A DNA stretch of 44,364 nucleotides from an uncultured Bacteroidales bacterium (GTDB lineage Bacteria; Bacteroidota; Bacteroidia; Bacteroidales; Bacteroidaceae): NCBI GenBank assembly GCA_902801485.1, contig CADCIP010000038.1, positions 1 through 44,364 on the forward strand. The letters are read 5' to 3'. Positions 1-44,364 of the stretch are shown piece by piece. The notes under the pieces are model-generated. The model saw nothing but the letters and a program-made list of their open reading frames with translations. It had not been told where the DNA came from and did not search any database. A program made the translations under genes and the position numbers. Position 1 is the stretch's first letter, and every line of letters starts with the position of its first letter.

Positions 1-47
1 CTTCTCGCTTCACGTTAGGATAGAATATAATTGACAATATGATACTC

Positions 48-79
48 AGCCTTTCAGCCTCCACGTTGAAAGGCTTTTT
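48..79 (+). terminator. Rho-independent terminator
   Basis: A 9-bp perfect stem (AGCCTTTCA at 48-56, TGAAAGGCT at 67-75) is followed by a T-run. It presumably ends a gene lying left of the window; all three plus frames are closed by position 33, so the upstream gene cannot be named. Confidence 0.8.
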
Positions 80-93
80 ATGTATGATATCAA

Positions 94-121
94 CCCTTAC
101 CCCTTAACCCTTAACCTTGAA
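94..121. repeat. 7-bp tandem repeat (CCCTTAA type)
   Basis: Four consecutive 7-bp units: CCCTTAC, CCCTTAA, CCCTTAA, CCTTGAA. It is one of five heptanucleotide tandem repeats in the window (others at 21558, 23451, 42105 and 42987). Confidence 0.75.
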
Positions 122-170
122 CCATATCTGTTCCGTGGCTCCGTTTTTCGCAAGAAAAACACCCTTTTCC

Positions 171-201
171 TTTGTACGTATTAGAATAATTCTTATTTTT
201 G
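171..201 (+). promoter_or_regulatory. Promoter of the methyltransferase operon
   Basis: TTTG at 171-174 and TATTTTTG at 194-201, 19 bases apart, match the Bacteroidetes -33/-7 consensus. Transcription would start near 206, giving a leader of about 360 nt before the methyltransferase. Confidence 0.65.
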
Positions 202-205
202 TGGC

Positions 206-565
206 ATAATAGGGTATAAATGCTCCATTAGGAGCAGCAAACCCTCAGCGGAGGAGCCTATTTATCTTAGTGGAAATATATTAAAGCATTCGCTATTATT
301 TCGCGTTCAGCCAAAAGCCTCGGAAACTTATTGGAAATAACAACGCAACGAGATAATAAGTGACGAGGTGTCGTTATGGACATCTTCGACCATCTAAAAT
401 ATAGGAATGCATTCACGCTTAGCGTGGTGCATACTTGTAGATGGTTGGGGTTTCCATTCCGAGGCTGCCTCAAAGCTGAACGCAAAAGGTGCATCACGCT
501 TTCTTTATGTGTTCAGCATCGTGATTGATAGTTGATGCAATTTGAACTGAAACTATCAATCGTGT
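206..565 (+). promoter_or_regulatory. Long structured 5' leader upstream of the methyltransferase
   Basis: This gene-free stretch contains a nested imperfect palindrome: GCGTTCAGC 303-311 with 475-483, GCCTCGGAA 317-325 with 457-465, ACCATCTA 389-396 with 438-445, ATGCA 407-411 with 428-432, and CACGCT 414-419 with 421-426. Next come mutually exclusive pairings: TGCATCA 490-496 can pair with 533-539, while GATTGATAGTT 523-533 can pair with 551-561, directly before the ATG at 566. No clear ribosome binding site is visible before that ATG. A cis-regulatory RNA or a separate ncRNA are both possible; no known RNA family is recognised. Confidence 0.55.
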
Positions 566-1651
566 ATGGCAAACAAAACATTAAATGCAGCGAAAGCAGC
601 AAAGAATGATGAATTCTACACCCAGCTATCGGACATCGAAAATGAGTTAAGGCACTATAAAGAGCACTTCCGAGGGAAGACGGTGCTTTGCAATTGTGAT
701 GATCCGAGGGTATCGAATTTCTTCAAGTACTTTGCGCTGAACTTTGAACATTTGGGATTGAAGCGTCTCATCACTACATGCTATAAAAATCAGAATGTTG
801 ACCTATTCAGCCAGCATAATTGTGAAAAGGCCGTTTATCTGATTTATGATGGTGATAAGAATGGTAATCATACGCCCAATGCTGATGAGATTGGCGTTCA
901 CCCATTGAAGGGTGATGGCGATTTCCGTAGTGGTGAGTGCATAGAACTGCTGAAGAAAGCCGACATTGTGGTTACAAACCCTCCATTCTCACTCTTTCTA
1001 GAATATGTATCTCAATTGCTAAAATACGACAAAAAGTTTATTATAATAGGTAACAAAAATGCTTTGAATACAAAGGAGATTTTCCCATATATTCAATCTA
1101 ATAAATTCTGGGTAGGATACACTCCAATGAGTAAAGATTTATTGTTTAATGTTCCTAAAAAAATTGCTGATTACTATGTGAAGTATGAAAAGGAAGGGAG
1201 CAAGTATCGAATTGTAGATGGAAAAGTCTATGGTCGCTCACCATCTATTTGGTTTACGAACGTTGATATACAAAAACGTCACGAAGATATTATACTATAT
1301 AAGCATTACATCCCAGAAAATTACATCCATTATGAGAACTACGATGCTATAGAAGTAGGTAAAGTAGAAGATATACCTGATGATTATTATGGAATAATGG
1401 GTGTTCCTATTTCGTTCCTTGACAAACATAATCCCGATCAATTTGATATAGTTGGCTCTAATAGTAGTACAGAATTATGTAAGGAGCTTGGCGTAAGACC
1501 CTTAGGTCAAGATTGGGTAGATAGATATAGAGCTGCAGGAGGGACAGGTCATAATACTGCTAATATGGTTCGTATCGTATATAACGATGTAAACGGTATT
1601 CCTAAGGTGGCTTATTCAAGATTATTTATTAGACGTAAAACAAAACAATAA
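566..1651 (+). CDS. EcoRI-family adenine-specific DNA methyltransferase
   Basis: The 361-residue protein resembles the EcoRI adenine methylase family. It begins with the typical KNDEFYTQ segment, and VVTNPPF near residue 137 is the NPPF catalytic motif that binds the target adenine. The role is to methylate adenine in a specific site, protecting host DNA from a cognate nuclease. It is the first gene of a three-gene group with a DUF262-HNH nuclease gene (2 bases downstream) and a DUF4268 gene. The sequence becomes clearly AT-richer from about position 1020 to the stop, just after the NPPF motif, while flanking DNA is near 45% GC. This suggests that the C-terminal part was exchanged. The start is the ATG immediately after the leader hairpin. 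The recognition site cannot be read from sequence. Confidence 0.85.
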   Translation: MANKTLNAAKAAKNDEFYTQLSDIENELRHYKEHFRGKTVLCNCDDPRVSNFFKYFALNFEHLGLKRLITTCYKNQNVDLFSQHNCEKAVYLIYDGDKNGNHTPNADEIGVHPLKGDGDFRSGECIELLKKADIVVTNPPFSLFLEYVSQLLKYDKKFIIIGNKNALNTKEIFPYIQSNKFWVGYTPMSKDLLFNVPKKIADYYVKYEKEGSKYRIVDGKVYGRSPSIWFTNVDIQKRHEDIILYKHYIPENYIHYENYDAIEVGKVEDIPDDYYGIMGVPISFLDKHNPDQFDIVGSNSSTELCKELGVRPLGQDWVDRYRAAGGTGHNTANMVRIVYNDVNGIPKVAYSRLFIRRKTKQ

Positions 1652-1653
1652 CT

Positions 1654-2766
1654 ATGGATATAAAATTACATGAGATACCCGTCCGTGACCTTTTCAAGGG
1701 TTATAAGGACAGTCAGGAGGAAGGTGTTGTGGCATATAATGGACTACTTGATATACGTCCAAAGTATCAGCGTGAGTTTGTGTATGAGGAAAAATAACGC
1801 AATGCTGTAATCGATACGGTGTTAAAGGATTATCCTCTGAACGTGATGTATTGGGCGGTAAATGGCAACGGCACTTATGAGGTGATTGACGGACAGCAAC
1901 GCACTCTGAGCATCTGCCAGTACGTGAATGGAGATTTCAGCATCAAGGACAAAGACGGTAATCCGCAGTATTTCCACACGCAGAAGCCCGACAAGCAGGA
2001 ACAAATTCTAAACTACAAGTTGATGGTATATTTCTGCGAGGGTACGGAAACAGAAAAGTTGGCTTGGTTCAAAACTGTAAACATTGCTGGTGAGAGACTA
2101 ACAGACCAAGAGTTGCGCAACGCAGTCTATTGCGGTGACTGGCTCACTCATGCCAAGCGTTATTTCTCGAAGCCGGGAAGTGCTGCAGTAAAAGTCGGTG
2201 AAAAGTATGTCAAGGGGCAGGCGATTCGTCAGGAACTGTTAGAGACTGCATTGGAATGGATTTCCATTGATCAAGGATGCTGCATCGAAGATTATATGTC
2301 GAAACATGCCCGCGACGCAGAGGCAACGGAACTATGGGAGTACTATCGCGATGTGATTGATTGGGTAATGATGACATTTACGAAGTATCGTAAGGAGATG
2401 AAAGAAGTGAATCGCGATTGGGGCAAACTATACCATGAGTTCAGGGATAATCACTACGATACCACTCTTCTTGAACAAGAGATTGAGCACTTGATGCAGG
2501 ACGATGATGTGACAAGCAGCAAAGGCATTTATCTTTATGTCCTGACGCGTCAAGAGCGTTTCTTGAACCTACGAACCTTCGATCAGCGTACACGACGTGC
2601 ATCCTATGAAAGTCAGCAGGGACGATGCCCCCTATGTGGTATGACGTATAAATATGAGGAAATGGAGGCCGACCACATTATCCCATGGAGCAAGGGGGGG
2701 CACACTACTGCTGACAACTGCCAGATGCTCTGTAGGGAGTGTAACAGGGCGAAAGGAAACAAATAA
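1654..2766 (+). pseudogene. DUF262-HNH nuclease gene interrupted by an in-frame stop
   Basis: The frame opens at ATG 1654, runs 47 codons (RPKYQREFVYEEK is the usual DUF262 N-terminal motif), meets TAA at 1795-1797, then continues in the same frame to 2766 with no shift. A single C-to-T change of a CAA codon would explain it. The rest carries IDGQQR, the DUF262 signature, and a C-terminal HNH domain with CPLC, DHIIPWSKGG and CRECN (two zinc-binding CxxC pairs and the catalytic His). Intact DUF262-HNH proteins are nucleases related to GmrSD-type restriction. A shorter product could start at GTG 1819 but would lack the N-terminal DUF262 motif. It is probably an inactive or conditionally expressed restriction partner; a sequencing error cannot be excluded. 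Confidence 0.8.
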
Positions 2767-2779
2767 AAACAACAACACC

Positions 2780-3727
2780 ATGAAACTTTCAAAAATAAAG
2801 GAAATAGCGCCAAGAACGTATTGGCATAATGAGGCGACGGACTTTACCCCTTGGCTGGCAGAGGAAGATAATCTGGCAGAATTGAGCGAAGCCATCTATC
2901 TCGACCTGGAAGTAGTTTCGAGGGAAGAAAGAATGGATGGAGGACGGGCAGATTTGCTATGCGTTGATACTGGTACAGGTAAAAATGTCATTATTGAAAA
3001 CCAACTGGAGAAAACGGACCCTGACCATCTTGGCCGCATTCTGTCCTACGCTGCTGCTTTGAATGCAAACACAATCATTTGGATAGCAACAGAATTTGAT
3101 GAACAGTATCGTGCCACTATTGACTGGTTGAATCGGGTAACTGATGAGGACTTCAACTTCTTTGGCATAGAGATTCATCTGCTTCAGATTGGAGAGTCGG
3201 ATTGTGCACCTCAATTCAAAGTCGTAGCCAAACCCAATGGCTGGCAAAAACAAGTGAAAGCTTCGTCGAAACAAGAGGCAGGGGAACTTACAGAGACAAA
3301 GAAAGCACAACTTGAATACTGGCAACATTTCTCGGAATACATGTCTCAAAATCGTTCTAGTCTTTTCAGACCTCAATCTCCTTTGCCTCAGCATTGGATG
3401 AATATTGCTATCGGGCGGGCAGGATTTTATCTTTCACTAAATGTCAATTCAAGAGAAAACAAGAATACCATCCAACTTTGGATTAATACTGACAATCCCA
3501 AGGAAACTTTCGACAAGATGAGTGCAAAGCATAAGGAATGTTCTATGACAGCAATATCCCCTGATATTGATTGGCAGAGGCTTGACAATCGCAAACAATG
3601 TGTAGTTTCCCTATCTAGACCTTTTACCTTTACGGATAAAGCAACGGAGCAAGAGCAATTCAGATGGTTCAAAGAAATAACCGAAAAATATGTCGCCTTC
3701 TTCAAACCCATAATCAAGAATCTATAG
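2780..3727 (+). CDS. DUF4268 domain protein, nuclease-like
   Basis: This 315-residue protein belongs to a DUF4268-type family found near restriction and defence genes. The N-terminal half has GGRADLLCVD followed by VIIENQLEKTD and a conserved Leu-Gly-Arg-Ile segment, resembling a PD-(D/E)xK nuclease core (Asp, then Glu-x-Gln). The C-terminal half is the DUF4268 region. The ATG at 2780 is chosen because the upstream extension of the frame overlaps the coding 3' end of the HNH domain. It starts 13 bases after the HNH gene, so the three genes are probably one transcript. I infer a DNA-cleaving or accessory role in restriction; activity is not demonstrated. The next genes are convergent. Confidence 0.7.
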   Translation: MKLSKIKEIAPRTYWHNEATDFTPWLAEEDNLAELSEAIYLDLEVVSREERMDGGRADLLCVDTGTGKNVIIENQLEKTDPDHLGRILSYAAALNANTIIWIATEFDEQYRATIDWLNRVTDEDFNFFGIEIHLLQIGESDCAPQFKVVAKPNGWQKQVKASSKQEAGELTETKKAQLEYWQHFSEYMSQNRSSLFRPQSPLPQHWMNIAIGRAGFYLSLNVNSRENKNTIQLWINTDNPKETFDKMSAKHKECSMTAISPDIDWQRLDNRKQCVVSLSRPFTFTDKATEQEQFRWFKEITEKYVAFFKPIIKNL

Positions 3728-3765
3728 TTTTTTCTCGAAAGAAGTGCAAAGGATAAAATGAAGAA

Positions 3766-3793
3766 GATGCAGGACCATTGAGAGTCCTGCATC
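3766..3793 (-). terminator. Stem-loop between convergent operons
   Basis: A perfect 10-bp inverted repeat (GATGCAGGAC 3766-3775, GTCCTGCATC 3784-3793) lies between the DUF4268 gene and the minus-strand operon. On the minus strand it is followed by a T-rich stretch, so it most likely ends that operon; it could serve both directions. Confidence 0.6.
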
Positions 3794-3798
3794 GTTAC

Positions 3799-4239
3799 TT
3801 ATCGGAATTTGACACTCGGACAGAAGTATTTCAGGATAGGGCCATACTTTTTCATTTCATGGTTGCTCATGAAACGAGCATCGTCAGAAAGTCGTTTGAA
3901 AGTACCATCTTTCTGTTGTTGCCAAATTTGTACATGAACTGTCCCAGCTTTGAAATGTCGGCTATCTCCCTTGTTTGTATGTGCATGACTCCAGTCGAAG
4001 TCAAGATGCAATTTATTACCCGCATATACTCTTGCTTGGCACACGCCTTTCTTGTTCTGCCTGAAATATACATCAGAGGTATTGGCATAAAAAGGCAGAT
4101 TGGTGTGAGTGTCAGAGTCTTCGTTTCGTTTTATCAAATGACCTTTTACACCATTGATAGTTACTGCAGGAGCAAGTGAGGTGTATTCAGACTGCCTGCC
4201 CATTGCATCGCGCGCAAGAAAGTCAGCTCCGTTTCCCAT
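3799..4239 (-). CDS. Uncharacterised 146-residue protein, last gene of DUF4417 operon
   Basis: I do not recognise this protein. It is hydrophilic and basic, has no signal peptide or membrane segment, and contains a His-rich middle (DWSHAHTNKGD and HFKAGTVHVQIW), which might be a metal or nucleic-acid binding region. Its start overlaps the stop of the upstream 136-residue gene by 17 bases, so the two are translationally coupled. The overlapping three-gene arrangement and its place beside restriction genes suggest a phage, mobile-element or defence origin. Coding status is supported by the tight overlap chain and by ending just before a terminator. Confidence 0.55.
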   Translation of the reverse strand: MGNGADFLARDAMGRQSEYTSLAPAVTINGVKGHLIKRNEDSDTHTNLPFYANTSDVYFRQNKKGVCQARVYAGNKLHLDFDWSHAHTNKGDSRHFKAGTVHVQIWQQQKDGTFKRLSDDARFMSNHEMKKYGPILKYFCPSVKFR

Positions 4240-4633
4240 TTTCGATCAAGTCATAGTTACGTCCATAATTCACAATTGTATAGTCCTTCTCGCGAAGCCA
4301 CTGCCAGAGGGTAATTTCACGATTGAGGAAACCTTCGGCTTTGAAGTTGACAGCCAAAGCATCTGATAGATTCATTACATGAACCTCCTGAGCTCCATCG
4401 GTTCCAATGCCGTGACCAACAACATATTCGTCGTAGTTCATACGAATGAAATATATCTCATCGTCATTCTCGTATTCAGATACTAGCAGATCATTCAAGG
4501 CCGTAATCTCGTACTCCTGCTTGAACTGCATAATGCTGAAGAAGTTGGCTTCATTAGGAGTGAGGCTTTCTGTTTTCATGGATGCAAACAACTTTGCGTC
4601 CACATCCCATAGTTGATTTTTTGTATTATCCAT
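4223..4633 (-). CDS. Uncharacterised 136-residue acidic protein
   Basis: I do not recognise this protein. It is acidic, with no membrane segment or signal peptide, and is predicted to be cytoplasmic. A patch of acidic and aromatic residues (YENDDEIYFIRMNYDEY) and a C-terminal aromatic part (LWQWLREKDY) are its only striking parts. It overlaps the DUF4417 gene upstream by 8 bases and the 146-residue gene downstream by 17 bases, which supports translation as one unit. Its function is probably tied to those partners. Confidence 0.55.
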   Translation of the reverse strand: MDNTKNQLWDVDAKLFASMKTESLTPNEANFFSIMQFKQEYEITALNDLLVSEYENDDEIYFIRMNYDEYVVGHGIGTDGAQEVHVMNLSDALAVNFKAEGFLNREITLWQWLREKDYTIVNYGRNYDLIENGKRS

Positions 4634-5357
4634 GTCTAAATCGTTTTGAAATGAAATCTTTTAAGAATTTGACAGGTGTATGAAGGTTCGGGATATCTAT
4701 TTCCGGACCATACACCAATATGAGAGTTGGATGCTTTTCTTCTTCCAAACGCCTAAGTGCATAGCACCAGATATAATAAGCCTGTAAGTCTTTTCGATTA
4801 CTAAGCCCACAGACCGCAATGATACTATGACAAGGTAATCCCTCAAGACAATAAGAAAAAGAAGAAAGACCACCAAAACTGTAAGTGGGGATAGTATTAA
4901 AACCTCTAAGTTGGCAAAATAAACCTACGAAGCGTGTGCGATAAGTGTTCTGCATGTTACAAAACTCAGTTGGCAGATTACGCCACAGGCTGAAATCAGG
5001 ACAGAACAAATAGTCGAAATGACTGATATTAAATATCGTGCATTCCAGATTACACCACATGGAATTCCGAAACCGCCAGTCATCGAGGAAGAAATGAAGC
5101 GCCTCTTTTCTACCGGAGTGACCTTTCCTTTCAGAGAAAGAAACGAGTTCAAAGTCTATGTTGCCATTGTATGGAAGCATCTGTGGAAAAGAGTGTGTCA
5201 TCGTGAAAGTCATACCATCCATAAGGTGCATATTGTCATAGATTACCTTACGCCTCTGGTACTTGGGAATCATGGCCGTCCTAATAGACATGCCCTTTGG
5301 GGTGTGCTCCATTCTATAGAGCTCTTTATTGCTGAATAAATTTGTTTGGGTTTTCAT
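4626..5357 (-). CDS. DUF4417 domain protein
   Basis: This 243-residue protein matches the DUF4417 family as I recall it: FLDDWRFRNSMWCNLE, DYLFCPDFSLW, an LPTEF segment, YRTRFVGLFCQ and LPCHSIIAVCG are typical conserved blocks in order. DUF4417 proteins are frequent in phages and integrative elements and have no established biochemical role. It is the first gene of a minus-strand operon of three overlapping genes. The start at 5357 is the only Met ahead of the conserved region with open upstream space. Several Cys, Trp and His residues in the conserved core could be structural or metal-binding, but this is not known. Confidence 0.7.
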   Translation of the reverse strand: MKTQTNLFSNKELYRMEHTPKGMSIRTAMIPKYQRRKVIYDNMHLMDGMTFTMTHSFPQMLPYNGNIDFELVSFSERKGHSGRKEALHFFLDDWRFRNSMWCNLECTIFNISHFDYLFCPDFSLWRNLPTEFCNMQNTYRTRFVGLFCQLRGFNTIPTYSFGGLSSFSYCLEGLPCHSIIAVCGLSNRKDLQAYYIWCYALRRLEEEKHPTLILVYGPEIDIPNLHTPVKFLKDFISKRFRHG

Positions 5358-5483
5358 ATCATTATTTTTTAGTGAATACTTGGTATGGCGGATTACCCAA
5401 AATCACATCACACCGTTTGTTAAATGATTATAAAAATCACCCGATATGAGAACCATCTTGTACTACATTTAAGAAGAAATCCT

Positions 5484-5491
5484 TAATTTTG
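5484..5491 (+). promoter_or_regulatory. Promoter of candidate small RNA
   Basis: TAATTTTG matches the Bacteroidetes -7 box; a TTG at 5458-5460 lies at roughly the right distance for the -33 element. The predicted transcript starts near 5497. Confidence 0.5.
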
Positions 5492-5496
5492 CAGCA

Positions 5497-5597
5497 AGGA
5501 ACTATGACGATTCCCTGAAATGTGGGCAACCAAGACACGCCTATCGGGAGAGCAGTCCTAAGGTCTCGTACTATTCGCAGTAGTACGGGACTTTTTT
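5497..5597 (+). ncRNA. Candidate small RNA of about 100 nt
   Basis: The segment between the -7 box and a strong terminator has no ORF of useful length. The terminator stem is GTCTCGTACTA (5563-5573) with TAGTACGGGAC (5581-5591), 11 bp including one G-U pair, followed by six Ts. Upstream the RNA has a GGAA..TTCC mini-hairpin. No known family is recognised; 6S RNA or a Bacteroidales-specific sRNA are possible. Confidence 0.55.
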
Positions 5598-5793
5598 CGT
5601 TGCCTTACTATGTTATATTTTATTATGCAAATAAATGTTCTTCTTTTTTTAAAAAGTAATTATTAATATATACTCTTTCTCTCTTAATGAGAATGATAAC
5701 AAAAATGTTATTTCTCGTTTACAAAGATAATTATAATATGTTTAACACAGAATAGAATTATGCAAGAAAAACTCTTCATAGACTTATTTTTCA

Positions 5794-5825
5794 TACCTTT
5801 GTGCCACAATTTTAACATATTGTGG
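5794..5825 (+). promoter_or_regulatory. Promoter followed by short hairpin
   Basis: TACCTTTG at 5794-5801 is a -7 box. CCACAAT 5804-5810 and ATTGTGG 5819-5825 would form a hairpin at the very 5' end of the transcript. The stretch from 5598 to 5793 is AT-rich and shows nothing else. Confidence 0.4.
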
Positions 5826-5910
5826 TTTTGAAAGGATAAAGACCATTGGAAATGCAAAGAATAAATTGAGAAGAATTTCTCATAAAATATTCTTAAATTA
5901 AATAATGTAT

Positions 5911-5918
5911 TATCTTTG
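5911..5918 (+). promoter_or_regulatory. Promoter before micro-ORF pair
   Basis: TATCTTTG followed by CAC is a good -7 box about 35 bases before the first micro-ORF. No clear -33 TTTG is visible. Confidence 0.45.
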
Positions 5919-5952
5919 CACACAGAATATTCATACAAAAATACCAGAGAAC

Positions 5953-6024
5953 ATGGAAGAAGATTTTGATATTAACGAGGTTGCCTTTACTATTGGAGTG
6001 GGGAGTGATGATGAAATAAGATAA
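5953..6024 (+). CDS. Micro-ORF, 23 residues
   Basis: The ORF encodes a 23-residue acidic peptide containing FDINEVAFTIGVGSDDE. It lies 35 bases after a -7 box. The next micro-ORF encodes a similar peptide (IDITKVAVNLELDSDAIEE): the pattern I/FDI-x-x-V-A-hydrophobic, then acidic residues, recurs. That recurrence is the only argument for coding. It is not recognised as any known family. Confidence 0.3.
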   Translation: MEEDFDINEVAFTIGVGSDDEIR

Positions 6025-6081
6025 AACAGAAGGTCTCTCCTCTATGATTGAAAACATGTGGGTTGAAGTACTCAACAAAAA

Positions 6082-6165
6082 ATGGTAGAAAACATGAGGA
6101 AGAACATTGATATTACCAAGGTGGCTGTTAACCTTGAGTTGGATAGCGATGCGATAGAGGAATAA
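6082..6165 (+). CDS. Micro-ORF, 27 residues, similar to the preceding one
   Basis: This 27-residue peptide has a middle part (NIDITKVAVNLELDSDAIEE) that resembles the peptide encoded 57 bases upstream. An internal Met at position 5 gives a start that aligns better with its neighbour. The shared pattern suggests a duplicated small gene, or the degraded remains of one. Confidence 0.3.
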   Translation: MVENMRKNIDITKVAVNLELDSDAIEE

Positions 6166-6223
6166 GTATTCTTGGACAATAAATCTTTGTTTTAACGATA
6201 AAGGAATAAAATATGTTCACGAA

Positions 6224-6255
6224 TTTGCGAACGCCAGTGTATTATTATATCTTTG
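6224..6255 (+). promoter_or_regulatory. Promoter of small ORF and chitinase
   Basis: TTTG at 6224-6227 and TATCTTTG at 6248-6255 are separated by 20 bases, a near-ideal Bacteroidetes promoter. It would drive the 52-residue ORF and probably the chitinase gene. Confidence 0.65.
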
Positions 6256-6295
6256 CACGCAAAAGTACAACTTATAAGCTGTAGAATAAGATAAT

Positions 6296-6454
6296 ATGGA
6301 TTTCAACAAGATGTATAGTTCCTCTGACGAATATCGGCGAGAGGAGCTGATAAAGAAAATAGAATATGCAGTGAATAACCTCACACTTGAAGAGTTGGAA
6401 GCGCTTCACTATGATATGATAACCAAAAACTATATCAACGAGAGGAATATATGA
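6296..6454 (+). CDS. Small hydrophilic protein, 52 residues
   Basis: A 52-codon ORF starts about 35 bases after the predicted transcription start. The protein is charged and probably helical (REELIKKIEYAVNNLTLEELEALHYDMI), with no signal peptide or Cys. The LTLEELEALHYDM part looks like a small helical DNA-binding or adaptor segment, but no family is recognised. It ends 42 bases before the chitinase start and may share its transcript. Confidence 0.5.
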   Translation: MDFNKMYSSSDEYRREELIKKIEYAVNNLTLEELEALHYDMITKNYINERNI

Positions 6455-6496
6455 ATTATAATTAATGGGAAGAACTCAAGACAACTGAAAATTTTC

Positions 6497-8347
6497 ATGA
6501 AACCATTATCCATTATCTTACTTTGTCTGACGCTAGTGTCTCCTTTGTCGATACTGGCGCAGGGAACAGAGAAAAAGGTTGTTGCCTACGTCACCTCCTG
6601 GTCATCTGTAATGCCCGATCCGTTTGTGATGACTCACATTAACTATGCTTTTGGCGGAGTGGGAGGCGATGGTGTCAGTGTGTATGCCGACAATACTTCT
6701 CGTATGCAGCAGATTATCCGTTTGAAAAACAGGAATCCCAAACTGAAGGTGCTGCTTTCTGTTGGCGGGTGGGGAAGAGGTAACTTTTCTCCTATGGCTC
6801 AGGACGATACCAAACGAAAGGCCTTTGCCAAAGCCTGTCGTGCTTTCTGCGATAAGTATAATTTGGACGGTATAGACATCGACTGGGAGTTTCCCGGTAA
6901 CAACTCCAGTGGCGAGACTTCTCCTTCCGGAGAGAAGCAAAACTATAACTTGTTGATGCGTGACCTCCGTGAAGCGCTTGGCAACGAACTGCTGCTTACG
7001 ATGGCTTCGTCGGCTGATCCCGGATATTACGATTTCAAAGGTTGCATTCAGTACCTCGACTTTGTAAATGTTATGACCTACGATATGTCGGGACCTCCCA
7101 ACCATCATTCGGCCCTTTATCGTGGCGGAAAGGTGGGCAACGGTTGGCTGGTGCAGTCCGAATCTGTACAGAAACACAGAAATGCAGGTGTTCCCGCCAA
7201 TAAACTGGTTATGGGTTTGGCTTTCTATGGTAATAGCGGTTCTGGAAGTCAGATATCACTGCAAGAGATAAAGAATGGTATAGCCAGTGGGAAATGGAAA
7301 GACAACTGGGACAATACAGCCAAGGTACCTTACGTGACAGATGCCAATGGTAAATTTGCCTACGGCTATGATGACGAGCGGTCTCTAACCATAAAATGCG
7401 ACTACATTGTTAAGCAGAAACTGGCAGGAGGAATGTATTGGGAATATGCTAACGATGATAACAAAGGTACCGAGCGTAATACCGTTTATGAATGTCTGCT
7501 GGGTACGAAATTCGATAACCTGAAATTTGGAGACAACTCGCTCAACTCAATTGGAGGTAATGCATATAATAGCATTATCGACTTCGTGCAGGACCAAGTG
7601 TATTATGCAACAGGAGCCGATGAGATGAATTCCGATACTTGGTATTACGACCCCGATTTCCTTCAGCGTGAATCAGACGGAGGCTACCGTTTCTTGGCTA
7701 TTAGCGGAAGATACAGTTTGACAGCCAACTTCTCCACAAGCAGTTTTGGCTTTGTCCCTCTCAACATGGAAGGTTCGCCGCTCACCTATGATGCAACTGA
7801 CGGAACAGGGTGCGTATGGGTTATTGGAGCCAAATCCTCTGTGGGTAAGCCTTTGTTTGCCGAGGGTGAGGATACCGAATGGGACGAAGGGAATGCCTTT
7901 CCCATGGCTCCCATCGGTGAACATCTGTATCGAATAACCCTGGAAGTGGGAAAGCAGTTGAATGCCAATATGGTAAATTTCAAGTTCTTTCACCAGAACG
8001 GATTCGGAAGTGGCGGTGAGTTTACACCTCGTGGCACCTATCGCATTTCTCTGGTAAACCGTACTTTTACCATTTCCAATACGACAACAGAGAAGGGGAA
8101 CGTCCAGTTGAGAAGAGGGGCTAAAATATCGGATGGACAGAAGTTCGTCTTTACTTTGGATACGAGCAACACATCCACTTCAGTCCTCACTATCGAGGAT
8201 TTTGAAACAGGAATCTCCAGCACCTGCAAAATCCCTACACTTCCTTCTGTTTTCTACGATTTGCAAGGACGTCGCATCATACAGCCCAGAAGTGGAAGTA
8301 TCTATATTGCTCCCACCAAGTCGGGAGAGTGGCGGAAGGTTCTGTGA
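6497..8347 (+). CDS. Secreted GH18 chitinase-like glycosidase
   Basis: This 616-residue protein begins with a signal peptide (about residues 1-22, ending LSILAQG). Residues about 27-335 form a GH18 domain: SVGGW at 88-92 and DGIDIDWEF at 124-132, where Glu131 is the catalytic acid, and MYWEYA near the barrel end. GH18 enzymes cleave beta-1,4 GlcNAc bonds in chitin or in glycoprotein N-glycans (endo-GlcNAcase type). The C-terminal half contains a predicted beta-rich region with VWVIGA and HLYRITLEV, resembling SusE/F-like carbohydrate-binding modules. It ends with FYDLQGRRI, a pattern common at the C-terminus of exported Prevotella proteins. Which substrate is used cannot be decided from sequence. 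It stands alone, without SusC/D genes beside it. Confidence 0.85.
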   Translation: MKPLSIILLCLTLVSPLSILAQGTEKKVVAYVTSWSSVMPDPFVMTHINYAFGGVGGDGVSVYADNTSRMQQIIRLKNRNPKLKVLLSVGGWGRGNFSPMAQDDTKRKAFAKACRAFCDKYNLDGIDIDWEFPGNNSSGETSPSGEKQNYNLLMRDLREALGNELLLTMASSADPGYYDFKGCIQYLDFVNVMTYDMSGPPNHHSALYRGGKVGNGWLVQSESVQKHRNAGVPANKLVMGLAFYGNSGSGSQISLQEIKNGIASGKWKDNWDNTAKVPYVTDANGKFAYGYDDERSLTIKCDYIVKQKLAGGMYWEYANDDNKGTERNTVYECLLGTKFDNLKFGDNSLNSIGGNAYNSIIDFVQDQVYYATGADEMNSDTWYYDPDFLQRESDGGYRFLAISGRYSLTANFSTSSFGFVPLNMEGSPLTYDATDGTGCVWVIGAKSSVGKPLFAEGEDTEWDEGNAFPMAPIGEHLYRITLEVGKQLNANMVNFKFFHQNGFGSGGEFTPRGTYRISLVNRTFTISNTTTEKGNVQLRRGAKISDGQKFVFTLDTSNTSTSVLTIEDFETGISSTCKIPTLPSVFYDLQGRRIIQPRSGSIYIAPTKSGEWRKVL

Positions 8348-8452
8348 ATCAGGGCCAACAGGTATATGGTTCCCTAAAAAAACTACTTTTTGCCATGTAA
8401 AGTAATCAATAATACGTTTTTTTGTTAAATTCTTGAAAAAAAATGCCAAAAC

Positions 8453-8485
8453 TTTGGTTTGTTTCCTGAGATTTTTTTATTTTTG
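8453..8485 (+). promoter_or_regulatory. Promoter of the peptide/export operon
   Basis: TTTG at 8453-8456 and TATTTTTG at 8478-8485 are 21 bases apart. Transcription would start near 8491, leaving a leader of about 175 nt before the first precursor gene. That leader has no long ORF and no obvious hairpin. It is the only convincing promoter seen before the export genes. Confidence 0.65.
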
Positions 8486-8667
8486 CACTATTATTGTATG
8501 GCTTAATGTCTTGAAGAGAACTCTGAATGAGTGTGACAGCCGAATCTAAACGATGTAAACCTGGTGGAAGAAACGAAAGATAAGCTAATACTGATAATTG
8601 AATGTGAGGAAATACGATAACCGATTTTGGTTTTTATATTAATGTTAAACTTTTAAACTATTAGATT

Positions 8668-8883
8668 ATGGCAGAGAAGAATGAAAAGCGAGTTCTGAAT
8701 ATTGAACTCGAGGATGATGTGAAGAAGGTTTCCATCAAAGGTTTGAACAGTGAGTCACAGGTGGTAATGAGCCAGGAACTGGATGAAGACGCTCTGGATA
8801 AAGTGGCAGGAGGAGTAAACCCAAACACAAACATTAACATTAGACCTGAGGTTTTAGACCCTAAAGTAAATAATCCTGTTTGA
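8668..8883 (+). CDS. Double-glycine leader peptide precursor 1
   Basis: This 71-residue peptide has a 49-residue leader ending VAGG, then a 22-residue tail starting VNPNTNIN and ending PKVNNPV. The leader is acidic, with IELEDDVKK and SQELDEDALDKVAGG, and is closely shared with the next two ORFs. A Gly-Gly end preceded by Leu-Asp-x-Val is the cleavage signal used by C39 peptidase exporters, and such an exporter is encoded 2.4 kb downstream. The tail has no Cys, Ser/Thr-rich or aromatic pattern, so disulfide or lanthionine bridges are excluded. I infer an exported peptide, either bacteriocin or signal. It is not an exact match to bacteroidetocins or to Nif11 leaders that I know. Confidence 0.75.
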   Translation: MAEKNEKRVLNIELEDDVKKVSIKGLNSESQVVMSQELDEDALDKVAGGVNPNTNINIRPEVLDPKVNNPV

Positions 8884-8899
8884 TTACAATTATTGAACC

Positions 8900-8927
8900 A
8901 TGGCCTCACATGAATTTGTGGGGCCAT
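8900..8927 (+). promoter_or_regulatory. Intergenic hairpin after precursor 1
   Basis: ATGGCCTCACA (8900-8910) pairs with TGTGGGGCCAT (8917-8927) with one mismatch and a 6-base loop. No T-run follows, so it is more likely an mRNA stability or processing element than a full terminator. Related sequences follow precursors 2 and 3. Confidence 0.55.
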
Positions 8928-8958
8928 GATTCATGGTGGTATTTTAAAGTAAGATAAT

Positions 8959-9141
8959 ATGGCTGAGAAGAACGCCAAGAGATTGGTGACAATTGAACTT
9001 GAGGACGAAGTGAAGAAACTTTCCATTACTGGTATGAACAGTGATGAGCAGGTGCTGATGAGCCGAGAGCTGGGCGAGGATCTCCTCGACCAGGTCGCTG
9101 GAGGGCAACGCGAAGGGCGAAATAATCTTCCGCATAAGTAA
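8959..9141 (+). CDS. Double-glycine leader peptide precursor 2
   Basis: This 60-residue peptide has a 49-residue leader ending DQVAGG and an 11-residue basic tail, QREGRNNLPHK. Its leader is nearly identical to that of precursor 3 at DNA level (they differ at only a few bases from the AAGAACGCC onward), showing a recent duplication, while the tails share nothing. The tail is Cys-free and has Pro near the end. The gene lies 75 bases after precursor 1. Cleavage after Gly-Gly by the C39 exporter downstream is inferred. Confidence 0.75.
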   Translation: MAEKNAKRLVTIELEDEVKKLSITGMNSDEQVLMSRELGEDLLDQVAGGQREGRNNLPHK

Positions 9142-9188
9142 GAAATTGAAACAGATTGATAGTTTGAAGGCAATTCTTGAACCAGCGA

Positions 9189-9212
9189 AGCCCTATGTGA
9201 AGTTTTGGGGCT
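9189..9212 (+). promoter_or_regulatory. Intergenic hairpin after precursor 2
   Basis: AGCCC at 9189-9193 and GGGCT at 9208-9212 enclose a TATGTGAAGTTTTG loop. It sits at the same place relative to its gene as the hairpin after precursor 1. The copy after precursor 3 (about 9466-9490, AAAGCCCTACGTGAAGTTG) keeps the sequence but not the closing stem. Confidence 0.5.
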
Positions 9213-9243
9213 ATATGGTAATGCAAGATAATACTCAGACGAT

Positions 9244-9432
9244 ATGACAGAGAAGAACGCCAAGCGATTGGTGACAATTGAACTTGAGGACGAAGTGAAG
9301 AAACTTTCCATTACTGGTTTGAACAGTGATGAGCAAGTGGTGATGAGCCAAGAGTTGGACGAGGATGTCCTCGACCAGGTGGGAGGAGGAGTCAGGCAGG
9401 GGGCAGGTATGGTTAAGCTAGAAGTGGTATAA
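9244..9432 (+). CDS. Double-glycine leader peptide precursor 3
   Basis: This 62-residue peptide has the shared 49-residue leader, here ending DQVGGG, and a 13-residue tail VRQGAGMVKLEVV. The leader differs from that of precursor 2 mainly at residue 2 and at a few positions such as Met26 to Leu. The extra Gly before the cleavage site is unusual but compatible with double-glycine processing. The tail is short, Cys-free and hydrophobic toward its end. It is the last precursor before the regulatory and export genes. Confidence 0.75.
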   Translation: MTEKNAKRLVTIELEDEVKKLSITGLNSDEQVVMSQELDEDVLDQVGGGVRQGAGMVKLEVV

Positions 9433-9511
9433 AGGGCATACTATACGAAGTTCCATAACCAATAAAGCCCTACGTGAAGTTGTTGTGCAACCAGAGACAT
9501 TAGGCTGAGGA

Positions 9512-9545
9512 GACCTGCCGCCTGATGGATTTTGTGGTGCAGGTC
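9512..9545 (+). promoter_or_regulatory. Stem-loop between precursors and export genes
   Basis: GACCTGC at 9512-9518 pairs with GCAGGTC at 9539-9545. A weak T-rich stretch follows (GATTTTGA). It could act as a partial terminator that keeps the precursors more abundant than the export machinery. The rest of 9433-9640 holds the degenerate third hairpin copy and no gene. Confidence 0.4.
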
Positions 9546-9640
9546 GATTTTGATAACGGTTTGCTGTTGCTTCACAATAGCCAGTTTTATGTCATGCTGG
9601 CGAATTATTAACCAGTGACAGTTAAGTAAAATAATAGAAT

Positions 9641-10048
9641 ATGAAACGCGAACTAACATTCAAAAACAAGGATCAGGAATTGAACCGCGTATCGGAGTTC
9701 ATGGAAGGTGTATGTGATGAACTTCAGCTTGACATGCATGTGGCCATGAAACTACAACTGGCTATGGAAGAGATGGTAGCCAACGTTATCTTCTATGCTT
9801 ATCCTAAAGGTACAGAAGCTGAGATCACCCTCACAGTTGAGAGTGAAAATAACGAACTGACTTTTGTGCTCTCTGATACAGGCAAACCCTTTGATCCAAC
9901 GGCAAAGGAGGATGCTGACATTGAGACCAATCCCATGGACCGCGAACAAGGTGGTATGGGCATTCTGATAGTCAAGAATATCATGAATGAGGTGAGTTAC
10001 CAACGCTTCGGTGAAGAAAACAGACTGACGATGAAGAAGAAACTTTGA
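9641..10048 (+). CDS. RsbW/SpoIIAB-like anti-sigma-type serine kinase
   Basis: This 135-residue protein is a stand-alone HATPase_c_2 domain. The N-box is EEMVANVIFYAYP (residues about 46-58), the G1 box DTGKPFDP (about 85-92) and the G2 box GGMGILIVKNI (about 105-115). Such kinases phosphorylate a STAS antagonist and hold a target protein inactive until the antagonist is dephosphorylated. A STAS gene follows after 27 bases and a SpoIIE-type phosphatase is encoded in the same operon, so all three parts of a partner switch are present. The target is unknown; no sigma factor is encoded nearby. Confidence 0.85.
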   Translation: MKRELTFKNKDQELNRVSEFMEGVCDELQLDMHVAMKLQLAMEEMVANVIFYAYPKGTEAEITLTVESENNELTFVLSDTGKPFDPTAKEDADIETNPMDREQGGMGILIVKNIMNEVSYQRFGEENRLTMKKKL

Positions 10049-10075
10049 AATAATAAAACACATAAAAATATAATT

Positions 10076-10381
10076 ATGACACAAATAATCAAAGAAGGAG
10101 GAAAAACCATCGTAAAAACCGGCCAGCGCATTGACACACTGAACGCTGCGCAGTTTGAAACAGACATTCAACCCGCGCTTGAACAAGGCGTGGATCTCGA
10201 AATCGACTGCACAGAGTTGAACTATATGGCCAGTTCCGGTCTTCGCATCCTTCAATCTACTATGCGTACCGTAATACGTAGCTTGGGCGGACAGATGAAG
10301 TTAACACACGTCTGTGACGACATCTTTGATGTGCTCAAAATGACGGGTTTCAACCGTCATATCACTATAGAAAGAGCTTAA
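10076..10381 (+). CDS. STAS-domain anti-sigma factor antagonist (RsbV-like)
   Basis: This 101-residue protein is a single STAS domain. The switch segment is LNYMASSGLRIL. By alignment with SpoIIAA (DSSG), Ser53 is the likely phosphorylation site, and the usual preceding Asp is Ala52 here. The protein should be phosphorylated by the RsbW-like kinase encoded just upstream and dephosphorylated by the SpoIIE phosphatase encoded at 16506. Its stop is 3 bases from the next start, so expression is coupled to the export genes. Whether it controls transcription or the transporter directly is open. Confidence 0.85.
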   Translation: MTQIIKEGGKTIVKTGQRIDTLNAAQFETDIQPALEQGVDLEIDCTELNYMASSGLRILQSTMRTVIRSLGGQMKLTHVCDDIFDVLKMTGFNRHITIERA

Positions 10382-10384
10382 CCT

Positions 10385-11221
10385 ATGGGTGAAATCTTCA
10401 ACCAAGAGGCGCTGGCGGCACTCGACGAACATCGTGAGACCGAAGAGATGCCCCGTGTGACGTCGCCTAAACTGAAACTTGTGCTGGGAGCGATGTTGAC
10501 CATTATGGTTGTATTGCTCTACTGGTGTATTTTCGGTACCATTAACTATAAGGTGACTGCACAGGGTTTGGTGTTTCCCTTTGGGGAGGTTACGCCCATC
10601 AGTGTTCCATACGAAGGTATTGTCTCGCGCAGTTTTCTGAGTCATGGCTCTGTCGTGGTGAATGGCAATGGTATCATGGAGATACGCAATGCCCTCTCGA
10701 CAACGGCGGTTGTAGCTCCGCGCGATGGTGTAGTCATCTCGACGCTTCCTGTCGGTTCTGCTTTTAAGGCAGGCGACCCTGTGGCCTGGCTCCTTCCCCA
10801 GGCTCAGCAAATGGCTGGTAGGGAAATGCTCTGCTACGTTACTTATAACGACCTGAGGAAACTGAAACTGGACCAACAGGTTCAGGCTACTCCTGCCAAT
10901 ATGGATCGCGAGAAATGGGGGTATGTATATGGTCGTGTGGTCGGAATTGAGCAGTTTCCAACCACAAGGAAGGAGATTATCAGCCGTCTGAAACTTGACC
11001 CGTTGGCTGCATTCATTCCAGACGGACAAGCTGTGTATGAGGTTCGTGTAGTACTAGATGAACGAGATGGCAGACTTGCATGGAGCCGTGAGAAGAGCCA
11101 AAATGAGAAAGTGGGTAACGGGGCCTTGTGCAATATCCAGATCATCACCAAGAAGAAACCCGTATGGCGTGTGCTTGTCGGTGCAGTTGACAACTCTATA
11201 GAAACAATAACGGGGAATTAG
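10385..11221 (+). CDS. HlyD-type adaptor of the NHLM-like peptide exporter
   Basis: This 278-residue inner-membrane protein has one membrane segment (about residues 32-53) after a short cytoplasmic tail. Downstream are two half-lipoyl pieces (VPYEGIVSR and VVAPRDGVV) separated by only about 35 residues, so the long coiled-coil hairpin of classic HlyD is missing. Then follows a beta-barrel part. Members of this type (NHLM bacteriocin secretion protein) pair with a C39 peptidase ABC exporter, which is encoded 15 bases downstream. It probably links the exporter to the periplasm. The lack of a hairpin means it cannot by itself reach a TolC channel, and a second adaptor with a hairpin is encoded at 18457. 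Confidence 0.8.
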   Translation: MGEIFNQEALAALDEHRETEEMPRVTSPKLKLVLGAMLTIMVVLLYWCIFGTINYKVTAQGLVFPFGEVTPISVPYEGIVSRSFLSHGSVVVNGNGIMEIRNALSTTAVVAPRDGVVISTLPVGSAFKAGDPVAWLLPQAQQMAGREMLCYVTYNDLRKLKLDQQVQATPANMDREKWGYVYGRVVGIEQFPTTRKEIISRLKLDPLAAFIPDGQAVYEVRVVLDERDGRLAWSREKSQNEKVGNGALCNIQIITKKKPVWRVLVGAVDNSIETITGN

Positions 11222-11236
11222 CGACCACAAATCTAT

Positions 11237-13378
11237 ATGAGCAGGAACAAAGTAGCGAAAGTGCCCATGGTGATGCAGATGGAGGCCGTAGAGTGCGGTG
11301 CAGCATCGCTCACAATGGTTTTGGCCTACTACGGCAAGTGGCTCCCGTTGGAACAGGTTCGTGCTGCCTGTGGTGTGAGCCGCGACGGTTCATCGGCAAA
11401 AAGCATCTTACGGGCGGCAAGAAACTATGGTCTGACCGCCAAGGGGTATCGCACGACGTCTGAAGGGCTTGATGGCATGCAGCCTGCTATCATACATTGG
11501 AACTTCGAGCATTTTGTCGTATTCAAGGGCTTCGACCGAAAAGGTAATGCCTGTCTGAACGACCCCGGTTTAGGTCCTGTTAAGTGGCCCTTAGAGGAAT
11601 TCAAAAAGCATTTTACCGGTGTTTGCCTGACCTTCAGTCCCACAGAAAGTTTTGAGAAGGGAGGTGAGCCGACAAATATCCTCTCGTATATGAGGAAAAA
11701 TCTCATCGGTGCAAGTGAAGCTTTCTGGCTGACGCTTATATTTGCATTAATGATTGCTTTTATTACGTTGATATCCCCACTGTTCACCCGTGTCTTCCTT
11801 GATGAGATTCTCTCGGGCAAAAACGCTGACTGGGCCAAGTGGTTTTTTGTTGGAATGGGTGCCTTGGCTACCTATCATTTCTTTGTTGTCCTGCTGCAGA
11901 GCCGTTATTCCAAACGTATTGCCGGACTATTGGCCCTGAAAGGTAACAGAGAGTATCTCTTCCATTTGTTGCGACTGCCGATGTCTTTTTTCGCCATGCG
12001 AAACGTCGGTGATCTTCAGCAACGTATGCACCTGAACGAGACAATCACCCATTCTCTGGTGGAAGTGCTCGCCCCACAGGTTATTAATATCGGGCTTCTT
12101 CTGCTATATCTTCTATTGATGTTTTCTTATTCCGCATGGCTTACGATGATTGGCGTTGTAGCTGCCATTGTGAACCTGGGAATAGTGCAATACTTTTCGA
12201 AACAGCGTATTAACCTCGTCCGTTCGATGGAACAGAGCGAGGGACAGTATTACTCGGCCACCATCTCATGTATTGACAACATGGAGAGTATTAAGGCGGC
12301 GGGTGCTGAGGCAGGATTCTTCGAATATTGGTCCGGACTATGGGCCCACAAGTTCAACGTAAACAGCAATACCGAAAGTCAGCAGGCGATGATGGCCCTG
12401 TTGCCCGTTGTGGCAACCGGACTGGTGAACATGGCGGTGCTTGTATTCGGTGCCTATTTGATTCTGCAAGGTAACCTGACTGTGGGTATGCTCATGGCTT
12501 TCCAAGGATTCATGGGCTCGTTCCTACAGCCTGTAAACGCTATCGTTAATGCTTCGCAGACGATTGTCGAGATGCGTTCGCAGATGGAACGTGTAGAGGA
12601 TGTGATGAAATATCCCGAAGATCATCGGGATAGTGGGGGCGAAGTAGTCCGGGGTAAGCTGGGCGGACTATTGGAACTGAAGCATGTCACCTTTGGCTAC
12701 TCACCGCTCCAGCCTCCACTTATTGAGGACTTCAACCTGAGGATAGAACCAGGTCACTCTGTAGCTTTCGTAGGCTCGTCAGGGTGTGGGAAGAGCACAT
12801 TGGCCAAACTAATCAGCGGTCTTTATAAACCCTGGAGTGGAGAGATCCTCTTTGACAACAGACCAATCGAGAGCATATCGAGCGAGGAACTGACGAATTC
12901 TGTTGCTGTAATAGACCAGAATGTGGTACTTTTCGATGATACTGTAGCGCAGAACATCCGAATGTGGGATCCGTCGATCGAGGACTTCACAATGATGATA
13001 GCTTGCAATGATGCACAGATACGTAGCGACATCGTGAGCCGTCCAGAGGGATTCGGTACTAAGATTGTCAAGGGTGGACAGAATTTCTCGGGTGGACAGC
13101 GTCAGCGCATAGAAATGGCTACGGCTCTTGCAAAGGAGCCTGCCATCCTGATTATGGACGAAGCTACAAGTGCCCTCGACCCGAAGACTGAAGACGAGGT
13201 GATGCGCCGAATCCGACGCATGGGACCCACACAGATTATCGTGGCACACCGTCTGTCAACAATCCGTGACTGCGATGAGATTATCGTGATGAACCAAGGT
13301 AAGATCCTGCAGCGAGGGCGTCATGAGGAACTTATTGAACAAGAGGGCATGTACCAGGATTTGATGAAGAGCGTTTAG
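11237..13378 (+). CDS. C39 peptidase-containing ABC exporter (NHLM-type)
   Basis: This 713-residue protein has an N-terminal C39 peptidase with Gln14, Cys20 (VECGAASL), His92 (EHFVVFKG) and Asp109 (NDPG), all required for cleaving double-glycine leaders. A six-helix ABC membrane domain follows (about residues 160-430), then an ATPase domain with GSSGCGKST, FSGGQRQR and LIMDEATSALD. It should remove the leader of precursors 1-3 and drive the peptides out of the cytoplasm. The overall arrangement is that of the NHLM bacteriocin peptidase/ATP-binding protein. It is followed within 6 bases by a second ABC exporter, the usual NHLM partner. Confidence 0.9.
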   Translation: MSRNKVAKVPMVMQMEAVECGAASLTMVLAYYGKWLPLEQVRAACGVSRDGSSAKSILRAARNYGLTAKGYRTTSEGLDGMQPAIIHWNFEHFVVFKGFDRKGNACLNDPGLGPVKWPLEEFKKHFTGVCLTFSPTESFEKGGEPTNILSYMRKNLIGASEAFWLTLIFALMIAFITLISPLFTRVFLDEILSGKNADWAKWFFVGMGALATYHFFVVLLQSRYSKRIAGLLALKGNREYLFHLLRLPMSFFAMRNVGDLQQRMHLNETITHSLVEVLAPQVINIGLLLLYLLLMFSYSAWLTMIGVVAAIVNLGIVQYFSKQRINLVRSMEQSEGQYYSATISCIDNMESIKAAGAEAGFFEYWSGLWAHKFNVNSNTESQQAMMALLPVVATGLVNMAVLVFGAYLILQGNLTVGMLMAFQGFMGSFLQPVNAIVNASQTIVEMRSQMERVEDVMKYPEDHRDSGGEVVRGKLGGLLELKHVTFGYSPLQPPLIEDFNLRIEPGHSVAFVGSSGCGKSTLAKLISGLYKPWSGEILFDNRPIESISSEELTNSVAVIDQNVVLFDDTVAQNIRMWDPSIEDFTMMIACNDAQIRSDIVSRPEGFGTKIVKGGQNFSGGQRQRIEMATALAKEPAILIMDEATSALDPKTEDEVMRRIRRMGPTQIIVAHRLSTIRDCDEIIVMNQGKILQRGRHEELIEQEGMYQDLMKSV

Positions 13379-13384
13379 ACTACT

Positions 13385-15553
13385 ATGGCAGTATATATCA
13401 ACCAAATAAACAAGCGGCGGGCAGCAGAGAAGGCTGCGATGTCTGAGGTTTATGAAAAAACCAACGAACGGCTTGGTCTGCGTCAGCATAAGCATGTTGT
13501 GCCACAGAACGATGAGAGTGCGCTGCGACAAGTGCTTGAAGCCCTCGGCATCACCGACTACGAACTGGAAGAAAATGACCTTTTGACTCCAGAAGAACAG
13601 TTGACAGGAATTCTCCGTCCCCGAGGCATCATGATGCGCAGCGTCCGTCTGAAAGGCGAATGGTGGAAGGAGTGTGTCGGGCCGTTGTTGGGTTATGCAA
13701 AGGATGGTCGCCTGGTGGCTCTTACGCCCACAAAAACGGGTCTTGGTTACCAGTATAGGGAGAAGGACGGTTCAATCCAAAAGGTGTCGCGTCGCAATAT
13801 GGAGACAGAACTGAGGCCTCAGGCTGTGACCTTCACCAAGGCGCTGCCCCTGAAACCATTGAAACTGAAGGACCTCATCATTTTCACTTGGGGTGTGGTT
13901 TCGGGGCCGAATGTTTTGCTCTTGGTGTTGTGCGCTCTAATGGTTGTGCTGCTTGGTATGTTTACACCTATGGCAAACAAACTCATTTTCGATACTGTGA
14001 TTCCTACGGGCGATACCAATGACCTATTGCCAATTACCGGCTTGCTCTTCGGTGCTACCATCGGCACTTTGCTGTTGACCCTAACGCGTAACCTATATAT
14101 ATTAAGGATAAAGAACACTGTTGAGTTGCATGTGCAGAACGCAGTAATGGCACGTACGTTCCTGTTGAGTCCCACCTTCTTTTCAAAGAACTCCAGTGGT
14201 GAACTGACGGCCAAACTGCAGAATGTAGCAACCCTCTGTTCTATGGTGAACGAGACAGTTGTCGGAGCACTGCTTTCTATGGTATTGAGCATCATCCTCC
14301 TGATACAGGTTTATATCTACGGCGGTAAGTTGCTTTTGCCAGCACTATTCATCATCGCCGCACAGGTTTTGGTACTTGTGCTTGACTATTACCGTACCGT
14401 TGACGTACGGCAGAAATACACCCAGCGTGCAGCTAAACTTACAGGTCTGGAGTACAATCTTTTTGCGGGTATCCAGAAACTGAAACTGACAGGTTCTGAG
14501 AACCGGGCCTTCGCCCGTTGGCTCGACAAATACAGCGATGCGTCAAAGATCATCTATAACCCTGCATTTAAGGGGCGCCTCTATCCTGCCTTGACTGCTT
14601 TCTTAGGTCTCGGTGGCACAATGCTTATCTTTTGGAGTACCTTATCAAACAATGTTTCTACCTCAGATTATATTGCCTTCAGCTCGGCCTTCGGCATGAT
14701 TACTACCTCTTTGACACAGCTTAACCTGGTACTACCGTATTTGGCACAAATTAAACCGTTGTTGGAGAGCGTGAAGCCTATTTTGGAGGCTGTACCCGAA
14801 ATGGAAGCCAAGGCTCCGCAAGTGGATGAACTGTTCGGCGGTATTGACGTCTCGGGTGTTTCATTCAGATATAGCGAGGACGGACCGCTGATCCTTGATG
14901 ACCTGACACTTCATATAGATCCGGGAGAGTATGTCGGCATCGTAGGAAAGTCGGGCTGTGGAAAATCAACGCTTATGCGTTTGATGCTTGGTTTCGAGAA
15001 ACCTCTTACAGGGGGTATATACTATGACAACTACGACCTGGCAAAGGTTGACAAGACCTCGCTAAGACGTAAGATAGGCTGCTGCCTCCAGAGCGGAAGC
15101 CTTTTTACAGGTGACTTGTTTCATAATATCACCATTACAGCTCCTTGGGCTACGCACGACGATGCGTGGGATGCCTTGAGGATGGCCTGTCTGGAAGAGG
15201 ATGTGCGCAACATGCCGATGGGACTCCATACTGTGGTGTCGGAAGGCGGAGGAGGATTCAGTGGCGGACAGAAGCAGCGTATCCTCATTGCGAGGGCGCT
15301 CATCGCGAAGCCCGACATCATCTTCTTTGATGAGGCAACATCGGCTCTCGACAACATCTCGCAGAAGGCCGTTAGCGACAATCTCGACGACTTGATGTGT
15401 ACACGAGTGGTCATTGCCCACCGTCTCTCTACCATCCGCCATTGCGACCGCATCATTGTTCTCGACAAGGGTCGTATTGCCGAAGAGGGTACATTCGAGG
15501 AACTGATGGAGAACAAGGGCCTCTTCTACACTATGGCACAAAGACAGTTATAA
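13385..15553 (+). CDS. Second ABC exporter of the NHLM-type pair
   Basis: This 722-residue protein has an N-terminal domain of about 150 residues with no Cys/His peptidase set (a degenerate regulatory or substrate-binding part), a six-helix membrane domain (about 165-435) and an ATPase domain with GKSGCGKST, FSGGQKQR and IIFFDEATSALD. NHLM systems carry such a non-peptidase ABC protein next to the peptidase one; the two may form a heterodimer. All ATPase motifs are intact. It ends 3 bases before the binding-protein gene. Confidence 0.88.
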   Translation: MAVYINQINKRRAAEKAAMSEVYEKTNERLGLRQHKHVVPQNDESALRQVLEALGITDYELEENDLLTPEEQLTGILRPRGIMMRSVRLKGEWWKECVGPLLGYAKDGRLVALTPTKTGLGYQYREKDGSIQKVSRRNMETELRPQAVTFTKALPLKPLKLKDLIIFTWGVVSGPNVLLLVLCALMVVLLGMFTPMANKLIFDTVIPTGDTNDLLPITGLLFGATIGTLLLTLTRNLYILRIKNTVELHVQNAVMARTFLLSPTFFSKNSSGELTAKLQNVATLCSMVNETVVGALLSMVLSIILLIQVYIYGGKLLLPALFIIAAQVLVLVLDYYRTVDVRQKYTQRAAKLTGLEYNLFAGIQKLKLTGSENRAFARWLDKYSDASKIIYNPAFKGRLYPALTAFLGLGGTMLIFWSTLSNNVSTSDYIAFSSAFGMITTSLTQLNLVLPYLAQIKPLLESVKPILEAVPEMEAKAPQVDELFGGIDVSGVSFRYSEDGPLILDDLTLHIDPGEYVGIVGKSGCGKSTLMRLMLGFEKPLTGGIYYDNYDLAKVDKTSLRRKIGCCLQSGSLFTGDLFHNITITAPWATHDDAWDALRMACLEEDVRNMPMGLHTVVSEGGGGFSGGQKQRILIARALIAKPDIIFFDEATSALDNISQKAVSDNLDDLMCTRVVIAHRLSTIRHCDRIIVLDKGRIAEEGTFEELMENKGLFYTMAQRQL

Positions 15554-15556
15554 GAT

Positions 15557-16501
15557 ATGAAAAGGAAAATTTTGATTATGGCGGCAGGGGCGATAATGGC
15601 CTTACTCCCGATACAGGCGCAGAAGAAATTTGTCTTCACGCCCCAGTGGACAGCACAGGCCCAGTTCGCTGGCTATTATGTAGCCAAAGAGAGAGGATTC
15701 TACAAGCAGGCCGGACTTGATGTAGATATCGTTCACCCTTCAGTCACCCAGACTGCCTTATCTCGTATGCATAATAACCAGAGCCAGGCCACAACACTGA
15801 CCCTCTGTCAGGCAATGGAAATCATCGATGACGGTGTAGATGTGGTCAATATTCTTCAGACGTCGATGAATACCGGCTTGGTACTTGTATCACGTAAGGA
15901 TGAAGACCCGCTCAAGCAGCGTGGCATGAAAGTCGGTATATGGAACGCTGGCTTCGGACAATTAGCCGTTTTTATGAACGCCAAGGAGCATTTGAACTAC
16001 GAATGGGTACGCTTTGCCTCGAGCATAAACCTCTTTTTATCAGGTGCCATTGACGCCACGCTTGCCATGAGCTACAACGAGTATTATCAACTGGCACAGG
16101 CAGGCGTGAAGCTCACCAAACGTAACGTCTATCGTTTCAGCGATCACCACTACAATGTTCAGGAAGATGGTCTTTATATGAACCGCGACTATTACAACAG
16201 CCACCGCGACGAGGCCCGTCGTTTTGCAGAGGCCAGTAGGAAAGGGTGGGAGTGGGCCGCAAAACATCCCGATGAGACGCTCGATATCGTGATGGATTAT
16301 GTGCGTCGCGGACATATCGGTACCAACCGTATGCTCCAGAAGCTGATGCTCACTGAAGTGCTCCGCCTGCTGGTGGATCGCGAATCGAAGAAACGTGATT
16401 ATCGTCTGCGTCCTGACATGGTAAAGATGGCCAGCCAACTCATGTTGGAGAACAAGATGCTCAAAAAAGAAGTGAAATACGAACAGATCATAGCCAAATA
16501 G
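15557..16501 (+). CDS. Orphan THI5/NMT1-like periplasmic binding protein
   Basis: This 314-residue protein has a signal peptide (residues about 1-21, ending IQAQ) and no lipobox Cys. The core FTPQWTAQAQFAGYYVAKERGFY, split here as FTPQWTAQAQ plus FAGYYVAKERGFY, is the NMT1/THI5 (SsuA-like) fold start, normally feeding pyrimidine, taurine or nitrate importers. No permease or ATPase for import is encoded near it. It lies between the exporters and the Cache-SpoIIE phosphatase gene, 4 bases before the latter, so I infer a sensory role: presenting a ligand to the Cache domain. Transport with a distant permease is the alternative. Confidence 0.8.
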   Translation: MKRKILIMAAGAIMALLPIQAQKKFVFTPQWTAQAQFAGYYVAKERGFYKQAGLDVDIVHPSVTQTALSRMHNNQSQATTLTLCQAMEIIDDGVDVVNILQTSMNTGLVLVSRKDEDPLKQRGMKVGIWNAGFGQLAVFMNAKEHLNYEWVRFASSINLFLSGAIDATLAMSYNEYYQLAQAGVKLTKRNVYRFSDHHYNVQEDGLYMNRDYYNSHRDEARRFAEASRKGWEWAAKHPDETLDIVMDYVRRGHIGTNRMLQKLMLTEVLRLLVDRESKKRDYRLRPDMVKMASQLMLENKMLKKEVKYEQIIAK

Positions 16502-16505
16502 ACTT

Positions 16506-18443
16506 ATGAAGAATCCTCTGAAATATCTCCGTCGGTCGCTTTCCGCCAGGCTTAGCCTATGGATAGTGCTCTTCGCTACCTTCGTCTTTCTGACGGCCCT
16601 TAGCTATATGTTCTATGAGTCGCGTCGCGCCGTAAAAGAAGAGGCTATGAACAGGGCAACTCAGGTGCTTGACAATACCGTACAGCGTGTAATAAACATC
16701 CTCGACCGTGTGGAAGTGGCCACCAATAATACCGACTGGCTTCCCACCCGTCATCTCAATGCGCCCGACTCGATGTTCGTGTACTGTCGCCGTATTCTGG
16801 AGAATAATCCCGACCTTAACGGTTGCTCTATCGCTTTCGAACCATACTATTTTAAGGATCGTGGCAAGTTCTTCTCTGCTTACAGCTACAACAACGGAAA
16901 GACTATCCAAACGACTCAGGAGGGTAGTGAAAACTATAACTATTTCGTTATGGACTGGTACCAGCTCTGTAAGCTGCTTGACCGTCCCACATGGACAGAG
17001 CCTTTCATGGACTATAACCCTGACAACATCTACTCTGCGGACATGATTGCCTCCTACTGTAAACCCATGAAGGACAAAAACGGTGAATTCATAGGAACCT
17101 TCTCAGTTGATCTCTCCCTCGGCTGGCTGTCAAACACTATTTCGGCCATTAAGCCCTACCCAAATTCGTACAGTATCATGATTGGAATGGGCGGTACCTA
17201 TTTCGTTCATCCAGACACAACGAAACTCTTTTACCAGACCATCTTCACCGAGACCCTGGAAAAAAAGGATACTGCCCGCACCGCACTCGCTTATGCTATG
17301 CTGAACGGCGAGGAAGGCATGAAAAGGCTAAACTTCGACGGTGAGGACTGTTTTGTGTTCTACAAACCCCTTAGTACTACGGGGTGGAGCGTCGCTGTGG
17401 TATGTCCAGTGAGCGACATCTTCGGTGGGTATCGTGCTGTCATCGGAATCGTCATCTTTGGTATGCTGTTGATGTCATTCTTCTTCAGCCGTATCATACG
17501 GCGCGAGATAACCCCCTTGCACCATTTGGCCAAACAAGCCGAGACCATTGCTTCTGGACAGTTTGACCAGACCTTACCTGACGAAGGCCGTGTTGACGAA
17601 ATCGGACAGCTTAGTCATTCGTTCGGATACATGCAGAAGTCGTTGGTAAACTATATCGAAGAACTGAAGGATACCACCGCATCAAAGGCCGCTATCGAGA
17701 GCGAGTTACAAGTAGCCAGCGACATTCAGATGGGTATGGTGCCTCGTATCTTCCCTCCGTTCCCCAATCGCCATGACATTGACCTCTTTGCTTCGATGAC
17801 TCCCGCGAAAGAAGTGGGTGGAGACCTCTACGACTTTTTTGTACAGGACGAGCATCTCTATTTCTGTATCGGTGATGTCAGTGGCAAGGGAATTCCGGCT
17901 TCACTGTTCATGGCTGTTACGCGTAACCTCTTCCGTATTATTGCGCAGCAGGGACATGAGCCTGAGCAGATAGCTACCGAGATTAATCTCTTCCTTTCGA
18001 AGGACAACGACCGGGGTATGTTTGTCACCATGTTCATCGGTATGGTTGACCTCAAGACGGGCCGTCTCGATTTTTGCAACTGCGGTCATAATCCTCCAGT
18101 ACTGATTGGAATGGAAGATACTAAGGCCAACTTCCTGCCGATGAAGTACGTCAACCAGCCGCTTGGATTATGGGAGGACGATCCTTTCTTCGGTGAATAT
18201 ATTGATGACATCCGTGGTAAGCTGATGTTGGTATATACCGATGGATTTAATGAGGCTGAGAACCCTAAACAAGAGTTATTTGGCAATGATGCCGTCCTGA
18301 AGCTGATGTCAAACGCTGCCGACAAGACTCCGAAAGAGGTCATCAAGATGATTCAGGAGGCTGTCGAAATCCACCGCGCAGGTGCCAGTCCCAACGATGA
18401 CCTGACACTGTTGTGCCTGAGAATCAAAGAAGATAACGGATAA
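16506..18443 (+). CDS. Cache-HAMP-SpoIIE sensor phosphatase (RsbU-like)
   Basis: This 645-residue membrane sensor has a first membrane helix at about 15-36, a periplasmic Cache-type domain (about 40-300), a second helix near 310-328, a HAMP linker, and a C-terminal SpoIIE/PP2C phosphatase domain. Metal-binding motifs are intact: GGDLYD near 437, GDVSGKG near 456, YTDGFNE near 577 and NDDLTLL near 630. It should dephosphorylate the STAS protein encoded at 10076 when its periplasmic domain senses a ligand, releasing the partner of the kinase. Being in the export operon, it makes the system self-contained. The ligand could be the exported peptide or something bound by the THI5-like protein; both are guesses. 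Confidence 0.88.
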   Translation: MKNPLKYLRRSLSARLSLWIVLFATFVFLTALSYMFYESRRAVKEEAMNRATQVLDNTVQRVINILDRVEVATNNTDWLPTRHLNAPDSMFVYCRRILENNPDLNGCSIAFEPYYFKDRGKFFSAYSYNNGKTIQTTQEGSENYNYFVMDWYQLCKLLDRPTWTEPFMDYNPDNIYSADMIASYCKPMKDKNGEFIGTFSVDLSLGWLSNTISAIKPYPNSYSIMIGMGGTYFVHPDTTKLFYQTIFTETLEKKDTARTALAYAMLNGEEGMKRLNFDGEDCFVFYKPLSTTGWSVAVVCPVSDIFGGYRAVIGIVIFGMLLMSFFFSRIIRREITPLHHLAKQAETIASGQFDQTLPDEGRVDEIGQLSHSFGYMQKSLVNYIEELKDTTASKAAIESELQVASDIQMGMVPRIFPPFPNRHDIDLFASMTPAKEVGGDLYDFFVQDEHLYFCIGDVSGKGIPASLFMAVTRNLFRIIAQQGHEPEQIATEINLFLSKDNDRGMFVTMFIGMVDLKTGRLDFCNCGHNPPVLIGMEDTKANFLPMKYVNQPLGLWEDDPFFGEYIDDIRGKLMLVYTDGFNEAENPKQELFGNDAVLKLMSNAADKTPKEVIKMIQEAVEIHRAGASPNDDLTLLCLRIKEDNG

Positions 18444-18456
18444 GGAGGTTTACTGT

Positions 18457-19344
18457 ATGAAGAAAGTGATGATATTCATGGCCGTAGCTGCACTGACAGC
18501 AGGCTGCGGCAGAGGGCAGTCAGAAAAAAATACCGCTGAGAACGATTCCGTACATACAACTATGACAGATTCGGTTGTTAAGTCTGCAAGTAACTCAGTC
18601 CGGCAAGAGAAGTCGCTGCCCGAAGGAAATGTCACGAGCACTATGGGAAAAGTTGTTTCTGAGCATTTTGCTGACTTGTCGTTCGAGACAGCTCTGCCTA
18701 TCAAGTGTGTTTTAGTCCGTAATGGTCAGCATGTTCGTCGCGGCCAGGTTTTGGCCCAGCTTGACCAGTTCAAGCTCCGTAATGCTGTTGACCAGCAGGA
18801 ACGTGCTATCGAACAGGCTCAACTTCAAATAGAGCAGGCTCAACTGCAGATGAAGGACGTAATCATCGCCCAAGGATATGATCCCGACAAGATGGCACAA
18901 GTGCCCGCCAACGTGTTGCACAATGCCGATGTGAAGTCCGGCTATGCCCTTTCCAAGAATCAGCTGGCCTCAGCACAGACCAAGCTTGAAGCCGCCCGGC
19001 ATGAACTTCGAAACTGTGTGCTTACTGCCCCCTTCGACGGCGTGGTAGCTAATGTCACTGTGCAGGCACATCAGTTAGCTCAGGCCGGACAGCCTGTCTG
19101 CAGAATTATTGCTTCGGATGAGATGGCTGTAGAGTTTCGCGTGATGGAGGCCGACCTCTGTCGTTATCAACTCGGGTCGGCAGTGTATGTCATCCCTATT
19201 GCCAACAAGTCGCAGCATTTTTCCGGGACTGTCAGTGAAATTAATCCCATAGTAGATAAGCAAGGGGCACTTACCATCCGTGCCCGCCTCTCCAAAACTG
19301 CCGAACTTTTCGACGGCATGAACGTGGAAGTCATTCTGAAATAG
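18457..19344 (+). CDS. Periplasmic adaptor lipoprotein (membrane fusion protein)
   Basis: This 295-residue protein has a lipoprotein signal with Cys17 (ALTAGCGRG). It has lipoyl halves (KCVLVRNGQHVRRGQVLAQL and LTAPFDGVVANV) flanking a coiled-coil hairpin of about 90 residues rich in Gln, Glu and Ala, then a beta-barrel part. It resembles RND-type adaptors but no RND pump is encoded. The TolC gene follows after 3 bases. I infer that it bridges the export machine to TolC, complementing the hairpin-less HlyD adaptor encoded at 10385. Confidence 0.85.
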   Translation: MKKVMIFMAVAALTAGCGRGQSEKNTAENDSVHTTMTDSVVKSASNSVRQEKSLPEGNVTSTMGKVVSEHFADLSFETALPIKCVLVRNGQHVRRGQVLAQLDQFKLRNAVDQQERAIEQAQLQIEQAQLQMKDVIIAQGYDPDKMAQVPANVLHNADVKSGYALSKNQLASAQTKLEAARHELRNCVLTAPFDGVVANVTVQAHQLAQAGQPVCRIIASDEMAVEFRVMEADLCRYQLGSAVYVIPIANKSQHFSGTVSEINPIVDKQGALTIRARLSKTAELFDGMNVEVILK

Positions 19345-19347
19345 CTT

Positions 19348-20796
19348 ATGAGACGGATTTTCATTCTTGCTTTCTTTGCTGTAATTACCGCCTCGGCGCA
19401 ACAGCAAGTCGTGTTAGACCTTGACCGAACGGTACGGTTGGCAACCGATAGCTCTCTGTCGGCGCAAAAGTATCAGAGTGTCTATAATGTCTCTCGCTAT
19501 AAGTACTTGTCGTGGCGGGCATCTCGCAAAATTCAGTTTTCGCTTGAATCTACTCCTGTAATGTATGAACGTTACATGACCAGACGTTATCTGTCCAACG
19601 AGGACATCGACGTGTATCGTCAGCAACGGATGTTCTATTCACAGGCAGGAATTACTGCCACGCAGATCATAGAACCCTTGGGTGGACATATATATGGTTC
19701 CACACAGTTAGGCTTTCTCCGTACTTTCGGCGATCAGAACCAGACGCAGGTTATGACCGTCCCCATTTCTGTGGGATACAAGCAGGACTTGCTTTTCTAT
19801 AACCCCTTGAAATGGGCCAAGAAAATCGAGCCTCTCAAGTTGGCTCGTGCAGAAAAGGAACGCGCTTATGGTATTGAGACCGCATCAGAGGAGGCTGTTG
19901 CTAAGTTTTTTGCCCTTGCCCTTGCTCAGGATCAGCTACGGATGGCCGAGGAATATCTGGCCTCATGCGACACTATTTATGCAATTGGAGAGAAACGCTA
20001 TAAGATTGCCAGCATCCCGAAGGCTGAACTAAGCATCTTAGAACTTCAGAAAACTAATGCCCGCACAACCCTTGCCAATGCCCGTATTGCCCGTAACCGG
20101 GCTGCTCAGGAATTAGCAGCTTATCTTGGAATGGACAGACAGACGGAGATCGAACTCATCATTCCCTCGGTGGTTAACATGCTACATATAGATGTGTCAG
20201 AGGCTATCATGCAGGCTCGTGCAAACAATCCGAAGTATTTGAGCAGCCAGCAGGCGATTGCCGAGGCTCGTCGTGAGGCTGAGCGTGCCAAGGTAGAGAA
20301 GAAATTAAGTTTGAGCCTGGATGCCAGCATTGGTCTGAACCAGGTGGCCGACAACTTTCCCGATGCCTACAGACATCTGCTTACACAGGACAAGGCCACA
20401 ATTACTCTCTCTGTACCTATCAAGGACTGGGGAAAACGCAAGAACGCTTGGCTCGCAGCCCGCAGTAATGTAGATGCAGCCGAGAGCGCAGGAAATGAGA
20501 CGGCCCGCGACACAGAACTTGAAATCGCACAAACAGTAGCCGACTTCAACGAGCGTCAGGATATTGTTGAAACTTCACGTCAGGCCCTTACCATTGCTGA
20601 GGATGCTTATGGCCAGACGCTCCAGCGTTTCATCCGTGCTCAAGCTAATGCCTATGACCTTTCACTGGCCCAAAGCCATTGGCAGACCGCCAGGCAGAAT
20701 CAGATTGCTTCACTCAAAAACTACTGGTTGGCCTATTACCATTTGCGTCGTCTGACCCTCTACGACTATCAGCGCCATGAACCTATTACTCACTGA
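19348..20796 (+). CDS. TolC-family outer-membrane channel protein
   Basis: This 482-residue protein has a signal peptide (about 1-18, ending ASAQ) and the internally repeated helical pattern of TolC-like outer membrane efflux proteins, with long amphipathic helices (AEARREAERAKVEKKLSLSL, and the ETSRQALTIAEDAYGQTL region near the end). Two about 200-residue halves are visible. It provides the outer-membrane exit for the peptides. It is the last gene of the operon and overlaps the convergent lpxH gene by 7 bases; no terminator is visible there. Confidence 0.88.
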   Translation: MRRIFILAFFAVITASAQQQVVLDLDRTVRLATDSSLSAQKYQSVYNVSRYKYLSWRASRKIQFSLESTPVMYERYMTRRYLSNEDIDVYRQQRMFYSQAGITATQIIEPLGGHIYGSTQLGFLRTFGDQNQTQVMTVPISVGYKQDLLFYNPLKWAKKIEPLKLARAEKERAYGIETASEEAVAKFFALALAQDQLRMAEEYLASCDTIYAIGEKRYKIASIPKAELSILELQKTNARTTLANARIARNRAAQELAAYLGMDRQTEIELIIPSVVNMLHIDVSEAIMQARANNPKYLSSQQAIAEARREAERAKVEKKLSLSLDASIGLNQVADNFPDAYRHLLTQDKATITLSVPIKDWGKRKNAWLAARSNVDAAESAGNETARDTELEIAQTVADFNERQDIVETSRQALTIAEDAYGQTLQRFIRAQANAYDLSLAQSHWQTARQNQIASLKNYWLAYYHLRRLTLYDYQRHEPITH

Positions 20797-21554
20797 CAGT
20801 AATTTTTTAGCGTTATCCCGCCATCAGAGAACTCCGCATAAGTGAATTGCGTTATCCAGTCGCCAAGGATGAGAAGACGGTTCTGGCGGGTGAGCATAAG
20901 GTCCAGTTCGATATGCCGATGCCCGAAGATGAAATAATCTACCTCGGGGTGTTCCTTCAGATATTTTTTTGCAAAAAGGACAAGATGCTCTTTGTCTTCA
21001 CCCATATAGGGAGGGTCGCTGCACTGGAAATCCTCTGATGAGGTGTGCTTGAGACGGCTGTGCTTGGCCCATTCCAAGCCAAAGGCCATTCCGATGTCGG
21101 GATGCAACCAACGGAATGCCCATTGGCAGAGTCTGTTATGGAAGATGTAGCGAAGGAGGCGGAATGACTTGCTTTCGTCGCCCAGCCCGTCGCCATGAGC
21201 CATGAAGAAATTTTTACCTTTTATGTTAATGGTTTCGGGACCATAGTGCATGATAATGCCGCATTCCTTGGTGAGATAGTCCTTGCACCAGATGTCGTGA
21301 TTGCCAGTAAAGAAGTGGACGGCAATACCCATATCGGTTAGCTCTGAGAGTTTGCCAAGAAGACGGGTGTAGCCCTTGGGGACCACATTCTTGTACTCGA
21401 ACCAGAAATCGAACAGGTCGCCCAGAATATAGATGCTTTCAGCCTGAGTCTTTATCTCGTCGAGGAAACGACACAGGTGCTTCTCCTGTTCTCTGGAGTT
21501 AGGGATAGCCCGGCTTCCCAGATGTGCATCGCTTATGAAATAAATCTTTTTCAA
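20790..21554 (-). CDS. lpxH: UDP-2,3-diacylglucosamine diphosphatase
   Basis: This 254-residue protein is a calcineurin-type metallophosphoesterase with all expected metal-binding motifs in order: SDAHLG (7-12), GDLFDFW (about 45-51), GNHD, AHGDG and FGHRH near residue 215. It cleaves UDP-diacyl-GlcN to lipid X in lipid A synthesis, at the inner face of the cytoplasmic membrane. It is the last gene of a minus-strand group (phosphopantetheinyl transferase to LpxH) and is separated from the SufT-like gene by 83 bases that contain a 7-bp tandem repeat. Its 3' end overlaps the tolC-like gene. Confidence 0.88.
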   Translation of the reverse strand: MKKIYFISDAHLGSRAIPNSREQEKHLCRFLDEIKTQAESIYILGDLFDFWFEYKNVVPKGYTRLLGKLSELTDMGIAVHFFTGNHDIWCKDYLTKECGIIMHYGPETINIKGKNFFMAHGDGLGDESKSFRLLRYIFHNRLCQWAFRWLHPDIGMAFGLEWAKHSRLKHTSSEDFQCSDPPYMGEDKEHLVLFAKKYLKEHPEVDYFIFGHRHIELDLMLTRQNRLLILGDWITQFTYAEFSDGGITLKNYCQ

Positions 21555-21557
21555 AGT

Positions 21558-21592
21558 GTTTACCGTTTACCGTTTACCGTTTACTGTTTACC
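21558..21592. repeat. 7-bp tandem repeat (GTTTACC type)
   Basis: Five units of GTTTACC, the fourth being GTTTACT, lie 4 bases upstream of the lpxH start (minus strand). On the lpxH mRNA the units read GGTAAAC, right where a ribosome binding site would be expected. Confidence 0.85.
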
Positions 21593-21637
21593 GTTGAGCG
21601 ATTAACGAATAATTTTCGATTTGAGAAATTCTTCACT

Positions 21638-21955
21638 TTAAAGGAATCCCAACTCAACCTTAGCCTCCTCACTCATCATGTCCTTGTTCCATTCGGGTTC
21701 AAAGACCAGTTGGACATCCACTTTGTTGATTCCAGAAATAGTCTCCAATTTCTGACGTACATCCTCAAGGATGAAATCAGCCGCGGGGCAGTTTGGGGCT
21801 GTGAGCGTCATATCTACGGACAGTTCCGTAGCATCATCATTCAATTCTATACGGTAGATGAGGCCCAGGTCGTATATATTGACGGGTATTTCGGGGTCAT
21901 AGACGGTACGCAGGACCTCTATTACACGTTCTTGTATATGTAATGTATCATTCAT
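21638..21955 (-). CDS. MIP18/SufT family Fe-S assembly protein
   Basis: This 105-residue protein is a DUF59/MIP18 family member: VYDPEIPVNIYDLGLIY is the family's opening signature, and TAPNCPAADFI contains the conserved Cys. The family helps insert or mature iron-sulfur clusters. Its start overlaps the radC stop by 4 bases (ATGA type), which indicates coupled translation. It has no signal peptide and is cytoplasmic. Confidence 0.88.
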   Translation of the reverse strand: MNDTLHIQERVIEVLRTVYDPEIPVNIYDLGLIYRIELNDDATELSVDMTLTAPNCPAADFILEDVRQKLETISGINKVDVQLVFEPEWNKDMMSEEAKVELGFL

Positions 21956-22632
21956 AATTTACCTTGTTCTGTGTAGCTGTAATATTTATCATCCGAGACA
22001 ATGAGGTGGTCCAGGAATTTGATACCCATAGTCTGACAGGCTTTTCGGGTTCTTTCCGTCAGGTTGTCATCTTCTCTGCTGGGATTGAGGTTCCCGCTTG
22101 GATGATTGTGACATAGTATGACGCTTGTAGCCTGGGACAGAAGGGCATGGCGGAGCAGCTCCCTGATATCGACGGAAGCGCCTACCAAGCCACCATGGCT
22201 GAGCATCACACTATTGATAATCTCCAGGTGATTGTTCAGCATCAGCAGATGACATTCTTCGACGGTAAGGTCCTGCATCCTGGGGCGGAAATAAAGAAAA
22301 GCATCCTTGGTCTCGGATATTTTCTGGCGCGGTTGCAGATCTTCCTTCAGTCGTTCGTTGGCCAACTGGCAGGCGGCCAGAACAGTAATAGCCTTCGCTT
22401 TTCCCATCCCTTTGTAGCGGGTCAGATCTTCGACGGTAGCCTTGCCCAAGAGCTTCAGGCTATCGTTATAATCATTCAGTATCTCGCGCATCATCTCCAC
22501 GGCACTCTTCCCAGGGATGCCGCTTCCCACCAAGATGGCTAATAACTCTGCCTTGCTCAGTACGGTGGCTCCGTGAGCTTCCATCTTCTCGCGTGGCCGG
22601 TCGTCTAATGCCCAAGTCTTTATACTTTCCAT
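21952..22632 (-). CDS. radC: RadC-family JAB-domain protein
   Basis: This 226-residue protein has the N-terminal helix-hairpin-helix part (DLTRYKGMGKAKAITVLAA) and a C-terminal JAB/MPN domain with the metal motif CHNHPSG followed by PSREDD, as well as SHGG. RadC proteins are widespread; the name reflects an old DNA-repair link, and the true activity is not known. It is a full-length member. It lies 44 bases after the glycosyltransferase gene, a gap that contains a GC-rich palindrome, and overlaps the SufT-like gene. Confidence 0.9.
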   Translation of the reverse strand: MESIKTWALDDRPREKMEAHGATVLSKAELLAILVGSGIPGKSAVEMMREILNDYNDSLKLLGKATVEDLTRYKGMGKAKAITVLAACQLANERLKEDLQPRQKISETKDAFLYFRPRMQDLTVEECHLLMLNNHLEIINSVMLSHGGLVGASVDIRELLRHALLSQATSVILCHNHPSGNLNPSREDDNLTERTRKACQTMGIKFLDHLIVSDDKYYSYTEQGKL

Positions 22633-22651
22633 CGTTTACTTATAATTCATT

Positions 22652-22679
22652 CCCCCTAAAGGGGGATAGGGGGTCTTTA
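22652..22679. repeat. GC-rich palindromic repeat, copy 1
   Basis: CCCCCTAAAGGGGGATAGGG followed by GGTCT. The CCCCCTAAAGGGGG core is a perfect palindrome. It lies between the glycosyltransferase and radC genes. Related copies are at 23901, 29029 and 29114. Confidence 0.75.
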
Positions 22680-23792
22680 CTTATAGAAATTATTTTTGAA
22701 AGCCTGCAGTTCCTCGTTTCTGCCACAGACACATCTCAGCCACCAGGCCCGAAGGAATCCTGTGCCATAACCGATGAGCTGAATGAAACTCGCCCAAATA
22801 GACAGGAAACCTATCTTTATGCTCTTGTTGCTGAAACTGCTGTCGATAAATATGATGGTGGAGAAAAGAATCAGCGGAAGCAGGAATAATAACATTCCGC
22901 CGATGCCAAAGATGATGCAAACCATCGGACCGATAACGCAACCAGGCTTTGGCGCACTCCACAAAGCAATAAAGCCTAATACGGTAAGAATCAGGAACAG
23001 TAAGGCCATCAGCAGGCAGGCAAAGGTTCCCAATGTGAAAAACATGGGTAACAGATGAACCAGCTTCAGGGTGCCGGGATGGCGCTTCATCAGGTTAATG
23101 CGGGCAATGCCGCTGTTATGAACCTGCTTGAAGAACTTCTTGAAATCCGTTCTGCGCTTGTGCCATACCCATGCCTCGGGGAAGAGTCGGCAACATGCTC
23201 CGCTCTTGTAGATGCGTATGCTGAAATCGATGTCTTCGCCAAATCGCATTTCAGAGAAACCGCCCAGCTGCTGGTAGAGCGTCCTGCGGATACCCATATT
23301 AAAGGAACGGGGATAGAACTTCTTGTCCATCTGTTTCTTGCCGCCGCGTATGCCACCGGTAGTGAAGAAGGACGTCATACTATAGTTAATGGCCTTCTGC
23401 ACATCGGAAAAACTCTCGTGGGCACGGTCGGGACCGCCAAAAGCGTCAACTTGAATTGAGAATTGAGAATTGAGAATTGAGAGTTGTTCTTCAATAGATT
23501 GAAGATAACCGGGAGGGAGGACTACGTCGCTGTCAAGGACAATGACGAACTCCCCTTGACTGCGTTCTACTCCGTAGTTACGCGTCTGTCCGGGACCGCT
23601 ATTAGGCTTGGTGAAATATTTCAGGTTCAGGCGGTCGGCATACTTCTCTACCACCTCTTGGCAGGGAATATCCGACCCGTCTTCTACTATCACTACCTCA
23701 AAGTCCTTGAAGGTCTGGGTAGTCAGGCTTTGCAGCAGTTCGTCCACCTCATCGGGGCGGTTATATACAGGAATGATAATTGAGTATTTCAT
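22677..23792 (-). CDS. Family 2 glycosyltransferase, membrane-anchored
   Basis: This 371-residue protein starts with the GT2 signature (YSIIIPVYNRPDEVDELLQS), has VVIVEDGSD (about 33-41) and the metal/nucleotide motif VLDSDVVLPPG (about 89-99), then FGEDIDFSIRI as the acceptor-side Glu-Asp motif. Three to four membrane helices fill about residues 245-345. It probably adds sugars to a lipid-linked or surface glycan. An in-frame 7-bp repeat inserts LSILNSQFSIQ before the conserved DAFGGPD segment. The stop coincides with the edge of a GC-rich repeat. The nearest upstream promoter is at 23813-23843. Confidence 0.85.
   Translation of the reverse strand: MKYSIIIPVYNRPDEVDELLQSLTTQTFKDFEVVIVEDGSDIPCQEVVEKYADRLNLKYFTKPNSGPGQTRNYGVERSQGEFVIVLDSDVVLPPGYLQSIEEQLSILNSQFSIQVDAFGGPDRAHESFSDVQKAINYSMTSFFTTGGIRGGKKQMDKKFYPRSFNMGIRRTLYQQLGGFSEMRFGEDIDFSIRIYKSGACCRLFPEAWVWHKRRTDFKKFFKQVHNSGIARINLMKRHPGTLKLVHLLPMFFTLGTFACLLMALLFLILTVLGFIALWSAPKPGCVIGPMVCIIFGIGGMLLFLLPLILFSTIIFIDSSFSNKSIKIGFLSIWASFIQLIGYGTGFLRAWWLRCVCGRNEELQAFKNNFYK
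23451..23485. repeat. 7-bp tandem repeat inside glycosyltransferase gene
   Basis: Five 7-bp units (TTGAATT, GAGAATT three times, GAGAGTT). On the coding strand they read as AATTCTC units and encode LSILNSQFSIQ, an insertion before the conserved DAFGGPD. The same type of repeat encodes LSTLNSQL in hisS at 42987. Confidence 0.85.
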
Positions 23793-23812
23793 TTATCGGT
23801 ACAATTTGAGCA

Positions 23813-23843
23813 CAAAAGTAGTGCTTTTTCTGGAAACATCAAA
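23813..23843 (-). promoter_or_regulatory. Promoter of the glycosyltransferase-radC-sufT-lpxH group
   Basis: On the minus strand TTTG (complement 23840-23843) and TACTTTTG (complement 23813-23820) are 19 bases apart, an ideal Bacteroidetes promoter, 20 bases before the glycosyltransferase start. Confidence 0.7.
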
Positions 23844-23856
23844 ATGGATTGCCACC

Positions 23857-24585
23857 TTATTTATTTATAAGGAAGATGGCTGGCACTTTGCTGAGGTCGG
23901 TCCCTCCGGCCCCTTTTAGGGGGAGACCCTTTTTCTTCCATTCTGCAATGGTGTGGGTGTGGATGAACTCGTCTGCCGTCGTTATACCGGCGGCAATGCA
24001 AAGGCGGGTTTGCGGACGTAAGGTTGACAGAAGGGTTTTGAACATCTTCAGATTACGGTAAGGTGTCTCTATAAAAAGTTGTGTCTGATGCTCGTTCCAG
24101 GCACGTGTCTCCAATGCTTTCAGTGCCTTGGCTCTGTCCGTGTCATCAACGGGCAGATAGCCGTTAAAGGCAAAACTCTGACCGTTCAGACCGCTTCCCA
24201 TGACTGCCATAATCATGCTGCATGGACCTACAAGGGGAATGACGCGAAGGTTCTGTCGTTGGGCAATAGCCACAATGTCGGCTCCAGGGTCGGCAACAGC
24301 CGGACAACCGGCTTCGCTGATTACGCCCATAGGTTTGCCGTCCCTAAGTGCCTGCAGGTACTGGCTGAACTGATGCTCGTCTGCATGCTTACCCATTTCA
24401 TAGAACGCAGAATCATCAATGGGGAACTCACGATCCACTTGGCGGAGAAACCGTCGGGCAGAACGGATGTTTTCTACTATAAAGTGACGGATACCCATGA
24501 TGATATCGTGGTTGTAAGAGGGAATGACCTGTTCAATGCCGGTCTCTCCCAGGGTAACGGGTATAAGGTATAGGGCTACTTCCAT
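23857..24585 (-). CDS. RsmI-like tetrapyrrole-methylase family SAM methyltransferase
   Basis: This 242-residue protein belongs to the tetrapyrrole (corrin/porphyrin) methylase superfamily, of the RsmI-like type: VISEAGCPAVADPGADIV and VIPLVGPCSMIMAVMGSGL are its SAM-binding blocks. RsmI 2'-O-methylates C1402 of 16S rRNA; this shorter Bacteroidetes version may do so too, but the substrate is inferred. Its start overlaps the phosphopantetheinyl transferase gene by 10 bases. The C-terminal residues KKGLPLKGAGGTDLSKVP are encoded by a GC-rich palindromic repeat (23901-23934). Confidence 0.8.
   Translation of the reverse strand: MEVALYLIPVTLGETGIEQVIPSYNHDIIMGIRHFIVENIRSARRFLRQVDREFPIDDSAFYEMGKHADEHQFSQYLQALRDGKPMGVISEAGCPAVADPGADIVAIAQRQNLRVIPLVGPCSMIMAVMGSGLNGQSFAFNGYLPVDDTDRAKALKALETRAWNEHQTQLFIETPYRNLKMFKTLLSTLRPQTRLCIAAGITTADEFIHTHTIAEWKKKGLPLKGAGGTDLSKVPAIFLINK
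23901..23934. repeat. GC-rich palindromic repeat, copy 2, inside RsmI-like gene
   Basis: CCCCTTTTAGGGGG plus AGACCC lie inside the 3' end of the RsmI-like gene and encode PLKGAGGTD, comparable with PLKEDRGY encoded by the copy at 29114. Insertion of a repeat into a dispensable tail is the likely history. Confidence 0.65.
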
Positions 24586-25193
24586 AATTGAATCTCTGTA
24601 TTGGTAATATCTGATTTGTACTGCGCTACGCTAATGATGTATCTGCGGTATAGATTGGGGATTGTAACGATGCTGATATCTTTGGTGTTTTCTTGGGAAA
24701 GTATTTCCTTTATATCGTCATTGATGCCTGTCCCCTTTAGTTTGAAAACTGCTTCCTTCTTAGTCCAAAGACTGATGAATGCGGCATCTGGGTTAGGAGA
24801 TGAGAAAATCTGCTGGCATTCCTCTTCGTTCATGCAATAGCGTACCAAAGTTTCGTTGGCAGAACGGAGGCATTCAATGTCGAGCCCGCATGGTTCATTG
24901 CTAATAAAGCAACCGATAGCCTCCTTGCAATGACTTATACTAAAATGAATGTGAGGATAGGCATAAAGGCTGGGCTTTTGGTGCTCATCATACCGGAAAA
25001 GAGGCATCTCAGGGAAGTTGTATTCAAGCCTTAGTCCCCGGCAAAGTTCAAGATAGGCTAAGGCACATTCTCTTTTCCCATCAAAATGTTTGTATCTTAA
25101 TGCTTGTTCCCTACGCCATGAAGGAAGCAAGCTGATGGCTTTTTCCACCTGCTTTTCCTTAATTCTCTCTAAATGGTCGTTGATGTACAGCAT
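24576..25193 (-). CDS. 4'-phosphopantetheinyl transferase superfamily protein
   Basis: This 205-residue Sfp/AcpT-type protein has the three family blocks: HFSISHCKE, GLDIECL (Asp-x-Glu metal ligands) and WTKKEAVFKLKG. It attaches phosphopantetheine from CoA to acyl or peptidyl carrier proteins; which carrier is not shown. A longer reading from TTG 25214 is rejected because the bases there form the promoter -7 box (TAATTTTG on the minus strand), so ATG 25193 is chosen. It overlaps the RsmI-like gene by 10 bases. Confidence 0.82.
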   Translation of the reverse strand: MLYINDHLERIKEKQVEKAISLLPSWRREQALRYKHFDGKRECALAYLELCRGLRLEYNFPEMPLFRYDEHQKPSLYAYPHIHFSISHCKEAIGCFISNEPCGLDIECLRSANETLVRYCMNEEECQQIFSSPNPDAAFISLWTKKEAVFKLKGTGINDDIKEILSQENTKDISIVTIPNLYRRYIISVAQYKSDITNTEIQLWK

Positions 25194-25201
25194 ACGCAAC
25201 A

Positions 25202-25209
25202 CAAAATTA
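25202..25209 (-). promoter_or_regulatory. Promoter of phosphopantetheinyl transferase gene
   Basis: TAATTTTG on the minus strand is a -7 box 8 bases before ATG 25193. It decides against the TTG start further upstream. The leader would be very short or absent. Confidence 0.5.
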
Positions 25210-25246
25210 GGCAAATTTCTTCATTTGAGAACAAGAATTGTGCATA

Positions 25247-25283
25247 TTTCTTTCGTTCTTCTCTCGTTTTTTTTGTAACTTTG
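25247..25283 (+). promoter_or_regulatory. leu operon promoter, distal copy
   Basis: A 37-bp module with TTTCTTTCGTTCTTCTCTCG, a T-tract and GTAACTTTG. TAACTTTG (25276-25283) is the -7 box. An almost identical module follows 84 bases downstream. A similar module precedes the fur-like gene. Confidence 0.6.
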
Positions 25284-25330
25284 GCTCTTGCCGAAGTTAC
25301 TGGCACTCGGAAAAGGAAAGAAAAATGAAC

Positions 25331-25367
25331 TTTTCTTTCGCTCTTCTCTCGATTTTTTGTAACTTTG
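25331..25367 (+). promoter_or_regulatory. leu operon promoter, proximal copy
   Basis: Second copy of the module, with TAACTTTG at 25360-25367 exactly 84 bases after the first. It is 40 bases upstream of the leuA start. Two near-identical promoters in tandem point to a duplication. Confidence 0.65.
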
Positions 25368-25407
25368 CCCCCACTTTATGTAAAAAGATTTAAACAAAAG
25401 ACGTAAA

Positions 25408-26907
25408 ATGAGTGACAGATTGTTTATTTTCGACACTACACTACGTGATGGCGAACAAGTTCCCGGATGTCAGTTGAATACAGTGGAGAAAATTCAGGTA
25501 GCCCGCCAGTTGGAGGCACTTGGTGTTGATATCATCGAGGCCGGTTTCCCTATTAGTAGCCCCGGTGATTTTAACTCAGTAATAGAAATCAGTAAGGCTG
25601 TAACATGGCCCACCATTTGTGCGCTGACCCGTGCTGTTGAGAAGGATATTGATGTGGCTGCAGATGCTTTGAAGTATGCCAAGCATAAGAGAATTCATAC
25701 TGGTATCGGTACCAGCGAGAGCCATATTCGCTATAAGTTCAACTCAACTCCTGAGGAAATTATTGAACGTGCGGTAGCTGCCGTTAAGTACGCCAAGAAG
25801 TATGTTGAGGATGTGGAATTCTATGCCGAGGACGCAGGTAGAACTGACAATGAGTATCTGGCTCGTGTCATCGACGCTGTTACCAAAGCCGGTGCTACAG
25901 TATGTAACATTCCTGATACTACAGGGTTCCGTGTTCCCAATGAATACTTCGAGAAGATAAAGTATCTATATGAGCATGTTGATGCCTTTGCCGCCGGTAA
26001 AAGTATCCTGTCAACTCATTGCCACAACGACTTAGGTATGGCTACTGCCAACACCGTAGCTGGCGTATTGGGCGGAGCCCGTCAGGTTGAGGTTACCATC
26101 AATGGTATTGGTGAACGTGCCGGTAATACCTCGTTGGAAGAGATTGCCATGATTTTCAAGACACATCCCGACCTTGGCATAGAAACCAACATCAATACAA
26201 CAAAGATTTATCCTACCAGTCGTATGGTAAGCAGTCTGATGAATATGCCCGTTCAGCCCAACAAGGCCATTGTGGGCAAGAATGCTTTTGCTCACAGCTC
26301 TGGTATTCATCAGGATGGCGTGCTGAAGAACGCTTCAACTTACGAGATTATGGACCCCAAGGATGTGGGTATCGATGATAACGCTATTGTACTGACAGCC
26401 CGTAGCGGTCGTGCTGCCCTGAAGCATCGTTTGAGTGTGAATGGCGTGGAGATTGATGGAGAGCGTCTGGATAAAGTATATCAGGATTTCTTGGCTTTGG
26501 CTGATAAGAAGAAAGAAGTTACAGACGATGATATTCTGGTATTGGCTGGAGCAGACAGAAGTGCTTCCCATAATGTTAAACTTGATTATCTGCAGGTTAC
26601 AACTGGTAAAGGCGTGAAGAGCGTCGCTAGCATTGGCCTTATTATTGCAAACGAGAAGTTTGAGGCTGCTGCTTCGGGTAACGGCCCCGTAGATGCTGCC
26701 ATCAATGCTTTGAAGTGCATCATCAAGCGTAAGATGACCCTAAAGGAGTTTACTATTCAGGCTATTAGCAAGGGTTCTGACGATATGGGTAAGGTACACA
26801 TGCAGGTGGAATACGACGGTCACCTCTATTATGGTTTTGGAGCCAATACTGATATCGTAACTGCCAGTGTAGAAGCATATATTGACTGTATCAACAAGTT
26901 TAGATAA
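25408..26907 (+). CDS. leuA: 2-isopropylmalate synthase
   Basis: This 499-residue protein condenses 2-oxoisovalerate with acetyl-CoA, the first step of leucine synthesis. [12 protein letters not shown] (about 9-20) and STHCHNDLG (about 200-208) are catalytic and metal-binding motifs of the HMGL-like domain. The C-terminal part is the LeuA allosteric domain, where leucine binds. Length is normal. It begins the operon leuA-leuC-leuD-citramalate synthase-leuB. The leuC start follows 1 base after its stop. Confidence 0.93.
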
Positions 26908-26908
26908 G

Positions 26909-28297
26909 ATGGGAAAGACTTTATTCGACAAAATATGGGATGCACACGTTGTGCAGAACGTGGAGGGCGGCCCTACACAACTTTATATTGACCGTCTGTA
27001 TGCACATGAGGTGACTAGTCCGCAGGCATTCGATACGTTAAGAGATAAGAAGATAGGTGTCTTCCGTCCCGACCATGTAATTGCCATGCCTGACCATAAT
27101 ACCCCCAGTGACCAACAGGAGCGTATTGATGACCCCGTAGGTCGTAAGCAGGTGGATACACTGGCCAAGAATTGTGCCGAATATGGGATTACCCACTTTG
27201 CTATGGGCACTAAGGATAATGGAATCATTCATGTGGTAGGACCGGAAAAAGCTCTCTCCTTGCCCGGTATGACCATTGTATGCGGCGACTCTCACACCAG
27301 CACGCATGGTGCTGTAGGTGCCATCGCTATGGGTATCGGTACCAGTGAGGTTGCACAGGTGTTGGCCTCTCAGTGTATCCTCCAGAGTAAGCCCAAGACG
27401 ATGCGTATCAACATCGAAGGTACACTTCCTCCTTGCACTACAGCCAAAGATGTGGCTCTTTACATCATGGCCCAGATGACCACCAGCGGAGCTACTGGCT
27501 ATGCTGTGGAATATGCCGGGAGTGCCATTCGTAACATGAGTATGGAGGGGCGTCTTACACTCTCTAATCTTTCCATCGAGATGGGTTCACGTGCCGGATT
27601 GATTGCTCCCGATGAGATAACTTTTGCTTATCTGAAAGGACGCGAATATGCTCCTAAGGGTGATGATTGGGACCGTGCCGTTGAGGAATGGAAGAAGTTG
27701 CATAGCGATGACGATGCCGTTTTCGATAAGGAAGTAACATATCGTGCCGAGGACATCGCTCCCCGTATCACCTATGGAACCAATCCGGGTGCCGGCATTG
27801 CTATTGACGAATGTATTCCTACTCTGGAGAGTATATCAGAAACAGATCGTCCCCAGTTCCTTTCCATGTTGGACTATATGAAGTTCCAGCCTGGTCAGAA
27901 ATTGGAGGGTATCCCTGTTGACTATTGTTTCCTGGGTGCTTGTACCAATGGCCGTATAGAGGATTTCCGTGCATTTGCCAGCGTGGTTAAGGGTAAGAAG
28001 AAAGCCGACAGCGTCGTAGCCTGGATCGTTCCTGGCAGTTGGGCAGTTCGTCAGCAGATTATTGACGAAGGTATAGATAAGATATTGGAAGAGGCTGGCT
28101 TTGAGCTGCGTTTGCCCTCATGTTCAGCTTGTCTGGCTATGAATCCTGATAAGGTTCCTGCAGGCAAGCTCAGTATCAGTACCAGCAACCGTAACTTCGT
28201 AGGTCGCCAAGGTCCTGGAGCCCGTACCATATTGGCCAGCCCGCTTGTAGTGGCTGCAAGTGCGATAACCGGTGTTATCACAGACCCAAGAAAATAG
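26909..28297 (+). CDS. leuC: 3-isopropylmalate dehydratase large subunit
   Basis: This 462-residue aconitase-family protein starts at ATG 26909 ([15 protein letters not shown]), the family's usual beginning. A longer frame into leuA is only a shadow. [12 protein letters not shown] and the cluster ligands [13 protein letters not shown] and SCSACLAMN bind the [4Fe-4S] centre. Together with LeuD it isomerises 2- to 3-isopropylmalate. The gap of 126 bases to leuD carries two facing GC-rich repeats. Confidence 0.93.
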
Positions 28298-28421
28298 ACC
28301 CTCTCTAACTCCCTCTCTGGGGGGAGAACATAGAAGGAAAAAAGTTCAAAAATATAACTGTCCACGACCCTGCGAGCAGTTCCCTCCCCGTAGAGGGGTA
28401 GGGGTAGGGAGAGGGTCTTTA
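28296..28421. repeat. Inverted GC-rich repeat pair between leuC and leuD
   Basis: AGACCCTCTCTAACTCCCTC at the left end and its inverted counterpart ending GAGAGGGTCTTTA at the right end face each other (GGGGGGAGAAC against GTTCCCTCCCC inside). About 47 bases of AT-rich DNA separate them. The layout resembles a small inverted-repeat element. The right arm ends directly before the leuD start. Confidence 0.7.
28395..28414 (+). promoter_or_regulatory. Potential G-quadruplex directly upstream of leuD
   Basis: GGGGTAGGGGTAGGGAGAGG plus one G fits four G-runs of at least three with loops of 2-3 bases, on the mRNA-sense strand. It ends 9 bases before ATG 28424, covering the region where a ribosome would bind. 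No other Shine-Dalgarno-like sequence is visible. Confidence 0.55.
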
Positions 28422-28423
28422 TT

Positions 28424-29038
28424 ATGAAAGAAAAATTCGACATCATACAGTCAACTTGTATTCCAATCGAGATTGACAACAATAATACAGATAACATTAT
28501 TCCTGCCCGTTATCTGGCTTTCACTACCCGTGATCCTAAGTTCTACGGTGAGGCTTTTATGCATGATTTGCGGTATGATGCAAACAATCAGCCTGTAGCA
28601 GACTTTGTGATGAATAAGCCTGAATTTTCTGAAACTCCCCATAAGGGCGTTCATGAGATTATTGTGGGCGGTCAGAACTGGGGCTCAGGTTCCAGTCGTG
28701 AGCATGCGGCATGGGCTATTGCCGGTTATGGAGTAAGAGTTGTCATCAGCAACTCCTTTGCGGATATTCACCGTAACAATCTGTTGAATTGCTTCGTACT
28801 GCCCGTTGTTGTCAGTCGTGAGTTCCAGTTGGAACTTTTCAAAAGCATAGCGGAGGACAGTAATACTCTTGTTACCGTAGATGTTCCTAACCAGACGGTA
28901 AAGAACGAGAAGACAGGTAGTGTGGAGCATTTCGAAATCAATGCTTACAAGAAGTATTGCCTCCTGAATGCTTACGACGATATTGACTTCCTTTTGGCCA
29001 ATACGGACAAGATAGAGGCTTGGGAACAGACCCCCTAA
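28424..29038 (+). CDS. leuD: 3-isopropylmalate dehydratase small subunit
   Basis: This 204-residue LeuD protein has NTDNIIPARYL at the start and GGQNWGSGSSREHA (substrate-binding swivel loop) near residue 83. Pairs with LeuC. The start is the ATG immediately after a possible G-quadruplex. Its stop lies in the left arm of a second GC-rich inverted repeat. Confidence 0.93.
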   Translation: MKEKFDIIQSTCIPIEIDNNNTDNIIPARYLAFTTRDPKFYGEAFMHDLRYDANNQPVADFVMNKPEFSETPHKGVHEIIVGGQNWGSGSSREHAAWAIAGYGVRVVISNSFADIHRNNLLNCFVLPVVVSREFQLELFKSIAEDSNTLVTVDVPNQTVKNEKTGSVEHFEINAYKKYCLLNAYDDIDFLLANTDKIEAWEQTP

Positions 29039-29140
29039 CCCCCTTTAGGGGGAATATTATTGGGGAGGAAAAAACTCAGTAAGTGTATGTCAGGAATCGA
29101 AAATAACCATAACTTCCCCCTAAAGGAGGATAGGGGGTAT
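29029..29140. repeat. Inverted GC-rich repeat pair at leuD/citramalate synthase junction
   Basis: GACCCCCTAACCCCCTTTAG plus GGGGAA at the left (29029-29054) faces TTCCCCCTAAAGGAGGATAG plus GGGGT at the right (29114-29139). The pair spans the end of leuD and the start of the next gene, whose first residues are encoded inside it. Confidence 0.7.
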
Positions 29141-30661
29141 ATAGAAATCATGGATACTACGCTGCGCGACGGCGAGCAGACCAGTGGGGTAAGTTTTGTG
29201 CCTCATGAGAAACTGCTTATTGTGCGTATGTTGCTGCAGGAACTTTGCGTTGACAGAGTAGAGGTTGCCAGCGCCCGTGTCAGTGAAGGCGAGAAAGAGG
29301 CGGTTACAATGATATGTCGTTGGGCCCGTCAGGCAGGAAAATTGGAGCAGATAGAGGTATTGGGATTCATTGACGGAAAGACTTCTGTCGATTGGGTTAA
29401 AGCCGTTGGCTGCAAGAATATCAATCTGCTGTGCAAGGGATCCGAGCGCCATTGCAAGTATCAGCTCCAGAAAACGCTTGAAGAGCATGTGGCCGATATT
29501 AAGCAAAGTATCCAGTATGCACATGAGCAGGGTATAGAAGTTAATCTGTATCTTGAGGACTGGTCGAATGGTATGAAGGACAATCCTCAGTTCGTCTTTG
29601 GATTTGTTGATGCGCTCCGCTCAGCAGGCGTAAAGCGTTTTATGCTGCCTGACACATTAGGTATTCTGAATCCTATGCTTACAGCCCAGTTTATTTCGCA
29701 GATGGTGGAGCGCTACCCTGATTTGCATTTCGATTTTCATGCACATAACGACTATGATATGGCTGCCGGCAATGTTTTGGCTGCCGTATTAAATGGTTGT
29801 AAGGGTGTTCACACCTCAGTTAACGGATTGGGTGAACGTGCCGGTAATGCACCACTCAGTAGTGTGCAGGCCATCCTGAAGGACCACTTCCATGGTCGTA
29901 CCGGACTGGTGGAGGAGAATCTGAACAAGGCCAGTCGTATGGTAGAAAGTATCTCCGGAATTGCCGTGCCGCCCAACAAACCTATCATTGGTGAAAGTGT
30001 ATTTACGCAGGTAGCCGGTGTTCATGCCGATGGAGATAAGAAGCACAGCCTCTATTGCAATGACCTGATTCCAGAACGATTCGGTCGTAAACGTGAATAT
30101 GCCTTGGGTAAGAATTCCGGCAAAGCCAATATCCTTAAGAATCTTGAGGAACTGGGTTTGGAACTGACGCCTGAGCAGACTCGTCGTGTAACAGACAGAA
30201 TCATAGAGTTGGGTGACAAGAAACAACTCGTTACCCAAGAGGACCTTCCGTACATCGTCAGTGATGTACTGAAGCATACAGCTCCCGATGACAAGGTGAA
30301 ATTGAAGAGCTATATGGTATCAACAGCATACGGCCTTAAGCCCATGGCCAGTGTGAAGTTGCAGGTTGGTAATGAGGTTTATGAGGATTCGGCTATGGGC
30401 GACGGTATGTACGATGCCTTTGTGCGTGCTTGCCGACATATTTATCGAGACCGCTTGAATCGTGAATTTCCATGGTTGGATAATTATCAGGTCAGTATTC
30501 CGCCAGGTGGACGTACAGATGCCTTGGTGCAGACAACCATTTCTTGGGTTTGGAACGACAAGACATTCCGTACCCGTGCCCTTGATCCCGACCAGACAGA
30601 GGCGGCTATTAAGGCAACAATAAAGATGTTAAATATAATAGAACTAGAATATGAAGCTTAA
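29087..30661 (+). CDS. cimA: Citramalate synthase / LeuA-like synthase
   Basis: This 524-residue protein is a DRE-TIM metallolyase: [15 protein letters not shown] near the start, [13 protein letters not shown] for metal binding, and a C-terminal LeuA-type dimer domain. It is unlike LeuA in the operon and matches the Bacteroidetes citramalate synthase branch, which makes citramalate from pyruvate and acetyl-CoA for isoleucine; the exact keto acid is inferred. The start at ATG 29087 is chosen; a TTG at 29060 is possible. Residues FPLKEDRGY at the N-terminus are encoded by a GC-rich repeat and are not part of the fold. It overlaps the leuB start by 11 bases. Confidence 0.8.
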
Positions 30662-31712
30662 GATTGCAGTACTGGCCGGTGATGGTATCGGACCAGAGAT
30701 TATGGAGCAGGGCGTGGCTGTAACCAGTGCCATTGCCGAGAAGTTTGGACACGAAGTATCATACAAGGAAGCCCTTTGCGGTGCCCATGCTATTGATGAA
30801 GTTGGTGACCCCTTCCCCGAAGAGACATTCCAGACTTGCATGGAGGCTGATGCTGTGCTTTTTGCCAGCGTTGGCGACCCCAAGTTCGATAATAACCCTA
30901 CCGCTAAAGTGCGTCCTGAGCAGGGTCTCCTTGCTATGCGTAAGAAGTTGGGGCTTTATGCCAATATCCGTCCTGTAGAGACTTTCGACTGCCTCGTACA
31001 CAAGTCTCCTTTGAAGGATGAGTTGGTGCGTGGTGCTGACTTTATCTGTATCCGTGAACTTACCGGTGGTATGTATTTCGGTGAGAAGAAAGAGGGTACC
31101 GATGAGGCTTACGATACCAATTTCTATAGTCGTCCAGAGGTAGAGCGCATCTTGCGCGTTGCCTATCAGTATGCTCGTCAGCGTCGTAAGCACGTGACCG
31201 TTGTTGATAAGGCTAACGTCTTGGCCAGCAGTCGTCTGTGGCGTAAGGTTGCTCAGGAGGTAATGTTAGAGTACCCCGATGTGGAGACCGATTTCATGTA
31301 CGTTGATAATGCTGCTATGCGTATGATTCAGGATCCAAAGTTCTTTGATGTAATGGTAACAGAGAATACTTTCGGAGATATTCTTACCGACGAAGGCTCC
31401 TGCATCACCGGTTCTATGGGGCTGTTGCCCAGCGCATCTACAGGTGAGCATACACCCGTATTTGAACCCATACACGGCTCATGGCCTCAGGGTAAGGGCT
31501 TGAATATTGCCAACCCCTTAGCTCAGATTCTGAGCGTGGCTATGCTGTATGAGTATTTCGGTTTGAAGGCTGAAGGCGCTCTTATCCGTGAGGCTGTAAA
31601 TGCATCTCTCGAACAGAATGTTCGCACACCTGAAATTCAGGTAGAGGGGGGTGCAAAGTATGGCACTAAGGAAGTTGGTAAGTGGATTGTTGACTATATC
31701 AGAAACAAGTAA
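30651..31712 (+). CDS. leuB: 3-isopropylmalate dehydrogenase
   Basis: This 353-residue protein oxidises 3-isopropylmalate to the keto acid with [12 protein letters not shown] (about 10-18), the metal-binding [11 protein letters not shown] region and [12 protein letters not shown] (about 239-250) are typical, and [14 protein letters not shown] lies in the NAD site. Length is normal. Same Leu operon, overlapping the preceding gene. A GC-rich hairpin follows the stop. Confidence 0.93.
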
Positions 31713-31715
31713 ATA

Positions 31716-31765
31716 AAGACCCTCTCCCCATACCCCTCCCCCCTCTCTGGGGAGGGGCTTTCTGT
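31716..31765 (+). terminator. GC-rich hairpin ending the leu operon
   Basis: AAAGACCC, then CCCCTCCCCCCTCTCTGGGG and AGGGGCTTT form a long hairpin with a CTTT end. It is another copy of the AGACCCTCTCC repeat family and seems to act as terminator for leuB. Confidence 0.6.
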
Positions 31766-31772
31766 TATTGAT

Positions 31773-32582
31773 ATGAAATTTTTTCTCCTTTCCGTTATTG
31801 TTGCCGTTTCCGTTATTGTTCCCGTCAGCACCCATGCGCAACGCTATCAGCAGTTGGTTAAACAAGGGCTTGAACAGTTACAAGGCGACAGTCTCCTGCA
31901 GGCCGAGGCTACTTTCCGTGAGGCTTTGAATGTGGACCCGTTATTAAAATCGAATGCCTTGTTGTATCAGTATATAGGCAACATTCAGGAGCGCAGAGGA
32001 GAGTTCCAGAAGGCGCTTGATTCATATCGGATGGGACTGAATATTTCTTCTACCACCACAAGTTTGCTGCTTTGTAGGGCCGCACTTTATATGCGATTGG
32101 ACAATCAGGAACATGCCATGGCAGATTATTCTGAGGTTCTGAATTTGGAACCCAACCAGACGGAGGCTCTTTTCTATCGTGCCTTTTTGTATAGTCAGCG
32201 CCGTGATTACAAACGTGCACGTGCCGATTATGACCGTCTGATTAAGCTTGAGCCGATGAATGAAAATGCTCGTTTGGGACTGGCTGTCCTGAACGAAAAA
32301 GACCGTCGGCCACGTGAGGCTATGGAGCAACTGGATGCTTTGGTACAACTTTTCCCTTCGCACGCTTCCATTTATCTTGTGCGTGGGGGAATGTATCTCA
32401 AGCGTAAACAGTACGAGTTGGCACAGACAGATATAGAGCGTGCCATCGAGCTGGAACCCGAGAACCCTGACTGCTATGTTTCCCGTTCTCAGCTCTATAA
32501 AGCCATGAAAAAGAAAAAACTGGCCCAAGCTGATGCCAAAAAGGCTATCAGCTTAGGCGCAGACCCGTCTTTTTTGAATTAA
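31773..32582 (+). CDS. Secreted TPR-repeat protein
   Basis: This 269-residue protein has a signal peptide (residues about 1-23, ending THAQ). The rest is about six tetratricopeptide repeats, for example ALLYQYIGNIQERRGEFQKA, YSEVLNLEPNQTEALFYRAF and ERAIELEPENPDCYVSRSQL. TPR proteins bind other proteins; the partner is unknown. It lies 60 bases after leuB with a terminator between, and is convergent with purA. Confidence 0.8.
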   Translation: MKFFLLSVIVAVSVIVPVSTHAQRYQQLVKQGLEQLQGDSLLQAEATFREALNVDPLLKSNALLYQYIGNIQERRGEFQKALDSYRMGLNISSTTTSLLLCRAALYMRLDNQEHAMADYSEVLNLEPNQTEALFYRAFLYSQRRDYKRARADYDRLIKLEPMNENARLGLAVLNEKDRRPREAMEQLDALVQLFPSHASIYLVRGGMYLKRKQYELAQTDIERAIELEPENPDCYVSRSQLYKAMKKKKLAQADAKKAISLGADPSFLN

Positions 32583-32629
32583 AGAATCACCGCCGTACGG
32601 CAAAACCTGCGATTCCCCTCTCTCAGTTT

Positions 32630-33901
32630 TTATTTACGCTCAATGGTTTGAGCTCGATCGGGGCCAACACTGATAATCGTGATAGGAGTGCCGGTTGCCT
32701 TCTCTATATAAGTAATATAATCTTTTAATTGCTGGGGGAACTGAGCCTCGGTTGTCAACTGTGTCAGGTCAGTCTTCCAACCAGGCAGATCTTCGTAAAC
32801 AGCTTGCCAGCCTTCTGTATCATAGGGCATGTCGGTTGTGGTAATTCCATCCTTTTGGTAAGCTATGCAAATGCGGATGGTATCAAAGGTGTCCAGCACA
32901 TCGCTCTTCATCATGATAAGCTGTGTTACTCCGTTTATCATAATGGCATATTTGAGTGCGACTAAATCCAACCAGCCACACCTGCGGTTACGCCCGGTAA
33001 CGGCTCCGTACTCATGCCCAATCTCGCGAATTTTGTCGCCAGTCTCATCAAACAACTCAACGGGGAACGGACCTGAGCCGACACGGGTACTGTAAGCCTT
33101 AAAGATACCGAATACCTCACCTATGCTGTTTGGTGCAACACCCAAGCCTGTACAAACGCCACCGCTGACAGTGTTGCTACTGGAAACAAATGGGTAGGTT
33201 CCGTGGTCTATATCCAACATGGTACCTTGGGCACCCTCTGCCAGCACGTTCTTACCTTCTACCAATGCCTTACCCAGTTCAATCTCGGTATCGGTAAGTT
33301 GGAATTCGCGCATGTACTTAATGCCTTCCATCCAAAGTTTCTCCTCGTCGGTAATATCGAAATCGGTATAGTGCAGGTCTTGCAGAATCTGCATGTGACG
33401 AGACTTAAGCGTTTCATACTTCTGTTGAAAATCAGCAAGAATATCACCTACGCGCAAACCTGTACGGCTGGCCTTTTCGCTATAGGTGGGACCAATGCCT
33501 TTTCCAGTTGTACCTACCTTATTTTTACCTTTTGCTGCTTCGTAGGCGCGGTCTAACACACGATGGGTGGGCAGAATAAGATGAGCACGCTTGCTGATGT
33601 GAAGCCGACTCTTGAGGTCGTAACCTGCAGTCTCCAGTTCCTTGGCTTCCTGCATAAAAAGGTCGGGGGCTATAACACATCCATTACCTATGATGTTGAT
33701 TTTTCCCTCATCGAAGATTCCTGATGGAATACTTCTGAGAACAAATTTTTTTCCCTCGAAGATGATGGTGTGTCCAGCATTGGGACCGCCAGCAAAGCGG
33801 GCTACGATGTCATAACGGGGTGTGAAGCAATCCACAACCTTTCCCTTACCTTCGTCTCCGAAAACGATACCCAGCAGGGCATCAACTTTTCCTTTCTTCA
33901 T
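32630..33901 (-). CDS. purA: Adenylosuccinate synthetase
   Basis: This 423-residue enzyme joins IMP and aspartate with GTP in AMP synthesis. VFGDEGKGKVVD (about 13-24, P-loop) and FAGGPNAGHTI (about 36-46) are diagnostic, and full length is retained. The start at 33901 lies inside the 3' end of the fur-like gene (20-base overlap). Upstream on the mRNA is an A-rich CAAAAA repeat that may help translation start. The convergent gap to the TPR gene holds GCCGTACGGC at 32592-32601. Confidence 0.93.
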   Translation of the reverse strand: MKKGKVDALLGIVFGDEGKGKVVDCFTPRYDIVARFAGGPNAGHTIIFEGKKFVLRSIPSGIFDEGKINIIGNGCVIAPDLFMQEAKELETAGYDLKSRLHISKRAHLILPTHRVLDRAYEAAKGKNKVGTTGKGIGPTYSEKASRTGLRVGDILADFQQKYETLKSRHMQILQDLHYTDFDITDEEKLWMEGIKYMREFQLTDTEIELGKALVEGKNVLAEGAQGTMLDIDHGTYPFVSSSNTVSGGVCTGLGVAPNSIGEVFGIFKAYSTRVGSGPFPVELFDETGDKIREIGHEYGAVTGRNRRCGWLDLVALKYAIMINGVTQLIMMKSDVLDTFDTIRICIAYQKDGITTTDMPYDTEGWQAVYEDLPGWKTDLTQLTTEAQFPQQLKDYITYIEKATGTPITIISVGPDRAQTIERK

Positions 33902-34403
33902 TTCTTTTTATTTTTGTTTTTGTTTTTGTTTTTGCCTTTCTGTTCCTTATACTGTTCTTAACCATGCAACTTCGGCACAGACCGTGAAAATAAAGCACCG
34001 GCTGTGTGATAACGAATTGTTTACATTTCTGTTCACTCAACCAATTCTCAATTTTACTGCTTTCAAGTTTTCGTACTGTTCCACATTTTTGACATACCAG
34101 ACATACCATAGGGTGTGGCATGACGCAACATTCATAATGTGCAGCACGTGACAAGGTATGCTTGATGACAAGTGATGCATCTTCAAATAACTTAAGTGTG
34201 TTAAAGAGGGTTACCCTGCTTACTTGAAACTTGGCGTTTTCCTCCATTAACTCTTGCAATTTATCTATGTTGAAGATGCCTGGTGTACGGCAAATGATAC
34301 GCAAAATTTCAAAGCGCTCTGGCGTTTTGCGTATGTTCTTACCCTTCATGTACTCCGTGAGTCGCTGGGCAGCAAGGTCGTATAAGTCAGTGTTCTCACT
34401 CAT
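33882..34403 (-). CDS. Fur-family transcriptional regulator
   Basis: This 173-residue protein has the winged-helix part (RKTPERFEILRIICRTPG, VSRVTLFNTLKLFEDA) and the metal part with HYECC, CLVCQKCG and GLCRSC. Which metal it senses is not clear; Fur, Zur and PerR are all possible. The C-terminal tail KTKTKTKIKR comes from a 6-bp repeat. The start lies 7 bases after a -7 box, so its mRNA may be nearly leaderless from the proximal promoter. It shares an mRNA with purA. Confidence 0.85.
   Translation of the reverse strand: MSENTDLYDLAAQRLTEYMKGKNIRKTPERFEILRIICRTPGIFNIDKLQELMEENAKFQVSRVTLFNTLKLFEDASLVIKHTLSRAAHYECCVMPHPMVCLVCQKCGTVRKLESSKIENWLSEQKCKQFVITQPVLYFHGLCRSCMVKNSIRNRKAKTKTKTKIKRNEERKS
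33911..33934. repeat. 6-bp tandem repeat (TTTTTG) in fur-like gene
   Basis: Four TTTTTG units. On the coding (minus) strand they read CAAAAA and give alternating Lys-Thr. They lie 10 bases upstream of the purA start, so copy number changes would lengthen the Fur tail and the purA upstream A-rich region. Confidence 0.8.
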
Positions 34404-34410
34404 TCGTTTG

Positions 34411-34446
34411 CAAAGTTACGATTAAGTGAGGGAAGAACAAAATAAA
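34411..34446 (-). promoter_or_regulatory. fur promoter, proximal copy
   Basis: On the minus strand TTTG, 19 bases, TAACTTTG. It is directly in front of the fur-like start. A near-copy lies 82 bases upstream. Confidence 0.65.
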
Positions 34447-34492
34447 TCCTTTATTTTTTCTTCCGAACGGAAGTAATTTCGAGAAGAAGTCT

Positions 34493-34530
34493 CAAAGTTA
34501 CGATTAAGTGAGCGGAATACAAAATAAATT
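34493..34530 (-). promoter_or_regulatory. fur promoter, distal copy
   Basis: Minus-strand module TTTG, 19 bases, TAACTTTG, nearly identical to the proximal copy. Transcripts from here would have a leader of about 85 nt. Confidence 0.6.
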
Positions 34531-34541
34531 CTGATTTATTT

Positions 34542-35090
34542 TTATTCCTCAAAAAATGAGATTGCTGCTATGATAGCCTTGCGAAGGGGAAGGTCTGCCG
34601 TTGAAAGCAGTGATTGAGCCTGATCTTTCAGTTCGGTTACAGACCGATCCTGTAGTTGGGCACCTTGCTGTAGCAGCCTGGCTATGCAAAGAAATCCACA
34701 TAACTGTCGCATTGGAGTTGGTGATGCTATCCATTCAAAAGCTGTAACAGCACACCATGGTTCCTTGCAGAGAAGTTGCATGCAAAGGATTTGTGCTACT
34801 TCTGCAGTTGGTATTTCGTCCATCCAGATATCGGCCATATCTGGAAGGAATTCTTGTGGTGGCATGAGCATTGTCGCCAAAAGTTTGCATTCGCGTATGT
34901 TCTCGTTCCACAACTGCTGTGCTAATGTGCGTGAGGGGGCAAATTCGCTGGCAATGCTTTGCAGACGGGGAAGTTCGACTCCGAACACCAGTTTGTATGG
35001 TGCTCCAGCTTCACGCATCTTAGCACTGAGGATGCCGTTCATGGAAGCTCGCAGTTCTTTCTTGATGTTCTGTATGTCAGAGTTTTCCAT
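34542..35090 (-). CDS. AlkD-like DNA alkylation repair protein
   Basis: This 182-residue helical protein resembles the small HEAT-like AlkD family: VFGVELPRLQSIASEFAP near residue 37, ENIRECKLLATMLMPP, and AFEWIASPTPMRQLCGF. AlkD enzymes remove N3- and N7-alkylated bases. This is shorter than classical AlkD (about 230 residues), so catalysis is less certain. The start at 35090 overlaps the 3' end of the DPP III gene by 14 bases. Confidence 0.7.
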   Translation of the reverse strand: MENSDIQNIKKELRASMNGILSAKMREAGAPYKLVFGVELPRLQSIASEFAPSRTLAQQLWNENIRECKLLATMLMPPQEFLPDMADIWMDEIPTAEVAQILCMQLLCKEPWCAVTAFEWIASPTPMRQLCGFLCIARLLQQGAQLQDRSVTELKDQAQSLLSTADLPLRKAIIAAISFFEE

Positions 35091-36990
35091 ATCGTAGCAT
35101 TTGATGGTCATAGGCTTCGCCGTAATGAATTTCCACATCAGAAATATTGCCTTCCTTGTCATAGACAAGTTTATATTCTGGATTGATGAACCCTTTGTAA
35201 GGAGATAGATTTAGGGAACGCCATCGTTCTAACACCTCAGCGTGTAGCTTTGTATCGACCTGTATGCCAAACTCTTCAACCAATTGGCGAGCTGCATTTA
35301 AATCGCCTTCGCTTTTTATACGTTGTATTTCTGCAAGCAAAGTAGCAAAGGCTGTTCGTAGCAAGGGATAAGAGTGAACCTCAATATAGTGCTTACCTTC
35401 TTTTTCTGTAAGACTGGCGGCTTCGGGGACGTTCTTTAGGGTCCAACGGGCAATTAGGGCACGATTACGCATGTGTGCTTCTTCTATCTGGTGTCCTTTC
35501 TCAATACGCACTAACTGGGTGAGTACTCCATTCATAAGGTAACTGTAATATTGTGCCTTAAAAGCTTCTGCATTTGGAGTAAGACCCAGCTCAACCAGCT
35601 TCTCATCTGCCAGATAATAGAGGCCGAACAAATCTGCCCGTGCTTCTTCTATGGTGCTCCCATAGGCTTTCAGCGCATCAGCGTCGATACCAGGAAGCAG
35701 TTGCCCGCTTCCGTGCCCCAGACATTCGTGAAGGTCGGTATGCAAGTCGTCGCAAATGCCTGCATATTCATTTAGCAACGAGAGAGTAGCCTCGTCTATG
35801 ACAAATTCCTGACGGAGGCCGCTGTCTTTGGCAGCCTGGTTGTATGCATGTGTCAGGTTGCCAATAGTTACACTCTTACTTCCGTATTCGGTCCTGACCC
35901 AGTTACTGTTGGGTAAGTTAATACCTATGGCACTGCTGGGGTAGAGGTCACCTCCCAAAATGGCAGCATTAATAACCTTTGCAGATATGCCCTTACATTC
36001 TTTCTTGCGGAAGCGTGGGTCTATGGGCGAATGGTCTTCGAACCATTGTGCGTTATTGCTTAAGGCATCAGAACGACGTGTTGCTATGGGGTCAACAAAA
36101 TTTACGTAACCTTCCCAACTTGCTTTCAGCCCCAGAGGGTCGCCATACACTTCGGTAAATCCGTTGGTGAAGTCCACCTGACTTTCTGTATCTTGCACCC
36201 AAAGAATGGTATATTCATCAAAAGTCTTAAGATTTCCAGTCTGGTAAAACTCAATAAGTTTTTCTATAACGGTCTTCTGTTTCTGGTTCTCGGCATAGGG
36301 TATAGCCTCCTTGAGAGCAGCAATAATACGGTCGATGTGTTCACCATATAAGCCTCCGCTTTTCCATACGTTTTCATATAATGTTCCGTCAGGAAGTTTT
36401 TCCAACCTGCTGTTCATTCCATACATAATGGGATGCTGGCTATCTCCTTCCTTTTTCTGGTGGGCATAGAAAGATTCCGCTTCCTTTTGTGTAATGCCAT
36501 CCTGATAATAATTGTTGGCGGATGTCAGCAGAAGGTCTTCACCTTCTGTCTGGTTGACCCGTTTGCCGAGGATAGTTGGATTAAAGATAATTGGAATTAA
36601 ATCATCTGCATCCAGATTTGCTTCTTTTGCTGCATCAATAAAAAACTGTTTGGAAAATCCTGGCGTGAATTTCTGGTATCCATAATGATGATGGATACCG
36701 TTACTGAACCAGACACGTTTCAAATATATGGTAAACTGTAGGAATTCGGCAGAAGTACGGTCGCCTTTATATTGTGTGTAGATGGTTTCCAAAACTTGGC
36801 GTACACGCAGATTGTATGCATTATTCTGGTCCCATAGAATATCACGCCCCAACAGAGCTGCCTTGCTAAGGTAGTAGATAAGAAGTTTCTTTCTAAGACT
36901 CAGTTCTTTAAACCCGGGAACCTGATATCGGAGAAGTTGAATGTCAGCAAAGCGTTCGTCCTGAAAAATAAAATCACTCTGCTCCAACAT
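35077..36990 (-). CDS. Dipeptidyl peptidase III (M49 family)
   Basis: This 637-residue protein carries HECLGH, the HEXXGH zinc motif unique to M49 peptidases, and EEARAD further on, which supplies the third zinc ligand. It removes dipeptides from peptide N-termini. There is no signal peptide, so it is likely cytoplasmic, whereas many Bacteroides members are longer and exported. It starts at the last base of the AraC-type gene stop and overlaps the alkD-like gene. Full catalytic set present. Confidence 0.87.
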   Translation of the reverse strand: MLEQSDFIFQDERFADIQLLRYQVPGFKELSLRKKLLIYYLSKAALLGRDILWDQNNAYNLRVRQVLETIYTQYKGDRTSAEFLQFTIYLKRVWFSNGIHHHYGYQKFTPGFSKQFFIDAAKEANLDADDLIPIIFNPTILGKRVNQTEGEDLLLTSANNYYQDGITQKEAESFYAHQKKEGDSQHPIMYGMNSRLEKLPDGTLYENVWKSGGLYGEHIDRIIAALKEAIPYAENQKQKTVIEKLIEFYQTGNLKTFDEYTILWVQDTESQVDFTNGFTEVYGDPLGLKASWEGYVNFVDPIATRRSDALSNNAQWFEDHSPIDPRFRKKECKGISAKVINAAILGGDLYPSSAIGINLPNSNWVRTEYGSKSVTIGNLTHAYNQAAKDSGLRQEFVIDEATLSLLNEYAGICDDLHTDLHECLGHGSGQLLPGIDADALKAYGSTIEEARADLFGLYYLADEKLVELGLTPNAEAFKAQYYSYLMNGVLTQLVRIEKGHQIEEAHMRNRALIARWTLKNVPEAASLTEKEGKHYIEVHSYPLLRTAFATLLAEIQRIKSEGDLNAARQLVEEFGIQVDTKLHAEVLERWRSLNLSPYKGFINPEYKLVYDKEGNISDVEIHYGEAYDHQMLRYGKL

Positions 36991-37466
36991 TATTTGCTTT
37001 TCTTTTTCTTATTGGCAGAATTTTTCTTCTTGGATTCCAGTTTCTCCTGAAGCATTTCCATATTGCTGATTCTGTATTCGCGTGGCGTAATACCCACACG
37101 TTTGTAGAATGCAACGTAGAAGCATTGCCTGTTTTGGAAACCGACAGCCAATGCGATTTCCTCTATGGTCATGTTCAGGTACCTGCGGTCCTTGAGCATA
37201 TACATGGCTTCCTTAATACGGAATTCGTTAACCATCTGAGAATAATTGTCTTGATAACGCAGATTGATAATGGCGCTGATATATCTGACATTTGTGTTCA
37301 GTTCTTCAGCCATTTTCTTTGCAGAATAATTGCAGTCGCGGTATTTTTTCTCAACAATAAACTTTGCCATTATCTGCTGGTACAGTTCATCTACAGTTTC
37401 AATTTTAAGCAATGACCGATAAAGGGGGGTCTTCTGCTTTTTCTCGGTTAAGTTGTACTTTGCCAT
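36990..37466 (-). CDS. AraC-type helix-turn-helix regulator
   Basis: This 158-residue protein is little more than an AraC DNA-binding domain: MAEELNTNVRYISAIINLRY (first HTH) and IEEIALAVGFQNRQCFYVAF (second HTH), with YKRVGITPREYR as the typical end. It lacks a ligand domain. The C-terminus is a Lys-rich tail. It is coupled to the DPP III gene (1-base overlap). Divergent from recQ across a 114-base gap. Confidence 0.85.
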   Translation of the reverse strand: MAKYNLTEKKQKTPLYRSLLKIETVDELYQQIMAKFIVEKKYRDCNYSAKKMAEELNTNVRYISAIINLRYQDNYSQMVNEFRIKEAMYMLKDRRYLNMTIEEIALAVGFQNRQCFYVAFYKRVGITPREYRISNMEMLQEKLESKKKNSANKKKKSK

Positions 37467-37549
37467 AGTTTACCCTAATTATATTGTAGATTTTCGTTGC
37501 AAATGTACAAATGTTTTCTGAAAAATGTAAATATTTCAAAAAAAAATGA

Positions 37550-37557
37550 TAATTTTG
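37550..37557 (+). promoter_or_regulatory. recQ promoter
   Basis: TAATTTTG at the expected distance before ATG 37581. It rules out the longer reading frame starting at 37497, because that start would lie upstream of the transcription start. Confidence 0.6.
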
Positions 37558-37580
37558 TGCAAATTTTTTTACATCCTGAC

Positions 37581-39413
37581 ATGGAAAATGTATTAAAACG
37601 TTACTTTGGATATGTTAATTTCCGTCCTTACCAACGCGAAATAATAGAAAATATTATGCAGGGAAAATCATCCCTAGTACTGATGCCGACTGGTGGCGGA
37701 AAGAGTCTCTGCTACCAATTGCCGGCTCTGATGATGGAAGGAACGTCCATTGTAATCTCTCCCTTGATATCGTTAATGCATGACCAGGTACGCCAGCTTC
37801 GTAGTAATGGTATCCCTGCTGTTGCCTTGAACAGCAGCGCGGAAGAGTTTGACATGATGACTTTGCAAAGAGAGTGTCAGGATGGACACGTAAAGCTTAT
37901 ATTCCTGTCGCCAGAACGTCTGATGCTGGAACTGCCACGTCTGCTTCGGTCTATTCGAATCTCTCTGATTGCCGTGGACGAGGCACACTGCATTTCACAT
38001 TGGGGGCATGATTTCAGACCTGAATACAGCCAGTTGGGAATTTTGAGGGAAAAATTTCCCGATGTGCCTATTGTCGCTCTTACTGCAACAGCCGATAAGG
38101 TAACTCGTTTTGATATTCTTAACCAGTTGAATATTCCGGATGCCAAGGTATTCATCGGTAGCTTCGACCGCCCCAACCTAAGCCTGGATGTCAGACGCGG
38201 ATTGGATTCCTACGAGAAACGCATAGCCATTCTGCACTTTTTGGCTTCTCATCAGGGAGAACCGGGAATTATTTATTGCCTGAGCAAGAAAAATGCCGAG
38301 TCCGTCGCATCTTTTCTTCAGGCACACCATGTAGAAGCTGCTGTGTATCATGCCGGCTTGCCGCTAATGGAGCGCAACAGGACACAGGAGGATTTCCTGA
38401 ACGACAGAGTGCAGGTTGTCTGTGCTACCATTGCTTTTGGAATGGGAATTAATAAGGGAAATGTCCGTTTTGTTATTCACTACAATTTGCCGAAAAGTAT
38501 TGAAAATTACTATCAGGAAATAGGACGGGCTGGTAGAGATGGCGCACCAGCCGACACATTGCTTTTCTATAATGTACAGGACATAGTCCAGCTTACCAAG
38601 TTTGCCCGGACAAGTGGCCAAAGCGAGATAAATATGGAGCGTTTGAACCGTATGCGTGAATATGCTGAGGCTAATGTGTGTCGAAGACGGGTCCTTCTGA
38701 ATTACTTTGGACAGGAGACCGCCAGTGATTGTCATAATTGCGACGTATGCCAGCATCCGCCCCAGTTGTTTGATGGAACGGTGTATGTTCAAATGGCATT
38801 AAGTGCGGTTGTGCGTGCCAACCAGATGATATCCATGCACACCTGTGTCGACATTCTGTGCGGAATTCCATCTCAAGAAGTTGGAAAGTACCAGTATTTC
38901 AAACTGAAAACTTTTGGAGTAGGCCGTGACGTGCCGGTTAAAGACTGGAAAGACTATCTGTTACAGATGTTGCAGAGAGGCTTTATCGAGATAATGTATG
39001 ACCAACATAACCACTTGCACATAACAGATTTGGGTCGGCAGGTTCTTTATGGAGAACGACGTGCCATGCTGGCTGTTATAAGACACGAGGTGCAGCCGTC
39101 GAAGGGAAAAAGAAAACCATTCAGCCAGAAAGAAATATTGCCTGGCTTGTGGAAATTTCCTGCGGATGAGCCGGAGGAAGATAAAGAACTGTTCGAGACG
39201 TTACGGCAACTACGGCTCAGAATAGCCCAACAGAAAGGCGAACCTCCCTTCGTGATTATGTCAGACAAAGTGCTTCACCAGTTAGCCACATACAAGCCTG
39301 TTTCAATGCAGGCCTTTGGGAATATTAATGGAATAGGCGAATATAAATGTGCTACTTATGGCCCTGTGTTCTTGCCAGTAATTATTCAGCATAAGTCAAA
39401 ATCGGGTGCTTGA
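37581..39413 (+). CDS. recQ: ATP-dependent DNA helicase RecQ
   Basis: This 610-residue protein starts at ATG 37581 (MENVLKRYFGYVNFRPYQRE). It has MPTGGGKSLCYQLPA (Walker A), VDEAHCISHWGHDFRPEY (Walker B and RecQ signature), the helicase C part (YYQEIGRAGRDG), the RQC zinc site (CRRR..CHNCDVC) and an HRDC-like C-terminus. It unwinds DNA in recombination and repair. Its 3' end overlaps the convergent Rad50-like gene by 28 bases. Confidence 0.93.
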   Translation: MENVLKRYFGYVNFRPYQREIIENIMQGKSSLVLMPTGGGKSLCYQLPALMMEGTSIVISPLISLMHDQVRQLRSNGIPAVALNSSAEEFDMMTLQRECQDGHVKLIFLSPERLMLELPRLLRSIRISLIAVDEAHCISHWGHDFRPEYSQLGILREKFPDVPIVALTATADKVTRFDILNQLNIPDAKVFIGSFDRPNLSLDVRRGLDSYEKRIAILHFLASHQGEPGIIYCLSKKNAESVASFLQAHHVEAAVYHAGLPLMERNRTQEDFLNDRVQVVCATIAFGMGINKGNVRFVIHYNLPKSIENYYQEIGRAGRDGAPADTLLFYNVQDIVQLTKFARTSGQSEINMERLNRMREYAEANVCRRRVLLNYFGQETASDCHNCDVCQHPPQLFDGTVYVQMALSAVVRANQMISMHTCVDILCGIPSQEVGKYQYFKLKTFGVGRDVPVKDWKDYLLQMLQRGFIEIMYDQHNHLHITDLGRQVLYGERRAMLAVIRHEVQPSKGKRKPFSQKEILPGLWKFPADEPEEDKELFETLRQLRLRIAQQKGEPPFVIMSDKVLHQLATYKPVSMQAFGNINGIGEYKCATYGPVFLPVIIQHKSKSGA

Positions 39414-42046
39414 TTCAAGGCTGAATTGTTGGCAGAGTGGATAGCCTTTTCGTGTTCCTCCAATGCGATGGTCTGGCGGGCAATCTGCATCATAACTTCA
39501 AGACGCTTTTCCTCCAGTGTTTCCATCTGATTTGCCAAGGATTCCTGTAGCGTTTCATTGTCTGCTGTATGGTAATTGCCTTCAGCTTGCAGGGCAATGA
39601 AATGACTGTTAAGTTCATCTACGCGAGTCTGGCTGCGTATGATGTCTTGTTGGACTAATTTAACGCGAGAACGGATATCAACCCAGTCTTTATCTTCGTT
39701 AAAAACCTCCTGAAGCTCTGCATATTGAACAGGGGGATGGTGCATATTGAAATTCCGAATCCAGATGTCCAGTCGGGAGTGCTCCTCGCTCAACATGTCG
39801 CTTAATTCTTTTCCATAGAGAATATGAAATTCGTTCCGGCCTCTGATATAGTCGATATCATGCTGTAGTTTTCGGGTTTCCTCTGATTTGTCTTTTTCTG
39901 CTTGTTTAGCCGTTGCCATTTGCTGGTATGCCATATCATACAACTGTTCCGGACCATTATCTCCCGTAGTCTGCCTGATAGTGTTGTTGTCTGTTTCAAT
40001 ACGGTTCTGACGGTTTTCTGTGCGGTCCCTCATCAACTCCAGATATTGGTTGATGTTCTTGTGCTGGAGCTGCAGCATTTCGTGTCTGATTTTGTATAGC
40101 GCCAGTTCTTGTTCTTCTTTTAGAATCTGTTCATTTACGATGTTCCATTCGTTTGTCAGTTTTACAATCTGTTCGCGTAAGGATTCATGGTTTTTGTCCC
40201 AGATACCTTTCCAGTCCTTTATGGTGATACATTCTTCCAGGTGATGGTAAACTTCGCTGAAGTGTGCATTTTCACTGTCCATCATAGATTCCACTCTTTC
40301 CACCTGTCCCACTCTTACCTGACAGCCTGTATTAACCTCATTCAATCGGACAGTTAAGTCTTTTTTCTGTAATTCCAATGCTTGCAGTTCTTCTCCCAGT
40401 CTGGTAATCTGTGCCATGTGATAGTTAAAGGCATCCAGTTCTTTCTGAGCTTCTTCTGCATCGTTGGCAGTACTTTCTATCATGTGTCTGATGAGGGCCA
40501 TTCTTGCATTCAGGTTTGTGCTGGGCGTACATTCCTTAAACGAAGGGTCCAGCGAGGCAAAGATACCCCATTCTTTTACGTCGTCATTCTGGCGGATGCG
40601 AATGTCATTAAGCGACCGCTCCTCTGAGAATTGTCTGCCTTTGCTCTCGGCCAGATCAAGTCGTAAGTCGTCTAATTGCTGTTGTTTGCCCCGGAGTTCA
40701 GCCGAAAGCAATTCAAAGTCTGTCTTAAACTCTCCTATCAGCTTGCTTTGGTCAAGCATTGTGTCGCTGTGATAGGGATGATGGGTAGCTCCGCATACAG
40801 AGCAGCTGACTCCTTCTTTAAGGTTGGCCCTTAGTTGGATAATGTTCTGTCCTTTACTTAACAGGTATGTATGTTCTTTTTCGTGGCACAGTCTTGAAAG
40901 TTTTCCTACCTGCGTTTCCATCTCTCTGATGTTTCGCTCTGTGTTTTCGATGTGCAGGCGGAGTTCGTTCAGTGTCTTAACCTTCTCCTCGATGCTAATG
41001 TATCCCACTGTAATCTGATGCCATAAAGATTGGGCAGAAACCAGCATCTGCTTCATGCTTTTCAGTTGCATGGCGCGTTCCTGTAGTTTATAGCTGTTTT
41101 GTCCCAGAATGCTGTTCCTGTGCATCTGCAGTTCACCCTCCAGCGCTTCTATTTCCGATGTAACCTCCTGATATTTGCTGAAGACCCTTTCCAAAAGCTT
41201 GTTTTCCTCGTTTTGCTTCTGAATTGTATTAACTTGCAGATTTTTGGTCTTTAGCTGTTGTTCTTCAATTTCCTGAAGATTGTCAAGGAGGAGCAGAATT
41301 TTTTCTGCATGCAGAATCGTCTGTTCGTGGATCTCCATTGTCTGGCGCTTTTCCTTGTGATGAGCAAGTTCATCCGAGAGAAGGTCTATTCTTTGTTCCG
41401 CCTCGGAAATGTTGCTTTCCAGTATGCTAACCTGCTGTTGGGCTTTTTCCGAAAGTTGACCCAGATTGTCTATTTCTTCCTGATAAGCCTGATTGGCACC
41501 TTGTAATGTGAAGGCATGAAAAATCTGGTCGTGAATATTGTAAAGTCTTTCTTCTGTACTCTTGCGTTGGTTCTCAACCTGAACTTGCAGTTTTTCCTGT
41601 CTGTTCCATTCCTCGCGCAGCTCATCACTATCCCGTTCCAGTTCGCTCATGCTGCGTTTGTTCCCGTCTGTAAGTTTCTCCAGAATTGTCAGTCGTTGAA
41701 AAGTTCCCTGAATACCCTCGAACATTTCAAAACGTTCCAATTGGTTGATGTCTTTCGAAATGGAAGCCTGCTTTTTGTTTAGCTCATACAGATTGGCCTT
41801 CTCTTGTTTGAGTTCAAGCTGTAGCTTGTTGTATCTGCGTAGCCACTCCTGTTGCTTGCGAAGCCGCTCCAGGCTTTCCTCTATATTGCTGAGTTTTGTC
41901 TCGGCCAGACGTTTTGTCTCTTTAATCCGTTGAAGCTGTGTTGTATTCAGCATCTTGGGATTTCTGATGGGGTTTGGAATGGTTGTTATATTGTTCTGCT
42001 CAGTTTCTGGAGCCTGCTTGTCTGTATCTTTACCAAAAATATTCAT
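39386..42046 (-). CDS. Rad50/SbcC-like coiled-coil protein with zinc hook, no ATPase head
   Basis: This 886-residue protein is almost entirely coiled coil, broken in the middle by VSCSVCGATHHPYH, a Rad50/SbcC zinc hook with Cys415 and Cys418. Unlike SbcC or Rad50 it has neither a Walker A motif at the N-terminus (it begins MNIFGKDTDKQ and goes straight into coil) nor a Walker B/signature at the C-terminus. Hook-mediated dimerisation is therefore predicted, ATPase activity is not. It could be a structural or clamping protein in DNA repair. ATG 42046 is chosen; a longer frame to 42145 lies across the promoter at 42067. Convergent overlap with recQ. Confidence 0.75.
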   Translation of the reverse strand: MNIFGKDTDKQAPETEQNNITTIPNPIRNPKMLNTTQLQRIKETKRLAETKLSNIEESLERLRKQQEWLRRYNKLQLELKQEKANLYELNKKQASISKDINQLERFEMFEGIQGTFQRLTILEKLTDGNKRSMSELERDSDELREEWNRQEKLQVQVENQRKSTEERLYNIHDQIFHAFTLQGANQAYQEEIDNLGQLSEKAQQQVSILESNISEAEQRIDLLSDELAHHKEKRQTMEIHEQTILHAEKILLLLDNLQEIEEQQLKTKNLQVNTIQKQNEENKLLERVFSKYQEVTSEIEALEGELQMHRNSILGQNSYKLQERAMQLKSMKQMLVSAQSLWHQITVGYISIEEKVKTLNELRLHIENTERNIREMETQVGKLSRLCHEKEHTYLLSKGQNIIQLRANLKEGVSCSVCGATHHPYHSDTMLDQSKLIGEFKTDFELLSAELRGKQQQLDDLRLDLAESKGRQFSEERSLNDIRIRQNDDVKEWGIFASLDPSFKECTPSTNLNARMALIRHMIESTANDAEEAQKELDAFNYHMAQITRLGEELQALELQKKDLTVRLNEVNTGCQVRVGQVERVESMMDSENAHFSEVYHHLEECITIKDWKGIWDKNHESLREQIVKLTNEWNIVNEQILKEEQELALYKIRHEMLQLQHKNINQYLELMRDRTENRQNRIETDNNTIRQTTGDNGPEQLYDMAYQQMATAKQAEKDKSEETRKLQHDIDYIRGRNEFHILYGKELSDMLSEEHSRLDIWIRNFNMHHPPVQYAELQEVFNEDKDWVDIRSRVKLVQQDIIRSQTRVDELNSHFIALQAEGNYHTADNETLQESLANQMETLEEKRLEVMMQIARQTIALEEHEKAIHSANNSALNQAPDFDLC

Positions 42047-42066
42047 TTCTTTCTTATTTTTCTCTG

Positions 42067-42074
42067 CAAAGGTA
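42067..42074 (-). promoter_or_regulatory. Promoter of Rad50-like gene
   Basis: TACCTTTG on the minus strand, 20 bases before ATG 42046. Divergent from the hisS promoter. Confidence 0.6.
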
Positions 42075-42104
42075 CAAAAAATATTTGTATTTCCGTTTTC
42101 CACT

Positions 42105-42125
42105 CTTTCACTTTTCACTTTTAAT
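42105..42125. repeat. 7-bp tandem repeat (TTTTCAC type), short
   Basis: CTTTCAC, TTTTCAC and TTTTAAT are three 7-bp units, the last degenerate, lying between the divergent promoters. Weakest of the five loci. Confidence 0.45.
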
Positions 42126-42128
42126 TCG

Positions 42129-42136
42129 TACCTTTG
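42129..42136 (+). promoter_or_regulatory. hisS promoter
   Basis: TACCTTTG followed by CAC, 29 bases before the hisS ATG. Confidence 0.65.
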
Positions 42137-42165
42137 CACTCGCAAAATAAAACATCATCGGAAAA

Positions 42166-43530
42166 ATGGCACAAAAACCAAGTATTCCCAAGGGAACACG
42201 CGACTTTGGCCCGCAGGAAATGGCCTGTCGTAATTACATCTTTAATACCATTCGTCAGGTTTATGCCCTGTACGGTTTCCAGCAGATAGAAACTCCCGCT
42301 ATGGAGAATCTGGGAACACTGATGGGTAAGTATGGCGAGGAAGGCGATAAACTTTTGTTTAAAATCCTGAACAGTGGCGACTTTTTAAGAGGAACCTGCA
42401 GCGAAGAAATAGAAAAAGGTTCAACAGGCCATTTGGCTGCTCAGTTGTGCGAAAAGGGTCTCCGCTATGATCTTACCGTTCCCTTTGCCCGTTACGTTGT
42501 GCAGCACCGAGAGGAGTTGACGCTTCCCTTCCGTCGTTATCAGATTCAGCCCGTATGGCGTGCCGACAGACCTCAGAAGGGCCGTTACCGCGAGTTCTAT
42601 CAGTGTGACGCCGATGTGGTAGGAAGCGACAGCCTGCTGAACGAGGTAGAACTGATGCAGATTGTTGATACCGTATTCCAGCGTTTTGGTATTCGTGTCT
42701 GCATAAAAATCAATAACCGTAAAATCCTGTCAGGAATCGCTGAGATGATTGGGGCTGCTGACAAGATTGTTGATATCACCGTAGCCATCGACAAACTGGA
42801 CAAGATAGGCTTGGAGAATGTGAATGCCGAATTACTGGAGAATGGTCTCACGGCAGATCAAGTAGAGAAGTTGCAACCCATTATCAGCCTCAGTGGTACC
42901 AATGCCGAGAAGATTGCCACCATGCGTCAGGTGCTAAAGGACAGTGAGGTAGGGCAGAAGGGTATTGATGAGGTAGAATATGTTCTCTCTAAACTCTCAA
43001 CTCTAAACTCTCAACTGGAGTTAGATCTCACCTTGGCTCGCGGCCTCAACTATTATACCGGTTGCATTTTCGAGGTGAAAGCCCTCGACGTTCAGATTGG
43101 CAGTATAACAGGCGGTGGACGTTACGATAACCTTACCGGTATTTTCGGAATGCCAGGTATCAGTGGCGTGGGAATTTCTTTTGGTGCCGACAGAATCTAT
43201 GATGTACTGAATCAGTTGGAACTTTACCCCGAGGAAGTGACAACAGCCACCCAGTTGCTTTTCGTCAACTTTGGAGAGACAGAGACAAACTTCATTCTTC
43301 CTATTGCCGACAAAGCCCGTAAAGCAGGTGTCCGCACGGAAATCTATCCCGACAGCGTAAAGATGAAGAAGCAGATGCAGTATGCAAATGCCAAGAATAT
43401 TCCCTACGTTGCAATAGCCGGTGAGACGGAAATCGCTGAGGGCAAGGTAATGCTTAAGAATATGATAACAGGCCAGCAGCAACTCGTTGCTCCCGACGAA
43501 CTGGTTGCTGAAATACTGAGTGCAAAATAA
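42166..43530 (+). CDS. hisS: Histidyl-tRNA synthetase
   Basis: This 454-residue class II synthetase has [15 protein letters not shown] at the start, [13 protein letters not shown] (motif 2 region), and [15 protein letters not shown] and GGGRYDNL (HisA/HisB regions). It charges tRNA-His. Between EYVLSK and LDLTLARG an extra STLNSQLE is encoded by a 7-bp tandem repeat in frame. The C-terminal anticodon-binding domain is complete. A terminator follows the stop. Confidence 0.93.
42987..43014. repeat. 7-bp tandem repeat inside hisS
   Basis: CTCTAAA, CTCTCAA, CTCTAAA, CTCTCAA: four 7-bp units in frame, encoding the LSTLNSQL part. Same repeat family as at 23451, there encoding LSILNSQ. Confidence 0.8.
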
Positions 43531-43570
43531 ATCAGAAATAGAAGAACCATCATGTTTCGCAATAAAAAAG

Positions 43571-43595
43571 AAGCACCCTCTGAGGTGCTTTTTTT
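43571..43595 (+). terminator. hisS terminator
   Basis: AAGCACC (43571-43577) pairs with GGTGCTT (43584-43590), followed by a T-run. An A-run upstream makes it usable in both directions. Confidence 0.85.
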
Positions 43596-43641
43596 ATTGT
43601 ATGTCTCATTCCCTTGGCAGTTTCACATGGTTCAACAAGGT

Positions 43642-43726
43642 GGAACTGTCAGTTCCATAGGGCGGAACTAACAGTTCCATAGTTTGGGCCTGACAGTTCC
43701 ACTTTATGTTACTATAGTGGAACTGT
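43642..43726. repeat. 22-bp iterated palindrome
   Basis: GGAACTGTCAGTTCC at 43642-43656 and GGAACTAACAGTTCC at 43664-43678 are near-perfect palindromes 22 bases apart. A third, GGGCCTGACAGTTCC, follows at 43686-43700, again 22 bases on. Next, ACAGTTCCAC (43693-43702) pairs with GTGGAACTGT (43717-43726). The phase of 22 bases (two helix turns) suggests a protein-binding array between hisS and the next promoter. Confidence 0.65.
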
Positions 43727-43748
43727 TTGTAAATGTTTTTTAGAATAT

Positions 43749-43779
43749 TTTGACAATCACGTTTTTTTTCATATCTTTG
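43749..43779 (+). promoter_or_regulatory. Promoter of DUF6078-like gene
   Basis: TTTG near 43749-43752 and TATCTTTG at 43772-43779. The ATG at 43785 lies only 5 bases after the -7 box, so the mRNA would be leaderless or almost so. Confidence 0.65.
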
Positions 43780-43784
43780 CACTG

Positions 43785-44240
43785 ATGAAAGCAAAACAGA
43801 AGATAAAAACCCAGGAAGAATTGTTCCGCGAGAAGTCGGAACACTACTTAGTTTGTTTCCTTGATCATTGTCCCCTTCGTGAGCAATGTCTCCGTTGGTT
43901 GGTAGGTCAGTATGCCGATCCAAACCTTATTGTATATACAGCTGTCAATCCCCGCAACCCAAAATTCGGTTGCGAGGGTTGTGAGATGTATCGCCCCAAT
44001 CAGCGTGCTGTAATGAAGCGTGGTTTCCTGAATATGTATCACGATATGCCTGGCTACATGGAGAAGCACATCCGTATGCAGCTCATCGGCACATTCGGTC
44101 GTCGAAAGTATTTCGAAATGCGCAAAGGTGACCGCCTGATTACTCCTTCAGAGCAGCAGATTATCCAAGATATCTGTCGTGCCAACGGTTGGGATGGTCC
44201 TATCAACTACGATGGCGAGCAGGACGACTGGCTGTGGTAA
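43785..44240 (+). CDS. DUF6078-like conserved protein with Cys pairs
   Basis: This 151-residue protein resembles a conserved Bacteroidales family that I believe is DUF6078. It has CPLREQC and CEGCEMY, four Cys that could bind zinc, followed by FGRRKYFEMRKGDRLI and a Trp-rich acidic end (DDWLW). No signal peptide or membrane part. Function is unknown; a nucleic-acid binding role is possible. Its promoter lies just behind the 22-bp palindromic array, so it may be under that control. Confidence 0.6.
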   Translation: MKAKQKIKTQEELFREKSEHYLVCFLDHCPLREQCLRWLVGQYADPNLIVYTAVNPRNPKFGCEGCEMYRPNQRAVMKRGFLNMYHDMPGYMEKHIRMQLIGTFGRRKYFEMRKGDRLITPSEQQIIQDICRANGWDGPINYDGEQDDWLW

Positions 44241-44277
44241 GGACATAGAATAATGCTAATAATAAATAATTAGAGTA

Positions 44278-44364
44278 ATGACGGAAAAAGGACTGAGCGG
44301 CAACGCACTGAAGGTCATCGCCATCGTCGCCATGACGATCGACCACATGGCATGGGTGGGCATC
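44278..44364 (+). CDS. TraX-like membrane protein, N-terminal part only
   Basis: 29 codons are visible before the window ends: LSGNALKVIAIVAMTIDHMA resembles the first helix of TraX-family proteins, whose TIDH motif is typical. TraX acetylates pilin in F plasmids; chromosomal Bacteroidetes members are of unknown role. It starts 37 bases after the DUF6078-like gene. Confidence 0.6.
   Translation, partial: MTEKGLSGNALKVIAIVAMTIDHMAWVGI

Follow-up and report, generated by a model that had tools for sequence, protein, structure and literature searches.

An operon in the genome of an uncultured Bacteroidales bacterium probably cuts short double-glycine (Gly-Gly) peptides and exports them across both membranes through an NHLM-type C39/ABC exporter, under the control of a sensor-driven partner switch. 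Judging from the sequence, its ancestor modified these peptides with a radical SAM enzyme, and the maturase has since been lost in this lineage. The operon lies in a stretch of 44,364 nucleotides (the window) from a genome that is 85% complete. The host is probably a rumen member of the Prevotella/Bacteroides group.

Organization of the Operon

The features of the operon are as follows.

8453-8485, +, match to the Bacteroidales-type promoter TTTG ... TAnnTTTG (pattern scan)
8668-8883, +, Gly-Gly precursor P1 (49-residue leader, 22-residue core, no Cys)
8881-8925, +, first and weakest radical SAM 5' stub, after P1 (blastn, 77% over 48 columns, L003 3235-3282, E 6e-4)
8959-9141, +, Gly-Gly precursor P2 (11-residue core)
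9165-9211, +, second radical SAM 5' stub, after P2 (blastn, 87% over 47 bases, L003 3235-3281, E 5e-11)
9244-9432, +, Gly-Gly precursor P3 (13-residue core)
9453-9590, +, radical SAM/SPASM maturase remnant (about codons 5-50, two internal stops, genome search)
9641-10048, +, RsbW/SpoIIAB-like HATPase (HATPase_c_2), presumed STAS kinase (PF13581, E 4e-25)
10076-10381, +, STAS protein with Ser53-Ser54-Gly55 (TIGR00377, 55.1 bits, cut-off 53.45)
10385-11221, +, short NHLM-type HlyD adaptor (TIGR03794, 104 bits, cut-off 156)
11237-13378, +, C39 peptidase-ABC exporter, ABC1 (TIGR03796, 881 bits, cut-off 853)
13385-15553, +, second ABC exporter subunit, ABC2 (TIGR03797, 701 bits, cut-off 709)
15557-16501, +, NMT1/THI5-like periplasmic binding protein (PF09084, E 6e-30)
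16506-18443, +, dCache-HAMP-SpoIIE phosphatase (PF02743, PF00672, PF07228)
18457-19344, +, CusB/HlyD-type adaptor, lipoprotein-like (PF13437, PF16576; lipoprotein signal by eye)
19348-20796, +, TolC-type outer-membrane channel, OEP (PF02321, E 8e-25)

All 12 ORFs, from the three precursors through TolC, are open and on the plus strand, and 8 of the 11 gaps between them are shorter than 30 bases. The gene set and the mostly short gaps described in the initial annotation are therefore as claimed, with families assigned by profile matches. The single promoter that it placed at the head of the operon also holds, as 8453-8485 is the sole plus-strand match to TTTG-N(17-22)-TAnnTTTG from 6256 to 20796, in a scan for this one promoter type that gave 7 matches across the window (1.16 expected). 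For sigma-70, 25 matches were obtained where 15.2 were expected, and there are 13 terminator-like sites (10.4 expected), two of which lie on the plus strand after the precursors and ahead of the kinase. Because one promoter type was matched and sigma-70 and terminator-like sites are present, internal starts or attenuation may occur within the operon.

ABC1 carries the Cys, His, and Asp motifs of a C39 domain and matches 4ry2 over its full length (E 1e-87); multidrug ABCB1 chains, which lack C39, score higher. The matched chains 4ry2 and 8hf4 are presumably the peptide exporters PCAT1 and ComA. ABC2 aligns from residues 46 to 722 over positions 7-686 of TIGR03797 and scores just under the cut-off. 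The best stretch of the HlyD adaptor covers positions 252-415 of the 421 in TIGR03794, and its model (pLDDT 75, pTM 0.56) has no predicted alpha-hairpin, with BesA as the best PDB fold (TM 0.38-0.41). Since HlyD falls under its cut-off, the exporter is classed by its profile matches as NHLM-type, short of full NHLM membership. The NHLM-type architecture first proposed is upheld, as is the outer-membrane exit, for which the operon holds a second adaptor and TolC.

In the proposed mechanism, the C39 domain of ABC1 would cut P1-P3 after Gly-Gly, and the cores would then leave the cell through ABC1 and ABC2 together with HlyD (predicted to lack the hairpin), the second adaptor, and TolC. The NMT1 protein may bind a small periplasmic molecule and thereby set the Cache-SpoIIE phosphatase. 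SpoIIE would take the phosphate off Ser53/54 of STAS and the HATPase would put it back; production or activity of the system would depend on the state of STAS. The peptides would now leave the cell unmodified, if the operon is still in use.

Loss of the Maturase

The 5' end of a maturase gene lies between P3 and the kinase, where positions 9459-9578 are 70% identical to a radical SAM/SPASM maturase (tblastn, E 3e-11). By blastn, 9243-9577 corresponds to 3024-3370 of locus L003, the closest relative, and 9579-9654 to 8236-8310. Compared with L003, the window thus has a deletion junction at 9577/9579, where about 4.9 kb of L003 is missing. Radical SAM/SPASM genes stand before the kinase in the two closest relatives (one in L002, two in L003), and in L003 they occur together with precursors. 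No intact maturase accompanies the precursors in the window, and the remnant is all that is present. The initial annotation had described the system as lacking a modifying enzyme, which is right in that no intact gene exists but overlooked the decayed remnant; the idea that the system is enzyme-free by nature is not supported, given the genes in L002 and L003 and the deletion scar. The scar catches the loss of a maturase while the exporter is still open, and therefore function with unmodified peptides can be asked about directly.

The earlier reading also turned on whether relatives always have maturases, and here the outcome is divided. YcaO and LANC-like enzymes are absent from all seven genomes searched (the window's own, 85% complete, included), whereas SPASM proteins turn up in 8 of 9 genomes, all but the 2.0-Mb genome of L019, for which no completeness is given. 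At E 1e-30, relatives of the radical SAM protein are found in 2 of 301 genomes of the family, G173 (49%, L100) and G281 (29%, L101). Neither locus was accepted as the same system, as in the 20 kb around each the radical SAM gene alone matched the query set.

Precursors and Related Loci

The cores of P1-P3 are 11-22 residues long and none contains Cys, which is present in four of the five Gly-Gly ORFs of L003; this difference also fits decay. A leader search of the window's own genome returns P1, P2, and P3 only. Of 49 loci in which 900 bases or more precede HlyD, searched from 4 kb upstream of HlyD to 1.5 kb past the exporter genes, 29 have a Gly-Gly ORF on the plus strand and 2 on the minus strand (L011 and L032, whose ORFs also resemble precursor leaders), in a count that is no blind test, the pattern having been composed after such ORFs had been noticed. 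The L003 precursors fall outside the 4-kb span and were found separately. The Gly-Gly leaders are a real family. A precursor is in view at 13 of the 15 loci with both kinase and STAS (window included), the exceptions being L010, with just 119 bases before the kinase, and L002, which shows none despite 6.4 kb; the expectation that precursors are kept in relatives having exporters is borne out. The cores of relatives are very short (5, 11, and 13 residues); one is near-identical across six closely related loci (L014-L018 and L055), and ten different cores occur in L009. Precursor genes alternate with TPR-SpoIIE genes in L018. XyeA, NHLP, and Nif11 precursors were rejected as identities for P1-P3, which match XyeA only, at 13-16 bits against a cut-off of 33, and give no match to TIGR03793 or TIGR03798 (NHLP/Nif11 leaders) at E 1.

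The exporter loci were collected in a single scan with the ABC1 of the window (58 loci, 59 with the window), which leaves distant relatives undersampled; many contigs are cut. The order from kinase to TolC is identical in L003, L005, and L008, and L019 has the same genes. Near the 15 kinase and STAS loci, the maturases are radical SAM in two and glycosyltransferases in two, with none in view in five where more than 3 kb is visible (L005, L008, L018, L019, and L055; radical SAM and GT8 homology search, ORF list by eye). Five others (L010, L014, L015, L016, and L017) have less than 0.8 kb before the kinase and are uninformative on this point, and the window has its remnant. By these counts, what stays constant is the exporter with its switch, and the means of maturation differs between loci.

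The sensor occurs as NMT1 with Cache-SpoIIE, as TPR-SpoIIE, or, in loci without the switch, as the same TPR part fused to AraC. Of the 40 loci that lack STAS, 15 have an AraC homologue no farther than 3.5 kb from the exporter, as against none of the 19 that have STAS. This contrast is no independent test, since 7 of those 15 homologues score weakly (23-34 bits) and the loci are related to one another. In rumen Bacteroidota, peptide export can be viewed as a kit whose core is fixed (C39/ABC exporter, two adaptors, and TolC) and whose ends vary, namely these sensors and the maturase (radical SAM, glycosyltransferases, or none in view).

In the ABC1 tree, the kinase and STAS loci cluster, with 4 changes against 13.2 when shuffled, a result that near-copies help; the tree has 53 rows, including the window and its own copy L001, and rows of 550 residues or fewer were dropped (L046, L051, and others). 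All nine exporter and switch genes are constrained relative to L003 (omega 0.018-0.114), STAS the most (0.018). Because dS to L003 is near saturation (0.9-2.2), this constraint reflects the past rather than the period since loss of the maturase.

Alternative Explanations

The peptides might still be modified by a maturase located elsewhere or missing from the draft, which would make the operon one part of a radical SAM RiPP cluster of the ordinary kind, its locus being split. An 85% complete genome leaves room for this, yet it holds no second copy of the L003 maturase, the best match outside the window being at E 0.007. Moreover, its two SPASM proteins score above the cut-offs of anaerobic sulfatase maturase and TIGR04133, and no small Gly-Gly ORF is listed next to them, all of which makes a split locus very unlikely. 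The operon could instead be a decaying leftover, in which the precursors became useless with the maturase and the rest has still to erode. The remnant, stubs, and stop codons, the cores without Cys, and the sporadic presence of the system (3 of 139 genomes of the genus, its own included) agree with this. Decay is nonetheless unlikely, given that all twelve ORFs are open, that the P2 and P3 leaders have an omega of 0.23 over 49 codons, and that L005, L008, and L019 keep the whole set with no maturase in view.

Other alternatives concern what the exported cores do. In ComC/ComAB/ComDE, a peptide-pheromone circuit works through a two-component system, and by analogy the envelope sensor of the operon might detect the exported cores and set the partner switch. 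The short cores of relatives, the one shared by six close loci, and the gene alternation in L018 suggest such a circuit, as does the TPR part, which is common to the TPR-AraC regulators and models as a TPR solenoid whose fold matches include peptide-binding TPR proteins. Those matches are, however, generic (TM at most 0.6 by query length), and the sensor in the window is NMT1 and Cache, not TPR. NMT1 proteins bind small molecules, and the ten cores of L009 are more like a diversified product set, so that a pheromone role seems distinctly improbable. A bacteriocin, with unmodified antibacterial peptides acting like bacteroidetocins, is conceivable but doubtful. A Gly-Gly leader with a C39 exporter would suit it, and self-inhibition of bacteroidetocin producers, as described in part of PMC6671954, suggests that an immunity gene is unnecessary. 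The window cores, at 11-22 residues and free of Cys, nevertheless differ from bacteroidetocins, which according to the same excerpts have at least two Cys. Export of unmodified peptides under switch control is the reading retained here.

Relation to Known Systems

NHLM/NHLP export (TIGR03794, TIGR03796, TIGR03797; described in part of PMC2887384) likewise places a C39-ABC protein, an ABC protein, and HlyD beside small precursors. The window differs in that its leaders are not NHLP/Nif11 by HMM and its HlyD is short, and it adds a second adaptor, TolC, and a partner switch. The main text of Haft, Basu and Mitchell 2010 (PMC2887384) contains neither "STAS" nor "Bacteroid", although a single "stas" is counted in the file as a whole. 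The Bacteroidales RiPP clusters that have PCAT, MFP, and OMP, as outlined in the main text of Fernandez-Cantos 2023 (PMC10352776), share Gly-Gly precursors, a C39 exporter, and radical SAM or glycosyltransferase genes, and some have TPR genes, as do relatives of the window. Radical SAM occurs in 8 of 9 of those clusters and LanM in the ninth, and neither SpoIIE nor STAS is mentioned in that main text. In PCAT1 and ComA, the C39 cut is coupled to export, as proposed here, whereas the window has a two-membrane envelope, an ABC pair, and a partner switch in the operon.

In SiaABCD of Pseudomonas (PMC8457831), a phosphatase and a kinase set the state of a small partner protein, which in turn acts on an effector directly. 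Among NCBIfam models, the phosphatase of the operon matches SiaA best, at 65 bits against a cut-off of 700; unlike SiaABCD, the operon has no diguanylate cyclase and is linked to an exporter. BtrU/V/W of Bordetella (excerpts of PMC8256260) is also a partner switch tied to a secretion system, there type III secretion and here peptide export. A partner switch with an NHLM-type exporter was not found in the open-licence literature, which does not prove its absence in print, and excerpts of a paper on rumen bacteriocins (PMC13289728) hold nothing on this system. Within the scope of that search, the combination is a new variant of NHLM-type peptide export.

The Partner Switch and Its Relatives

The switch motifs are complete in the window, comprising the kinase ATP-binding boxes (by eye, in 14 aligned rows), the STAS Ser, and the four phosphatase Asp motifs of SpoIIE. 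Ser-Ser-Gly is present in 19 of 19 STAS rows, and the best PDB match of STAS is the anti-sigma-B antagonist 6m36 (E 1.6e-7). The nearest solved chain to the NMT1 protein is 3ix1, a pyrimidine-binding protein (E 5e-9). Some features of relatives weigh against the proposed mechanism: the last SpoIIE motif pattern is unmatched in 3 of 14 (L019, L023, and L035), the L015 kinase ORF is split in two frames, and 4 of 19 STAS loci show no kinase. In the window, the complete partner switch originally claimed is supported by intact predicted motifs. Calling the system self-contained was an overstatement, because NMT1/Cache switches are common in the family and no STAS target is evident in the operon.

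All of 6 exporter loci and all of 20 family loci have NMT1 directly upstream of Cache-SpoIIE, with gaps of -23 to 56 bases. The family loci were hand-chosen, mostly high scorers, from 62 listed NMT1 matches (15 at 63-70% identity, 5 at 47-52%), and their gene labels are best phmmer matches. Eight of these 20 cassettes have a transporter gene between the phosphatase gene and STAS, seven of them Na/H exchangers (Pfam on two; the other five match the first at E below 1e-249) and one SLC13-like. Two more have transporter genes after STAS (RND adaptor and pump; Xan_ur permease). The window's own genome has a cassette of NMT1, Cache-SpoIIE-HATPase, CitMHS/TrkA-C permease, and STAS, the SpoIIE-HATPase fusion being Pfam-based in this genome only (L112, L113, L114). 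In L109, an MlaE permease and its ABC ATPase precede a kinase-STAS pair (STAS 69% identical), as do an MFS and a POT transporter in L110 (60%). Because NMT1/Cache cassettes are widespread in the family and many adjoin transporter genes, the switch looks recruited.

The ABC ATPase MlaF carries a STAS protein, MlaB. By analogy, the partner switch of the family might be a transport-control module, in which STAS serves not as an anti-sigma antagonist but as a phosphorylation-gated regulatory subunit of transporters, in this operon of the peptide exporter itself. This reading, rather unlikely as it stands, draws on the lack of a sigma factor among the genes of the operon, the strong constraint on STAS, and the transporters neighbouring the cassettes in the family set, the own genome, L109, and L110. 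It draws as well on the 4 of 19 STAS loci showing no kinase (L022, L023, L041, and L046), where STAS stays beside HlyD, the reverse never being seen. Against it, 10 of the 20 cassettes have no such transporter (4 of these lack STAS), and independent transporter-cassette events are few because the seven exchanger loci look orthologous. The neighbourhood offers a testable idea of what common Bacteroidota switch modules control. The STAS genes of L109 and L110 are each followed by a histidine kinase, whose presence as a rival output speaks against a transporter subunit.

The Export Operon and Its Parts

The operon is real and conserved, and is filed here as a variant of NHLM-type peptide export that stands under a partner switch. 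Twelve same-strand genes (8668–20796) follow a single Bacteroidales-type promoter match at 8453–8485, with gaps of fewer than 30 bases at 8 of the 11 junctions. Domain searches found again each part named in the initial annotation. In profile searches, the C39 peptidase exporter ABC1 (11237–13378) scores above the NHLM cut-off, the second subunit ABC2 (13385–15553) falls 9 bits below its own, and the short HlyD-like adaptor (10385–11221) lies far below its own. The predicted model of this adaptor (pLDDT 75, pTM 0.56) is built of beta domains and a single membrane helix, with no long hairpin; its closest solved fold is BesA (TM 0.38–0.41), where the hairpin is likewise absent. On that model, the second, lipoprotein-like adaptor (18457–19344) would be the one to reach TolC (19348–20796).

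The window corresponds to contig 38 in a draft genome of 3.6 Mb (85 contigs, 85% complete). Its relatives are Prevotellaceae/Bacteroidaceae, for the most part of ruminant origin according to the sequence records. Since the exporter occurs in only 3 of the 139 genomes of the genus, its own included, it is an accessory trait.

A Maturase Remnant

The closest relatives by ABC1 (89%) are loci L002 and L003, with one and two radical SAM/SPASM proteins in view, respectively. These have 450 residues and carry PF04055 and PF13186, and their nearest NCBIfam relatives are peptide maturases, every one below cut-off. By tblastn, they match a remnant at 9459–9578 (70% identity, one in-frame stop, E 3e-11), which spans 9453–9590 with two stops in a whole-genome search; that search of the 85% complete genome gave no further maturase homologue better than E 0.007. 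By blastn, 9243–9577 is collinear with L003 3024–3370, the last precursor and the maturase start, while 9579–9654 matches L003 8236–8310, just 5′ of the kinase. Stubs of the maturase gene start (45–47 bases) also lie 3′ of the second precursor P2 (87%) and, more weakly, 3′ of the first, P1 (77%, E 6e-4). The remnant, the break in collinearity, and the stubs show that a maturase was lost from this operon.

Between both blocks, L003 has ~4.9 kb with the remainder of this maturase gene as well as a TPR-SpoIIE gene and another maturase gene; the latter two were either lost from the window with the first maturase or gained in L003. A core Cys is present in four of the five L003 Gly-Gly ORFs, against none of three in the window. 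Between remnant and L003 gene, dN is 0.16 and dS 0.39 over 39 codons, a stretch too short for dating the loss. The two SPASM proteins encoded elsewhere in the host genome score above the anaerobic sulfatase maturase and TIGR04133 cut-offs. The proposal of a naturally enzyme-free set needs changing, as the enzyme here is a deletion scar.

Gene Content of Related Loci

One scan gave 58 exporter loci, 59 with the window. Kinase and STAS occur together in 15, STAS alone in four, and the kinase alone in none. The window's order from kinase to TolC recurs unchanged in L003, L005, and L008; L019 has the same gene set with NMT1 and SpoIIE relocated to the front. A Gly-Gly precursor is in view in 13 of the 15 kinase–STAS loci, that of L015 only behind TolC. 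L010, without one, has 119 bases upstream of its kinase, and the 6.4 kb upstream of the L002 kinase holds none.

Some relatives have no modifying enzyme in view, and others have radical SAM proteins or glycosyltransferases at that place. Among the 15 loci, radical SAM genes were seen in L002 and L003 only. No maturase was found in the available stretch of L005, L008, L018, L019, or L055, the last of which carries a subtilase, and five loci are too short upstream for maturase calls. YcaO and LANC-like enzymes were found in none of seven genomes searched; SPASM proteins occur in eight of nine, that of L019 being the exception.

Glycosyltransferase genes stand beside Gly-Gly precursors and exporter in L012 (GT8, within 465–5535), L051 (a GT2-GT8 fusion, within 104–2083), and L111 (3420–9233, genome G241). 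The first two belong to the 15 kinase–STAS loci. The last, reached through STAS and outside the 59, carries three GT8 genes, one GT2, one UDP-galactopyranose mutase, and one precursor, flanked by two TPR-SpoIIE genes on one side and by the kinase on the other. The peptides of these three loci may possibly be glycosylated.

The Partner Switch and Its Alternatives

Switch motifs are largely kept: the kinase ATP-binding boxes in 14 aligned rows judged by eye (the L015 ORF is split), STAS Ser-Ser-Gly in 19 of 19 rows, and all four SpoIIE motifs in the window, the last pattern being unmatched in 3 of 14 SpoIIE rows. Omega against L003 is 0.018–0.114 for all nine compared genes, lowest for STAS, with dS near saturation.

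Cache-SpoIIE occurs in six exporter loci, each with NMT1 immediately upstream. Elsewhere, SpoIIE is joined to a TPR protein that has a single membrane helix and, judged by eye, a lipoprotein signal. A related TPR part is found in L004 and L006 (Prevotella ruminicola KHT3), with 25.6% identity to that of L003 over 387 columns (E 2e-28), but there the C-terminal domain is an AraC-type DNA-binding domain, not SpoIIE. Of the 40 loci without STAS, 15 have an AraC homologue close to the exporter, against 0 of the 19 with STAS, although 7 of the 15 are weak matches and the loci are related. In the tree of ABC1, the kinase–STAS rows need 4 changes versus 13.2 when shuffled. The branch uniting all STAS rows has moderate support (81/86) and an inner branch of 24 rows is well supported (100/99); the grouping also includes loci with AraC instead. 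Given this distribution and tree pattern, the partner switch and the AraC regulator seem to stand in for each other, as would suit a switch that regulates the exporter system.

On gene neighborhoods, the NMT1/Cache-SpoIIE pair is not particular to exporters. Among 301 genomes of the family, 54 have NMT1 relatives, and a SpoIIE gene follows in 20 of 20 fetched loci (gap −23 to 56 bases), as a SpoIIE-HATPase fusion in 12, assigned by best match and length. In eight of the 20, SpoIIE and STAS are separated by a transporter gene (seven Na/H exchangers, one SLC13-like), and in two more, transporter genes come 3′ of STAS; ten have none at those positions, four of these for want of a STAS in view, three being cut or broken. 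Such cassettes of NMT1, Cache-SpoIIE-HATPase, transporter, and STAS were observed in Bacteroidaceae-family genomes (L112, L115–L129), including contig 24 of the host genome (L112), with a CitMHS-type permease.

Two STAS relatives without this exporter, L109 (69% identical) and L110 (60%), have the order kinase, STAS, histidine kinase. The L109 set (7856–11162) is directly downstream of MlaE permease and ABC ATPase genes; that of L110 (6109–11064), with HATPase and STAS fused, is downstream of MFS and POT genes. The switch seems to have been taken over from a module that is common in the family. From these neighbors, transporters and histidine kinase, candidate outputs would be transcription via an unseen factor, the histidine kinase, or direct transporter gating.

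Further Observations

Upstream of the operon, three consecutive genes (566–3727), for an EcoRI-type adenine methylase, a GmrSD/HNH-like protein, and a DUF4268 protein, look like a restriction-modification locus. Four small proteins upstream of exporters, each with a membrane helix, a coiled coil, and VTGG with a short tail at the end, are candidate unusual precursors; four further precursors have two tandem Gly-Gly sites.

L006 8896–9120, VTGG protein
L004 8655–8879, VTGG protein
L043 7997–8386, VTGG protein
L040 7947–8309, VTGG protein
L026 17607–17774, tandem-site precursor
L030 17563–17736, tandem-site precursor
L031 9795–9962, tandem-site precursor
L019 5320–5448, tandem-site precursor

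L009 holds a run of ten Gly-Gly precursors (4815–7093), all ten cores different.
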